Below, in pieces: positions 1 through 42,435 of a stretch of DNA of 42,435 bases. The stretch lies in assembly GCA_011523635.1 (NCBI GenBank), contig WTGI01000036.1:1-42435 (forward strand), read 5' to 3'. Position 1 is the stretch's first letter. Each line of letters opens with the position of its first letter. The notes beneath the pieces are model-generated. The model was not told the origin of the DNA and ran no database searches. It saw only the letters and a list, made by a program, of their open reading frames with translations. Source of the DNA: Acidimicrobiia bacterium. Lineage in GTDB: Bacteria > Actinomycetota > Acidimicrobiia > Spongiisociales > Spongiisociaceae. Position numbers and translations under genes: made by a program.

Positions 1-279
1 CCTGTCTCCTAGACGATCTGTTCCAAGGGGTGGCGCCGTCCGATTAGTTGCTAGTCACTAGTTGTCTGCGATGGATTGGCTTAGATAGTTCCAGTGTCCA
101 TAGATTGTCTGAATTGCCCAATCATGCCGAGGCGAGGACCCCGGCAAAACAGGAGGCGCGGGGAACAGTGGCAGCCTCGACTGGCACGCACACATTGACT
201 AACAATATTAACTAGCAACTAGCAACTAGCAACTAATCGGACGGCGCCACCCCTTGGAACAGATCGTCTAGGAGACAGG
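1..279. repeat. Element with 55-bp perfect inverted arms
   Basis: Bases 1-55 are the exact reverse complement of bases 225-279. The arms could extend past the window edge on the left. The centre (56-224) is not coding in any convincing frame. The inner edge of the right arm holds three tandem copies of a 7-base unit (ctagcaa), and the left arm ends in a related tagt/acta-rich stretch, so the ends can form nested hairpins. The size and long perfect arms suit a MITE or a hairpin-forming cassette boundary. No transposase is adjacent. The right arm overlaps the 3' end of the 90-aa gene on the minus strand. Confidence 0.75.
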
Positions 280-602
280 CCGATACGGCGCTGGGAGGGT
301 TTGCTGCCCGATAACCCGACCGTCGTAAACCTGGTCGATGGTCACATGATCCGGCAACGACGGGTCCAGCCGGACGAACCATCCGTCGACGAACGCGTAC
401 CCTTCGGGTGCCTGCGACTCCAAATGGGCTATCGCCGCCTCCCGGAAATCGTCGAACGCGCCCGCGTCGGCCTCGTCGGACAGGCGCATGAGTCGTGCTT
501 CGAACTCTTCGCGGGTTTCAGGCCGTTCACGGGTTCGCATCTCAGTAAACCCTACCAGACGCCCGGCTCATCGGATAGTGTTGCTCTCTATCTGCCCATA
601 TA
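51..602. repeat. Long direct repeat, copy 1 (552 bp)
   Basis: This segment is nearly identical to 1565-2120. Differences I can see are a 5-base insertion in copy 2 near base 1598, one single-base indel and a few substitutions near the 3' end. It includes the central part and right arm of the inverted-repeat element plus the whole 90-aa minus-strand gene. The left arm (1-50) is absent from copy 2, where unrelated sequence precedes the repeat. High identity implies recent duplication or gene conversion. Confidence 0.9.
268..540 (-). CDS. 90-aa hypothetical protein (repeat copy 1)
   Basis: This is an acidic 90-residue protein beginning MRTRERPETREEFEARL and ending in PYRPVS. It has no membrane segment and I do not recognise the family. 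Its sequence recurs almost unchanged as the C-terminus of the ORF at 1787-2683, showing that the module moves with the 552-bp repeat. It lies 47 bp downstream of the 83-aa gene on the same strand, so the two could form a small toxin-antitoxin-like operon. That is inference from size and arrangement. The last codons run into the right arm of the inverted repeat. A weak AGGG lies upstream of the ATG. Confidence 0.55.
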   Translation of the reverse strand: MRTRERPETREEFEARLMRLSDEADAGAFDDFREAAIAHLESQAPEGYAFVDGWFVRLDPSLPDHVTIDQVYDGRVIGQQTLPAPYRPVS

Positions 603-839
603 TCGGCGGGCTACCCGCACCGACACGGGACGGGCGTGGTAGACGACCACTTCGCCGGTCGAGGGGTCCGTCTCTGTGAACACTTCTGCGATGCCCCACT
701 GTGTTACCCCCACGAAGAGCTGGCCGGGGTTGCCATAACGGCTGGTCATCGGCCCAAAGTAGTTTGGGTTGTCAAGAACCCACTGGATGTCGGATTCGGT
801 CAGGCCATGCTTGAACGCGGACCGCAAGAAACGGGCCAT
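588..839 (-). CDS. 83-aa small protein, BrnT/RelE-like shape
   Basis: The protein starts MARFLRSAFKHGLTESDIQWVLDNP, has a central strand-rich part (QLFVGVTQWGIAEVFTE) and ends with HARPVSVRVARRYMGR. The order, a helix with an early His, a beta sheet and a terminal HARP/RR segment, is the usual outline of small BrnT-like or related RNase toxins. I cannot place it in a family with certainty. It is followed by the 90-aa gene on the same strand. Directly upstream of the ATG are two tandem 20-bp repeats that look like an operator, which supports an autoregulated toxin-antitoxin-type unit. Confidence 0.5.
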   Translation of the reverse strand: MARFLRSAFKHGLTESDIQWVLDNPNYFGPMTSRYGNPGQLFVGVTQWGIAEVFTETDPSTGEVVVYHARPVSVRVARRYMGR

Positions 840-840
840 A

Positions 841-880
841 GCATGACGCTACCACGCGTCGCATGACGCTACCACGCGTC
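841..880 (-). promoter_or_regulatory. Two tandem 20-bp operator-like repeats
   Basis: The unit GCATGACGCTACCACGCGTC occurs twice head to tail without spacing, ending one base before the ATG of the 83-aa gene. Each unit contains the inverted repeat GACGC-N6-GCGTC. The position over the start codon region and the 20-bp periodicity (about two helical turns) fit cooperative binding of a dimeric autorepressor. Function is inferred. Confidence 0.5.
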
Positions 881-885
881 CTTCT

Positions 886-1564
886 ATGGCCGCGTGTGCC
901 GTACCCCGGCCGGACCATCCCCACCATCCGCTCCGATCTGGCACTCCCAACCGCCAGGCCGGACGCGTGATGAGGTCGTCGGGACCGTGCGAGCCGCCGC
1001 CGCCGGGTGGAAGAGGTCGGCTGTGTGGGTCGTTGACGGTGCTACCACTCCAGACCGCATGTTCATGCAGTGAAGGGTGGCAGGGGCGAGGCCAGGTTCA
1101 CACTACGGGAGCCGATAGAAGCGGAGCAGAACCGGGGCCTGTCGGATCGGGACATCTCGAAGGCCCAGGGCATCATAAGTCTTACCGCTGTCATTCGACC
1201 ACAGCCCGGTACGAACCCACCACGCCCTTCAGCGTCGCCCGAGCAGCCACCCTGCGCAGCGACCTCCGGACCAGGCGGAGGGTTGCCCCGATCGGGGCCT
1301 TCGCGACCACCCGTGTCCAGGCACTTAGCCCAAGCTCTCACGACCACGTCACCCCCAGAACCTGGACTACGTCCCCTCGGTGGGAAGGGGGCCGACACTC
1401 ACTTCCCCACACACTACAAGGGTGGGCTCGATCTCCGAGAACCGCAATGGAGAGCATCTGCGCGGCCGGCCCGGCGCCGATAGTGCATGTGACGGGGGGG
1501 GTTGGGGACGGGAGGTTGGGGTTCTTACCGCCCGCTAGATGATTTAGTTCCTAGTCAGTAGTTA
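886..1564. other. Stretch without a recognised gene
   Basis: This 680-bp stretch separates the two copies of the long direct repeat. Several overlapping open frames exist on both strands, the longest being 218 codons on the plus strand, but their products are Pro/Arg/Ser-rich and match no fold or motif I know. This is typical of spurious frames in GC-rich DNA. A run of G's at 1493-1502 and a tagt/ctag-rich stretch at 1536-1575, similar in character to the inverted-repeat arms, lie at its right edge. Confidence 0.5.
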
Positions 1565-2120
1565 CTAGTCACTAGTTGTCTGCGATGGATTGGCTTAGAT
1601 TAGATAGTTCCAGTGTCCATAGATTGTCTGAATTGCCCAATCGTGCCGAGGCGAGGACCCCGGCAAAACAGGAGGCGCGGGGAACAGTGGCAGCCTCGAC
1701 TGGCACGCACACATTGACTAACAATATTAACTAGCAACTAGCAACTAGCAACTAATCGGACGGCGCCACCCCTTGGAACAGATCGTCTAGGAGACAGGCC
1801 GATACGGCGCTGGGAGGGTTTGCTGCCCGATAACCCGACCGTCGTAAACCTGGTCGATGGTCACATGATCCGGCAACGACGGGTCCAGCCGGACGAACCA
1901 TCCGTCGACGAACGCGTACCCTTCGGGTGCCTGCGACTCCAAATGGGCTATCGCCGCCTCCCGGAAATCGTCGAACGCGCCCGCGTCGGCCTCGTCGGAC
2001 AGGCGCATGAGTCGTGCTTCCTGCTCTTCGCGGGTTTCAGGCCGTTCACCGGTTCGCATCTCAGTAACCCTACCCGACGGGCAGATCATCGGATAGTGCT
2101 GCTCTCTATCTGCCCATATA
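1565..2120. repeat. Long direct repeat, copy 2 (556 bp)
   Basis: This is the second copy of 51-602. It keeps the right inverted-repeat arm (about 1746-1800) and the 90-aa coding module, but its left boundary joins unrelated DNA, so the full 55-bp arm pair is not reconstituted. Right of base 2120 the sequence leads into the DUF2442-like gene rather than the 83-aa gene, so the repeat has two different upstream partners. Confidence 0.9.
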
Positions 2121-2683
2121 CGTTCCTTCACTGCCACGGAACAGGCCATCTCGAAGTATCGAGTAGCGCTATACGTGTATGGCTGCAGGACGGCAGGACC
2201 CTGACCGTTCCGCTCTACTGGTTCCCGCGCCTGTGCGACGGCACGCCCGACGAGCGGAACAACCGGGAGCCGTCCGCCTCCCGAAGCTTGATCCGATGGC
2301 CCGACCTCGACGAAGACAGGCGCCCACACTTCGTCCGCCGTTTTGCCCGTCAGCCTCATGTACAACGCGGTCTCGCACATGTCCAGATCGTCACCCCAGG
2401 TGACAGCACGGTATGGCTCGGCCTGAATCCGTACCCGATCGAATACCGTCCGGTCTTCCCACGCTGCGAACACACCCGACGCCGAACCGGACAAGTCCAG
2501 TTCGCCCGCAGCGCCGTCGTCGAACTCGATCCAGATCGTATATCCGTCGCGTGGTTCAACACGGACAGCCCGTATCAGCTCCGCGGGTTTCCTTCCGAGC
2601 AGCGTCTGCGTGTGGTCTCTCAGCATCGCACGAGCGTATAGCAGCCGTCCCCGCAGCCGCCGCCGTAATCTTCGTGGGAACAT
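1787..2683 (-). CDS. DUF2442-like domain fused to repeated 90-aa module
   Basis: This 298-aa frame has two parts. Residues about 35-115 (RAVRVEPRDGYTIWIEFDDG, then W-D, F, W-G-DD-LDMCETALYMRL) match the pattern of DUF2442, a small domain usually encoded next to DUF4160-type toxin-like proteins. Residues 209-298 duplicate the 90-aa protein of the first repeat copy, with an internal Met exactly where that protein starts. The linker (about 116-208) has no recognisable motif. Either this is a true fusion made when the 552-bp repeat landed behind a DUF2442 gene, or two genes read through by chance. In the second case the functional units would be about 2330-2683 and 1787-2058. Confidence 0.55.
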   Translation of the reverse strand: MFPRRLRRRLRGRLLYARAMLRDHTQTLLGRKPAELIRAVRVEPRDGYTIWIEFDDGAAGELDLSGSASGVFAAWEDRTVFDRVRIQAEPYRAVTWGDDLDMCETALYMRLTGKTADEVWAPVFVEVGPSDQASGGGRLPVVPLVGRAVAQAREPVERNGQGPAVLQPYTYSATRYFEMACSVAVKERIWADREQHYPMICPSGRVTEMRTGERPETREEQEARLMRLSDEADAGAFDDFREAAIAHLESQAPEGYAFVDGWFVRLDPSLPDHVTIDQVYDGRVIGQQTLPAPYRPVS

Positions 2684-2715
2684 GCAGCGGAGTATAAGTG
2701 AACCCAGGAAACCAG

Positions 2716-2752
2716 TTGCACACTAAAGGTCTGGATTGTACAATTGCTTCCA
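2716..2752 (+). promoter_or_regulatory. Consensus promoter for leaderless antitoxin mRNA
   Basis: TTGCAC (2716-2721) and TACAAT (2739-2744) are separated by exactly 17 bp. The expected transcription start, about seven bases after the -10 box, falls on the A of the ATG at 2752. No Shine-Dalgarno sequence is present, so a leaderless transcript is likely. Confidence 0.65.
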
Positions 2753-3042
2753 TGGAATCAGAACCAGGCGCGACACCGGATGTGAGCACCATCCCGATCA
2801 GCGAGTTCCGCCGGAGATGCTTGTCCCTGCTCCCGGCGATGGCCGAGAGCGGGGGCGAGATCATCGTCACCCGGCGTGGCAAGCCCCTAGCGGTCGTCTC
2901 TCCGATCCGCCACGGCGGGTCGGGCAGCATCTTCGGCCTCTACTCGAAAGGCGGCATCGTCTATCCCGACCCCACCGCGCCCTATTACTCGGACGACGAG
3001 TGGGATGAGATCGTCGACGGCTGGGACGCCGACACCTCATAG
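2752..3042 (+). CDS. Phd/YefM-family antitoxin
   Basis: This 96-aa protein has the Phd/YefM N-terminal fold: IPISEFRRRCLSLLPAMAESGGEIIVTRRGKPLAVVSPI. Phd proteins bind DNA as dimers and neutralise their toxin with an acidic C-terminal tail, seen here as YYSDDEWDEIVDGWD. An upstream in-frame Met exists at 2698, but the promoter placement and the conserved domain start favour 2752. The PIN-domain toxin follows after 130 bp, a longer gap than usual for such pairs. It is probably autoregulated at its own promoter, as is general for the family. Confidence 0.85.
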   Translation: MESEPGATPDVSTIPISEFRRRCLSLLPAMAESGGEIIVTRRGKPLAVVSPIRHGGSGSIFGLYSKGGIVYPDPTAPYYSDDEWDEIVDGWDADTS

Positions 3043-3172
3043 ATGGGTACCGAGAATGTCCTGTTGGCCCGGTAACCGGAGACAAAAGCCCCAGGGAGAA
3101 ACTTCGCGGGCCAACCGGTCCCCGTCGCTTTCAGCACCCACCTAGACGTCCCCCCATGCTGAGAGCTACTCG

Positions 3173-3610
3173 ATGAAGCGGCCCGTGGTGTTGGACACCC
3201 CCATCCTCATCGCCTATGTTCGGGGCGCGCTCGCCGGAGGCGAAGGGGCCGGTTCCCTTCTCAGCATGCTGCGAGCAGCGGAAGACGAGCGGAGTCTGCT
3301 CGTGTCGGCGGCTACCTTCTGGGAAATCGAGTTGATCCGCCGTCATCCCAGGAATGACTTGCGGGCGCTTCCACCCACAGATGCCCTGATCTGGTCGCTG
3401 AGATCGAAGGGTGTCTCAACGGCGCCGATCACCCCCGAACTGGCCGTTCGAGCCGTACGACTACTCGACGGGGGATTCCACAAAGACCCGATGGACCAGT
3501 TCATCACCGCAACCGCCATCGCAGAGGAGGGCATCCTGGCCACGCGCGATCAGGCCATCAGAGCATGGGCCGCCAAGAACGGCAACCCGGAGTTGGCCCC
3601 GATGGTTTGA
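3173..3610 (+). CDS. PIN-domain ribonuclease toxin (VapC-type)
   Basis: This 145-aa PIN-domain protein begins MKRPVVLDTPILIAYV, with the first catalytic Asp at residue 8. It continues with AATFWEIELIRR (the conserved Glu) and ends with KDPMDQFITATAIAEEGILATRDQAI, carrying the late acidic residues. This is the PIN-toxin class with an HxDPxDR-like motif that commonly pairs with Phd antitoxins and cuts RNA using Mg2+. Length is normal and the frame intact. It pairs with the Phd gene upstream. The usual DTH triad reads DTP here, a modest deviation. Confidence 0.85.
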   Translation: MKRPVVLDTPILIAYVRGALAGGEGAGSLLSMLRAAEDERSLLVSAATFWEIELIRRHPRNDLRALPPTDALIWSLRSKGVSTAPITPELAVRAVRLLDGGFHKDPMDQFITATAIAEEGILATRDQAIRAWAAKNGNPELAPMV

Positions 3611-3829
3611 CGAGAAACATCCCGCAGCAACCCCGACACACAACCGGATCAACGACCAGCGGTCTATCCCCTTCTAACGGAACGACTTGACTGCGATCAA
3701 CCGCAGGATGGCAGCCACACGAACCGTCCCGGATCGCCCAGGGCTGACCACCTCCGAGGGACGTAGGTACACGAATCAGATCGCGTTGTTCTGAGTTTCC
3801 ACGGTATCTGAGCGGGGTACCACTTGCTA

Positions 3830-4093
3830 ACCCTGATCATTCATGTTCCCGGGCCGGTCGAAGTTGACGAGACGTATATCGGCGGGTTGGAGCGCAACAA
3901 GCACGCCTCGAAGAAGCTGCGTGCAGGCAGGGGGCCTGTCGGCAAGACCGCCGTCGTGGGTGCCGGAGACCGGGCGACGGGCAATGTCGTTACCAGGGTG
4001 GTACCGAACACCGCGGCCGGCACGCTCCAGGGGTTCGTGGAGGAACGCAGGGTTCACCAATACACGACTGCCAACCGACCGAAGGGACCATGA
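3830..4093 (+). pseudogene. IS1595-family (ISXO2-like) transposase remnant
   Basis: The frame contains VEVDETYIGGLERNKH, followed by KKLRAGRGPVGKTAVVGAGDR. This is the first catalytic Asp region of ISXO2-like DDE transposases. The N-terminal zinc ribbon is absent. The reading frame ends after about 60 more residues, before the second Asp, the His-rich stretch and the final catalytic residue, none of which I find downstream. No inverted repeats are identifiable. It is a dead fragment, evidence of past IS activity in this accessory region. Confidence 0.8.
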
Positions 4094-4205
4094 AGGCACA
4101 TCGGCCCCAAGGCTCCGGTCTGGACAGTCGAGTTGTATTGGTGGACGCCACCTACTGTACCGGACAATGTGATATCTTCGTAAGCACAGGGACACGAAGG
4201 ACGCC

Positions 4206-4379
4206 ATGACGGTTACCGAGTCACTCGTAGATGCCAAGGACGAAGCCGTAGAGGCGCGCATGGTGTCGAAAATCGCTGAGGCCGTTGCTGACCTACGTAG
4301 GGATATTCACAGTCAGACCCTTTGGATCGTCGGGTGGGTTACCGTGGTAGGCGGTGTCGTGATAGCAGTATTGAGATGA
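4206..4379 (+). CDS. 57-aa coiled-coil, single-TM small protein
   Basis: The protein starts MTVTESLVDAKDEAVEARM, continues with an amphipathic helix (KIAEAVADLRRDI) and ends in one hydrophobic segment (TLWIVGWVTVVGGVVIAVL). It is clearly homologous to the protein at 12897-13094, which shares TVTESLVDAKD and AVADLRRDM. A cGAAGGA ribosome site sits 7 bases before the ATG. The short coiled coil followed by a C-terminal anchor suggests a small oligomeric membrane protein. Function unknown. Its stop overlaps the ATG of the following (frameshifted) small gene by ATGA, implying translational coupling. Confidence 0.7.
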   Translation: MTVTESLVDAKDEAVEARMVSKIAEAVADLRRDIHSQTLWIVGWVTVVGGVVIAVLR

Positions 4380-4539
4380 CCGAGCCGAAGCCGAAACGGT
4401 CCAGACGAGTTCGGAAACGTGGACTACGCGCCGACTATCAGGACGCGACTCCGAGCAGGTCGCTGAGGCTGTGCTCCGATTCCGGACCCAACCGGCCATG
4501 AGAGACGCCAAGAGGTTCGTCAACCCGACACAGCGCTAG
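4376..4539 (+). pseudogene. Frameshifted 'DATPEQVA' small basic protein
   Basis: Reading from the overlapping ATG gives MTEPKPKRSRRVRKRGLRADYQDAT, after which one base is missing at 4450-4452. Restoring it continues as PEQVAEAVLRFRTQPAMRD to a TAG at 4537. The YxDATPEQVAxAxLR core is a motif I associate with very small actinobacterial proteins of unknown role. As read, the frame instead stops at 4501 with an unrelated tail. It could be a real single-base deletion or an assembly error. Confidence 0.55.
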
Positions 4540-4667
4540 CGGATTCCCCCGCCGTCACTCATCTCTATAATTCCCCAAACTTGAGGCCGTCCGAGGATTA
4601 GCCCGCCCATGGTCCAACCGATGATGTAGGTGATCGTGAACACAGCCAGGATGGGGTGGCGACGCAC
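4536..4667 (-). CDS. 43-aa single-span membrane peptide
   Basis: A GTG start at 4667 is preceded by a strong AAGGAG ribosome site 7 bases upstream. The product MRRHPILAVFTITYIIGWTM continues with GGLILG and a short polar tail. It is one transmembrane helix after a basic N-terminus, predicted N-in. The frame can be extended upstream to 71 codons, but the ribosome site supports the short form. It lies divergently from the catabolic gene at 4867 with 199 bp between, so the two could share control. Function unknown. Confidence 0.5.
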   Translation of the reverse strand: MRRHPILAVFTITYIIGWTMGGLILGRPQVWGIIEMSDGGGIR

Positions 4668-4866
4668 GGGACCGCTCCTTACGGAAGGGGGTTGGTTCGG
4701 TAAACGGGGTGGGCGGCCTCCGGATCGCCATCCCAGGCCCGAGCCGGTCACCGTTGACCGCTGATTGTAGCTGTCTATCCTCGCCTCTTCAGCGATTACC
4801 GTAGAGCCCGCAATTCACCGCGTGTAGGGAATCACGCATACAGGCCGGATTCGCCGGAGGGCGAGC

Positions 4867-7284
4867 ATGCGAGATGAGGTCCGAGTAGCGATCGTCGGCG
4901 GCGGCGCCATGGGCGTCGGCCTCCTCTACTTCCTCGCCCACGAAGGCTGGACCGACACGATCCTGATCGAGAAGGACGAGCTCACCTCCGGGTCCACCTG
5001 GCACGCGGCCGGCCTGATCCCCCACTTCATCGGCGACCTCAACATGGCCAAGGTCCACCGGGACACCGCCGACCTGTACAAGGTGATCGAGCAGGAGACC
5101 GGCATGCACTCGGGATGGCACGGGTGTGGAGCTGTCCGGCTGGCCCGGTACGACAACGAGGTCGACTGGTTCTACTACGTGAAGGGCATCCTGGACTACA
5201 TCGGCGTCGAATGCCACCTCCTCGGGCCGTCGGAGATCACGGAGGTGGCGCCCCTTCTCGATGTCGAGCCGGACATCAAGCTGGGCATATGGACCCCGGG
5301 AGACGGCTGGACCGATCCCTCCGCCGCCACCAACACCATGGCGATCGGCGCCCGCCGGCTGGGCGCCGAGATCAGCCGCAAGAACCGCGTGACCGATATG
5401 AACCAGTTACCCGACGGACGGTGGGAGGTAATAACCGAGAAGGGCCGGATCGTGGCCGAGCATGTGGTCAACGCGGCCGGTTCCTACACCCCGCAGCTCG
5501 GCGCGATGGTGGGCCTCGACGTGCCCATCGAGTCGGTGATCCACCAGTACCTGGTGACCGAACGGATCGAAGAGGTGGCCGCGCTGGCGACGGAGCACCC
5601 GGTGGTACGGGATCCACGGGCTTCCTGCTACTACCGCCAGGAGCACGACGGCCTCATCATCGGGCCCTACGAGCGGGCCGACGCCAAGGAGTACGGGGTC
5701 GGGGGGATCGACTGGGACCTGACCTTCCATCTCACCCCGGTGGAGCTGGACCGGTTGCTTCCGTGGCTGGATCTCGCCGCCCAACGGCTCCCCTGCTTCG
5801 CCGGCGCGGGCATCAAGCAGGTCGTGTCGGGACCGATCACCCACACTCCCGACGCCGGCTACCTGATGGGACCGGCGCCGGGGCTGCCCAACTACTGGTA
5901 CTGCGCGGGCGCCTCGATCGGCATCACCCAAGGTCCCGGGGCCGGCAAGTACCTGGCCCAGTGGATGGTCCACGGCCAGACCGAGATCAACGTGGCCAAC
6001 ATGGACCCCCGCCGGTTCGGTCCGTACGCCCCCGGCCGCTACACCCACGAACGATCGATCGACGAGTTCCACGAGATGTACCAGGTGCGGATGCCCAACG
6101 AGTACCGGGACGCGGGACGCCCGATGAAGAAGACGCCCCTCTACGACATCCTGGATGACAAGGGCGCCCGGTGGCAGGAGGTGTGGGGCTGGGAACGGGC
6201 CATGTACTTCTCCCCCGACCCGGAGGTCTACTCCTTCCGCCGATCCTCCGCCCATGACGAGGTGGGCGCCGAGGTGAGGGCCATCCGGGAAGGGGTCGGG
6301 ATCGCGGATCTCACCGCCTTCGCCAAGTTCGAGGTGACCGGACCCGACGCCGCCGCCCTGCTGGACCGCCTGTCGGCCAACCGGATGCCCGCCCGGGACG
6401 GCGGGATCAGGCTGGTCCACATGCTGACCACCCTGGGAGGCATCGAGTCGGAGATGACGATCACCCGGCTGGGACCGGAGCGCTTCTATCTCAACTCGGC
6501 GATCACGGCCCAGTGGCACGACTTCGACTGGCTCACCTCCCACATCCGGGACGGCGAGAGGGTGACGGTGACCGACGTCACCGACCGGGCCGGCATCCTG
6601 GCGGTCACCGGACCCCGTTCCCGGGAGGTCCTGGCCGGCCTGACCGGCGCCGATCTCTCCAACCCGAGCTTTCGCTGGCTCACCGGGCAGGAGATCGAGG
6701 TGGCCGGCGCCCCCTGCATCGCCCTGCGCGTGTCCTATGTGGGGGAGCTGGGCTGGGAGCTGCACATGCCCCTGGAACACCTGGTGGAGGCGTACGAGGC
6801 CATCCACAAGGCCGGCGCTCCGTACGGGATCGTCGACTTCGGCAGCCGGGCGATGAACGTGATGCGGCTCGAGAAGGCCTACAAGGCGCACGGCTCGGAG
6901 CTCACCACCGAGATCACCCCGGTGGAGGCCCGGCTCGGTCGCTTCGTCGACTACGGCAAGGATTTCCAGGGCAAGGACGCCACCGTCGCCCGGCGTGAAC
7001 AGGCCGAGCCGCTCAGCATGGTGCTCGTGTACGCCGAGCTGGACGACGGCGACGCCGACTGCCTGGGCAACGAGCCGACCTACGACGGGGAGCGCATCAT
7101 GGGGATCACCACCAGCGGCGCCTGGGCCCACTCGGTGGGCCGCAGCATCCTGTTCGCCTACGTGGCCCCAGGGTTCGAGGCCCCCGGATCGACCTTCGAG
7201 GTGGGGGTCATGAACCGCCGCCGGACCGCCACGGTGCTGGCCGAACCGGTCTGGGATCCCCGCAGCGAGCGGTTGCGAGCCTGA
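4867..7284 (+). CDS. Dimethylglycine dehydrogenase-like FAD oxidoreductase with GcvT domain
   Basis: The 805-aa protein has an N-terminal DAO-type FAD domain (VAIVGGGAMGVGLLYFL at 6-22). Its STWHAAGL motif contains the His that in the dimethylglycine/sarcosine dehydrogenase family carries covalent FAD. From about residue 440 a GcvT-like folate-binding domain follows (VSYVGELGWELHMP, MRLEKAYKAHGSELT). Family members oxidatively demethylate dimethylglycine or sarcosine and pass the one-carbon unit to tetrahydrofolate. The ATG has GGAGGGCGAG just upstream. The next gene begins one base after this stop and encodes an MttB-family methyltransferase, so the pair fits stepwise demethylation of glycine betaine. 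The exact substrate is inferred. Confidence 0.85.
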   Translation: MRDEVRVAIVGGGAMGVGLLYFLAHEGWTDTILIEKDELTSGSTWHAAGLIPHFIGDLNMAKVHRDTADLYKVIEQETGMHSGWHGCGAVRLARYDNEVDWFYYVKGILDYIGVECHLLGPSEITEVAPLLDVEPDIKLGIWTPGDGWTDPSAATNTMAIGARRLGAEISRKNRVTDMNQLPDGRWEVITEKGRIVAEHVVNAAGSYTPQLGAMVGLDVPIESVIHQYLVTERIEEVAALATEHPVVRDPRASCYYRQEHDGLIIGPYERADAKEYGVGGIDWDLTFHLTPVELDRLLPWLDLAAQRLPCFAGAGIKQVVSGPITHTPDAGYLMGPAPGLPNYWYCAGASIGITQGPGAGKYLAQWMVHGQTEINVANMDPRRFGPYAPGRYTHERSIDEFHEMYQVRMPNEYRDAGRPMKKTPLYDILDDKGARWQEVWGWERAMYFSPDPEVYSFRRSSAHDEVGAEVRAIREGVGIADLTAFAKFEVTGPDAAALLDRLSANRMPARDGGIRLVHMLTTLGGIESEMTITRLGPERFYLNSAITAQWHDFDWLTSHIRDGERVTVTDVTDRAGILAVTGPRSREVLAGLTGADLSNPSFRWLTGQEIEVAGAPCIALRVSYVGELGWELHMPLEHLVEAYEAIHKAGAPYGIVDFGSRAMNVMRLEKAYKAHGSELTTEITPVEARLGRFVDYGKDFQGKDATVARREQAEPLSMVLVYAELDDGDADCLGNEPTYDGERIMGITTSGAWAHSVGRSILFAYVAPGFEAPGSTFEVGVMNRRRTATVLAEPVWDPRSERLRA

Positions 7285-7285
7285 A

Positions 7286-8848
7286 TTGGCCCGCCGCAGA
7301 CGCGCAGGAGGACGGGCCGCCCGGGTGGCGGCGCGCCGGGCAGGCCCCACCGAGGACGAGCGGGCGGTACGCCCCGGCCAGAGCGGAGGCGCCTACCGGC
7401 CCCTGACCGAGTCCGACATGGAGCGGGTGTACGCCGCCGCTCTAGAGCTGATCGAAGACGTGGGTATGGGCGATCCGATACCCGAGTTCACCGAAGCCGT
7501 CACCGGCGCCGGTGGTCACCTGGACCGCAACAACCGGCTGCACTACCCCCGCTCGGTGGTGAAGCGAGTCGTCGAGGAGGTGGCCGCCAAGGAATGGGTG
7601 TGGCACGGGATCGACGAGGACAAGAGCATCGAGCTATCGGGCAACAAGGTCCACTACGGGACGGCCGGCGCCGCCGTGCTGATGCTCGACTACCACGAGC
7701 GGACCTTCCGTCCCAGCACCACCGTCGACCTCTACGATGCCTCCCGCCTCAACAACACGCTCGAGCACATCCACTTCTTCCTGCGCACCATGGTGACCCG
7801 CGACCTGGAGACCTCCCGGGAAGTCGATATCAACACGGCCTACGCCACGATGATGGGAACCGACAAGCCGCAGGGCACCTCCTTCTTCCGCCCGGAGCAC
7901 GTCTACGAGGTGGTGGAGATGTACGACTACGTGCTGGGCGGGGAGGGCGAGTTCCGGAAACGTCCCTTCGTGTGCGTCAACAACACCTTCGTGGTGCCGC
8001 CGCTGCGCTTCGCCTACGAATCGACCGAAGCCATGGTCGCCCAGATCGCGACGGGAATGCCCATCAACCTGCTCTCGGCCGGGCAGGCGGGCGCCACCTC
8101 GCCGGCAGCTCTCGGCGGATCGCTGGTCCAGGCGCTGGCCGAGTGCCTGGCCGGGCTGACCAGCGTGAACCTGATCTCCCCCGGGCATCCCTGCGTGATG
8201 GGGCTCTGGCCCTTCGTCTCCGACCTGCGCACGGGCGCCATGAGCGGAGGTTCGGGTGAGGAGGCGGTGCTGAACGCCGCCGCGGCACAGGTGGCCAACT
8301 GGCTGGGCCTGCCGTCCGGGGTGGCGGCCGGCATGGCCGACTCCAAGCTTCCGGACAACCAAGCCGGGTACGAGAAGGGCATCACCACCGTCCTGGCCGG
8401 ACAAGCCGGGGCCAACCTGGTCTACGAGTCGGCCGGGATGCTGGGTTCCCTGCTCGCCTTCTCCCTCGAGGCCCTGGTGATCGACAACGACATGCTCGGA
8501 TCCGCCAACCGCACCATCCGGGGAGTCGACATCGACGACTCCACCCTGTCGATGGACGTGATCCGCGAGACGATTTCGGGGCCGGGCCACTTCCTGGGTA
8601 GCGATCAGACCCTTCACCTGATGCAGCGCGAGTACGTCTACCCGGTGATCGGCGATCGCAACAGCCCCGACGACTGGCGCGAGCTCGGCGCCAAGAACGC
8701 AGCCGAACGGGCCCACGAGCACGTCAGGGAGGTCATGCGCACCCACTTCCCCACCCACGTCACCCGAGCCCAGGATGAGTGGATCCGCTCCCGCCTCCCG
8801 ATCGCCCTCCCCGTCGAAGAGGTAACCGGCCAAGGCGCCCGCTGGTAG
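7286..8848 (+). CDS. MttB-family trimethylamine/betaine:corrinoid methyltransferase (non-Pyl)
   Basis: The 520-aa product belongs to the trimethylamine methyltransferase family: YRPLTESDMERVYAAALELI at the start, LSAGQAGATSPAALGGSLVQ in the barrel, then MADSKLPDNQAGYEKGITTVLAG. No in-frame UAG occurs, so it is a non-pyrrolysine member. Such members include glycine-betaine:corrinoid methyltransferases such as MtgB. It moves a methyl group from a quaternary or tertiary amine to a corrinoid protein. Neither the corrinoid protein nor its reactivase is in the window. The start is TTG at 7286, one base after the upstream stop, and the Arg-rich N-terminus before about residue 33 is unusual, so a later start is possible. 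Confidence 0.85.
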   Translation: MARRRRAGGRAARVAARRAGPTEDERAVRPGQSGGAYRPLTESDMERVYAAALELIEDVGMGDPIPEFTEAVTGAGGHLDRNNRLHYPRSVVKRVVEEVAAKEWVWHGIDEDKSIELSGNKVHYGTAGAAVLMLDYHERTFRPSTTVDLYDASRLNNTLEHIHFFLRTMVTRDLETSREVDINTAYATMMGTDKPQGTSFFRPEHVYEVVEMYDYVLGGEGEFRKRPFVCVNNTFVVPPLRFAYESTEAMVAQIATGMPINLLSAGQAGATSPAALGGSLVQALAECLAGLTSVNLISPGHPCVMGLWPFVSDLRTGAMSGGSGEEAVLNAAAAQVANWLGLPSGVAAGMADSKLPDNQAGYEKGITTVLAGQAGANLVYESAGMLGSLLAFSLEALVIDNDMLGSANRTIRGVDIDDSTLSMDVIRETISGPGHFLGSDQTLHLMQREYVYPVIGDRNSPDDWRELGAKNAAERAHEHVREVMRTHFPTHVTRAQDEWIRSRLPIALPVEEVTGQGARW

Positions 8849-8864
8849 TCCTCTCGGCGAGATC

Positions 8865-9089
8865 ATGCCTGCGATGGATTGCGATCTCTTCTACGCCCTG
8901 GTACCCCGTACATCCCTCGAGGAAACCGTCCGATCGAGAGCGCGTCAACAAGCGGTCTCGCACCTCGGGCCGATAGCACATCACAGTCGACTGGAGGACC
9001 AGGCTGTCGGTGAGGACGAGACCGAGGCCCTACTGGACGATCTCGCTGAGCGATTCATCGACCGGCGAGGCCTCTGGACCGACAGCTGA
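8865..9089 (+). pseudogene. Mobile mystery protein A, N-terminally truncated
   Basis: The 74 residues DLFYALVPRTSLEETVRSRA, RLEDQAV and a C-terminal ERFIDRRGLW tail match the end of mobile mystery protein A. That protein is normally about 150 aa and starts with a helix-turn-helix domain, which is missing here. Upstream sequence is the MttB gene, 16 bp away. Mobile mystery proteins A and B form a two-gene unit found scattered among bacteria, and the order is preserved here. Loss of the DNA-binding half implies lost regulation. Confidence 0.75.
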
Positions 9090-9399
9090 TAGTGGTTGAC
9101 CTCTCGACGCCGGCGGGTGATGGCCGGACCGCTCTGTCGCACGGGGACATGGAGGGCCTCATCCCGAGCCACATCTCCACTCGGGGCGATCTCTTCGAGG
9201 CCGAACAACGTAACATCGCCGAGGCGCTCCTCCGTCGGTCGCCCACGCTGTCCACCTTGCTCGACGACCGGTTCCTACGAGATCTCCACAGGCACATGTT
9301 CGGAAGAGTCTGGACGTGGGCAGGCAGATACCGGACACTCGAGACCAACATGGGATGTTCGCCACCAGCCCTGACCTGCGGTTATACGACCATCCCCAC

Positions 9400-9437
9400 G
9401 GGGACTTCCACATTATCAGAGGGGGGACTTCCACATT
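9400..9437. repeat. 15-bp subterminal direct repeat inside the TIR element
   Basis: GGGGACTTCCACATT occurs at 9400-9414 and 9423-9437, start-to-start 23 bp, about 40 bp inside the left terminus of the 1,429-bp element. Repeated subterminal motifs commonly bind transposases or autoregulators. No copy is apparent near the right end. Confidence 0.6.
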
Positions 9438-9557
9438 CCCGCAAGGGCCCGCGCCATCCACCCGCAGCCACGGCCCGGTCGCCCAGTCGATGTCCTAGGC
9501 ATCCAAGACGACACGATCCCCGACCACGATACGGAGCGCCCCTAGTAGCCTTGGAGC

Positions 9558-10061
9558 ATGATGCCACCGACACGAACGAGCGCGGCGGACTGCCAGGAAC
9601 GCCTGGTTGATGAGGGAGAACGTCGGGCTCTTGCCCAGCTTGAAATCGAGGAACGCCAGGGCAGGAAAATGACGTGGCCGCCCACGTTGGCCGCCTACGG
9701 CCCTCTGTTCCGCGAGTTCAAGCACGACGATGTTTTCAAGTGGCGACTTCTAGCTCACGAGTTCGGGCTTCGGTGGCAGAGCACCCCCCTAGAACACCGA
9801 CGCGCCCTTGTCGAAACCGAGCCGGCGCCCATCAGTCCTGGTTGGGACGCGCTCGTCGCGGCCTGGGTGGATCATCACTGCTACCACGACGGCACGCAGC
9901 CCCCTGACTGGGTGTTCAAGCCGAGTCGGATATATCAGGGTTTCTGGACGTACATCCCCAGCCAGTTCGAGGGTCTCATAATCGCAGCGATGGTTCACTC
10001 CCCCGCCGCCTTCCTAGCACGCGGCGTCTGGGTGGAGGAAAGAGACCTGAAGGTGGTGTGA
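9558..10061 (+). CDS. 167-aa cargo protein, partner of nucleotidyltransferase
   Basis: This is a soluble 167-residue protein of unrecognised family. It begins MMPPTRTSAADCQERLVDEG and contains the aromatic-rich core FREFKHDDVFKWRLLAHEFG, then WVFKPSRIYQGFWTYIPSQF. TTGGAGC before the ATG is a plausible ribosome site. An internal Met near residue 38 (MTWPPTLAAYG) could be an alternative start. It ends one base before the GTG of the nucleotidyltransferase-like gene, so the two are surely co-transcribed. By analogy with AbiEi/AbiEii-type pairs it may be the antitoxin or regulatory half. That is inference from position, as no helix-turn-helix is evident. Confidence 0.6.
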   Translation: MMPPTRTSAADCQERLVDEGERRALAQLEIEERQGRKMTWPPTLAAYGPLFREFKHDDVFKWRLLAHEFGLRWQSTPLEHRRALVETEPAPISPGWDALVAAWVDHHCYHDGTQPPDWVFKPSRIYQGFWTYIPSQFEGLIIAAMVHSPAAFLARGVWVEERDLKVV

Positions 10062-10062
10062 C

Positions 10063-10590
10063 GTGGGCGAACGCGTCTATCTGGGCCGTCACCTTTTGAC
10101 CGATCTGCTGACCGAAGTCGCCGAGGAGCTGCACCAGCGAAAGGTAGTGGCTCAGGTATTCGTGGTAGGCGGGGCTGCTATGGCTCTGGGGTACGACAGC
10201 GAACGGTTCACCGTGGACATGGACGCGATAGTGCTAGACGGGCACGGCGCGTTGACCGACGCAGTGCATGCGGTCGCCCGACGGAGGGGGTTGTTGACTT
10301 CCTGGTTCAACGAGAACGCAGCCCCCTTCGTTTCGCAGGTCAGAGATAGCCGCCCGCTGGTGGTCTTCGACCACCCCGCGTTACGTGTGTTCGCTGCATC
10401 TCCTGAACATCTGTTGGCGATGAAGGTTGTGGCGTCCCGCGCCGGCGACGTGGGCGATATTCGCACGCTGGCGGGCATACTAGATGTCACCACTATGTCA
10501 CAAGTCCATGACATAGTGGGGCGGTATTTTCCACTTGACGCTCTCAACGAACGCGCCGCGATGGTACTCCGCGACCTCTTCGGCGAATAG
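10063..10590 (+). CDS. Nucleotidyltransferase-fold protein (AbiEii/DUF6036-like)
   Basis: The 175-aa product has the minimal nucleotidyltransferase signature VFVVGGAAMALGYDSERFTV directly followed by DMDAIV, with the GG and DxD motifs at about residues 32-50. It then has a C-terminal helical part with LLAMKVVASRAGDVGDIRTL, where K and D residues match those conserved in AbiEii and DUF6036 proteins. Such enzymes act as toxins in type IV toxin-antitoxin and abortive-infection systems, some by adding nucleotides to tRNA. The GTG start follows the upstream stop by one base. It sits inside the TIR element as its only recognisable effector. Confidence 0.75.
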   Translation: MGERVYLGRHLLTDLLTEVAEELHQRKVVAQVFVVGGAAMALGYDSERFTVDMDAIVLDGHGALTDAVHAVARRRGLLTSWFNENAAPFVSQVRDSRPLVVFDHPALRVFAASPEHLLAMKVVASRAGDVGDIRTLAGILDVTTMSQVHDIVGRYFPLDALNERAAMVLRDLFGE

Positions 10591-11373
10591 CGGCCGGGGC
10601 GGGACATGGACGTGCGCTCCCGGCGCCCGTACCGGTATGCTCCCAGCGCACACATGTGAGGGTTCTGTGGCACACGCTGTAGCCCGCCACGGAACCAGCT
10701 GAACCACCACCCGGCACCGCCCGAACACCCCAAAACCGGCGCCCACAACCCCCTCAACGCCCAAATAGCGAACATCCCAACATCGGTATCAGCCCGGCAG
10801 ATATCGGCGTATCGGTACGCTCATTGGTCGACGATGCCCGTGCCTGGGTCGAATACGCCACCTACGAGCCCGGCGAGTCGGCCATCCGGTTTCACCATCG
10901 CCTCGTGGCTATCCATCCATTCCCAAACGGCAACGGGCGCCACGGGCGGGTGGCGGCCGACTACCTGGCCATGGCTCTCGGCCGGCCGCGCCTCACATGG
11001 GGCGCTGCGCCGGGCCACGCCATCGCTGCGCAAGGAGTACCTGACGGCCCTGCAAGAGGCCGGCAGCGGCACCATCACTCGCCTCCTGGTCTTCGCCCGT
11101 TCCTGATCCCGCCTCGGCGACCCCCGCCGCGAGAAGGAACGGCCCGCCGGCTGGGCGTGATCTGCGGCCGCCTGTGGACTGGTTACCATCGAATCTTCCT
11201 CGGCGCCGAGGCGAGCATTGTGGGGAAACGGGCAGGGATGAGATCCGACAACACAGTCGCACCGCGATCGGCGACGAGGCGGCCTGTCCGGCCAGGTCAT
11301 CCAGCCCTGACCGAGGACCCTATCCGTTCGTCGCGGTACCGGCTCGGCCGGTAATTCGCTCCGGTTACGCGCC

Positions 11374-12600
11374 ATGAGTTCGGACGGCAGAGTCCTTTCG
11401 CGGCCCTCGGGCCCTAGCCGCAGGTTCTACCTGGTGATGGGCCTGGTGGTTTCGCTGGGACCGATCTCGGTGGACATGTACCTGCCGGCTCTGCCGGAGA
11501 TGGCCGCTTCTCTCGACGCGTCCGATGGAGCGACGCAGATGACCGTCACGGCGTTCCTCCTGGGGCTGATGTTCGGACCGCTGCTGGCCGGGCCGGTCTC
11601 GGACGCGATTGGACGGCGCCGGCCGATCATGGTTGCTCTGGTCGTCTACACGCTGGCCAGCCTGGCGCTTGCATCCGTGGACACGATCGAAGCCATGATC
11701 GTCCTGCGGCCCATCCAGGCGCTCGGCAGCGGGTCGTCCTTCGCCGTGGCCCGCAGCATGTTCCGCGACGTCCTGTCCGGCGACGCTCTGGCGAAGGCCA
11801 TGTCCGTGCTGATGATGATCGTCCTCGGGGCGCCGATCGTGGCCCCCTTCATGGGTAGCCTGCTGCTCCTCTTCGTCGGGTGGCGAGCGATCTTCCTGGT
11901 GCTGGCGCTGGTGGGCGCCCTGGCTTTCCTCGCCGTCTGGCGCCGGCTTCCCGAGACCCTTCCCGAGGACCGCCGCCGCACCCTGGACCTGGCGACCAGC
12001 CTTCGGGGATACAGATCCATCACACGCTCGCGAACGGCGGTCGCCTATGCGATAGCGGGCGGCGCCTCGGCGGGCGTTCTCTTTGCATACCTCGCCGCCT
12101 CTCCCTTCATCTTCATCGACTACTACGGACTCGAAGAGCATTGGTTCAGCGCGCTGTTCGCCGTAGCGGTGATAGGAGCGTGGCTGTCGCAGGTCGTCAA
12201 CATCAGGTACGTGGAGAGGATCGGATACCGGCGGATCGTTCTGATCGGAACGGTGAGCATGACGGTGCTGTCGGCGGCCCTGTGGTGGGTCACACGAACC
12301 GATCTGTGGGGGCTGGCCGGAGTGGTCGCCGCGTCGGCACTCGCGGTCTCTTTGACTCACCTGGTCGGGCCTGGCACCCTCACCGGGGTGCTGGATGGGT
12401 TTCCTCACATGGCCGGCAGCGCCTCGGGGTTCGCCACCTTCGTCCGCTTCGCAATCGGGGGCACAGGCAGCGCCGCGGTGGCCCTCTTCAACGACGGTAC
12501 CCCCAAGACCTTCGGCGTGGTCGTCGTGGTGTTCGCGGTCATCACCCTGGCCGCTATAGCCCTCGCATATCCTCCAAAGACCGCCACCCAGCCCGTATAA
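11374..12600 (+). CDS. MFS drug exporter, Bcr/CflA family
   Basis: The 408-aa protein has about 12 hydrophobic segments and the Bcr/CflA landmarks: GPISVDMYLPALPEMA in helix 1, LGLMFGPLLAGPVSDAIGRR (loop 2-3 motif A with D-x2-GRR), and LRPIQALGSGSSFAVARSMF. The C-terminal half has a Gly-rich helix pair near FATFVRFAIGGTGSAAVALF. It acts in the inner membrane as a proton-driven multidrug or metabolite exporter. Length is normal. It follows the broken Fic gene by 267 bp of sequence with no recognisable gene and precedes a MITE-like element. Confidence 0.9.
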   Translation: MSSDGRVLSRPSGPSRRFYLVMGLVVSLGPISVDMYLPALPEMAASLDASDGATQMTVTAFLLGLMFGPLLAGPVSDAIGRRRPIMVALVVYTLASLALASVDTIEAMIVLRPIQALGSGSSFAVARSMFRDVLSGDALAKAMSVLMMIVLGAPIVAPFMGSLLLLFVGWRAIFLVLALVGALAFLAVWRRLPETLPEDRRRTLDLATSLRGYRSITRSRTAVAYAIAGGASAGVLFAYLAASPFIFIDYYGLEEHWFSALFAVAVIGAWLSQVVNIRYVERIGYRRIVLIGTVSMTVLSAALWWVTRTDLWGLAGVVAASALAVSLTHLVGPGTLTGVLDGFPHMAGSASGFATFVRFAIGGTGSAAVALFNDGTPKTFGVVVVVFAVITLAAIALAYPPKTATQPV

Positions 12601-12610
12601 CCGGTGACTC

Positions 12611-12778
12611 CTAGTGGTCTGTCTGTGTAATGGCGGTGTGGTATGGCGTCGGCAGCGGTGTTCCTCGCAAGGCCCGCTGACGAAGGCGTACCCGCAGCGG
12701 TACGTTGAGGAAGCGGAACGCAGCGACGGGACGCCGCTGGCCGCCAGAGCACCCGGTGTCTCGCAGACAGACCACTAG
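12611..12778. mobile_element. 168-bp MITE-like element
   Basis: CTAGTGGTCTGTCTG (12611-12625) is the exact inverse of CAGACAGACCACTAG (12764-12778). If the ends are taken as GTGGTCTGTCTG, the flanks are TA on both sides, as produced by IS630/Tc1-mariner-type transposition. The interior has no credible coding frame. Parent transposase not present in the window. Confidence 0.7.
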
Positions 12779-12896
12779 CTACTTCAATTGGTGAACGACC
12801 ACTGTTATACCTGTATTGGAACAGACTCTCAAGGGTGCCACAGAGCAGCCGGCACGGGCGAGACGTCCCGTCCGGCGACAACAAGGGAGCTATGCT

Positions 12897-13094
12897 ATGA
12901 CCACAGTGACCGAGTCTTTGGTGGACGCGAAGGATGACGCCGTGAGAGGCGAAGTCCAGACACAGATAGCGAACGCCGTGGCGGACCTCCGCAGGGACAT
13001 GCTGCGAATGACCCGGTGGATTGCCGGCATAGGGCTGGCGACCCTGGGATCTGTGCTCGCCATGGGCGCCACCATCCTGGCGCGCCTGCCATAA
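12897..13094 (+). CDS. 65-aa coiled-coil, single-TM small protein (paralogue)
   Basis: The sequence MTTVTESLVDAKDDAVRGEV is followed by a helix with AVADLRRDMLRMTRW and a terminal membrane segment (IAGIGLATLGSVLAMGATIL). It is homologous to the 57-aa protein at 4206-4379 over the whole length. AAGGGAGC lies about 8 bases before the ATG at 12897. The frame is open further upstream (from 12816), but homology to the paralogue ends at this Met. Unlike the first copy it lacks a following DATPEQVA gene. Function unknown; probably a small membrane-anchored oligomer. Confidence 0.75.
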   Translation: MTTVTESLVDAKDDAVRGEVQTQIANAVADLRRDMLRMTRWIAGIGLATLGSVLAMGATILARLP

Positions 13095-13206
13095 GGCCCG
13101 TCCGGAGGCAACCGTCGGTCAAGTACAGCTCGGTGGGTTAGCTGTTCGACCTCCCAAGGTCTGGCCAGAGTCGCGATCTACGAAAGCTGCGTACACAGGC
13201 CCCGGA

Positions 13207-13266
13207 TGTACCCTCGATCGCGATGGGAGCGATTCCCATTTTCTGGCGACTCGGGGCGATCCGGTG
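13207..13266 (+). repeat. hsdR-type leader, copy a
   Basis: A 60-bp sequence from TGTACCCTC to the start codon GTG closely matches the leaders at 18416-18474 and 19192-19250 (shared blocks TACCCTC, ATCGCGATG, and GACTCGGGGCGATCCGGTG at the end). Here it drives a lipoprotein gene rather than hsdR. TACCCT could be a -10 box. The sharpest conservation is at the start codon end. Confidence 0.75.
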
Positions 13267-13653
13267 ACGCCTAGCGCTTGCCTTCGGAGACTGCTTCTAG
13301 CATCGGGCCTCGCATTGCTCCTGCCGGGGTGCGGACTCCGGGAACCACCGGTAACACAGCAATCCACGCTGGCGCCGTCCACGCGGGCGACCGTTGCCGA
13401 CCTGATCGAGGTTCCGTGCGAGGACACGATCACCGAATTCTCTCCTCCGGGACCGGACCTGAACACCGTCGATCCTGACTTCGACATCATCGGCGGAGTA
13501 GCCGCTGTACGCACCAGCGAGACCGCCGGACATGTAGCTCAGTTGAGTGAGCATGGCTTCTATGACGACCCCACGCTCCGTCTGGCGTCCAAGACACCGC
13601 TGCTCGTCCGGCATGTCTCGTTCGAGCGACCCGACCCCTGTCCTTGGAATTGA
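13264..13653 (+). CDS. Putative small lipoprotein
   Basis: The 129-aa protein starts with a basic region and hydrophobic stretch (MTPSACLRRLLLASGLALLL) ending in the lipobox LLPGC, so Cys23 or so would be lipidated after signal peptidase II cleavage. The mature part is Pro/Thr-rich and then acidic (DLIEVPCEDTITEF), with no recognised domain. The C-terminal end (FERPDPCPWN) has a Cys. The GTG start is the same GTG that ends the hsdR-type leader, so this gene sits where hsdR would. Possibly a captured gene under a duplicated leader. Function unknown. Confidence 0.65.
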   Translation: MTPSACLRRLLLASGLALLLPGCGLREPPVTQQSTLAPSTRATVADLIEVPCEDTITEFSPPGPDLNTVDPDFDIIGGVAAVRTSETAGHVAQLSEHGFYDDPTLRLASKTPLLVRHVSFERPDPCPWN

Positions 13654-13671
13654 TGCTATCATAATGCAACT

Positions 13672-13902
13672 ATGCCGCACATACTCATACGAGATCTCCC
13701 CGACGAGACACACGCCGTACTCCGACGACGGGCTACACGCGAGGGCAAATCGCTCCAGCAGTACCTCTGTGCGGAACTGAGGCAGCTTGCTGCGCGTCCT
13801 ACGATCGACGAGCTGATGGACAGGGTGGATGGCCGCTCGGGTGGCCGCGTTTCGTTCGAACAGGCTGTAGAGGATCTCGCCGAGGACCGGCATCTACATT
13901 GA
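13672..13902 (+). CDS. FitA/VapB-like ribbon-helix-helix antitoxin
   Basis: This 76-aa protein has an Arc/FitA-type N-terminus: HILIRDLPDETHAVLRRRAT, then GKSLQQYL and a C-terminal tail likely to wrap the toxin. It binds DNA as a dimer through the ribbon (ILIRDL) and represses its own operon. A run resembling CATAAT sits six bases before the ATG, and no ribosome site is visible, so the mRNA may be leaderless. Its stop (13900-13902) overlaps the TTG start of the PIN toxin. Confidence 0.85.
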   Translation: MPHILIRDLPDETHAVLRRRATREGKSLQQYLCAELRQLAARPTIDELMDRVDGRSGGRVSFEQAVEDLAEDRHLH

Positions 13903-14294
13903 TCGTCGTCGACGCATCCGTGCTGGCGAGCGCCCTAGGTGATGATGGACGGGACGGTCACATCGCCAGGCGCGAGCTACGCAGCCAAGACATAGCCATT
14001 CCGGACCTTGCGGACGTCGAGACCGTCTCGGTGTGGCGGAAACGATGGCTCGCCGGGGACATCGGCCCTCGCCGATTCCGAGCAGCCATTGACGACCTCA
14101 TCGAGTTTGCGGCCAGGCGCTACCCGGCGCTCCCGTTCATGGCACGGGCGTATCAGCTACGAGCCAACGCCACACCGTATGACGCTGTGTACGTGGCGCT
14201 CGCGGAAGAACTCGGCTGCTCCCTGCTGACACTGGACGCCCGACTGGCCCGCGCGCCCGGCCCGCGATGCCCGATACGGGTCCTCTCGAACTGA
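13899..14294 (+). CDS. PIN-domain toxin (VapC)
   Basis: This 131-aa PIN ribonuclease reads MIVVDASVLASALGDDGRDG (first Asp), DLADVETVSVWRK (Glu), then TPYDAVYVALAEELGCSLLTLDARLA (the late Asp pair). All four acidic positions expected for Mg2+-dependent RNA cleavage are present. The start is TTG at 13899, overlapping the antitoxin stop by TTGA, which enforces coupling. Normal length, intact frame. Pairs with the FitA-like gene. Confidence 0.88.
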   Translation: MIVVDASVLASALGDDGRDGHIARRELRSQDIAIPDLADVETVSVWRKRWLAGDIGPRRFRAAIDDLIEFAARRYPALPFMARAYQLRANATPYDAVYVALAEELGCSLLTLDARLARAPGPRCPIRVLSN

Positions 14295-14397
14295 CAGTAT
14301 CCGGGAGATCATCAGCGGTCGTGCTCCAGCGATAGTGCACGCATCGCCAACACGATAAGTCCCGTACCACTGCCCAGCGCTCGGCGGGACGGCGCTC

Positions 14398-14745
14398 TCA
14401 CGGCCAATGCACGCCGTGGTAAGGGTTCGGGTTGGCGACGGACCACTGATGCAGATGGCGCGCCAGGGCGGGGGCCAACGCCGCGCCTCGGGGATGCCGA
14501 CGCTTCTGTACGAAGACGACGGGCACGCATGGCGCGCCCGCGGCGATCCGGTCTTTGGTGATCTTGGCGAAGTCCGCGAAGTTCTCCGTCACGATGATCC
14601 GTCGCTGCTCGACGGCGCTCTCGTAGACGGCGGCGTCTTCGCTGCCGGCCGGCCCCGCCTGGGCGACACTGAGCGCCTCATGCCCGAACGCGGTCAGTTC
14701 CGCCGCAGTAGCGGGCGGCAGCATCTCGTCGATCAGCCACCTCAA
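14398..14745 (-). CDS. DUF5615 PIN-like toxin
   Basis: The 115-aa protein starts MRWLIDEMLPPATAAELTAF, has GSEDAAVYESAVEQRRIIVTENFADFAKI in the middle, and fits the PIN-like DUF5615 pattern (early D-E, then D-x-x-V/I and a T-x-(N/D)-x-DF motif). Such proteins are predicted nucleases that pair with small antitoxins, often DUF433 type. Its first codon overlaps the last codons of the RHH antitoxin gene (14742-14745), both on the minus strand. Intact. Confidence 0.8.
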   Translation of the reverse strand: MRWLIDEMLPPATAAELTAFGHEALSVAQAGPAGSEDAAVYESAVEQRRIIVTENFADFAKITKDRIAAGAPCVPVVFVQKRRHPRGAALAPALARHLHQWSVANPNPYHGVHWP

Positions 14746-15164
14746 GACGACAGCAGCCGCTCACGCCGCCGGGTCTGGCGCCGAACCTCTTCGGCTGCAC
14801 GCTCATCTGCCTCGATCAGCGCATCGATCTCCTCCGGAAACGACGCGTAGAAGTCCGCCGCCAGCAACACCGATGCTGTGGTCAGGCCGGTTTCGGCGAC
14901 AAGGTTCTCGACACGGTCCATCCCCCGGCCCGGCGCGGCGGCAAGGTCTCGTACCACCTCCCACACGTCGGGGCCGCCGACCAGGGCAGCGCGCCGGCCC
15001 AGGGAACCGCTGCGGTAGACGATGCCCGGAAAGCAGCGCGTCTTCAGGCCTTCGTCAAGCAAGGACGAGACCAGTTGCGTGATCGAGGCGCCCACAGAGC
15101 GACTCTCGGCCTCGATGCGCTCGAGTAGTTCCTCGGGAAGACGGAACGACGTTGGTCGTGGCAC
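14742..15164 (-). CDS. Ribbon-helix-helix antitoxin partner of DUF5615
   Basis: The 140-aa protein begins MPRPTSFRLPEELLERIEAE, a CopG-type ribbon-helix-helix. It is followed by a segment resembling DUF433 in its last part (GMDRVENLVAETGLTTASVLLAADFYASF, where residues fit the G-x-s-x-e-x-v-l pattern) and a charged C-terminus. A GTG start at 15164 has AAGGTGAG upstream. TATACT at 15199-15194 (minus strand) is a likely -10 box. The fused RHH plus DUF433-like layout suits DNA binding and toxin neutralisation. Next to it lies the first hsdR fragment. Confidence 0.75.
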   Translation of the reverse strand: MPRPTSFRLPEELLERIEAESRSVGASITQLVSSLLDEGLKTRCFPGIVYRSGSLGRRAALVGGPDVWEVVRDLAAAPGRGMDRVENLVAETGLTTASVLLAADFYASFPEEIDALIEADERAAEEVRRQTRRRERLLSS

Positions 15165-15249
15165 AACTCACCTTCGTAGTTTGCTCGCGCTACAGTATAC
15201 TACACCAGGTCTAGGCTGGCGCGTCCGCTCCCCAGATTGCGTCCCGTGG

Positions 15250-15507
15250 CTGGCTGCCTGCGGCTGGGTGGTTCAGGACTACAAGCACGCGGCGGTGGCT
15301 GCCGCCCCGGGCGTGGCGGTGCGAGAGGCGCCCACCGGTGCGGGACCTGCCGACTACGGGTGCTGTTCGTGGACGGGCAGGGCACGACGCTGACCGGCGT
15401 CGCGAGTCCCAGAACCGAAATACCAGACCGCGTATCGGGGCGAACTGCCTGCGTTCCTCGTCGATGGCACGCTCCCGTTCGGGTATGAATCCACGGGGGC
15501 GGAAACC
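15250..15507 (+). pseudogene. hsdR 5'-fragment b (degenerate)
   Basis: Translation contains CGWVVQDYKHAAVAAAPGVA then VREAPTGAGPADY, matching residues about 22-54 of the intact HsdR (CGWEVQDYRHAAVAAAPGVA). After a short deletion and frame shifts it matches the HsdR segment around LPAFLVDGALPFGYEST. DNA similarity to hsdR is roughly four fifths, so it derives from a diverged relative rather than a recent copy. The leader and first 20 codons are missing. It separates the RHH/DUF5615 cassette from the Gabija-like cassette. Confidence 0.8.
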
Positions 15508-15602
15508 GCAAGACGTAGTAGCAGAGCATGTCCATCTGGTAGCTGCGGTAGGGCTTGACTTGCCGTTACTATGTGAGGCGGTCAGCAAGAAAGAGCGACA
15601 GA

Positions 15603-16614
15603 ATGGGCGCCATGGCCGATACGAAGGCTGTTGCTGGCAATTCCAAGGATCAGCCTCGTGACTTCGCGCCTCTCTACCTGAGTTCCGTACGGATCCGCAA
15701 CTTTCGAGGGATCGCCGAGTGTCGGATCGAGTTCGATGACGACCTGACCGTGCTGGCAGGACCGAACAACGTCGGAAAGTCACGGGTAATGAGGGCCTTG
15801 GCTCTTGCCCTCGGCGCGGCCCCAGCCAGTCGGGATGACTTCACCGTTCGGGAGGAACTCGAACCCGGTGTCGGAAGCAAGTCCAAGGTCTCTGCGGTTG
15901 CTTCGAACCGACGCAGGTCGCGTCCGGGTGATCGACCTGCACGTAACCGACGACGAGGCATCCGACCGCGCCCGGCGACCGAGTCTGCACCTTGCGGAGA
16001 TGGAGAAGATCCGCAGGACAGTGGAGCGACCCTTCGGCGAACTGGTCTTTGCGTCCGCCGTGGTCTTGGGTGACGGCGCTACGGAACGCGCGCTCATTCC
16101 TCCCCTGGCCCGACATTGTTATGGCTACAGGGCGCACGGGCTCTGCGTCGTCGACCCGGGGAGCATGGGTACCGACCTGGCCGCAGCGGTTGTGAAGTTC
16201 GCCAACTTGGTAGGTCTTCCCTGGTTGCTGTTCGCGGACTCCGATGGGCCGGGGAGACGAGCAGCCGAAACTCTCGTCCGCGACCACGGCCAAGACGCCA
16301 CAGACCACATCGTCTGGGTAAGCAGACCGGGCGACGGCGGGAGGGAGGAAGCCACCGAAGGCATGATGCTGGATTCTCATCCCGACCTGTGCCGAGCGGC
16401 ATGTCAGGAGTTGGGCTACGACGGTTCAGCGGGCAAGGGTTCGCTGTTGAAGTTCATGAAAGGCCATAAGGGGGCCATTGGCAGTATCTTGGCAACGGAG
16501 TTGATCAGCCGGCATCCGTGGCAGACCGCCTCGGCGCGATGGCCGGTCCCGCTCACGGAACTCATGGACCGGCTGGACAGCATCCTACCGAGGGGAGCTC
16601 ACAAAGATGGCTGA
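15603..16614 (+). pseudogene. OLD-family nuclease (GajA-like) with internal deletion
   Basis: The ATPase half starts at ATG 15603: YLSSVRIRNFRGIAECRIEF, then Walker A GPNNVGKS. It breaks up after GSKSKV near 15890. A second frame, entered by about 15925, carries the TOPRIM half: GELVFASAVVLGDGATERAL, FADSDGPG with the DxD pair, and a Lys-rich GKGSLLKFMKGHKGAI. The Walker B and signature region of the ABC-type ATPase, some 250 residues, is missing, so the protein cannot be complete. The first catalytic Glu of the usual VEGxTE is Asp here. The stop overlaps the start of the UvrD helicase, the normal GajA-GajB arrangement of Gabija systems. Confidence 0.75.
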
Positions 16615-18379
16615 GTTCCGCCTGACCGCCAGACAGGAGCAAGCGGTTGGCAGCCGAGCGCGTGCGCTCACCGTCGTCGCAGGAGCGGGAACGGGCAAGA
16701 CCGAGGTCGTGGCGAGGCGGATCGAGCGCATTCTCGCGCAGTCGCCGCTCGAAGAGTTCAGAGTCCTGGCTCTCTCGTACACGGTCCGAGCCGCTGACGG
16801 CCTGAAGGATCGGCTCGCAAGCCGCCTTGGAGGACTCCACCGTCGGGTAGACGCCGACACGATCCACGGCTTCGCGCTTAGTGTCGTCCGGCACCATGGG
16901 ACTCTGGTCGGGCTTCCGCTGGAGCCTGAGATCCTCAGCCGAGACGAAGACCGCCGCGAACTCCTGTCGGCGTGGCTCAGGCGAGGGGGCTACAGGGAGC
17001 CGTCCGACCCCGCAAAGACGTTCCGCGAGTTGGACCTGGACCGAGCTCGGGGTAACGAGACCCGTCGCACAGAGACCTGGCGGCGCGTTCTGGCCGAGGC
17101 CGGAGCGCTGGACTACCAGGCGATGCTCGACCGGGCCGCCGAGGTGCTCTCGCTGAGGGGCATCCGCCGGATCTATGGGGCGCTGTACGAGCACGTCGTC
17201 GTCGACGAGGCCCAGAATCTGACCAGGTCGCAGTACAGGCTCCTCACATCGCTCATAGGCCCTCCAGGCGGCGACCACGTCGCTGCCACGCTCGTGGGCG
17301 ACGAGCGGCAGTCGATTGTCGGCTTCGCCGGGGCTGACCACACGCTGATGGGAGTCTTCGAGCGACAATACGGTGCTGAGCGAATCGAGTTGGGCGCCAA
17401 CTTCCGATCCGCCCAACGCATCGACCGCGTCGCTCGGAGGGTCGCGTCCGCTTTGAGCCTTCCATTGGACATGCCCCGCGGCCGTTATGCAGCTCGCGGC
17501 GAATTGCGGCTAGCCGAGTTCGACTCAGAGGCCGACGAGGGAACAGGCGTCGCGTCATGGATTGAGAAGCAACTCGCATGCGGACTCCCGAAGGATGCTG
17601 TCTCGCGGGATGAGGCCACCTCGGTCGCACCCGAGCAGATTGCTGTCCTTGGTCGCTCAGCTGCAGCATTGATTCCCTCGCGCGACGCGCTCGACAAGTT
17701 GGGAATCCCGCACGCCTCGGCCAGCACCCCGGATGCGTGGGTAACAAGCCCGCCCGCACAGGCGGTCTTGGAGTTCATCGGCTTCAAGAGCGCGCCTGAC
17801 CATATCTCCATCCGCCGTAGCCTGTCACGTCTCTGCGGCAGGGATCCTGATGAGAAGTGGACCGATGTGTCGGCGTTGTTCCTCCGGTGCGCCGACCCCG
17901 ACTTGGCCGAACTCGCCCGGATAGGAACGGTCGCCACTCCTGAGGAGCTAGTTGCCGCGCTGCGCCACCTCGACATCAGCGATCCGGATTGGTGGGACGA
18001 CAGAGCGCAGATCAAGGATTCATGGACGTCGTTCGTCGACCGAACCCCGGTCGGCTCGCAGTCCTTCGCCGAGTTCAAGCATCACATCGCCAGATGCCAG
18101 CGAGGTGACCCGCTCGATCCCGGCGTGCGCTTGTTGACCGTGCACAAGTCACAGGGACGCGAGTTCAGGAGCGTCGCGGTGGTGGCTTGCAACGAGGGTC
18201 GGTTTCCCGACTTTCGAGCCAACACCCCAGAAGCGGAAGAGGCAGAACGGCGCACCTTCTATGTGGCTGTCTCAAGACCGTCTCGATCCTTGCTCCTCAC
18301 CCGCGCCCGCGTGCGGAGAACCTGGTACAGAACTCTCCCCACGAGCCCGTCACCCTTCTTGGAGTGGGCGCGAGATTAG
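16607..18379 (+). CDS. UvrD/Rep-type superfamily 1 helicase (GajB-like)
   Basis: This 590-aa protein carries the full set of SF1A helicase motifs: Q-like LTARQEQAV (6-14), Walker A GAGTGKT (26-32), Walker B DEAQ near 199-202, GDERQSI, TVHKSQGREF near 510-519 and FYVAVSRPSRSLLLTR near 550-565. GajB of Gabija is a UvrD-like helicase paired with the OLD nuclease GajA, and the 8-bp overlap with the upstream OLD gene supports the match. Here the partner is disrupted while the helicase is intact, so it may be orphaned or acquiring another use. About 100 aa longer than typical GajB. Confidence 0.85.
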   Translation: MAEFRLTARQEQAVGSRARALTVVAGAGTGKTEVVARRIERILAQSPLEEFRVLALSYTVRAADGLKDRLASRLGGLHRRVDADTIHGFALSVVRHHGTLVGLPLEPEILSRDEDRRELLSAWLRRGGYREPSDPAKTFRELDLDRARGNETRRTETWRRVLAEAGALDYQAMLDRAAEVLSLRGIRRIYGALYEHVVVDEAQNLTRSQYRLLTSLIGPPGGDHVAATLVGDERQSIVGFAGADHTLMGVFERQYGAERIELGANFRSAQRIDRVARRVASALSLPLDMPRGRYAARGELRLAEFDSEADEGTGVASWIEKQLACGLPKDAVSRDEATSVAPEQIAVLGRSAAALIPSRDALDKLGIPHASASTPDAWVTSPPAQAVLEFIGFKSAPDHISIRRSLSRLCGRDPDEKWTDVSALFLRCADPDLAELARIGTVATPEELVAALRHLDISDPDWWDDRAQIKDSWTSFVDRTPVGSQSFAEFKHHIARCQRGDPLDPGVRLLTVHKSQGREFRSVAVVACNEGRFPDFRANTPEAEEAERRTFYVAVSRPSRSLLLTRARVRRTWYRTLPTSPSPFLEWARD

Positions 18380-18415
18380 CCCCGATCGTTCACGTATCCG
18401 GTGTCACAGGGTGGG

Positions 18416-18605
18416 TGTACCCTCAATCGCGATGAGCGCGATCATCTTCCCTGTCGACTCGGGGCGATCCGGTGCTGGATTACGTCAAGCCTGAGCACCG
18501 GGCACGCATCCGCATCGATGCGGCGCTGGCCGCCTCCGGCGGGGAGGTCCAGAACTACCGGCGCGTGGTGGTGGCCGCCGCCCCATGTGGGGCGGTCTGC
18601 AGAAC
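18416..18605 (+). pseudogene. hsdR leader and 5'-fragment c
   Basis: Bases 18416-18474 repeat the hsdR leader almost exactly up to the GTG start. The frame then reads VLDYVKPEHRARIRIDAALA with GGEVQNYRR, matching the first 35-40 residues of HsdR, before diverging at about 18605. From there on the sequence belongs to the convergent hicB-like gene. It is a truncated duplicate of the hsdR 5' end with its leader, ending exactly where the HicAB cassette begins. Confidence 0.88.
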
Positions 18606-18788
18606 GTCAGGCGGTTCGCTCACCAACTGGACATCCAATTCTTCAAGGACGCCCTGACATCCGGCCCATTCGTGGATCATTTTCATCAGATCCGGCAGGT
18701 GGCCAGCCCCACCTGTGAAGCCTAGGTCGTCCTCGGCCCACCACGTGGTTCCCTCTTGCCGGTTCAGGTATACCCGTACCGTGTGCAT
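18555..18788 (-). CDS. HicB-like antitoxin with atypical tail
   Basis: The 77-aa protein MHTVRVYLNRQEGTTWWAED continues LGFTGGAGHLPDLMKMIHEW, the partial RNase H-like fold typical of small HicB/DUF1902 antitoxins. AGGAGGAGG precedes the ATG and its A overlaps the TGA of hicA (TGATG). The last 16 residues (about TAPHGAAATTTRR) are encoded on the strand opposite hsdR-fragment c, so the natural C-terminus was probably replaced when the cassette joined that fragment. The usual DNA-binding C-terminal domain of longer HicB proteins is absent. Confidence 0.75.
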   Translation of the reverse strand: MHTVRVYLNRQEGTTWWAEDDLGFTGGAGHLPDLMKMIHEWAGCQGVLEELDVQLVSEPPDVLQTAPHGAAATTTRR

Positions 18789-19057
18789 CAGGTTCCTCCT
18801 CCTGCGGTGCGCTTGCCCCACAATAGACGTGCCACCTCTTCATCGGTCAGGCCCGCACGCTGAACCAACATGTGTCGAAGAGCGCGCGGCGGAACCTCGG
18901 TGCCGCCGTGGAAGGCGAATCCGATTGGTCGCCGACCCGGGGACACCAGCTTCCGATGCGAGCCCCGCTGCCGCTCGGTCTCGTAGCCGATCCTCTCCAG
19001 CAGTCTCAACACCTGGCGCGCCTTGAGCGCGGGATAACGACTTGCCGGAATTGCCAT
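18788..19057 (-). CDS. hicA: HicA mRNA interferase toxin
   Basis: The 89-aa protein has the double-stranded RNA-binding-like HicA fold: ALKARQVLRLLERIGYETER, then RQRGSHRKLVSPG with the catalytic GSH-x5 motif, and VPPRALRHMLVQRAGLTDEEV. HicA cleaves mRNA and is neutralised by HicB. It is slightly longer than the 60-80 aa norm because of extra residues at both ends. The gene starts at ATG 19057 directly at the expected transcription start of a consensus promoter, so the mRNA is likely leaderless. Order toxin then antitoxin is standard for hicAB. Confidence 0.88.
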   Translation of the reverse strand: MAIPASRYPALKARQVLRLLERIGYETERQRGSHRKLVSPGRRPIGFAFHGGTEVPPRALRHMLVQRAGLTDEEVARLLWGKRTAGGGT

Positions 19058-19092
19058 CGGCTCAACGTACCTACAGTTGGCATCGTTGACAA
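19057..19092 (-). promoter_or_regulatory. Promoter of hicAB, leaderless geometry
   Basis: On the minus strand TTGTCA (19092-19087) and TACGTT (19069-19064) are 17 bp apart. Seven bases after the -10 box lies the A of the hicA ATG at 19057. Confidence 0.6.
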
Positions 19093-19191
19093 TCCTAAGT
19101 CTAGCGTAGTAGCTGCTTCACACTATTTTAGGTTGACATGGCAGCATCCTGAACCCGCTCATCCCGACATCCGCTTGCGTCACAGGCCGGG

Positions 19192-19250
19192 TGTACCCTC
19201 AATCGCGATGAGCGCGACTCACTTCCCTGTCGACTCGGGGCGATCCGGTG
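19192..19250 (+). repeat. hsdR leader, copy d (in front of intact hsdR)
   Basis: This is a 59-bp leader from TGTACCCTC to the GTG start codon of hsdR, matching copies a (13207-13266) and c (18416-18474). Similarity reaches some 10-15 bp further upstream (gtcacagg). The conservation over non-coding DNA suggests promoter and translation-initiation function, or the recombination point of the cassettes. Confidence 0.8.
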
Positions 19251-22061
19251 CTGGATTACGTCAAGCCTGAGGACCGGGCCCGCATCCACATCGACGAGAG
19301 CCTGGCCGCTTGTGGCTGGGAGGTCCAGGACTACCGGCACGCGGCTGTAGCAGCCGCTCCGGGCGTGGCGGTCCGCGAGGCCCCAACCGAAGCCGGACCG
19401 GCCGACTACGTGCTGTTCGTGGACGGACAAGCGGTGGGCGTCATCGAGGCCAAGAAGGAGGGTCTACCGCTGACCGGTGTCGAGTCCCAGACCCGCAAGT
19501 ACCAGACCTCGTATCCAGGCTCGCTACCTGCGTTCCTCGTCGATGGCGCTCTGCCTTTTGGGTACGAGTCCACCGGGATGGAGACCCGCTTCACCTCGGG
19601 CCTCGATCCGGTTCCCACCTCGCGCAGGGTGTTTTCCTTCCACCGACCCGAGACGCTGGGACGCTGGCAGAACGACTACGCGGACGGAATCGGGGTGTCC
19701 GGGATCCGCGGTGGGCTGCACTTGCTGCCCGATCTCGACGACCGGGGCCTGTGGCCCGCGCAGGCGAAGGCGATCCGCAACCTGGAGGAGTCGCTGCGTG
19801 ACAACCGGCCCCGCGCGCTGATCCAGATGGCCACCGGCGCCGGCAAGACCTTCACCGCGGTGAACGTCTCCTACCGGCTCCTGCGTCATACGGCCGCCCG
19901 GAGGGTGCTGTTCCTGGTGGACCGGGCCAACCTAGGCCGCCAGACCATCCGCGAGTTCGAGGGTTTCGACACTCCCGACGACGGGCGCAAGTTCACCGAG
20001 CTGTACAACGCCCGGATGCTGGACTCGTCGGAGTTCGACATCGCCGGCGAGCAGGCCACCAAGGTCCACGTCTCGACCATCCAGCGTCTCTACTCCATCC
20101 TGCGAGGCGATCCGATCGACCAGGATCTCGACGAGAAGACCGGCTTCGAGACCGCCCCGACGGGTCCGGTCGAGGTTGCCTACAACGAGAAGCTGCCCAT
20201 CGAGTCGTATGACTGCATAATCGTCGATGAGTGCCACCGTTCCATCTACGGGGTATGGCGGCAGGTGCTGGAGTACTTCGACGCCTTCCTCATCGGCCTC
20301 ACCGCCACACCGGGCAAGCAGACCTTCGGCTTCTTCAACCAGAACCTGGTCATGGAATACGGCCACGAGCAGGCGGTGGCCGACCGGGTGAACGTCGACT
20401 TCGACGTGTTCCGCATCCGCACCGAGGTCAGCGAGGCGGGCGGAACAGTGCAGGCCGGCTTCGTGACCGAGTTCCGGGACCGGGAGACCCGCGAGCAGCG
20501 CTTCGAGCAGATCGATGAGGACATCGACTACACCGCCGCCCAACTGGACCGCAAGGTAGTGGCCCCCGACCAGATCCGTACGGTGATCCGCACCCTCCGG
20601 GACTCGATGCCCGAGATGTTTCCCGACCGCGTGCTACGTGAGGACGGGCGGCTCGAGCATATCCCCAAGACGCTCATCTTCGCCAAGACCGACAGCCACG
20701 CCGACGACATCGTCCAGATCGTCCGCGAGGAGTTCGGCCTCGGCAACCTCGGCGCGGTGAAGATCACCTACACGGCCGGGCTCTCCGGCCACAAACCGGA
20801 AACGCTGCTGCAGAGCTTCCGCACCAGCTACGAGACCCGCATCGCGGTCACCGTGGACATGATCGCCACCGGCACCGACGTCAAGCCCATCGAGTGCGTG
20901 GTGTTCATGCGCATGGTCCGAAGCCGCAATTTCTTCGAGCAGATGAAGGGTCGAGGAGTACGGGTGATGCCTGCCGGAGACCTGCAGATCGTCACTCCAG
21001 ACGCCCACGCCAAGGAGAAGTTCGTCCTGGTGGATGCCGTGGGCGTGACCGACACCGGCCTTCACGACACCGTCCCGCTCGAACGCAAGCCCGGCGTAGG
21101 GTTCGACCGCCTACTCAACCTGATCGGCCTCGGGGACACCAGCGAAGACGTGATCTCCTCGGCAGCCGCCCGCCTGGCCCGGCTCGACAAGCGCATCACC
21201 CATGCCGACCGTTCCGAAGTGGAGGAAATCGCGGGCATGAGCCTCGGAGAGATCGCGAGCCTCATGGTCGACGCCCTCAACCCGGACCGCCATCACGCCG
21301 AAGCGCAAGCCGCGGCAGGTGGCGAAGAACCCGATGAGGCACAGATCTCCGCCGCCCGTAAGCAGCTGGTCAAACATGCTGTCCAGCCCTTGGCAGGCAA
21401 CCCGAAGCTTCGTGAGAAGCTGATCGAGGTACGGCGCAGCTACGAACAGATCATCGACACGGCCACCAAGGATCAAGTGATCTCGGGCGAGTTCTCCAGA
21501 GACGCCACCGACCGGGCTAGGAGCACGGTCGAGTCGTTCCGGCAATTCATCGAGAACCACCGCGACGAGATCAATGCTCTGGACATCCTCTACCGCCAGC
21601 CATATGGCACCAGGCTCACCTACGCCGATATCAAACAGCTGGCTAACGCCATCGCAAGGCCGCCCCGAGCCTGGACCCCCGATGTGCTGTGGCGGGCCTA
21701 CGAAGTGCTCGACGCCTCGAAGGTGCGCGGGTCAGGGCCGAGGGTGAACACAGATCTGGTCAGCCTGGTCCGCTACGCGCTGGATACATCCGACGAACTG
21801 ATCGCCTACTCCGACCTGGTGAACGAGCGGTTCGAGGCTTGGCTGGCGCAGCAGGCCAGCCCGAAACACACCTTCGATGACAGCCAGCTTGCCTACTTGC
21901 GGCTCATCAAGGACCACGTAGTTGCCAACCTTTCGGTGGTACCTAGAGATCTCATGGAAACTCCCTTCAGTACCCACGGTGGCCTCGGTCGGGCCCGCCA
22001 ACTCTTCGGCACAGACCTCGAAACTCTCCTCACAGAACTGACGCGAGCGCTGGCCGCATGA
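19248..22061 (+). CDS. hsdR: Type I restriction enzyme R subunit
   Basis: The 937-aa HsdR has an N-terminal PD-(D/E)XK nuclease (D53 in ADYVLFVDG, E67-x-K69 in GVIEAKK). The superfamily 2 translocase follows: Walker A MATGAGKTFTA near 195, DECHRSI near 327, SAT-like LTATPGKQT, and MIATGTDVKPIE with RSRNFFEQMKGRGVR for motifs V and VI. A C-terminal helical domain of about 250 residues docks to the methylase. It uses ATP to pump DNA and cuts unmodified DNA far from the recognition site. The GTG start at 19248 is fixed by the conserved leader. The stop overlaps hsdS by ATGA. Intact, normal size. Confidence 0.95.
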   Translation: MLDYVKPEDRARIHIDESLAACGWEVQDYRHAAVAAAPGVAVREAPTEAGPADYVLFVDGQAVGVIEAKKEGLPLTGVESQTRKYQTSYPGSLPAFLVDGALPFGYESTGMETRFTSGLDPVPTSRRVFSFHRPETLGRWQNDYADGIGVSGIRGGLHLLPDLDDRGLWPAQAKAIRNLEESLRDNRPRALIQMATGAGKTFTAVNVSYRLLRHTAARRVLFLVDRANLGRQTIREFEGFDTPDDGRKFTELYNARMLDSSEFDIAGEQATKVHVSTIQRLYSILRGDPIDQDLDEKTGFETAPTGPVEVAYNEKLPIESYDCIIVDECHRSIYGVWRQVLEYFDAFLIGLTATPGKQTFGFFNQNLVMEYGHEQAVADRVNVDFDVFRIRTEVSEAGGTVQAGFVTEFRDRETREQRFEQIDEDIDYTAAQLDRKVVAPDQIRTVIRTLRDSMPEMFPDRVLREDGRLEHIPKTLIFAKTDSHADDIVQIVREEFGLGNLGAVKITYTAGLSGHKPETLLQSFRTSYETRIAVTVDMIATGTDVKPIECVVFMRMVRSRNFFEQMKGRGVRVMPAGDLQIVTPDAHAKEKFVLVDAVGVTDTGLHDTVPLERKPGVGFDRLLNLIGLGDTSEDVISSAAARLARLDKRITHADRSEVEEIAGMSLGEIASLMVDALNPDRHHAEAQAAAGGEEPDEAQISAARKQLVKHAVQPLAGNPKLREKLIEVRRSYEQIIDTATKDQVISGEFSRDATDRARSTVESFRQFIENHRDEINALDILYRQPYGTRLTYADIKQLANAIARPPRAWTPDVLWRAYEVLDASKVRGSGPRVNTDLVSLVRYALDTSDELIAYSDLVNERFEAWLAQQASPKHTFDDSQLAYLRLIKDHVVANLSVVPRDLMETPFSTHGGLGRARQLFGTDLETLLTELTRALAA

Positions 22062-23374
22062 ACGAGCCACTCCCCGAAGGGTGGGCTAGGACGACGGTCG
22101 GAGGTATTTGTCTTCCGGTCGAAAAGGCCGATCCGCGATGGTCACCTGACCTCGAGTTCGAGTACATAGACATTGGGGGAGTTGATAGACGTACGGGCAG
22201 GATCATCCGAACGAAGTCCATTCGAGGCGCCGAGGCACCTTCCCGAGCCCGCCAACTCGTGAGAACTGGTGACACCGTGCTCTCTACAGTCAGGGTTTAC
22301 CTGGCGAAAATCGCTATTGTCCCGGCCAGACTTGACAACGCCATCGCGTCTACCGGTTTCTCCGTGCTACGTCCGGCCGTTGGCATCCATCCGATGTTCC
22401 TTATGTTCCAAACGCTGAGCGACGAATTCTTGGCCCTCCTTGACAGCAAGCAGACGGGAACAAGCTATCCCGCTGTCCGCGATCGAGACGTGCGAAAGAT
22501 GCCGTTGCGCATCGCACCGTCGTATGAGCAGGAGCGAATCGTCCAACGGATCGAGGACATATTCACTCGCCTGAATGCCGTCGAGATGACCCTGAAGTGC
22601 CTGATCAACAGGCTGAGGCTGTTGCGCTCCGCTGTTCTCGCCGACGCTTTTTGTGCTGACCGTGACCTGCCACCGGACTGGATAAGCATGACAGTAGGCG
22701 ATGTAGCCGAGGTTCAACTCGGTCGTCAACGTTCGCCAAAACACCACACGGGAAAACAATTGCGTCCTTACCTCCGAGCTGCCAACGTGACTTGGGACGG
22801 TATCTCCCTTGACGATGTAAAGGAGATGAACTTCGATGACAGGGAGTTCGAACGATACCGACTTGAACCACATGACCTCCTACTCAACGAAGCATCAGGG
22901 ACGCCCAGCGAGGTAGGAAAACCCGCTATCTGGGGTGGTGAGATAAAGGATTGCTGCTTCCAAAACACCCTCCTCCGATTACGTCCGCAGGGTCTCGATC
23001 TGGACTACCTGTATTGGTACTGCTACTTCTCAGCTTCGACAGGACGGTTCGGGGAAGCTAGCCGCGGTGTCAATATACGGCATCTCGGGAAGCGAGGACT
23101 GTCCCGGTTCCCCATCCCGGTAGCTCCACATGGCGAACAGAGCCGGATTGCCGACGATATCAGTAATCAGTTCCACAATATCCGGTTGCTGCGAGAATCG
23201 ATTGAGGATGCTCAGAACCGAGTTGCCGCGTTGCGTCGGTCAGTGCTGGCCGAGGCCTTCGCCGGGCGGTTGGTTCCACAAGATCCCGAAGACGAGCCGG
23301 CTTCGGTCTTACTCGAACGCATAGCCGCCTTCCGGCCGACCATGCCCAGACGTCGGAGAAAGGCCCGTGCATGA
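22058..23374 (+). CDS. hsdS: Type I restriction enzyme specificity subunit
   Basis: The 438-aa HsdS has two target-recognition domains, each followed by a conserved coiled coil. TRD1 runs from GWARTTVGGIC to SYEQERIVQRIEDIF, with the helix NAVEMTLKCLINRLRLLRSA. TRD2 runs from DWISMTVGDVAEVQLGRQ to HGEQSRIADDISNQF, and the final helix ends in RRSVLAEAFAGRLV. Each domain reads half of the bipartite target. DNA in the TRDs, especially 22690-22980, is visibly more A/T-rich than hsdR or hsdM, as expected for horizontally shuffled recognition domains. Overlaps both neighbours by 4 bp. Confidence 0.93.
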   Translation: MNEPLPEGWARTTVGGICLPVEKADPRWSPDLEFEYIDIGGVDRRTGRIIRTKSIRGAEAPSRARQLVRTGDTVLSTVRVYLAKIAIVPARLDNAIASTGFSVLRPAVGIHPMFLMFQTLSDEFLALLDSKQTGTSYPAVRDRDVRKMPLRIAPSYEQERIVQRIEDIFTRLNAVEMTLKCLINRLRLLRSAVLADAFCADRDLPPDWISMTVGDVAEVQLGRQRSPKHHTGKQLRPYLRAANVTWDGISLDDVKEMNFDDREFERYRLEPHDLLLNEASGTPSEVGKPAIWGGEIKDCCFQNTLLRLRPQGLDLDYLYWYCYFSASTGRFGEASRGVNIRHLGKRGLSRFPIPVAPHGEQSRIADDISNQFHNIRLLRESIEDAQNRVAALRRSVLAEAFAGRLVPQDPEDEPASVLLERIAAFRPTMPRRRRKARA

Positions 23375-24834
23375 CTGCAGACCCGAAGACTCTGGTTCAG
23401 CGACTATGGGACTTCTGCGATGTGCTCCGAGACGACGGTCTCTCCTACGGCGACTATGTCGAGCAGATCACTTACCTCCTTTTTCTGAAGATGGCCGACG
23501 AGCAGGAGCGGCTGCTGGATGAGCGTCCGATAGTCCCACCCGAAGTCGACTGGTCGTCCCTGATGTCCAGATCCGGTCCCGACCTCGAATACCAGTACAA
23601 CTATGCCCTCGGCGTCTTGGCCCGGGAGCGGGGCATCCTCGGGGTGATCTTCCGGAACGCCCGGAACCGGATCCAGAGTCCGGCCAAGCTAGAACAACTG
23701 ATCAAGGACTTCGTTGACAAGCACGAGTGGCTGAGCCTCGAAGCTGATCTCAAGGGAGACGCCTACGAGGGCCTGATCGAGAAGACCGCTCAGGAGGGTG
23801 CCCGGGGCGCCGGCCAGTACTTCACGCCGAGGGCGCTGATCTCGGCAATTGTCGACGTTATGCGGCCCGGCCCGATGGACCGTATCTGCGATCCCGCCTG
23901 CGGAACGGGCGGTTTCTTCCTCGGCGCCTACCAGTCGATCCTCGACCGCCACCGGTCCCTCGATCCTGACCAGCGCGCCCATCTGCGCTCGGGAGCGTTC
24001 ACCGGCTGGGAGATCGCCGACCTTCCCGCCCGGCTGTGCGCCATGAACCTGCTACTCCACGGCATCGAAAGCCCCGACTCCGACTCGCCCATCCATGTGG
24101 ACGACGCTCTGAGAGACGATCCGGGCATGCGTTTCGACATGGTGCTCACCAATCCCCCATTCGGCCGCTCGTCCTCCGACACCTACGAGCGCGAGGACTT
24201 CTGGGCCACCACCCGCAACAAGCAACTCAACTTCGTCCAGCACGTGGTCAGCCTCCTCAAAGTCGGAGGTAACGCCGCGGTGGTGGTCCCCGACAATGTC
24301 CTGTTCGAGGCCGGCGCAGGCGAGACCATCCGCCGTCGCCTCCTCCACGACTGCGACGTCCACACCCTCCTCCGCCTCCCCACCGGCATCTTCTACGCCC
24401 AAGGAGTCAAAGCCAACGTCCTCTTCTTCGAACGTCGTCCGGGCGCCGCGCAGGCCGGCACCCGCGAACTGTGGGTCTACGACCTGCGCACCAACCAGCG
24501 CTTCACCCTCAAGCAGAACCCCCTCACCCGAGCCGACCTCGACGACTTCGTGAAGTGCTACAACCCCGACAACCGCCACCGACGCACCGAGACCGACCGC
24601 TTCAAGCGCTTCACCTACGAACAGCTGATGGCCCGCGACAACGTGAGCCTCGACCTCACCTGGCTTCGTGACGAGAGCCTCCAAGACACCGAAGACCTCC
24701 CCCCGCCCCACGTCATAGCCGCCGAGATGCTGGAAGAACTCCAATCCGCCCTCGCCGAACTAAGCGCTCTGGCCAAGATGCTCGAACCGGCCGGAACACC
24801 TCCACCAGGCTCCGCTAGCGATAACGCCGCATAA
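23371..24834 (+). CDS. hsdM: Type I restriction enzyme methylase subunit
   Basis: The 487-aa N6-adenine methyltransferase has an N-terminal helical HsdM domain (LVQRLWDFCDVLRDDGLSYG), the S-adenosylmethionine-binding motif DPACGTGGFFLGAY near 173-186 and catalytic NPPFG near 260. It modifies adenine in the recognition sequence, with HsdS. The GARGAGQYFTPRALI stretch is the typical approach to motif I. Length is normal and the frame intact. Gene order R-S-M on one strand with 4-bp overlaps differs from the more common M-S-R or R-M-S layouts. Confidence 0.95.
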   Translation: MTADPKTLVQRLWDFCDVLRDDGLSYGDYVEQITYLLFLKMADEQERLLDERPIVPPEVDWSSLMSRSGPDLEYQYNYALGVLARERGILGVIFRNARNRIQSPAKLEQLIKDFVDKHEWLSLEADLKGDAYEGLIEKTAQEGARGAGQYFTPRALISAIVDVMRPGPMDRICDPACGTGGFFLGAYQSILDRHRSLDPDQRAHLRSGAFTGWEIADLPARLCAMNLLLHGIESPDSDSPIHVDDALRDDPGMRFDMVLTNPPFGRSSSDTYEREDFWATTRNKQLNFVQHVVSLLKVGGNAAVVVPDNVLFEAGAGETIRRRLLHDCDVHTLLRLPTGIFYAQGVKANVLFFERRPGAAQAGTRELWVYDLRTNQRFTLKQNPLTRADLDDFVKCYNPDNRHRRTETDRFKRFTYEQLMARDNVSLDLTWLRDESLQDTEDLPPPHVIAAEMLEELQSALAELSALAKMLEPAGTPPPGSASDNAA

Positions 24835-24887
24835 ATGTCCCACCCCCGCCGTACGCTCATACATACGCGAAAACACAGGAAGCTGCC

Positions 24888-25679
24888 GTGAGCAACCGAA
24901 CCGGCATCGAGTGGACCGAGACCACCTGGAATCCCACGACCGGCTGCGACCGCGTATCGCCCGGTTGCGACAACTGCTACGCCCTCACCCTGGCCAAACG
25001 CCTCCAAGCCATGGGCCAACCCAAGTACCAGAACAACGGCGACCCCCGCACCAGCGGCCCCGGTTTCGGCCTGACCCTCCATCCGGACACCCTGGAAGCC
25101 CCGTACCGGTGGAAGGCCCCGAAACTCATCTTCGTCAACTCGATGAGCGATCTATTCCACCCGAAGGTCCCCCTCGACTTCATCCGCCAGGTCTTCCAGG
25201 TGATGACCGATACCCCCCGTCACACCTACCAGATCCTCACCAAGCGCTCCCAGCGTCTTGCCACCCTCGCTCCGGAACTCGACTGGCCCGACAACGTCTG
25301 GATGGGCGTGAGCGTAGAGAACCACCGTTACGCCTTCCGCGTCGACCACCTCCGCACCGTCCCCGCCGCCATCCGCTTCATCAGCGCCGAACCCCTTCTA
25401 GGTCCGTTGCCCGACCTAGACCTCTCGGGCATCCACTGGGTCATAGTCGGCGGCGAAAGCGGTCCCCGCTCCCGCCCGATGAAAGAATCCTGGGCCCTAG
25501 ACCTCCGCGACCAATGCGCGGCTGCGAATGTCGCCTTCTTCTTCAAACAATGGGGCGGCCCCACCCCAAAATCCGGCGGACGCCAGTTGGAAGGTGCTTT
25601 CCATGATGAGAGCCCAATCACTTCAATCCACGCTCAGGGCTCTTACACCCAAATGGTCTCTATCCGACATAAAGGATGA
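24888..25679 (+). CDS. Phage Gp37/Gp68 family protein (DUF5131)
   Basis: The 263-aa protein begins MSNRTGIEWTETTWNPTTGC and has the signature CDRVSPGCDNCYA, a three-cysteine cluster that gives the partner family its name. Further family motifs are LIFVNSMSDLFHP, YQILTKRSQR, GVSVENHRYAFRV and VIVGGESGPRSRPM. The fold looks like a radical-SAM-type barrel, and family function is not established. The GTG start at 24888 is preceded by AGGAAG. The last 77 bp overlap the start of the three-Cys-motif partner gene in another frame, and the C-terminal 20 residues after LEGAFHDESP look non-native. The pair is common in mobile and defence DNA. Confidence 0.85.
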   Translation: MSNRTGIEWTETTWNPTTGCDRVSPGCDNCYALTLAKRLQAMGQPKYQNNGDPRTSGPGFGLTLHPDTLEAPYRWKAPKLIFVNSMSDLFHPKVPLDFIRQVFQVMTDTPRHTYQILTKRSQRLATLAPELDWPDNVWMGVSVENHRYAFRVDHLRTVPAAIRFISAEPLLGPLPDLDLSGIHWVIVGGESGPRSRPMKESWALDLRDQCAAANVAFFFKQWGGPTPKSGGRQLEGAFHDESPITSIHAQGSYTQMVSIRHKG

Positions 25680-26872
25680 GCTGGTGACCGACAGGACCAT
25701 CTGGCACATCGAACAACATACGCTCGCCAAGCATGAGCTTCTGCGCAATTATCTTAGGGCCTGGTTCCCCATTCTCACCATTGGAGGATTCAACAGACGT
25801 GTCATCTTCCTAGACGGCTTTGCTGGTCCCGGCATATATGCTGGTGGCGAGCAGGGATCTCCCCTCATTGCCCTAGACGTCCTGGTTAATCATGCCAGCT
25901 TCCACAAGCTCAAGGACACTGAGTTCGTATTCATCTTTGTCGAGGCAGACGAAAATCGATTTAGGAGTCTCGAATCAGAACTAGATCGGTTCTGGAGTCA
26001 GCACATCCAAGGACGTCCAGAAAACATCATTGTGCACAGGTTCAACGATGAGTTCGCTAATGTTGCTAGGCAGATCACAACTACAATCGGCGACAATCAA
26101 CAATTGGCGCCTACATTCGCCTTTATCGATCCGTTTGGCTGGTCAGGAGTTCCTCTGTCATTGATCTGTGATCTGCTCTCATCAAACAAATGTGAAGTAC
26201 TTTTCAACTTCCCATACGATTCCGTCAATCGATGGGTGAATGATACTAGGCCAGAATTGGCTCGCCATTTTGATGAACTATTCGGAACTAACACAAATGA
26301 GCGCCGGGTGGCGGCCAACATGGACAGCGAAGAACGGAAAAGGTTTCTGTGTGATCTATATGTCAGCCAACTTAGACGCATAGGTAACTTCAATTTCGTT
26401 CGTCCATTCGATTCTCGATGTTGACCGTGGACGTACCGCATACTTTCTCGTATTCGGCACCCGCAGTATTAAGGGTCTCGAAGTGATGAAGGATGCGATG
26501 TGGAGTATTGATCCTGTAACGGGCGTCAGATTCTCCGGCTTCGCTGGAGATCAGATGATGCTATTCGATCCTAAGCCTGATCTCACCCCTCTTCGACGAG
26601 CCTTGCTTGGTAACTTCAAAGAAAGCGTAGTACGTGTTGAAGACATTAGAAAATATGTTCTGGAACAAACCGACTACAAGAGATCACACTGCACAGCAGT
26701 TCTACAAGAACTCGAGGATGAGGAACTGATCAAGTGTACACAAAGAAAAATACGTCGAACGTATCCTGACGGAACACTGATCACATTCTTACCCGAGAAC
26801 AAGGGCCGACTGTCCCGCTGGACTGATTTCGATTCTGGGATTGTGTACTTCTCTTCCGTCAGGAGCCAATAG
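25603..26872 (+). pseudogene. tcmP: Three-Cys-motif partner protein (TcmP), one frameshift
   Basis: The first part (ATG 25603 to stop 26424) has the TcmP landmarks: AKHELLRNYLRAWFPIL, RRVIFLDGFAGPGIYAGGEQGSP, FVEADENRF, PTFAFIDPFGWSGVPLSLI. Near 26400-26420 the frame shifts. The continuation reads DVDRGRTAYFLVFGTRSIKG, then LEVMKDAMWSIDPVTGVRFS and a winged-helix-like C-terminus to 26872. Restoring one frame yields a normal length of about 420 aa. The DNA is clearly more A/T-rich than its neighbours, pointing to foreign origin. GGAAGG lies before the ATG. The frameshift could be real or an assembly error. Confidence 0.8.
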
Positions 26873-26984
26873 CCTGCTGGAGCTTCTCTAGGGTGCGGTC
26901 GGAGTGGAGGCGCGTCTTCAGCTCGGAGCGCACGGTCCGCAGCACTGTCTCGCCGCGGTCGATCACGAACGTGCGCCGCTTGTA
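26859..26984 (-). pseudogene. Peroxiredoxin (Bcp) 3'-end remnant
   Basis: The minus strand encodes YKRRTFVIDRGETVLRTVRS, then ELKTRLHSDRTLE and a stop at 26859. It is collinear with the C-terminus of the peroxiredoxin at 32665-33126 (DKRRTFVIDRDGMVLRTVRS, ELNMRLHSDRALE). Only the last 41 codons remain. DNA identity to the second copy is high but not recent. The two lie on either side of the DUF4143/NACHT pair, in the same orientation. Its end overlaps the 3' end of tcmP by 14 bp. Confidence 0.85.
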
Positions 26985-26995
26985 GGCAAAGAAGG

Positions 26996-27017
26996 CACCC
27001 CCGCGATACCGGGGGTG
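26996..27017. terminator. Strong GC hairpin
   Basis: CACCCCCG and CGGGGGTG pair perfectly around a 6-base loop (cgatac). No T-run follows on either strand, so intrinsic termination is uncertain. It lies between the tcmP/peroxiredoxin-remnant junction and the promoter of the DUF4143 gene and may insulate the cassette. Confidence 0.45.
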
Positions 27018-27077
27018 GGGCTAGACCCGACCGTCCGCCCTCTGGCCCGCCCGGTAGTTTGTGGCTCTTGAGTAATT

Positions 27078-27115
27078 TTGCTCAATAGCTTCATCGGCAG
27101 GTATGATTCTGGCCA
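27078..27115 (+). promoter_or_regulatory. Promoter of DUF4143-NACHT operon, leaderless geometry
   Basis: TTGCTC (27078-27083) and TATGAT (27102-27107) are 18 bp apart. The predicted start of transcription is at or one base before the ATG at 27115, which favours this start over the upstream in-frame ATG at 27103, itself within the -10 box. The surrounding 60 bp are more A/T-rich than the genes. Confidence 0.6.
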
Positions 27116-28365
27116 TGCGGAGCTTCCAACGCTCGCAAGTTGAGGTCCTGAGAGAGCGTCTGTCAGAGCGACCGGAGCGCCTCGTGGCCGTATTCGGACC
27201 GCGACAGACCGGCAAGACGACCGCCGCTCGCCAAGCCGTGTCATCTTTCGCCGGCAGATATGAGGCGGTCGACGAGCCGGATTCGATCGTACCCGACCCC
27301 CGGCCGGTTACCAGAGAACCCTCTGGTGTGGGATCGCGGTCGATGGACCGGGATGTGCGCTGGCTGGCGGATGTCTGGGAGGAAAGCCGTCACGAGGCCC
27401 GCCGGTCGAGGCGAGGCTTCGTGCTGGTCCTGGACGAGATCCAGAAGATCCCCGGCTGGTCGGACGCCGTTAAAGGGCTGTGGGACGTCGACCGCGCCGA
27501 AGGCTGTCCGCTACATGTGGTCGTTCTCGGTTCCGCTCCCCTGCTGATGCAGTCCGGACTCAACGAGAGTCTGGCTGGCCGGTTCGAGCCGATTCGCTTC
27601 ACCCACTGGTCCTATACCGAGATGGCTGAGACGTTCGGGTTCGATCTGGACCGATACGTCTTCTTCGGCGGGTACCCGGGCGCGGCGTCGCTCGTTCATG
27701 ACCAGGAGAGATGGAGCGGCTACGTACGGGACGCTCTTATCGAGCCCATTATCGAGCGCGACGTTCTGGCGATGACCAGGGTGGACAAGCCGTCGTTGTT
27801 GAAGCGGCTCTTCGACATGGGCGCCCTGTACTCGGGACAGATCCTGTCGTACAACAAGATGCTCGGTCAGCTCCAGGACGCCGGCAACACCACAACCCTT
27901 ACCCGCTACCTGAAGCTGCTCTCGGACGCAGGCCTGCTGGCGGGGCTACCCATGTACACGGAGCGTCCGGTCTCGGCGAGGGCCTCGACGCCCAAGCTGA
28001 ACGTGCTCAACACGGCGCTGATGTCAGCTCTGTCTGGCTACAGCTTCGATGAAGCCCGTACGGACCGTACCTTCTGGGGTCGGCTCGTCGAGAGCGCGGC
28101 GGGCGCGCACCTGCTCAACACCGCGGCGCCGGGCACCGAGGTGAAGTACTGGAGGTACAGGAACCACGAGGTCGACTTCGTCCTGCAGCGGGGCCCGCGA
28201 ACGGTGGGGATAGAGGTAAAGACGGGCAGGATGCCGGTGACCACTCCAGGCCTGGCCGAGTTCGAGCGCCGGGTCCGCCCGCATAAGACCTTGGTGGTAG
28301 GGACAGAGGGCGAGCCCTTGCACGAGTTTCTGTCCGTTCCGGCTGATCACTGGTTTGGTATCTGA
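27115..28365 (+). CDS. AAA+ ATPase with DUF4143 domain
   Basis: The 416-aa protein has a P-loop at 28-36 (GPRQTGKTT), Walker B near 102-110 (FVLVLDEIQKIPGW), the sensor-like VVLGSAPLLM and a C-terminal DUF4143 domain (TLTRYLKLLSDAGLLAGLPM, then an endonuclease-like tail). The tail has the pattern VKYWRYRNHEVDFVLQRG followed by GIEVKTG, that is D...ExK. Such tails are suspected PD-(D/E)XK-type nucleases. Most family members are solitary. Here the stop and the ATG of the giant NTPase share one base (TGATG), so the two are translated together. Role probably defence, unproven. Confidence 0.85.
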   Translation: MRSFQRSQVEVLRERLSERPERLVAVFGPRQTGKTTAARQAVSSFAGRYEAVDEPDSIVPDPRPVTREPSGVGSRSMDRDVRWLADVWEESRHEARRSRRGFVLVLDEIQKIPGWSDAVKGLWDVDRAEGCPLHVVVLGSAPLLMQSGLNESLAGRFEPIRFTHWSYTEMAETFGFDLDRYVFFGGYPGAASLVHDQERWSGYVRDALIEPIIERDVLAMTRVDKPSLLKRLFDMGALYSGQILSYNKMLGQLQDAGNTTTLTRYLKLLSDAGLLAGLPMYTERPVSARASTPKLNVLNTALMSALSGYSFDEARTDRTFWGRLVESAAGAHLLNTAAPGTEVKYWRYRNHEVDFVLQRGPRTVGIEVKTGRMPVTTPGLAEFERRVRPHKTLVVGTEGEPLHEFLSVPADHWFGI

Positions 28366-31300
28366 TGAGAGTCGAGGTCGCCCGAACCTGCACGGTGATC
28401 CACCCGGCTGCCGGAGACAGCATCCGGGTTGGCGAGTCGTTACCTCTCAGCGAGTTGGGGTCCGTCCCCGCCTACGTCCTGTTGGGTGATCCGGGGGCCG
28501 GCAAGACGACCGCGTTTCGCAGGGAATGCGAGGCGTCAGAGGCTTCGGGCACAGCTGCCCGTTACAAGACAGCCAGGGATTTCGTCACCTTTGACGTTGA
28601 CTCGGATGGCGACCCGATCCTCTTCATCGACGGACTCGACGAGATACGCGTGGGATCGACGGACGCGCGGTCGCCGTTGGACCGGATCCGCAACCGCCTG
28701 GATCGTCTCCGGCCGCCCGGTTTTCGCATATCGTGTCGCGAGGCGGACTGGCTTGGCCTGAGTGACCGGCAGAGCTTGGTTCGTGTTTCACGTGACGGGC
28801 AGGTCGTCGTGGTGCGACTCGATCCGCTCGACGAGACCTCAATCCGGAAGATTCTGGGATCGCTGATACAGGAAAGTCCAGAGGACATGATCAACAAGGC
28901 CAAGCGCATGGGTGTCTGGCCCTTGCTGGAGAATCCTCTGACGCTGGAGTTGCTGGCAGGCGCGGTGGAGGGTGGGGGCTGGCCGGAGAGCCGACTTCAA
29001 CTCTTTGAAATGGCGTGCGAGCACTGGCTGGTGGGCGAGCACAACCCCGAGCATCAGGTCGCGGCCGGCCGAGAACCGGTGGGAAACATCATGGACGCCG
29101 CCGGATACCTATGCGCATTACAGCTGCTGGCAGGTATCGAAGGCTTTGTATTGTCGCCCGTGTCGGATAGTCCTTCGTTCGAGCCGCTCAATCGTCTCGA
29201 CAGTGGTTCCGACCTCCCCCTCGAGGTAATGGAACAGGCCTTGGCCACCCGGCTGTTCACCGAGGGGGCAACCGGCTTCCGACCACACCATCGCCACATA
29301 GCCGAGTTCCTGGCAGGACGCTACCTGGCAAAGCTCGTGGACCGCGGCCTCCCGGCCCGGCGTCTGACAGCATTGATGGCCAGCCCAAGCGACGGACGGG
29401 TAGTCACCAAACTGCGTGGTCTGTCCGCCTGGATCGCCGCCTATCCGGGTGAAGCTCGCGGTCTATTGATCGATGCTGATCCCGTCGGCGTCGGGCTCTA
29501 CGGCGACATCGGAGGTTTCTCCAACGACGACAAGTCGCGCCTCCTCTCCTCACTAGCCACCTTCGCCACGGAGGGCGCTCTGTTCGGTCATGGATGGCGC
29601 GACGGCCGGGAGAGTGGCTTCCGGGACAAAACTGCTTGGTCCTTCCGATCTATTGCGTCGGCGGAAATGGTCGATGTGATCAGAGGCATGGTCAGTTCGG
29701 ACCGAGTTAACGGATCCTCCGCTCGAATTGTCGGGTTCGTGCTGGAAGTAGTCTCCGAAGCTCCCGAGTCGGAACTGCCCTCCCTAGCCGGTCTGTCTCC
29801 AGACCTGGACACCATAGTGCGGGACGCGTCCAGCTCGTCACGGGCAAGGCTGGCGGCGCTTGATGCCTACCTTCACGTTACCCCGTCGGGTGATTCCAAG
29901 ACACGAAGACTCCGAGACCTTCTCAAATCCTTTCAGCGAGGAATCCTGCCTGATCCGGATTACCAGCTCCGCGGAACAATACTGGAATACCTACACCCCG
30001 GCGAGGTCACTCCGGCGGAGGTATGGCTGTACGCTGCGAGTCCTGACAGGCTCAACCTTATCGGAAGGTTCTGGAGATTCTGGAAACGATCTTTCGTCGA
30101 GAAGCTTTCTGACCAGCAGGTGGCTGAACTCTTGGACCTTATGGGTGATGAGTTCCCACCGTTATTCGAAGCGAGACAAAGGACTCTTTTCGAAGACATC
30201 CCAATTCGGCTGCTGTCTCGTGGATTGGTAGCGATGGGCGATGACCTCGAAATCTCTCGTCTATACAAGTGGCTCAGCGCGGTACAACGGTTTACGACAG
30301 GAAGGATTCGGCAAGGGTCGGGCATTAGGAATGGCGACCACACCGTGCGCACTTGGCTCGAGGCGCGTCCCCAGATGCAGAAACAACTGTACCTGGAACG
30401 GCTTAGGCAGATTCCAGATGGTCCGAACTGGCGCTATCAGAATCGATCCGGGGATGTGCATCGCGCCAGCAAACCTCCACCTGACTTCGGGCTCTGGTGC
30501 CTCGAACAGGCCCTCAGTTCATTTAGCGCCGAACCTACGGTCGCGGAACGACTGCTCGAATCGGCATACCTGTCGCTGAACGATCCGATGACAAACGAGA
30601 AACTGACAGAAGAACTCATCGAAGCGAGCGTCGAAGAACAGCCAGTTCTGAAGGATCACCTTCGTGAGCTTAGAGAAGTGCGCCACTCGTCAAGAAGGTC
30701 GGATCAAGAGTACGAGCATGAGTTGGACATCCTCAAGGAAAAGCAGGATAGTGAACTCCGCAACGACTGGGAAGTCCACCTTCGGTCCCACGAGTCCGAT
30801 CTGAGGTCGAATACTTTCTCACCTTCTAATCTTGAACGGCTGGCACTCGTGTATTCAGGAGAGATACAGACTCATGCGGCCGACTCTCCCTTGAAGCGTA
30901 TAGCTGAGTTCATCGGAGGCGATTCGAGCCTAGTAGACGCCGTTATGGCATCGTTACGAGGTGCCGTTTTGCGCGATGACCTTCCGTCCGTGGGTGAGAC
31001 CATCTCGTTGCACTCACAGTCACGCGAACCATTGCTGGCCTTTCCGGTGCTGGTGAGTATGGACATGCTCGCTAATGAGCCGGAAGTCGTGCTCCGGATC
31101 AGTGATAGGAACAGACGCAGAGCCCTGGCCCTCTACTACTGTTCTCCATTCCATCACCAAGTTGGAGACGGTGAGGGGGTCAGGTCGTGTCATAACGCGT
31201 GGCTGGATCAGGACCCCGGCTTGGTGCTTGATGTTCTCCACCGGTGTGCGGTGACCGCGTTACGCGACGGGGCAGAACACCTGCCCGGTGTCACCGACCT

Positions 31301-32525
31301 GGATCAGATCGAGCGACATCATGACCTCGCGGAACGCGCGAGGCTCAAACTACTCAAGGCCTTCCCGACCCGAATCCCCCGTCGGCAACTCCGGCAGTTC
31401 GACCAACTCCTGGGTACGACGCTGGCCCAAGCTGACAAAACCGCTCTCAAAGAGCTCGCCAGTAGGAAGCTGGCTATGCAGAGTATGAGCGTTTCCCATC
31501 GGATCAGATGGATGACGGTGGATGCCCTGCTCTCCGGACGCGAGCGAACGGAGCAGCTACGCGTCTACGCCGGCGCTACCGAGAGGCGGACCCGCCATCT
31601 GGCCGAGTTCCTGCACAACATTCGCGACCATCCCGGACGTACCTCAATCCGCTTCGAAGGGGCATCTGCTGAGTTGGTCGCCAGCCTGATTGAGTTGCTG
31701 GGTCGCACCTACGGTCCGCAGCGACCAGAGGGGTTCGTCACAGTGGACGTCAGCACCTCCGATCTGGTAAGTGGATTGATCTCGCGGCTCGGCTCAATGG
31801 CAGATACCCAGTCCATCGCGCGATTGGCGAGCCTGGTCGACAATCCGCTACTGACGCGCTGGCGCGAGCGCTTGCGATGGGCGCAGGAACAGCAACGAGT
31901 CCTGCGTCGCGACACTTCCTACAGCCACCCTGACATCGCAGATGTACAGCGTGCTCTCAACGGTGGAGCACCCGCCAACGTTGCCGACCTCGCGGCCCTA
32001 TTGTCCGATCGACTCAAGGACATCAGGGACCGGATCCGGGGAGACAGCGCCAACCCGTGGCGACAGTTCTGGAACGTGGATTCTTATGGACGTCCTACCG
32101 ATGCCAGGCCCGAAGACTCGTGTCGCGATGTCTTGCTCGAATTGTTGGGAGCACACCTTCCAGTCGAGGTTGATGTTGCCCCGGAAGGCCGGTATGCCGC
32201 GGACAAAAGAGCCGACATTCGGGTCTTCCACAACGGATACAACGTCCCGCTCGAGATCAAGAAGAACGGACACCGGGATCTGTGGAGTGCGCTCCGGAGG
32301 CAGTTGATCGGTCAATACACCAATGATCCGGCGACATCCGGCTACGGCATCTATCTGGTGCTCTGGTTCGGACCGGATGAGACCAAACCGCCGCCCGACG
32401 GCCCCCGCCCGGCGACCCCCGAGGAACTGTGTGGGCTGCTAGAGAAGGACCTGACCGGCGAGCAGGCGCGCAAGATCTCGGTCATCGTGGTGGACGTGAC
32501 CAAACCCATCCCCGATCTTTCCTAA
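28365..32525 (+). CDS. Giant NACHT/STAND-like NTPase with C-terminal PD-(D/E)XK-like nuclease
   Basis: This 1,386-aa protein has Walker A GDPGAGKT at 41-48 and Walker B PILFIDGLDEIR near 84-95, an Asp-Glu type like NACHT NTPases. A winged-helix-like region (WPLLENPLTLELLAGAVEGG, HRHIAEFLAGRYLAKLV) follows. About 900 residues of helical repeats without a sharp family match come next. The C-terminus (about 1255-1330) has CRDVLLELLG, KRADIRVF and VPLEIKKNGHRDLWSALRRQ, which read as D...ExK of a PD-(D/E)XK nuclease with a following helix. STAND NTPases of this plan sense phage products and trigger an effector. The match to known Avs types is not visible to me. GC varies: 29.8-31.2 kb is lower. 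Confidence 0.75.
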   Translation: MRVEVARTCTVIHPAAGDSIRVGESLPLSELGSVPAYVLLGDPGAGKTTAFRRECEASEASGTAARYKTARDFVTFDVDSDGDPILFIDGLDEIRVGSTDARSPLDRIRNRLDRLRPPGFRISCREADWLGLSDRQSLVRVSRDGQVVVVRLDPLDETSIRKILGSLIQESPEDMINKAKRMGVWPLLENPLTLELLAGAVEGGGWPESRLQLFEMACEHWLVGEHNPEHQVAAGREPVGNIMDAAGYLCALQLLAGIEGFVLSPVSDSPSFEPLNRLDSGSDLPLEVMEQALATRLFTEGATGFRPHHRHIAEFLAGRYLAKLVDRGLPARRLTALMASPSDGRVVTKLRGLSAWIAAYPGEARGLLIDADPVGVGLYGDIGGFSNDDKSRLLSSLATFATEGALFGHGWRDGRESGFRDKTAWSFRSIASAEMVDVIRGMVSSDRVNGSSARIVGFVLEVVSEAPESELPSLAGLSPDLDTIVRDASSSSRARLAALDAYLHVTPSGDSKTRRLRDLLKSFQRGILPDPDYQLRGTILEYLHPGEVTPAEVWLYAASPDRLNLIGRFWRFWKRSFVEKLSDQQVAELLDLMGDEFPPLFEARQRTLFEDIPIRLLSRGLVAMGDDLEISRLYKWLSAVQRFTTGRIRQGSGIRNGDHTVRTWLEARPQMQKQLYLERLRQIPDGPNWRYQNRSGDVHRASKPPPDFGLWCLEQALSSFSAEPTVAERLLESAYLSLNDPMTNEKLTEELIEASVEEQPVLKDHLRELREVRHSSRRSDQEYEHELDILKEKQDSELRNDWEVHLRSHESDLRSNTFSPSNLERLALVYSGEIQTHAADSPLKRIAEFIGGDSSLVDAVMASLRGAVLRDDLPSVGETISLHSQSREPLLAFPVLVSMDMLANEPEVVLRISDRNRRRALALYYCSPFHHQVGDGEGVRSCHNAWLDQDPGLVLDVLHRCAVTALRDGAEHLPGVTDLDQIERHHDLAERARLKLLKAFPTRIPRRQLRQFDQLLGTTLAQADKTALKELASRKLAMQSMSVSHRIRWMTVDALLSGRERTEQLRVYAGATERRTRHLAEFLHNIRDHPGRTSIRFEGASAELVASLIELLGRTYGPQRPEGFVTVDVSTSDLVSGLISRLGSMADTQSIARLASLVDNPLLTRWRERLRWAQEQQRVLRRDTSYSHPDIADVQRALNGGAPANVADLAALLSDRLKDIRDRIRGDSANPWRQFWNVDSYGRPTDARPEDSCRDVLLELLGAHLPVEVDVAPEGRYAADKRADIRVFHNGYNVPLEIKKNGHRDLWSALRRQLIGQYTNDPATSGYGIYLVLWFGPDETKPPPDGPRPATPEELCGLLEKDLTGEQARKISVIVVDVTKPIPDLS

Positions 32526-32664
32526 TCCTGCACCCCACCGGAATGTCAGGGGCCGGGTGCTTGATCGGTGATCAGGGGTTGATGGTCACCCGAACCATCC
32601 AGAACAGGCACCAGATTCCGAATGGGTCTCGCGCGCCGGGTGTCAGGTTCGAGGAATAGCCCCC

Positions 32665-33126
32665 TTAGCCCGTAAGGCCCGTCGCCTTGCGGAGGGCCTC
32701 CAGGGCGCGGTCGGAGTGGAGGCGCATGTTCAACTCGGAGCGCACAGTTCGCAGCACCATGCCGTCCCGGTCGATCACGAACGTGCGCCGCTTGTCCGGG
32801 AGGAAGCGGCCCCGCGACACACCGAAGCTGCGGGCGATGGCGCGGCTCGGGTCGGCGAGCAGCGCGAAGCCCAGGGAATTGGCGTCATCGAACTCGAGTT
32901 GCCGATCAACCTGATCGGCGCTGATTCCCACGATGCTGGCGCCGAGTTGGGCGAACTCTTCCGACAGGTCGCGGAAATAACAGCTCTGGCGCGTTCAGCC
33001 CCGAGTCATCGCCTTCGCGTAGAAATACACCACCACGGGACCCGAATCGAGCAGGTCGCGCAACACCAGCGTGTTGCCATGCTGGTCCAGCGCCTCGAAG
33101 TCAGGCGCTTTGTCTCCCGCCTTCAC
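32665..33126 (-). CDS. bcp: Bcp/PrxQ-type peroxiredoxin with in-frame UGA at the peroxidatic Cys
   Basis: From GTG 33126 (AGGAGGAGG upstream) the frame reads MKAGDKAPDFEALDQHGNTL, then VVVYFYAKAMTRG, UGA (32997-32995), TRQSCYFRDL and on to a normal C-terminus (DKRRTFVIDRDGMVLRTVRS). It totals 154 codons, the family size. In Bcp the motif is PKAMTPGCT...C; here UGA replaces exactly the peroxidatic Cys (codon 44) and the resolving Cys (codon 49) is kept. Selenocysteine is known at this position in other peroxiredoxins. However, the two conserved prolines of the motif are Ala and Arg, so inactivation is equally possible. If UGA is a stop, only the downstream part remains. Confidence 0.6.
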
Positions 33127-33283
33127 GTTTGTCCTCCTCCTTCCGCCAACCGGGGAACATTATGGCGTTCCGGCTGCGCATCCGGCTGTCAAGGGCTGTC
33201 CTCGCGGGATCACCGGACGGCAGGGCATCCGGTCGTGTTCTCGGCCTACATATTCAGGTCTGTCATTACTGTTCGATGATCGT

Positions 33284-33653
33284 ATGACAACGCTGAGCTT
33301 CCGTATGGATGAAGAGGAAGCAATCGCTGTTCATCGGTGGGCAGACCGTCTCGGCACCACCAGATCGGGGGTTAATCAGCAAGTCGCTCCGCCGTCACCT
33401 GGCTTGGCTCGCGTCGGTCGAGGACGTCGATCGGTGGGTGGAGCGATCACTCGCGGATGACGAGTTGGCAGTCGGCCGGCTCGCCCATTGGGGTGTGCCG
33501 GAAGCCTGGTCCGATTGGGCTGATACTGCGCGGCGAGAACTTCGCCGCCTACTCCCGGAGGCGCACGTCCGGTCTTGGCGCCGACCGTTTCACCTTGTCT
33601 AGGGTTGCCTTCGTCCAGAGGGGATTCCTTCAGCATGTTCCGCATGACGCCTA
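33284..33653 (+). pseudogene. Degenerate MazE/MazF-like toxin-antitoxin pair
   Basis: From ATG 33284 the frame reads MTTLSFRMDEEEAIAVHRWA with a ribbon-helix-helix pattern. After RSG at a run of five G's (33367-33371) the frame shifts and continues as LISKSLRRHLAWLASVEDVD, DDELAVGRLAHWGV and WSDWADTA, an RHH antitoxin. Directly after, traces of a MazF-type toxin appear in different frames: RGE near 33529, LSRVAFV near 33600 and GIPSACS near 33622, in the order of MazF motifs. Both halves are broken, so the pair is dead. Confidence 0.55.
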
Positions 33654-34039
33654 GAATCCGAACATATGTTCGCAGACACTAGGATTGGCACAACCTTAGA
33701 ATCGGCACACCGAGGGCTAGCCCACGTGGAGCGCCGCAACAGATCAACCACCCCGGATCGCCAATGAGCGGTTCAAACCGGCATCAGGACCTACCGGCTC
33801 GCCGAGTCATCTGTCGCGACTCCCGCCGGCACAATGGTGGTCGTAAGCCCGTGAGTACTCGCGCCAGGATTCGCCAACCAACCCTCAGGTTGACTCGCGG
33901 TGAGGGTCCCAGACGCTCGGCGAGCCTAACTGGGCCAAGGCGTGCTGGGCGGTCCAGCCGGGACACGTGCGCTGATCGACCTTTGGCGGCTGGTGGTCTG
34001 TCGCCCAAGAGCGCGGGCGAACGTCACTACTCTCAGATC
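33654..34039. other. Non-coding stretch upstream of the unknown operon
   Basis: An open frame runs from 33764 into the 34040 gene, but its first 92 codons are Arg/Ser/Pro-rich without recognisable structure, so I treat them as untranslated or leader. A perfect palindrome, GAACATATGTTC, lies at 33659-33670. No RNA gene or inverted repeat of note besides this. Confidence 0.4.
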
Positions 34040-34489
34040 ATGGCCAATACGGCTGACATGGTTCGACAACTTATCCAGATCGTTGTAACCGATCCTGGAT
34101 TACCCCGCAACCTACGGCGCAAGGCCAGGTCCCTGGAGTCGTTGGCTTCTTCCAAGCCAGACCTCGTACTCGAGGAACTCGAGGTGCTTCGGAACCGGGC
34201 TATACCTGATCTGGTGTTGCTGAGACCCGCGCTTGACTATGCGCGTTGTGTCTCGGTCCCCGTGTTTTGGCGCTACCACCTTCGTCCCGCACAGCGCGGG
34301 ATTTTCCGAACCGGCGAACTGTATCGGCGTTATCTCGAGTCCCTGAACAACCGTGAGGAGGTGATCTCGAACCATCTGCGCGATGACGAGCCGCTGGTGC
34401 CCGGCAGATCACTCCTGGTTGGTACCGGTCTCTCGGATTGCAGGCCTGGACGGCGCGGGAACGAAGCGCTGCTTGCGGATCGACGATGA
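34040..34489 (+). CDS. Hypothetical protein, first gene of 34.0-36.5 kb operon
   Basis: The 149-aa product from ATG 34040 begins MANTADMVRQLIQIVVTDPG and has helical segments (KARSLESLASSKPDLVLEEL, DLVLLRPALDYARC). I do not recognise the family. An Arg-rich tail after 34430 (CRPGRRGN) looks less protein-like than the rest, and the next frame contains a better-looking continuation. A frameshift that joins this gene with the 34503-34679 frame is therefore possible. The frame is open upstream to 33764, but that extension is low-complexity. Position at the head of overlapping genes ending in a PIN-like toxin suggests a multi-gene toxin-antitoxin or defence unit. Confidence 0.5.
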   Translation: MANTADMVRQLIQIVVTDPGLPRNLRRKARSLESLASSKPDLVLEELEVLRNRAIPDLVLLRPALDYARCVSVPVFWRYHLRPAQRGIFRTGELYRRYLESLNNREEVISNHLRDDEPLVPGRSLLVGTGLSDCRPGRRGNEALLADRR

Positions 34490-34502
34490 ACCACCATACA
34501 TA

Positions 34503-34679
34503 GTGATGGTCTTTCCGGCGGCGAAGATGGAAGCCGGAGGCGTCGAGATACGTGAACCGCGCGGGATCGACGCAGTACCCTCTCGGCTAACGCAGTGGTC
34601 ACCGGGCGATGTGCCGGATGAGCGCATAGACCAAGACGTTCCTACCGCTGCGCTCGGAAGTCTCGAGTGGCGACCATGA
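34503..34679 (+). CDS. Small hypothetical ORF coupled to MerR-DUF433 gene
   Basis: The frame from GTG 34503 (or ATG 34506) reads MVFPAAKMEAGGVEIREPRG and ends PTAALGSLEWRP with TGA inside the ATGA start of the following gene. It is open upstream to 34383, overlapping the previous gene for 107 bp in another frame (KRCLRIDDEPPYIVMVFPAA). The upstream part resembles real protein more than chance sequence. Either this is a separate small gene or the displaced C-terminal half of the 34040 gene after a frameshift around 34430. The latter would give a protein of about 210 aa. Confidence 0.45.
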   Translation: MMVFPAAKMEAGGVEIREPRGIDAVPSRLTQWSPGDVPDERIDQDVPTAALGSLEWRP

Positions 34680-36112
34680 AGCAGCCGTCGCCCGGCCTGT
34701 TCGCTGCCGCGCTGCAAGCCTTGAGCAGCACAGCGCCTCGGTCGCGGTCGCTTGCCTCGACGATGACCGACCTCTTGGATGGGTTAAACACCTCCCACGC
34801 CGAGTCCCTCCCAGTGGCCATAAGAGGAGTCCTACCGCTCCTGCGCGGGGATCCCGAGCGACTGCGCTTCGCCGTTGAGATTGCGGTTCGGCTAGATCTC
34901 TTCGAAGTGGCGCCCGCGGTTGCTGAGTTGGCCGACTCCACTCGTGACACCGAGCTGTCGCTCGCCGCGGCGACGTTGTGCAGCAATCCGGCGGTCGATC
35001 AGTCTCTCAGAACGCGGATCGCAAACATGACGGAGACCGACCGTACCGAGTTAATCCGGCTCGATCCGCTCACTGTACCTGAGACAGCCGACGAGAAATA
35101 CCTGTACTGGCAAAGCTGGCCCGGAGCAAGCACCGAAGGTATTCCTTATCCTCTAGCCCCGGTTGTGGTGCTGGATCAAGGTTTCGACGCCCTTGGAGCG
35201 CTGCGATTCGCAGTCAGCCTCGACCAAGCCGGCGCAATGGTGCGTCGATTGGCGCCAGAGTCCGAGGTCCCGAATTGGTTTGGATCGCAGACCGTCTTAG
35301 TTTGCCGGTCCCAGACCCGGAACCGGGTCTTGAACGCCTACCCGAGGTTTCCGGAATCCCAGATAATCCCCGAGGCGCCCCCAACGGATGACCATCAACT
35401 CGGAGTGCTGCTCCGCCGGGTCAACACCAAGTTGCTCGGCTCGCAGAAGCTCCGGTTCAACGAATTCCCAGTAGATATCTCCACCAACCTGTGGGATCCC
35501 GAGGTCTTCGTGGCTGGCGTCTATCCGACCAGGGACATCGCCTTCCTGGCTGGAGCGACACGATCGTCGCTGGACTACCTCCGGCAGCGTGGACTACTGA
35601 TCCCGCTATCGTCCGACCCGACCCGATGGGCATTTCGCGACCTGGTGGCGTTCCGTACCTGGTCGTATTTGAAGTCCGTCTCACGTCGAAAGGTGTCGAG
35701 TAGCGTCGTGCCCTCGCTCTCGCGGTTTGCCGGAGATAGAGAAGCGGTCAAGTTGGGAGTGACATCCGAGGGAGCGGTATTGGTCGACCGCGGGGATGGC
35801 TGGGCGAACGTCGAGACCGGCCAACGTCCGCTTGATCAGATCATCACCGATGTGGACGACGTGTTCCGTCCATTCCCGTATGGCGATGGCAGGGTGCCTG
35901 CCTTGCCGAACGTTGGTCTCAACACACCTCTCCATCCCACAGTGCTCCACGGCACGCCCTATCTGAAGGGCCATCGGATCAGTGCCAAGGGCTTGGCCAG
36001 CCTCCACAGGCGCAACGGGGGCCGGGCCATCCTGTCCGCCTATCCCGAATTGGCGAACGTCTCCTTGGACGCCACAGTGAAAGTCGGCTACCAGCTACTC
36101 GCATCTGCCTGA
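34676..36112 (+). CDS. MerR-like HTH plus DUF433 fusion protein
   Basis: The 478-aa product starts at ATG 34676 (MKQPSPGLFAAALQ), overlapping the previous stop. Residues 1-120 are helical and HEAT-like. The centre is of unknown type. Residues about 280-340 fit a MerR-like winged helix (TRDIAFLAGATRSSLDYLRQ, then GLLIPL and FRDLVAFRTWSYL). The end, after about 410, is a DUF433 domain (GTPYLKGHRISAKGLASLHR, then YPEL). DUF433 is typically an antitoxin for DUF5615-type PIN-like proteins, and exactly such a gene follows 2 bp later. A full-size regulator fused to an antitoxin is unusual. Confidence 0.7.
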   Translation: MKQPSPGLFAAALQALSSTAPRSRSLASTMTDLLDGLNTSHAESLPVAIRGVLPLLRGDPERLRFAVEIAVRLDLFEVAPAVAELADSTRDTELSLAAATLCSNPAVDQSLRTRIANMTETDRTELIRLDPLTVPETADEKYLYWQSWPGASTEGIPYPLAPVVVLDQGFDALGALRFAVSLDQAGAMVRRLAPESEVPNWFGSQTVLVCRSQTRNRVLNAYPRFPESQIIPEAPPTDDHQLGVLLRRVNTKLLGSQKLRFNEFPVDISTNLWDPEVFVAGVYPTRDIAFLAGATRSSLDYLRQRGLLIPLSSDPTRWAFRDLVAFRTWSYLKSVSRRKVSSSVVPSLSRFAGDREAVKLGVTSEGAVLVDRGDGWANVETGQRPLDQIITDVDDVFRPFPYGDGRVPALPNVGLNTPLHPTVLHGTPYLKGHRISAKGLASLHRRNGGRAILSAYPELANVSLDATVKVGYQLLASA

Positions 36113-36114
36113 TC

Positions 36115-36465
36115 ATGCGGCTTCTGTACGACGCTGTCCTGCCCCAGAGCCTCGCCGAGGAGGCGCCGGCATCGGTCACGCTGGACCGTTGGGACGGCAT
36201 AGACGAGCAGGACTCGGCCCTGGTCCGCGCCGCAGCTGATCGAGGGCACAGGGGTGTCGTGTTCTACGACCGGGATTCACTGGAACAACCCGATCTGCGC
36301 AGACTCGCCTCCGAGAGTGGCATCGCCCTAGTAGCCGTCGAAGCTAGGGATCCGATCGAGGCCAAGATTCGCGTCCTACGTCATCTCTCCCGGATTCGCC
36401 GCATGCTGGTTAGCCATGATTGCGTCCTCGTACTGGCTAACGAGGTCAGGGCCTATCCGAGTTAG
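36115..36465 (+). CDS. PIN-like (DUF5615-type) protein
   Basis: The 116-aa protein MRLLYDAVLPQSLAEEAPAS continues WDGIDEQDSALVRAAADRGH, GVVFYDRDSLEQPDLRRLAS and ends with a helical tail. The early Asp, the middle D...D pair and the V-V-x-Y-D-R-D segment match the DUF5615 PIN-like fold. It is predicted to be a metal-dependent nuclease toxin, neutralised by the DUF433 part of the preceding gene. Start 2 bp after the upstream stop, no ribosome site of its own, so coupled translation. Confidence 0.75.
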   Translation: MRLLYDAVLPQSLAEEAPASVTLDRWDGIDEQDSALVRAAADRGHRGVVFYDRDSLEQPDLRRLASESGIALVAVEARDPIEAKIRVLRHLSRIRRMLVSHDCVLVLANEVRAYPS

Positions 36466-36528
36466 CCGCGTGAGATGAGTCTTGCCGGCGCCGTCGATCC
36501 TCACCGGCCGGAAGAACCGAGAAACGCT

Positions 36529-36562
36529 CCTATCGCGCGTTTTGCATGTGACCTATCGCGCG
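36529..36562. repeat. Direct repeat CCTATCGCGCG upstream of BKACE
   Basis: Two copies (36529-36539 and 36552-36562), start-to-start 23 bp (about two helical turns), lie in the 243-bp gap before the carnitine-type operon. The core TCGCGCGA-like sequence is partly palindromic. Candidate operator for a regulator of the downstream genes; no regulator gene is nearby. Confidence 0.45.
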
Positions 36563-36708
36563 ATTTGACGAGGTTCCGCTGGCATTCCTGAACGACAGGA
36601 TCACCCGTGGGGTGCCGTGGTCTCGTTGGAGACCGTATCATGCGCGGCGGCGGGCTGCGTAACGGCCTACCCTCCTGGTTCCGGTGCGGCAAGCGAAGGA
36701 GTGCCTGT

Positions 36709-37638
36709 ATGGCTGGTGTGATCGTCACGTGCGCGGTGACCGGCTCCTCCCACACCCCCACCATGAACAGCGACATCCCGGTGACGGTGGAGGACCACAT
36801 CCGCCAGTCGGTCGATGCCGCCCGGGAGGGCGCGGCCGTCATCCACCTCCATGCACGGGATCCGCTCGACGGGCGGCCTATCTCCGACCCGGGGGTCTTC
36901 AGGGAGTACTGCTCCGGGATCAAGGCGGAGTGCGACGCCGTGATCTCGATCACCACGGGAGGCGCTACCGGCCAGACCATCAAGGAACGGCTACGGGTGA
37001 TAGAAGTCCTCCAGCCCGAGCTCGCCACCTGCAACCTGGGCACCATGAACTACGGGCTGTTCCAGATGATCCCCCGCTACGAGGGTCGCTGGAAGTACGA
37101 CTGGGAGGAGCCCTTCCTCGAGAGCACCAAGTGGGAACCGTTCGTGAACACGTTCGGCGACATCGAGTACATGCTCACGGTGCTCGCCGAGAAGACCGGT
37201 TGCCGTTTCGAGTTCGAGGCCTACGACATCGGCCACCTCTACACGCTGGCCTACTTCGCCGACCGGGGGCTGGTGAAACCCCCGATCTTCATGCAGTTCG
37301 TCATGGGCACCTTCGGCGGGATCGGCCCCGACATCGAGAACGTGGTGGCGATGAAGACGGTGGCCAACCGGCTGTTCGGGCACGAGCTCGAGTGGTCGAT
37401 CCTGGGTGGAGGCCGGTTCCAGTTCGATATCGTCACCGCCGGCGCAACGCTGGGCGGGAACGTGAGGGTGGGCCTCGAGGACGGCATCTACCTCCGCAAG
37501 GGCAAGCTGGCCGAGTCCAACGCCGAGCAGGTCGCCAAGATCGTGCGGATCCTGCGCGAGCTGTCCCGCGAACCCGCCGACCCGACCGAGACCCGCCAGC
37601 GCCTGGCCCTCAAGGGACTCGGTCAGGTGGCCTTCTAG
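36709..37638 (+). CDS. BKACE (beta-keto acid cleavage enzyme, DUF849)
   Basis: The 309-aa protein has the DUF849 barrel: VIVTCAVTGSSHTPTMN at the start, AAVIHLHARDP (Zn-binding His pair) near 43-53, ATCNLGTMNYG, FEFEAYDIGHL and ILGGGRFQFDIVTAG. BKACE enzymes condense a beta-keto acid with acetyl-CoA and release a new CoA ester plus acetoacetate. The known dehydrocarnitine-specific type yields betainyl-CoA. The following dehydrogenase-thioesterase supports that substrate here. ATG 36709 with AAGGAG 8 bases upstream; the frame is open further upstream but without homology. First gene of the four-gene set. Confidence 0.88.
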   Translation: MAGVIVTCAVTGSSHTPTMNSDIPVTVEDHIRQSVDAAREGAAVIHLHARDPLDGRPISDPGVFREYCSGIKAECDAVISITTGGATGQTIKERLRVIEVLQPELATCNLGTMNYGLFQMIPRYEGRWKYDWEEPFLESTKWEPFVNTFGDIEYMLTVLAEKTGCRFEFEAYDIGHLYTLAYFADRGLVKPPIFMQFVMGTFGGIGPDIENVVAMKTVANRLFGHELEWSILGGGRFQFDIVTAGATLGGNVRVGLEDGIYLRKGKLAESNAEQVAKIVRILRELSREPADPTETRQRLALKGLGQVAF

Positions 37639-37649
37639 CCCCAGGGCTC

Positions 37650-39152
37650 ATGACATCCACGGACGGGGCTCTCCAGCCGAAGACCTTCGGTGTTGTCGGA
37701 ACCGGCGTGATCGGTTCCGGCTGGGCCGTCAGGGCCCTGAGCCGGGGCATCGACGTGGTGGCCTGGGACCCGGCGCCTGGCGCCCAGGACCGGCTGCACC
37801 AGGCGATCGGCCGGGCCTGGCTCTCGGTACGAAGGCTCGGCCTGTACCCGGGCGCCGAGCCTGACCGGATCCGGTTCGCAGCCACCCCGGAGGAGGTGTG
37901 CCGCGCCGCCGACTTCATCCAGGAGTCGGCACCCGAGGACGAGGATCTCAAACGCACGCTTCTCGCCCGCCTCGACGCCGCCGCCACGCCCGAGACGATC
38001 ATCGCCTCCAGCTCCTCCGGCCTGCTCCCCACCCGGATCGCCTCCGACTGCGCCCACCCCGACCGGGTGCTGATCGGCCATCCCTTCAACCCCGTCTACC
38101 TGCTCCCGCTCTGCGAGGTGGTGGGCGGCGCCGAGACCTCCGCCGGCGCCGTGGGGCGGGCGGCCGCGGTCTACGACTTCCTGGACATGTACCCTCTCGT
38201 AGTCCGCCACGAGGTCCCCGGCTACCTGTCGGACCGCCTCCAGGAAGCCATCTGGCGGGAGACACTCCACCTCGTCAACGACGGCATCGCCACCACCGCG
38301 GAACTGGACGACGCCATCATCTACGGGCCCGGCCTGCGCTGGGCCGGCATGGGCGCCAACCTCACCTTCCACCTCGCCGGCGGGAGAGCGGGCATGCGGC
38401 ACATGCTGGAACAGTTCGGTCCTGCCCTCGCGCTCCCCTGGAGCAAGCTGGAGGCGCCGGAGCTCACCTCTTCTCTCGTCGACTCTATGGTGGAGGGAAC
38501 CCGCCGGCAGGCCGGCGGGCGGAGCGTCGAGGAGCTGGAACAGCTCCGGGACGGCTACCTGATCGCCACCATGCGAGCGCTGCGTTCGGTGGGTCTGGGC
38601 GCCGGTGAGATCCTGGCCAGGCGGGAGGCTCGTCGCTACGGCGAGACGTCCGGGATCTGGTCGGAGGGCGCCGCGGTCCCGGCGCCGCTGGAGCTGTACC
38701 GTTGCGACGTGGAACCCGACTGGGTGGACTACAACCGGCACATGACCGAGGCCGCCTACCTCACAGCCTTCGGCTGGGCGACCGATGCGCTGTTCCGGTA
38801 CATCGGCGACGATGAGGACTACCGTGCCGCAGGCCACTCCTTCTACACCGTGGAGACCCACGTCAACTACCTGCGGGAGGTGGCGGGCGACGACTCCCTA
38901 CGCTTCACCACCCTGGTCGTCGGCCTCGACGGCAAGCGGCTGCATATCTATCACGAGATGTTCGACGATGCCACCGGGGACCTGGTGGCCACGACGGAGC
39001 AGATGCTCTTGCATATGGACACGGCGGCAGGCCGTCCCGCCCCGATCGGCGGGCGACCCGCCCGGGCGCTGCGAGCCATCCGCCGCGAACACGCTGCCAT
39101 GGACAGGCCCGGCTTTCTGGGCCGGGTGATGAAGACCAGGGAAACGAGCTGA
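37650..39152 (+). CDS. lcdH: L-carnitine dehydrogenase fused to thioesterase
   Basis: The 500-aa protein has a 3-hydroxyacyl-CoA dehydrogenase-type Rossmann motif (GVVGTGVIGSGWAVRALSRG, 14-33), IIASSSSGLLPT, HPFNPVYLLPLCEVVGG and a C-terminal dehydrogenase dimer domain to about 335. From 345 on a hotdog thioesterase follows (DYNRHMTEAAYLTAFGW, with the D-x-N-x-HM motif). Carnitine 3-dehydrogenases with this fusion oxidise L-carnitine with NAD+ to 3-dehydrocarnitine and hydrolyse betainyl-CoA. The true start is ATG 37650, 11 bp after the BKACE stop. The stop overlaps the acyl-CoA dehydrogenase ATG by one base. Confidence 0.88.
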   Translation: MTSTDGALQPKTFGVVGTGVIGSGWAVRALSRGIDVVAWDPAPGAQDRLHQAIGRAWLSVRRLGLYPGAEPDRIRFAATPEEVCRAADFIQESAPEDEDLKRTLLARLDAAATPETIIASSSSGLLPTRIASDCAHPDRVLIGHPFNPVYLLPLCEVVGGAETSAGAVGRAAAVYDFLDMYPLVVRHEVPGYLSDRLQEAIWRETLHLVNDGIATTAELDDAIIYGPGLRWAGMGANLTFHLAGGRAGMRHMLEQFGPALALPWSKLEAPELTSSLVDSMVEGTRRQAGGRSVEELEQLRDGYLIATMRALRSVGLGAGEILARREARRYGETSGIWSEGAAVPAPLELYRCDVEPDWVDYNRHMTEAAYLTAFGWATDALFRYIGDDEDYRAAGHSFYTVETHVNYLREVAGDDSLRFTTLVVGLDGKRLHIYHEMFDDATGDLVATTEQMLLHMDTAAGRPAPIGGRPARALRAIRREHAAMDRPGFLGRVMKTRETS

Positions 39153-40312
39153 TGGACTTCGAACTCACCGGCGAGCAACGCCTCATAATCGATGTCGCCC
39201 GCGACTTCACCGAGAAGGAATTGTTCCCCTACGAGGAGGAGGTGGAGCGTTCCGGGCGGGTGCGCCCCCAGTTGGTCGACCGGATCAGGTCGCGTGCCAT
39301 CGCCGCCGGCATCTACGCCGCCAACATGCCCGAGGAGTTCGGCGGGGCCGGACTGGACCCGCTCACGCTGGCGCTGGTCGAGCGGGAGCTGGGGGCCGCC
39401 TCCTACGCCCTCCAGTACATCGTGGCCCGACCCTCCAACATCCTGCAGGCCTGCCGGGACGAACAGATCGACCGGTACCTCCTGCCCACGGTTCGGGGAG
39501 AGCGGGTGGAATGCCTGGCGATGAGCGAGCCCGACGCCGGCTCCGATCTGAGAGGCATGCGCTGCGCGGCGGTCCGGGACGGCGACGGCTACCTCATCAA
39601 CGGCACCAAACACTTCATCAGCCACGCCGATCTGGCCGACTACGTCATCCTGTTCGCCGCCACCGGCGAGGAGCCCGGCCCCCGAGGCCCCAGGAAGATG
39701 ATCACCGCCTTCCTGGTCGACATGGGCACTCCCGGATTCGAGGTGCGGCCCGGTTACCGGGCGGTCTCCAACCGCGGCTACCACAACTTCGTCCTCCAGT
39801 TCGACGACTGCCGCGTGCCCGCGTCCGCCGTCCTCGGCGAGGAGCACCAGGGATTCCGGGTAGCCAACGAATGGCTGGGATCGACCCGTCTCCAGGTCGC
39901 GGCGGTGTGCTTGGGAAGGGCGCGGCGCGCTATCGACCTGGCCACCCGGTGGGCCGCCGAGCGCACCCAGTTCGGCCGCCAGATCGGCAAGTTCCAGGGG
40001 GTGTCCTTCAAGCTGGCCGACATGCAAACCCGCTACGAGGCGGCGGAGCTGCTCACCCTCCGGGCGGCGTGGCAGGACGGGCAGGGCTCCATGACGGATA
40101 CCGATGCCGCCATGGCCAAGGTCTACGCCAGCGAGATGTGCCAGTTCGTCACGGATGAGGCCATCCAGATATTCGGAGGCATGGGCCTGATGGACGAGCT
40201 ACCGCTGGAACGGCTGTGGCGGGACACCAGGGTGGACCGCATCTGGGACGGGACCTCCGAGATCCAGCGCCACATCATCTCCCGGGCCATGCTCCGACCC
40301 CTCGGCGGGTAG
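39152..40312 (+). CDS. Acyl-CoA dehydrogenase
   Basis: This 386-aa flavoprotein has MDFELTGEQRLIIDVARDFT at the start, YTLAY-like substrate region SEPDAGSDLRGMRCAAV, the FAD-binding QFGRQIGKFQGVSFKLADMQ and IQIFGGMGLM. In medium-chain family members the catalytic Glu lies in (Y/W)EGTSEIQ. Here the position reads IWDGTSEIQ, with Asp instead. That may narrow the active site for a charged short acid such as gamma-butyrobetainyl-CoA or crotonobetainyl-CoA, which the gene context suggests. This assignment is inference. The gene starts with ATG overlapping the previous stop, and the next gene begins 7 bp after. Confidence 0.85.
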   Translation: MDFELTGEQRLIIDVARDFTEKELFPYEEEVERSGRVRPQLVDRIRSRAIAAGIYAANMPEEFGGAGLDPLTLALVERELGAASYALQYIVARPSNILQACRDEQIDRYLLPTVRGERVECLAMSEPDAGSDLRGMRCAAVRDGDGYLINGTKHFISHADLADYVILFAATGEEPGPRGPRKMITAFLVDMGTPGFEVRPGYRAVSNRGYHNFVLQFDDCRVPASAVLGEEHQGFRVANEWLGSTRLQVAAVCLGRARRAIDLATRWAAERTQFGRQIGKFQGVSFKLADMQTRYEAAELLTLRAAWQDGQGSMTDTDAAMAKVYASEMCQFVTDEAIQIFGGMGLMDELPLERLWRDTRVDRIWDGTSEIQRHIISRAMLRPLGG

Positions 40313-40318
40313 CCCGGC

Positions 40319-42376
40319 ATGCCGGTTCGGGACTTGGACCGCCTCCTGCGTCCCCGGACGGTGGTGGTGGTCGGGGGCGACCCGGCCGAGCGAGCCATCC
40401 GCCAGTCGGACCGGCTCGGCTTCGAGGGAGAGATCTGGCCGGTCCACCCCAGCCGGTCCACCATGGCCGGGCGCCACGTCTACCCGTCGCTCGACGACCT
40501 GCCGGGAGCACCTGACTCCGCCTTCGTGGCAGTGAACCGCCGGCTCACGGTCGAGGTTGTCAGGCAACTGGCGGGAATGGGTTGCGGCGGGGCCGTGCTC
40601 TACGCCTCTGGATTCGCCGAGGCCGGCGAGGAGGGGGCCGAGATACAGGAACGGCTGGTGGACGGGCACGGGATGCCTCTGATCGGACCCAACTGCTACG
40701 GGATCATCAACGCGGTGATGGGCGCCGCCCTCTGGCCCGACGTTCAGGGCTGCCGGCGGATCCGGAGCGGGCCGGCCCTGATCAGCCAGTCAGGGAACAT
40801 CTCCCTCAACCTCACCATGAACCGGCGCGGGATCGACTTCAGCTACGTGATCTCGCTGGGCAACCAGTCCTCGGTCACAACCGAGGACTGCCTGGAGGAC
40901 TTCGCAGCCCGTTCCGAGGTGACCGCGGTCGGCATCCACGCCGAGTCGATCCTCGATCCGATCGCCTTCGGCCGAGCGGCGCTCGCCTGCCGGGACACCG
41001 GCACGCCCGTGGTGGTGCTCAAGACCGGGAGGTCGGAGGAAGCCGAGCGCATCACCTCATCGCACACCGCCGCGCTGGCCGCCCCCGCTGTTGCCTACGA
41101 CGCCCTCTTCGAGCGCTACGGGGTGGTGACGGCGGAGTCGATACCCGACTTCATGGCCACCCTGGGACTGCTGGACACGGTCGGCCCGATCCCCGGCAAC
41201 CGGCTGGTCTCCCTCTCGTGCTCGGGAGGCGAGGCGGCGCTGGTGGCCGACCGGTCGGTTCGCTACGCGGTGGCCTTCCCGGCCTTCGGCCCCGAGCACC
41301 GGGACCGGATCGCGGCCACCCTGCCGCAGTTGGTGACCATCACCAACCCGCTCGACTACCACACCTTCATCTGGGGTGACGAGTCGGCCCTGGAGCGATG
41401 CTTCACCGAGGTGGTGTCGGGGCCGTTCGACGCCGCCATGCTGGTCATCGACTGGCCGTCGGAGGGGAACGACGACACGGAATGGTGGCCCGCGCTCCGG
41501 GCGTTCGCCATCGCCGCCAACCGAGCGGGCCGAGCCGGCGTGATCGTGTCGGGGCTCCCGGAGAGCCTTCCCGGCCCCGTCCGGGATTTCGCAACGGAGC
41601 GGGGTCTCGGCATGGCCTGGTCGATCGATGAAGCCCTGGCCGGATTGGCGGCGGCAGCTTCGAGGGGCCGATGGCTCGAGGATCCGCCCCCGTCGCTCCA
41701 CATTCCCGCCGGGACCTGGACCGGTCCTGTCCTGGCCCTGGACGAACCGGCCGCCAAGTCGATCCTCTCGAGCGCGGGAATACAGGTACCCGACGGCGTC
41801 GTCGTGGACGCCTGCTCAGACGGCATCGCGGCACGGTTGCCACGTCACCTGTCCTTCCCGCTGGTGGCGAAGGCCGTCGGCCCGGTCCACAAGTCGCGGT
41901 CCGGTGGGGTGATCGCCGGGATTGCCGACCTGGAGGAACTCGGAGCAGCGATCGAGCGGCTGGGACGTGGTAGCCGCCAGGTGCTGGTCGAGGAGCAGGT
42001 GACGGGCGCCGTTGCCGAGCTGCTCGTGTCGGTGAGCCGGAGACCGCCGATCGGTCTGGTGGTGACGCTCGGAGCGGGCGGAACCCTGGTGGAGTGGTTG
42101 GAGGACACCACCGGCCTGCTGGCGCCCGTAACAGGGCCCGGGCTGCGAAGAGCGCTCCGCCGGCTCCGCATCGGGCGCATCCTGGAGCACCGGGTGCCCG
42201 GTCTGGTCTCCGACCCCGAACCGATCCGGGACATCATCGACCGGCTGACAGCACTGGTGGCCGGCCGCCCCGGCATCGTCGAGGTGGAGATAAACCCCCT
42301 CATCCTCACCGAGGAAGCACTATGGGCGGTCGACGCCCTGATCTCCACCAACCCGGAAGACGGGTCCAACTCCTAG
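40319..42376 (+). CDS. ADP-forming acyl-CoA synthetase (acetate-CoA ligase type)
   Basis: The 685-aa protein combines a CoA-binding domain (VVVVGGDPAERAIRQ to GPNCYG), a ligase domain with SSHTAALAAPAVAYDA (phosphohistidine H near 250), and a C-terminal ATP-grasp domain (FPLVAKAVGPVHKSRSGGVI, VEVEINPLI). Such enzymes form acyl-CoA from acid, CoA and ATP, giving ADP and phosphate. In this operon the likely substrates are gamma-butyrobetaine or carnitine-type acids. Size and domain order are normal, with both subunits in one chain. It is the last gene before the terminator-like hairpins. Confidence 0.88.
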   Translation: MPVRDLDRLLRPRTVVVVGGDPAERAIRQSDRLGFEGEIWPVHPSRSTMAGRHVYPSLDDLPGAPDSAFVAVNRRLTVEVVRQLAGMGCGGAVLYASGFAEAGEEGAEIQERLVDGHGMPLIGPNCYGIINAVMGAALWPDVQGCRRIRSGPALISQSGNISLNLTMNRRGIDFSYVISLGNQSSVTTEDCLEDFAARSEVTAVGIHAESILDPIAFGRAALACRDTGTPVVVLKTGRSEEAERITSSHTAALAAPAVAYDALFERYGVVTAESIPDFMATLGLLDTVGPIPGNRLVSLSCSGGEAALVADRSVRYAVAFPAFGPEHRDRIAATLPQLVTITNPLDYHTFIWGDESALERCFTEVVSGPFDAAMLVIDWPSEGNDDTEWWPALRAFAIAANRAGRAGVIVSGLPESLPGPVRDFATERGLGMAWSIDEALAGLAAAASRGRWLEDPPPSLHIPAGTWTGPVLALDEPAAKSILSSAGIQVPDGVVVDACSDGIAARLPRHLSFPLVAKAVGPVHKSRSGGVIAGIADLEELGAAIERLGRGSRQVLVEEQVTGAVAELLVSVSRRPPIGLVVTLGAGGTLVEWLEDTTGLLAPVTGPGLRRALRRLRIGRILEHRVPGLVSDPEPIRDIIDRLTALVAGRPGIVEVEINPLILTEEALWAVDALISTNPEDGSNS

Positions 42377-42381
42377 CGTCC

Positions 42382-42429
42382 TCTTCCGACGGAAGAACGC
42401 GAAAAACGCGGCAAGCGGGCTCCGCCCGC
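42382..42429 (+). terminator. Two consecutive hairpins after the catabolic operon
   Basis: TCTTCC/GGAAGA (42382-42396, loop GAC) and GCGGGC/GCCCGC (42415-42429, loop TCC) follow the stop by 6 and 39 bp. A short A-run separates them and no T-run is seen before the window ends, so the assignment is probable rather than certain. Confidence 0.5.
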
Positions 42430-42435
42430 CGGGCC

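Follow-up and report, generated by a model that had tools for sequence, protein, structure and literature searches.

A likely selenocysteine peroxiredoxin gene of Acidimicrobiia with a putative distal SECIS hairpin

Known selenocysteine peroxiredoxins and bacterial SECIS elements

Selenocysteine (Sec) at the peroxidatic site of Bcp-type peroxiredoxins is already known (PMC1088965, PMC2398784). The TxxU Sec-peroxiredoxins (COG1225/pfam00578), such as PrxU from Eubacterium acidaminophilum, are AhpC/TSA-fold peroxidases with the same Sec-for-Cys swap as the gene described here, and the Sargasso Sea was reported to contain the Bcp group of that gene, COG1225 (Sargasso Sea and GOS sets; PMC1088965, PMC2398784). 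A review describes the PxxxTxxU motif of Sec-peroxiredoxins as conserved (PMC13188914). In contrast to these known proteins, the genus studied here and several further Sec lineages have lost the first proline of that motif, Pro(-7), and the SECIS candidate is found 83 nt after UGA. The CP-X4-CR spacing of the present protein recurs in Mycobacterium tuberculosis BcpB/PrxQ B (5epf), which differs in carrying both Cys and Pro(-7) and in falling on the Cys side of the subfamily.

The bacterial SECIS consensus (bSECISearch; PMC13188914) is a coding-region hairpin with a loop of 3-5 nt, of the form N1-G-[G/U]-N-N2 with N1 and N2 paired, whose apical loop lies 16-37 nt after UGA; reviews note that some bacterial elements do not fit this model. 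The hairpin proposed here, P4, fits the loop model, including N1-N2 covariation (A-U, C-G), but its loop is at 83 nt, with about 65 nt of folded arm in between. Archaeal and eukaryotic SECIS elements in 3' untranslated regions act far from UGA, as P4 would; however, they have another structure and use helper proteins, whereas P4, with its bacterial-type loop, lies within the coding region. In the literature searched, which excludes most subscription papers, no bacterial SECIS was found that lies far from UGA or contains a three-way junction, and none at 83 nt with a folded spacer. What is new is thus the SECIS arrangement, whose role is supported by computation only; the selenoprotein family is known, and the gene adds a member to it.

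The peroxiredoxin gene and its predicted product

The window, a stretch of 42,435 nucleotides of an Acidimicrobiia bacterium (contig WTGI01000036.1), carries a peroxiredoxin (prx) frame of 153 residues plus stop on the minus strand, whose sole internal stop is TGA at codon 44 (Table 1). A preliminary description, made from the sequence alone, had claimed a single UGA where the catalytic Cys belongs, a resolving Cys kept five residues later and a strong ribosome site at the GTG start, and all three claims held. The motif around UGA is YFYAKAMTRG-U-TRQSCYFRD, in which U44 and the resolving C49 have the five-residue separation that defines PrxQ/Bcp proteins.

Table 1. Positions of the peroxiredoxin gene, its RNA elements and the second copy in the window
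Feature	Position	Strand	Remark
Bcp/PrxQ-type peroxiredoxin gene, predicted to contain Sec	32665..33126	minus	GTG 33126, TAA 32665-32667
Ribosome-binding site GGAGGAGG	about 33133-33140	minus	read directly from sequence
Predicted Sec codon UGA, codon 44, peroxidatic position	32995-32997	minus	conserved in orthologues
Unpaired 10-nt stretch, UGA to arm	32985..32994	minus	minimum-energy fold; most Sec orthologues
Folded spacer arm, about 64-65 nt	32920..32984	minus	closed by P1
P1 GCUG/CAGC	32981-32984 / 32920-32923	minus	closes arm
P2 UUCC/GGAA	32973-32976 / 32925-32928	minus	within arm
P3 GAGUUC/GAACUC, apical helix	32944-32958	minus	within arm
P4, proposed distal SECIS hairpin GCCGAUCA-GGU-UGAUCGGC	32901..32919	minus	conserved in Sec genes, compensatory changes
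P4 loop GGU	32909-32911	minus	83 nt after UGA
3' fragment of second prx copy	26865-27002	minus	last 46 codons; 82% DNA identity to the window's own prx

The fold of the read-through protein is shown by sequence and computation. It matches AhpC/TSA (Pfam E 1.9e-33) and PRK09437/PrxQ, and its AlphaFold2 model, with 47 homologues as input, has a pLDDT of 95.6. The nearest solved structure is 5epf (phmmer E 8.4e-38), which is also the best structural match to the model (TM 0.93, 48% identity). The AhpC/TSA fold expected of a PrxQ/Bcp protein is therefore present by Pfam match, model and structural match. The PxxxTxxC/U signature is not met, as it reads AxxxTxxU in the window's genus and SxxxTxxU in a relative (L060). 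The gene probably encodes a functional PrxQ/BcpB-type selenocysteine peroxiredoxin, Sec insertion and the enzyme chemistry being inferred.

Conservation of the UGA codon and selenocysteine machinery

The same single TGA is present in eight other genomes of the genus, in orthologues with 90-97% protein identity, and chance or sequencing error is therefore ruled out. UGA is found in nine of the ten genomes of the genus, the tenth having no prx gene, and further relatives in the sponge-type clade likewise carry TGA. The bacteria concerned are marine and mostly of the sponge type. A scan of named genomes groups the window with Acidimicrobiia metagenome-assembled genomes, several of them in isolate series (SB06xx, RHO and APA) whose labels suggest sponge metagenomes. 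About 58 orthologues have UGA at the peroxidatic position, mostly from Acidimicrobiia with a few Myxococcota metagenome-assembled genomes, and the scan gave 80 prx loci, about 46 with UGA and 34 with Cys. Across about 100 homologues, UGA at codon 44 aligns with the conserved redox Cys as a Sec/Cys pair. Genes of the two kinds are called Sec and Cys genes below; all Sec members seen are predicted selenoproteins, Sec incorporation being inferred without experiment.

Purifying selection is likewise shown computationally. Within the genus, mean pairwise dN is 0.027 and dS 0.230 (ratio 0.12), and the constraint acts on both sides of UGA, continuing downstream of it. On a tree of 114 rows, the Sec/Cys state needs at least seven changes and the distal hairpin six. 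This tree rests on about 150 columns and is weakly resolved, with two independent Sec/Cys pairs on starred branches; the relatedness of the sequences means that counts run higher than the true tally of independent events.

The genome satisfies what is expected of a bacterial selenoprotein producer: it is shown to encode SelA (429 bits), an adjoining SelB (318 bits), SelD (380 bits) and a tRNA-Sec with anticodon UCA (77 bits). SelD has its own in-frame UGA (GGGUASK; L053, G000:C90:35467-36396) and a SECIS of textbook type, GGCGCAG-GUC-CUGCGCC, with the loop 33 nt after UGA.

The proposal in the preliminary description that Sec occupies the peroxidatic position is thus supported by conserved UGA, selection, machinery and the Sec-specific RNA structure described below. 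It had named selA, selB, selC (tRNA-Sec) and selD as genes to search for, and all were found; alignment at codon 44, also suggested there, gives UGA across the genus and both UGA and Cys beyond it. The refutation it foresaw, homologues all with Cys and other damage in this copy, does not apply. That codon 44 is read as Sec is very probable, indeed near certain, on sequence and computation, although the insertion itself is inferred and no experiment bears on it.

A distal hairpin and a folded arm downstream of UGA

In the window, P4 is a hairpin of 8 bp with a GGU loop (-11.2 kcal/mol) that directly follows the closure of P1 without a linker. The minimum-energy fold is the P1-P4 structure (-39.5 kcal/mol, z -2.6; P4 alone, z -4.4). 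The shared hairpin, GCCGAUC[A/C]GGU[U/G]GAUCGGC with a G-first loop, occurs in 55 of 57 Sec genes, and at least six of seven P4 pairs are kept in 55/57 Sec against 1/43 Cys homologues. At 83 nt, roughly double the textbook range, P4 fails the consensus distance from UGA to loop. However, because the arm is closed and abuts P4, an effective spacing of about 18 nt (10 + 8) can be inferred; it is possible, though no more than an inference, that this fits the 16-37 range, and only if the folded arm is left uncounted.

Conservation of the RNA structure in Sec genes is shown by several computations. Alifold on 120 nt gives -11.15 against -4.95 +/- 0.74 for Sec genes and no signal for Cys genes. Over 48 Sec genes, the 22-pair structure has 96.2% of cells paired and five pairs with changes on both sides; no shuffle of 500 matches it on paired fraction or covariation score, and slid-structure controls reach 17-55% paired. 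P4 alone is 95.6% paired in Sec rows, with four pairs showing double (compensatory) changes, whereas the same positions in 34 Cys rows are 58.6% paired overall and 33.8% in P4. When codons are redrawn synonymously with each protein kept, Sec genes exceed expectation in P4 (6.60 of 7 pairs observed, 4.48 +/- 0.13 expected), P1 (3.77 of 4, against 2.63 +/- 0.16), P2 (3.95 against 3.51 +/- 0.07) and P3 (5.37 against 4.84 +/- 0.08); in Cys genes, P1, P2 and P4 are at or near expectation. Alignment-free ensemble folding of 100 nt gives median pair probabilities of 0.96 for P1 and 1.00 for P4 in 57 Sec genes, and 0.00 for both in 43 Cys genes.

Individual sequences show the same pattern. P1 is built by the codons of two serines. 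AGY is used for one of them in 57/57 Sec genes and 30/43 Cys genes (Fisher p 5e-6) and for the other in 54/57 and 26/43 (Fisher p 3e-5), both values being uncorrected for relatedness. In L151 the residues over P4 differ (ADPWDQ for ADQVDR), and an 8-bp hairpin is kept with loop GUG; paired P4 substitutions also occur in L104, L115, L118, L132, L152, L155 and L158. Searching 32600-33200 against Rfam returns no SECIS family, even with the threshold relaxed to E <= 5, and the element was not found in other genes of the genus, a covariance model finding one place per genome.

There are exceptions. Sec genes in G047 and G052 lack P4 and have kept UGA but lost the resolving Cys. The P4-less genes (L012:607-726, L013:1627-1746) contain GGC-U-GCCG-AGUU-CGGC-GCC, whose loop, 37 nt after UGA, falls inside the published range, and it may be that their SECIS has been relocated, as inferred from sequence. 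Conversely, one Cys gene (L131, 5130-5229), a neighbour of Sec genes in the first tree, still has six of seven P4 pairs; it is probably a recent Sec-to-Cys change.

Several candidates closer to UGA were rejected as SECIS elements. A CGCG...CGCG stem just after UGA, put forward in the preliminary description, is not conserved: its pairing is disrupted in L060, and it does not occur beyond the sponge-type clade. Hairpins formed by UUUCCG/CGGAAG, GGAAA/UUUCC and GUCAC/GUGAC near UGA are each confined to some lineages, and consensus folding of the first 48 nt after UGA gives no signal above synonymous permutation. Bacterial SECIS prediction near UGA, which had also been suggested, is not discriminating: 51/57 Sec and 40/43 Cys genes can form a hairpin at 16-37 nt that satisfies the published constraints, and since the frequencies are similar, these constraints neither exclude nor support a proximal element.

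Proposed mechanism and alternatives

In the preferred model, UGA at codon 44 would be read as Sec by the genome's own SelA, SelB, SelD and tRNA-Sec. The SECIS would be the distal hairpin P4, with its G-first, mostly GGU loop 83 nt downstream, and not the usual hairpin at 16-37 nt; SelB carrying Sec-tRNA is inferred to bind this loop as usual. The arm may serve as a folded spacer whose base lies 10 nt after UGA, cutting the effective distance to about 18 nt. Sec44 would reduce peroxide and form a selenenylsulfide with Cys49, to be regenerated by thioredoxin. As a whole, the combination of Sec gene, distal SECIS and arm-shortened spacing is the likely explanation on computational evidence, with Sec insertion, SelB binding and the role of the arm all inferred.

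A bolder reading, also probable and also computational, is that this is a distinct bacterial SECIS architecture, in which a G-loop hairpin about 80 nt away is bridged to UGA by a closed arm of about 65 nt. Jointly with the architecture, it appears likely that the arrangement is conserved in Sec-peroxiredoxins of Acidimicrobiia and some Myxococcota and lost with the change to Cys, and that loss of the signature proline has repeatedly been tolerated. Bacterial selenoprotein finders search for a SECIS within 16-37 nt of UGA. If a distal, arm-bridged SECIS is real, that distance is no rule, and selenoprotein genes may have been missed or annotated as broken. The model gives a testable account of the way in which the SelB-SECIS complex gains access to the A site, and it bears on how a catalytic motif that cannot bear an adjacent hairpin keeps Sec.

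The best surviving alternative, though an unlikely one, is that P4 is the SECIS but works from afar, with the folded arm playing no part. Covariation is strong in P4, while P1 and P2 show wobble changes only, with no double compensatory changes in Sec rows; P1 is barely formed in L118, and is lost in L156 and in L158, which keeps P4. The lack of double changes and the little or no P1 in L118 and L158 are why this alternative is retained. Against it, in Sec genes P1, P2 and P3 all pair more than synonymous resampling predicts, in about 80% of these genes the arm closes precisely at the P4 base, and L156 re-closes its arm by shifted pairs after the loss of P1.

It is very unlikely that Sec is inserted via a classical proximal hairpin at 16-37 nt, with P4 and the arm serving mRNA stability or translational pausing. 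Constraint-meeting proximal hairpins are possible in most Sec genes (51/57), and the genome's SelD and a second Sec-peroxiredoxin family of the same bacterial family use proximal loops. However, such hairpins are equally present in Cys genes (40/43) and vary in position, the folding ensemble favours the closed arm over the proximal region, and P4, whose loop is of the expected G-first/GGU form, goes together with Sec.

Plain decay, which the preliminary description held to be the main alternative, would make this a pseudogene with a nonsense mutation and a damaged active-site motif, as the UGA at a key residue, two altered motif prolines and a stump of a second copy could suggest; but UGA and the altered motif are common to the genus at dN/dS 0.12, the Sec machinery is complete and the Sec-specific RNA structure is conserved, and decay is excluded for practical purposes. 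A further reading, in which translation ends at UGA and the 43-residue product is functional, or in which an ordinary amino acid is inserted by low-level read-through, is favoured only by the absence of direct protein evidence and is all but excluded by strong purifying selection on downstream codons, the kept catalytic fold, the exact replacement of the catalytic Cys by UGA and the UCA tRNA-Sec.

Active-site prolines and a second Sec-peroxiredoxin family

In the window gene, Pro(-7) is replaced by Ala and Pro(-2) by Arg. The preliminary description had noted both substitutions correctly, but its view that both prolines are near-invariant fails for Pro(-2), which varies in Sec and Cys members of the subfamily alike (Ala, Thr, Lys, Tyr, Phe, Ser); Arg at this position is therefore not damage. 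All 56 Cys homologues have Pro(-7), the P of PxxxTxxC. In 17 of 58 Sec homologues Ala, Ser, Leu, Ile, Gln or Tyr replaces it, and its history on the tree requires at least five changes. This recurrent loss in Sec members alone raises the question of whether selenium relieves the need for the residue. Because tests on independent pairs lack power, the idea that Sec relaxes the proline remains a hypothesis.

The resolving Cys is replaced by Arg, Ala or Asn in the Sec-peroxiredoxins L012, L013, L156 and L158. It is possible, judging from their sequences, that these are one-Sec enzymes that need an external reductant.

A second Sec-peroxiredoxin family (L186, L187 and L188; VVLWWYAKAATEGU...) is found in the same bacterial family. 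Its motifs, WWYAKAATEGU and WWYTKAATEGU, lack Pro(-7), and Gly, not a resolving Cys, lies five residues after Sec. Its SECIS loop is of the classical proximal type, in a hairpin GGGGUUC-CGUGCC-GAACCCC near UGA.

Second peroxiredoxin copy and genomic neighbourhood

The other peroxiredoxin copy is indeed a stump, as first described. This fragment has 84-90% DNA identity to prx of several relatives, against 82% to the window copy, and could perhaps have been brought by an incoming element as an attachment-site remnant, although this is inferred from sequence; no integrase was found among the island proteins scanned.

In relatives, prx is flanked directly by sequence matching 13.6-14.5 kb of the window and, on the other side, 36.6 kb. 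In the window, the prx 3' end adjoins about 18 kb in which defence genes predominate, with the prx fragment inside, at the island edge. Since relatives lack most of the island, the prx 3' site looks like an insertion hotspot. The defence island (15805-32525) contains an OLD-TOPRIM protein and a UvrD/GajB-like helicase (Gabija-like), type I restriction-modification genes in the order R-S-M, the PADLOC candidates PDC-M30/M41 and PDC-S01, and a protein of 1386 aa that matches no Pfam family.
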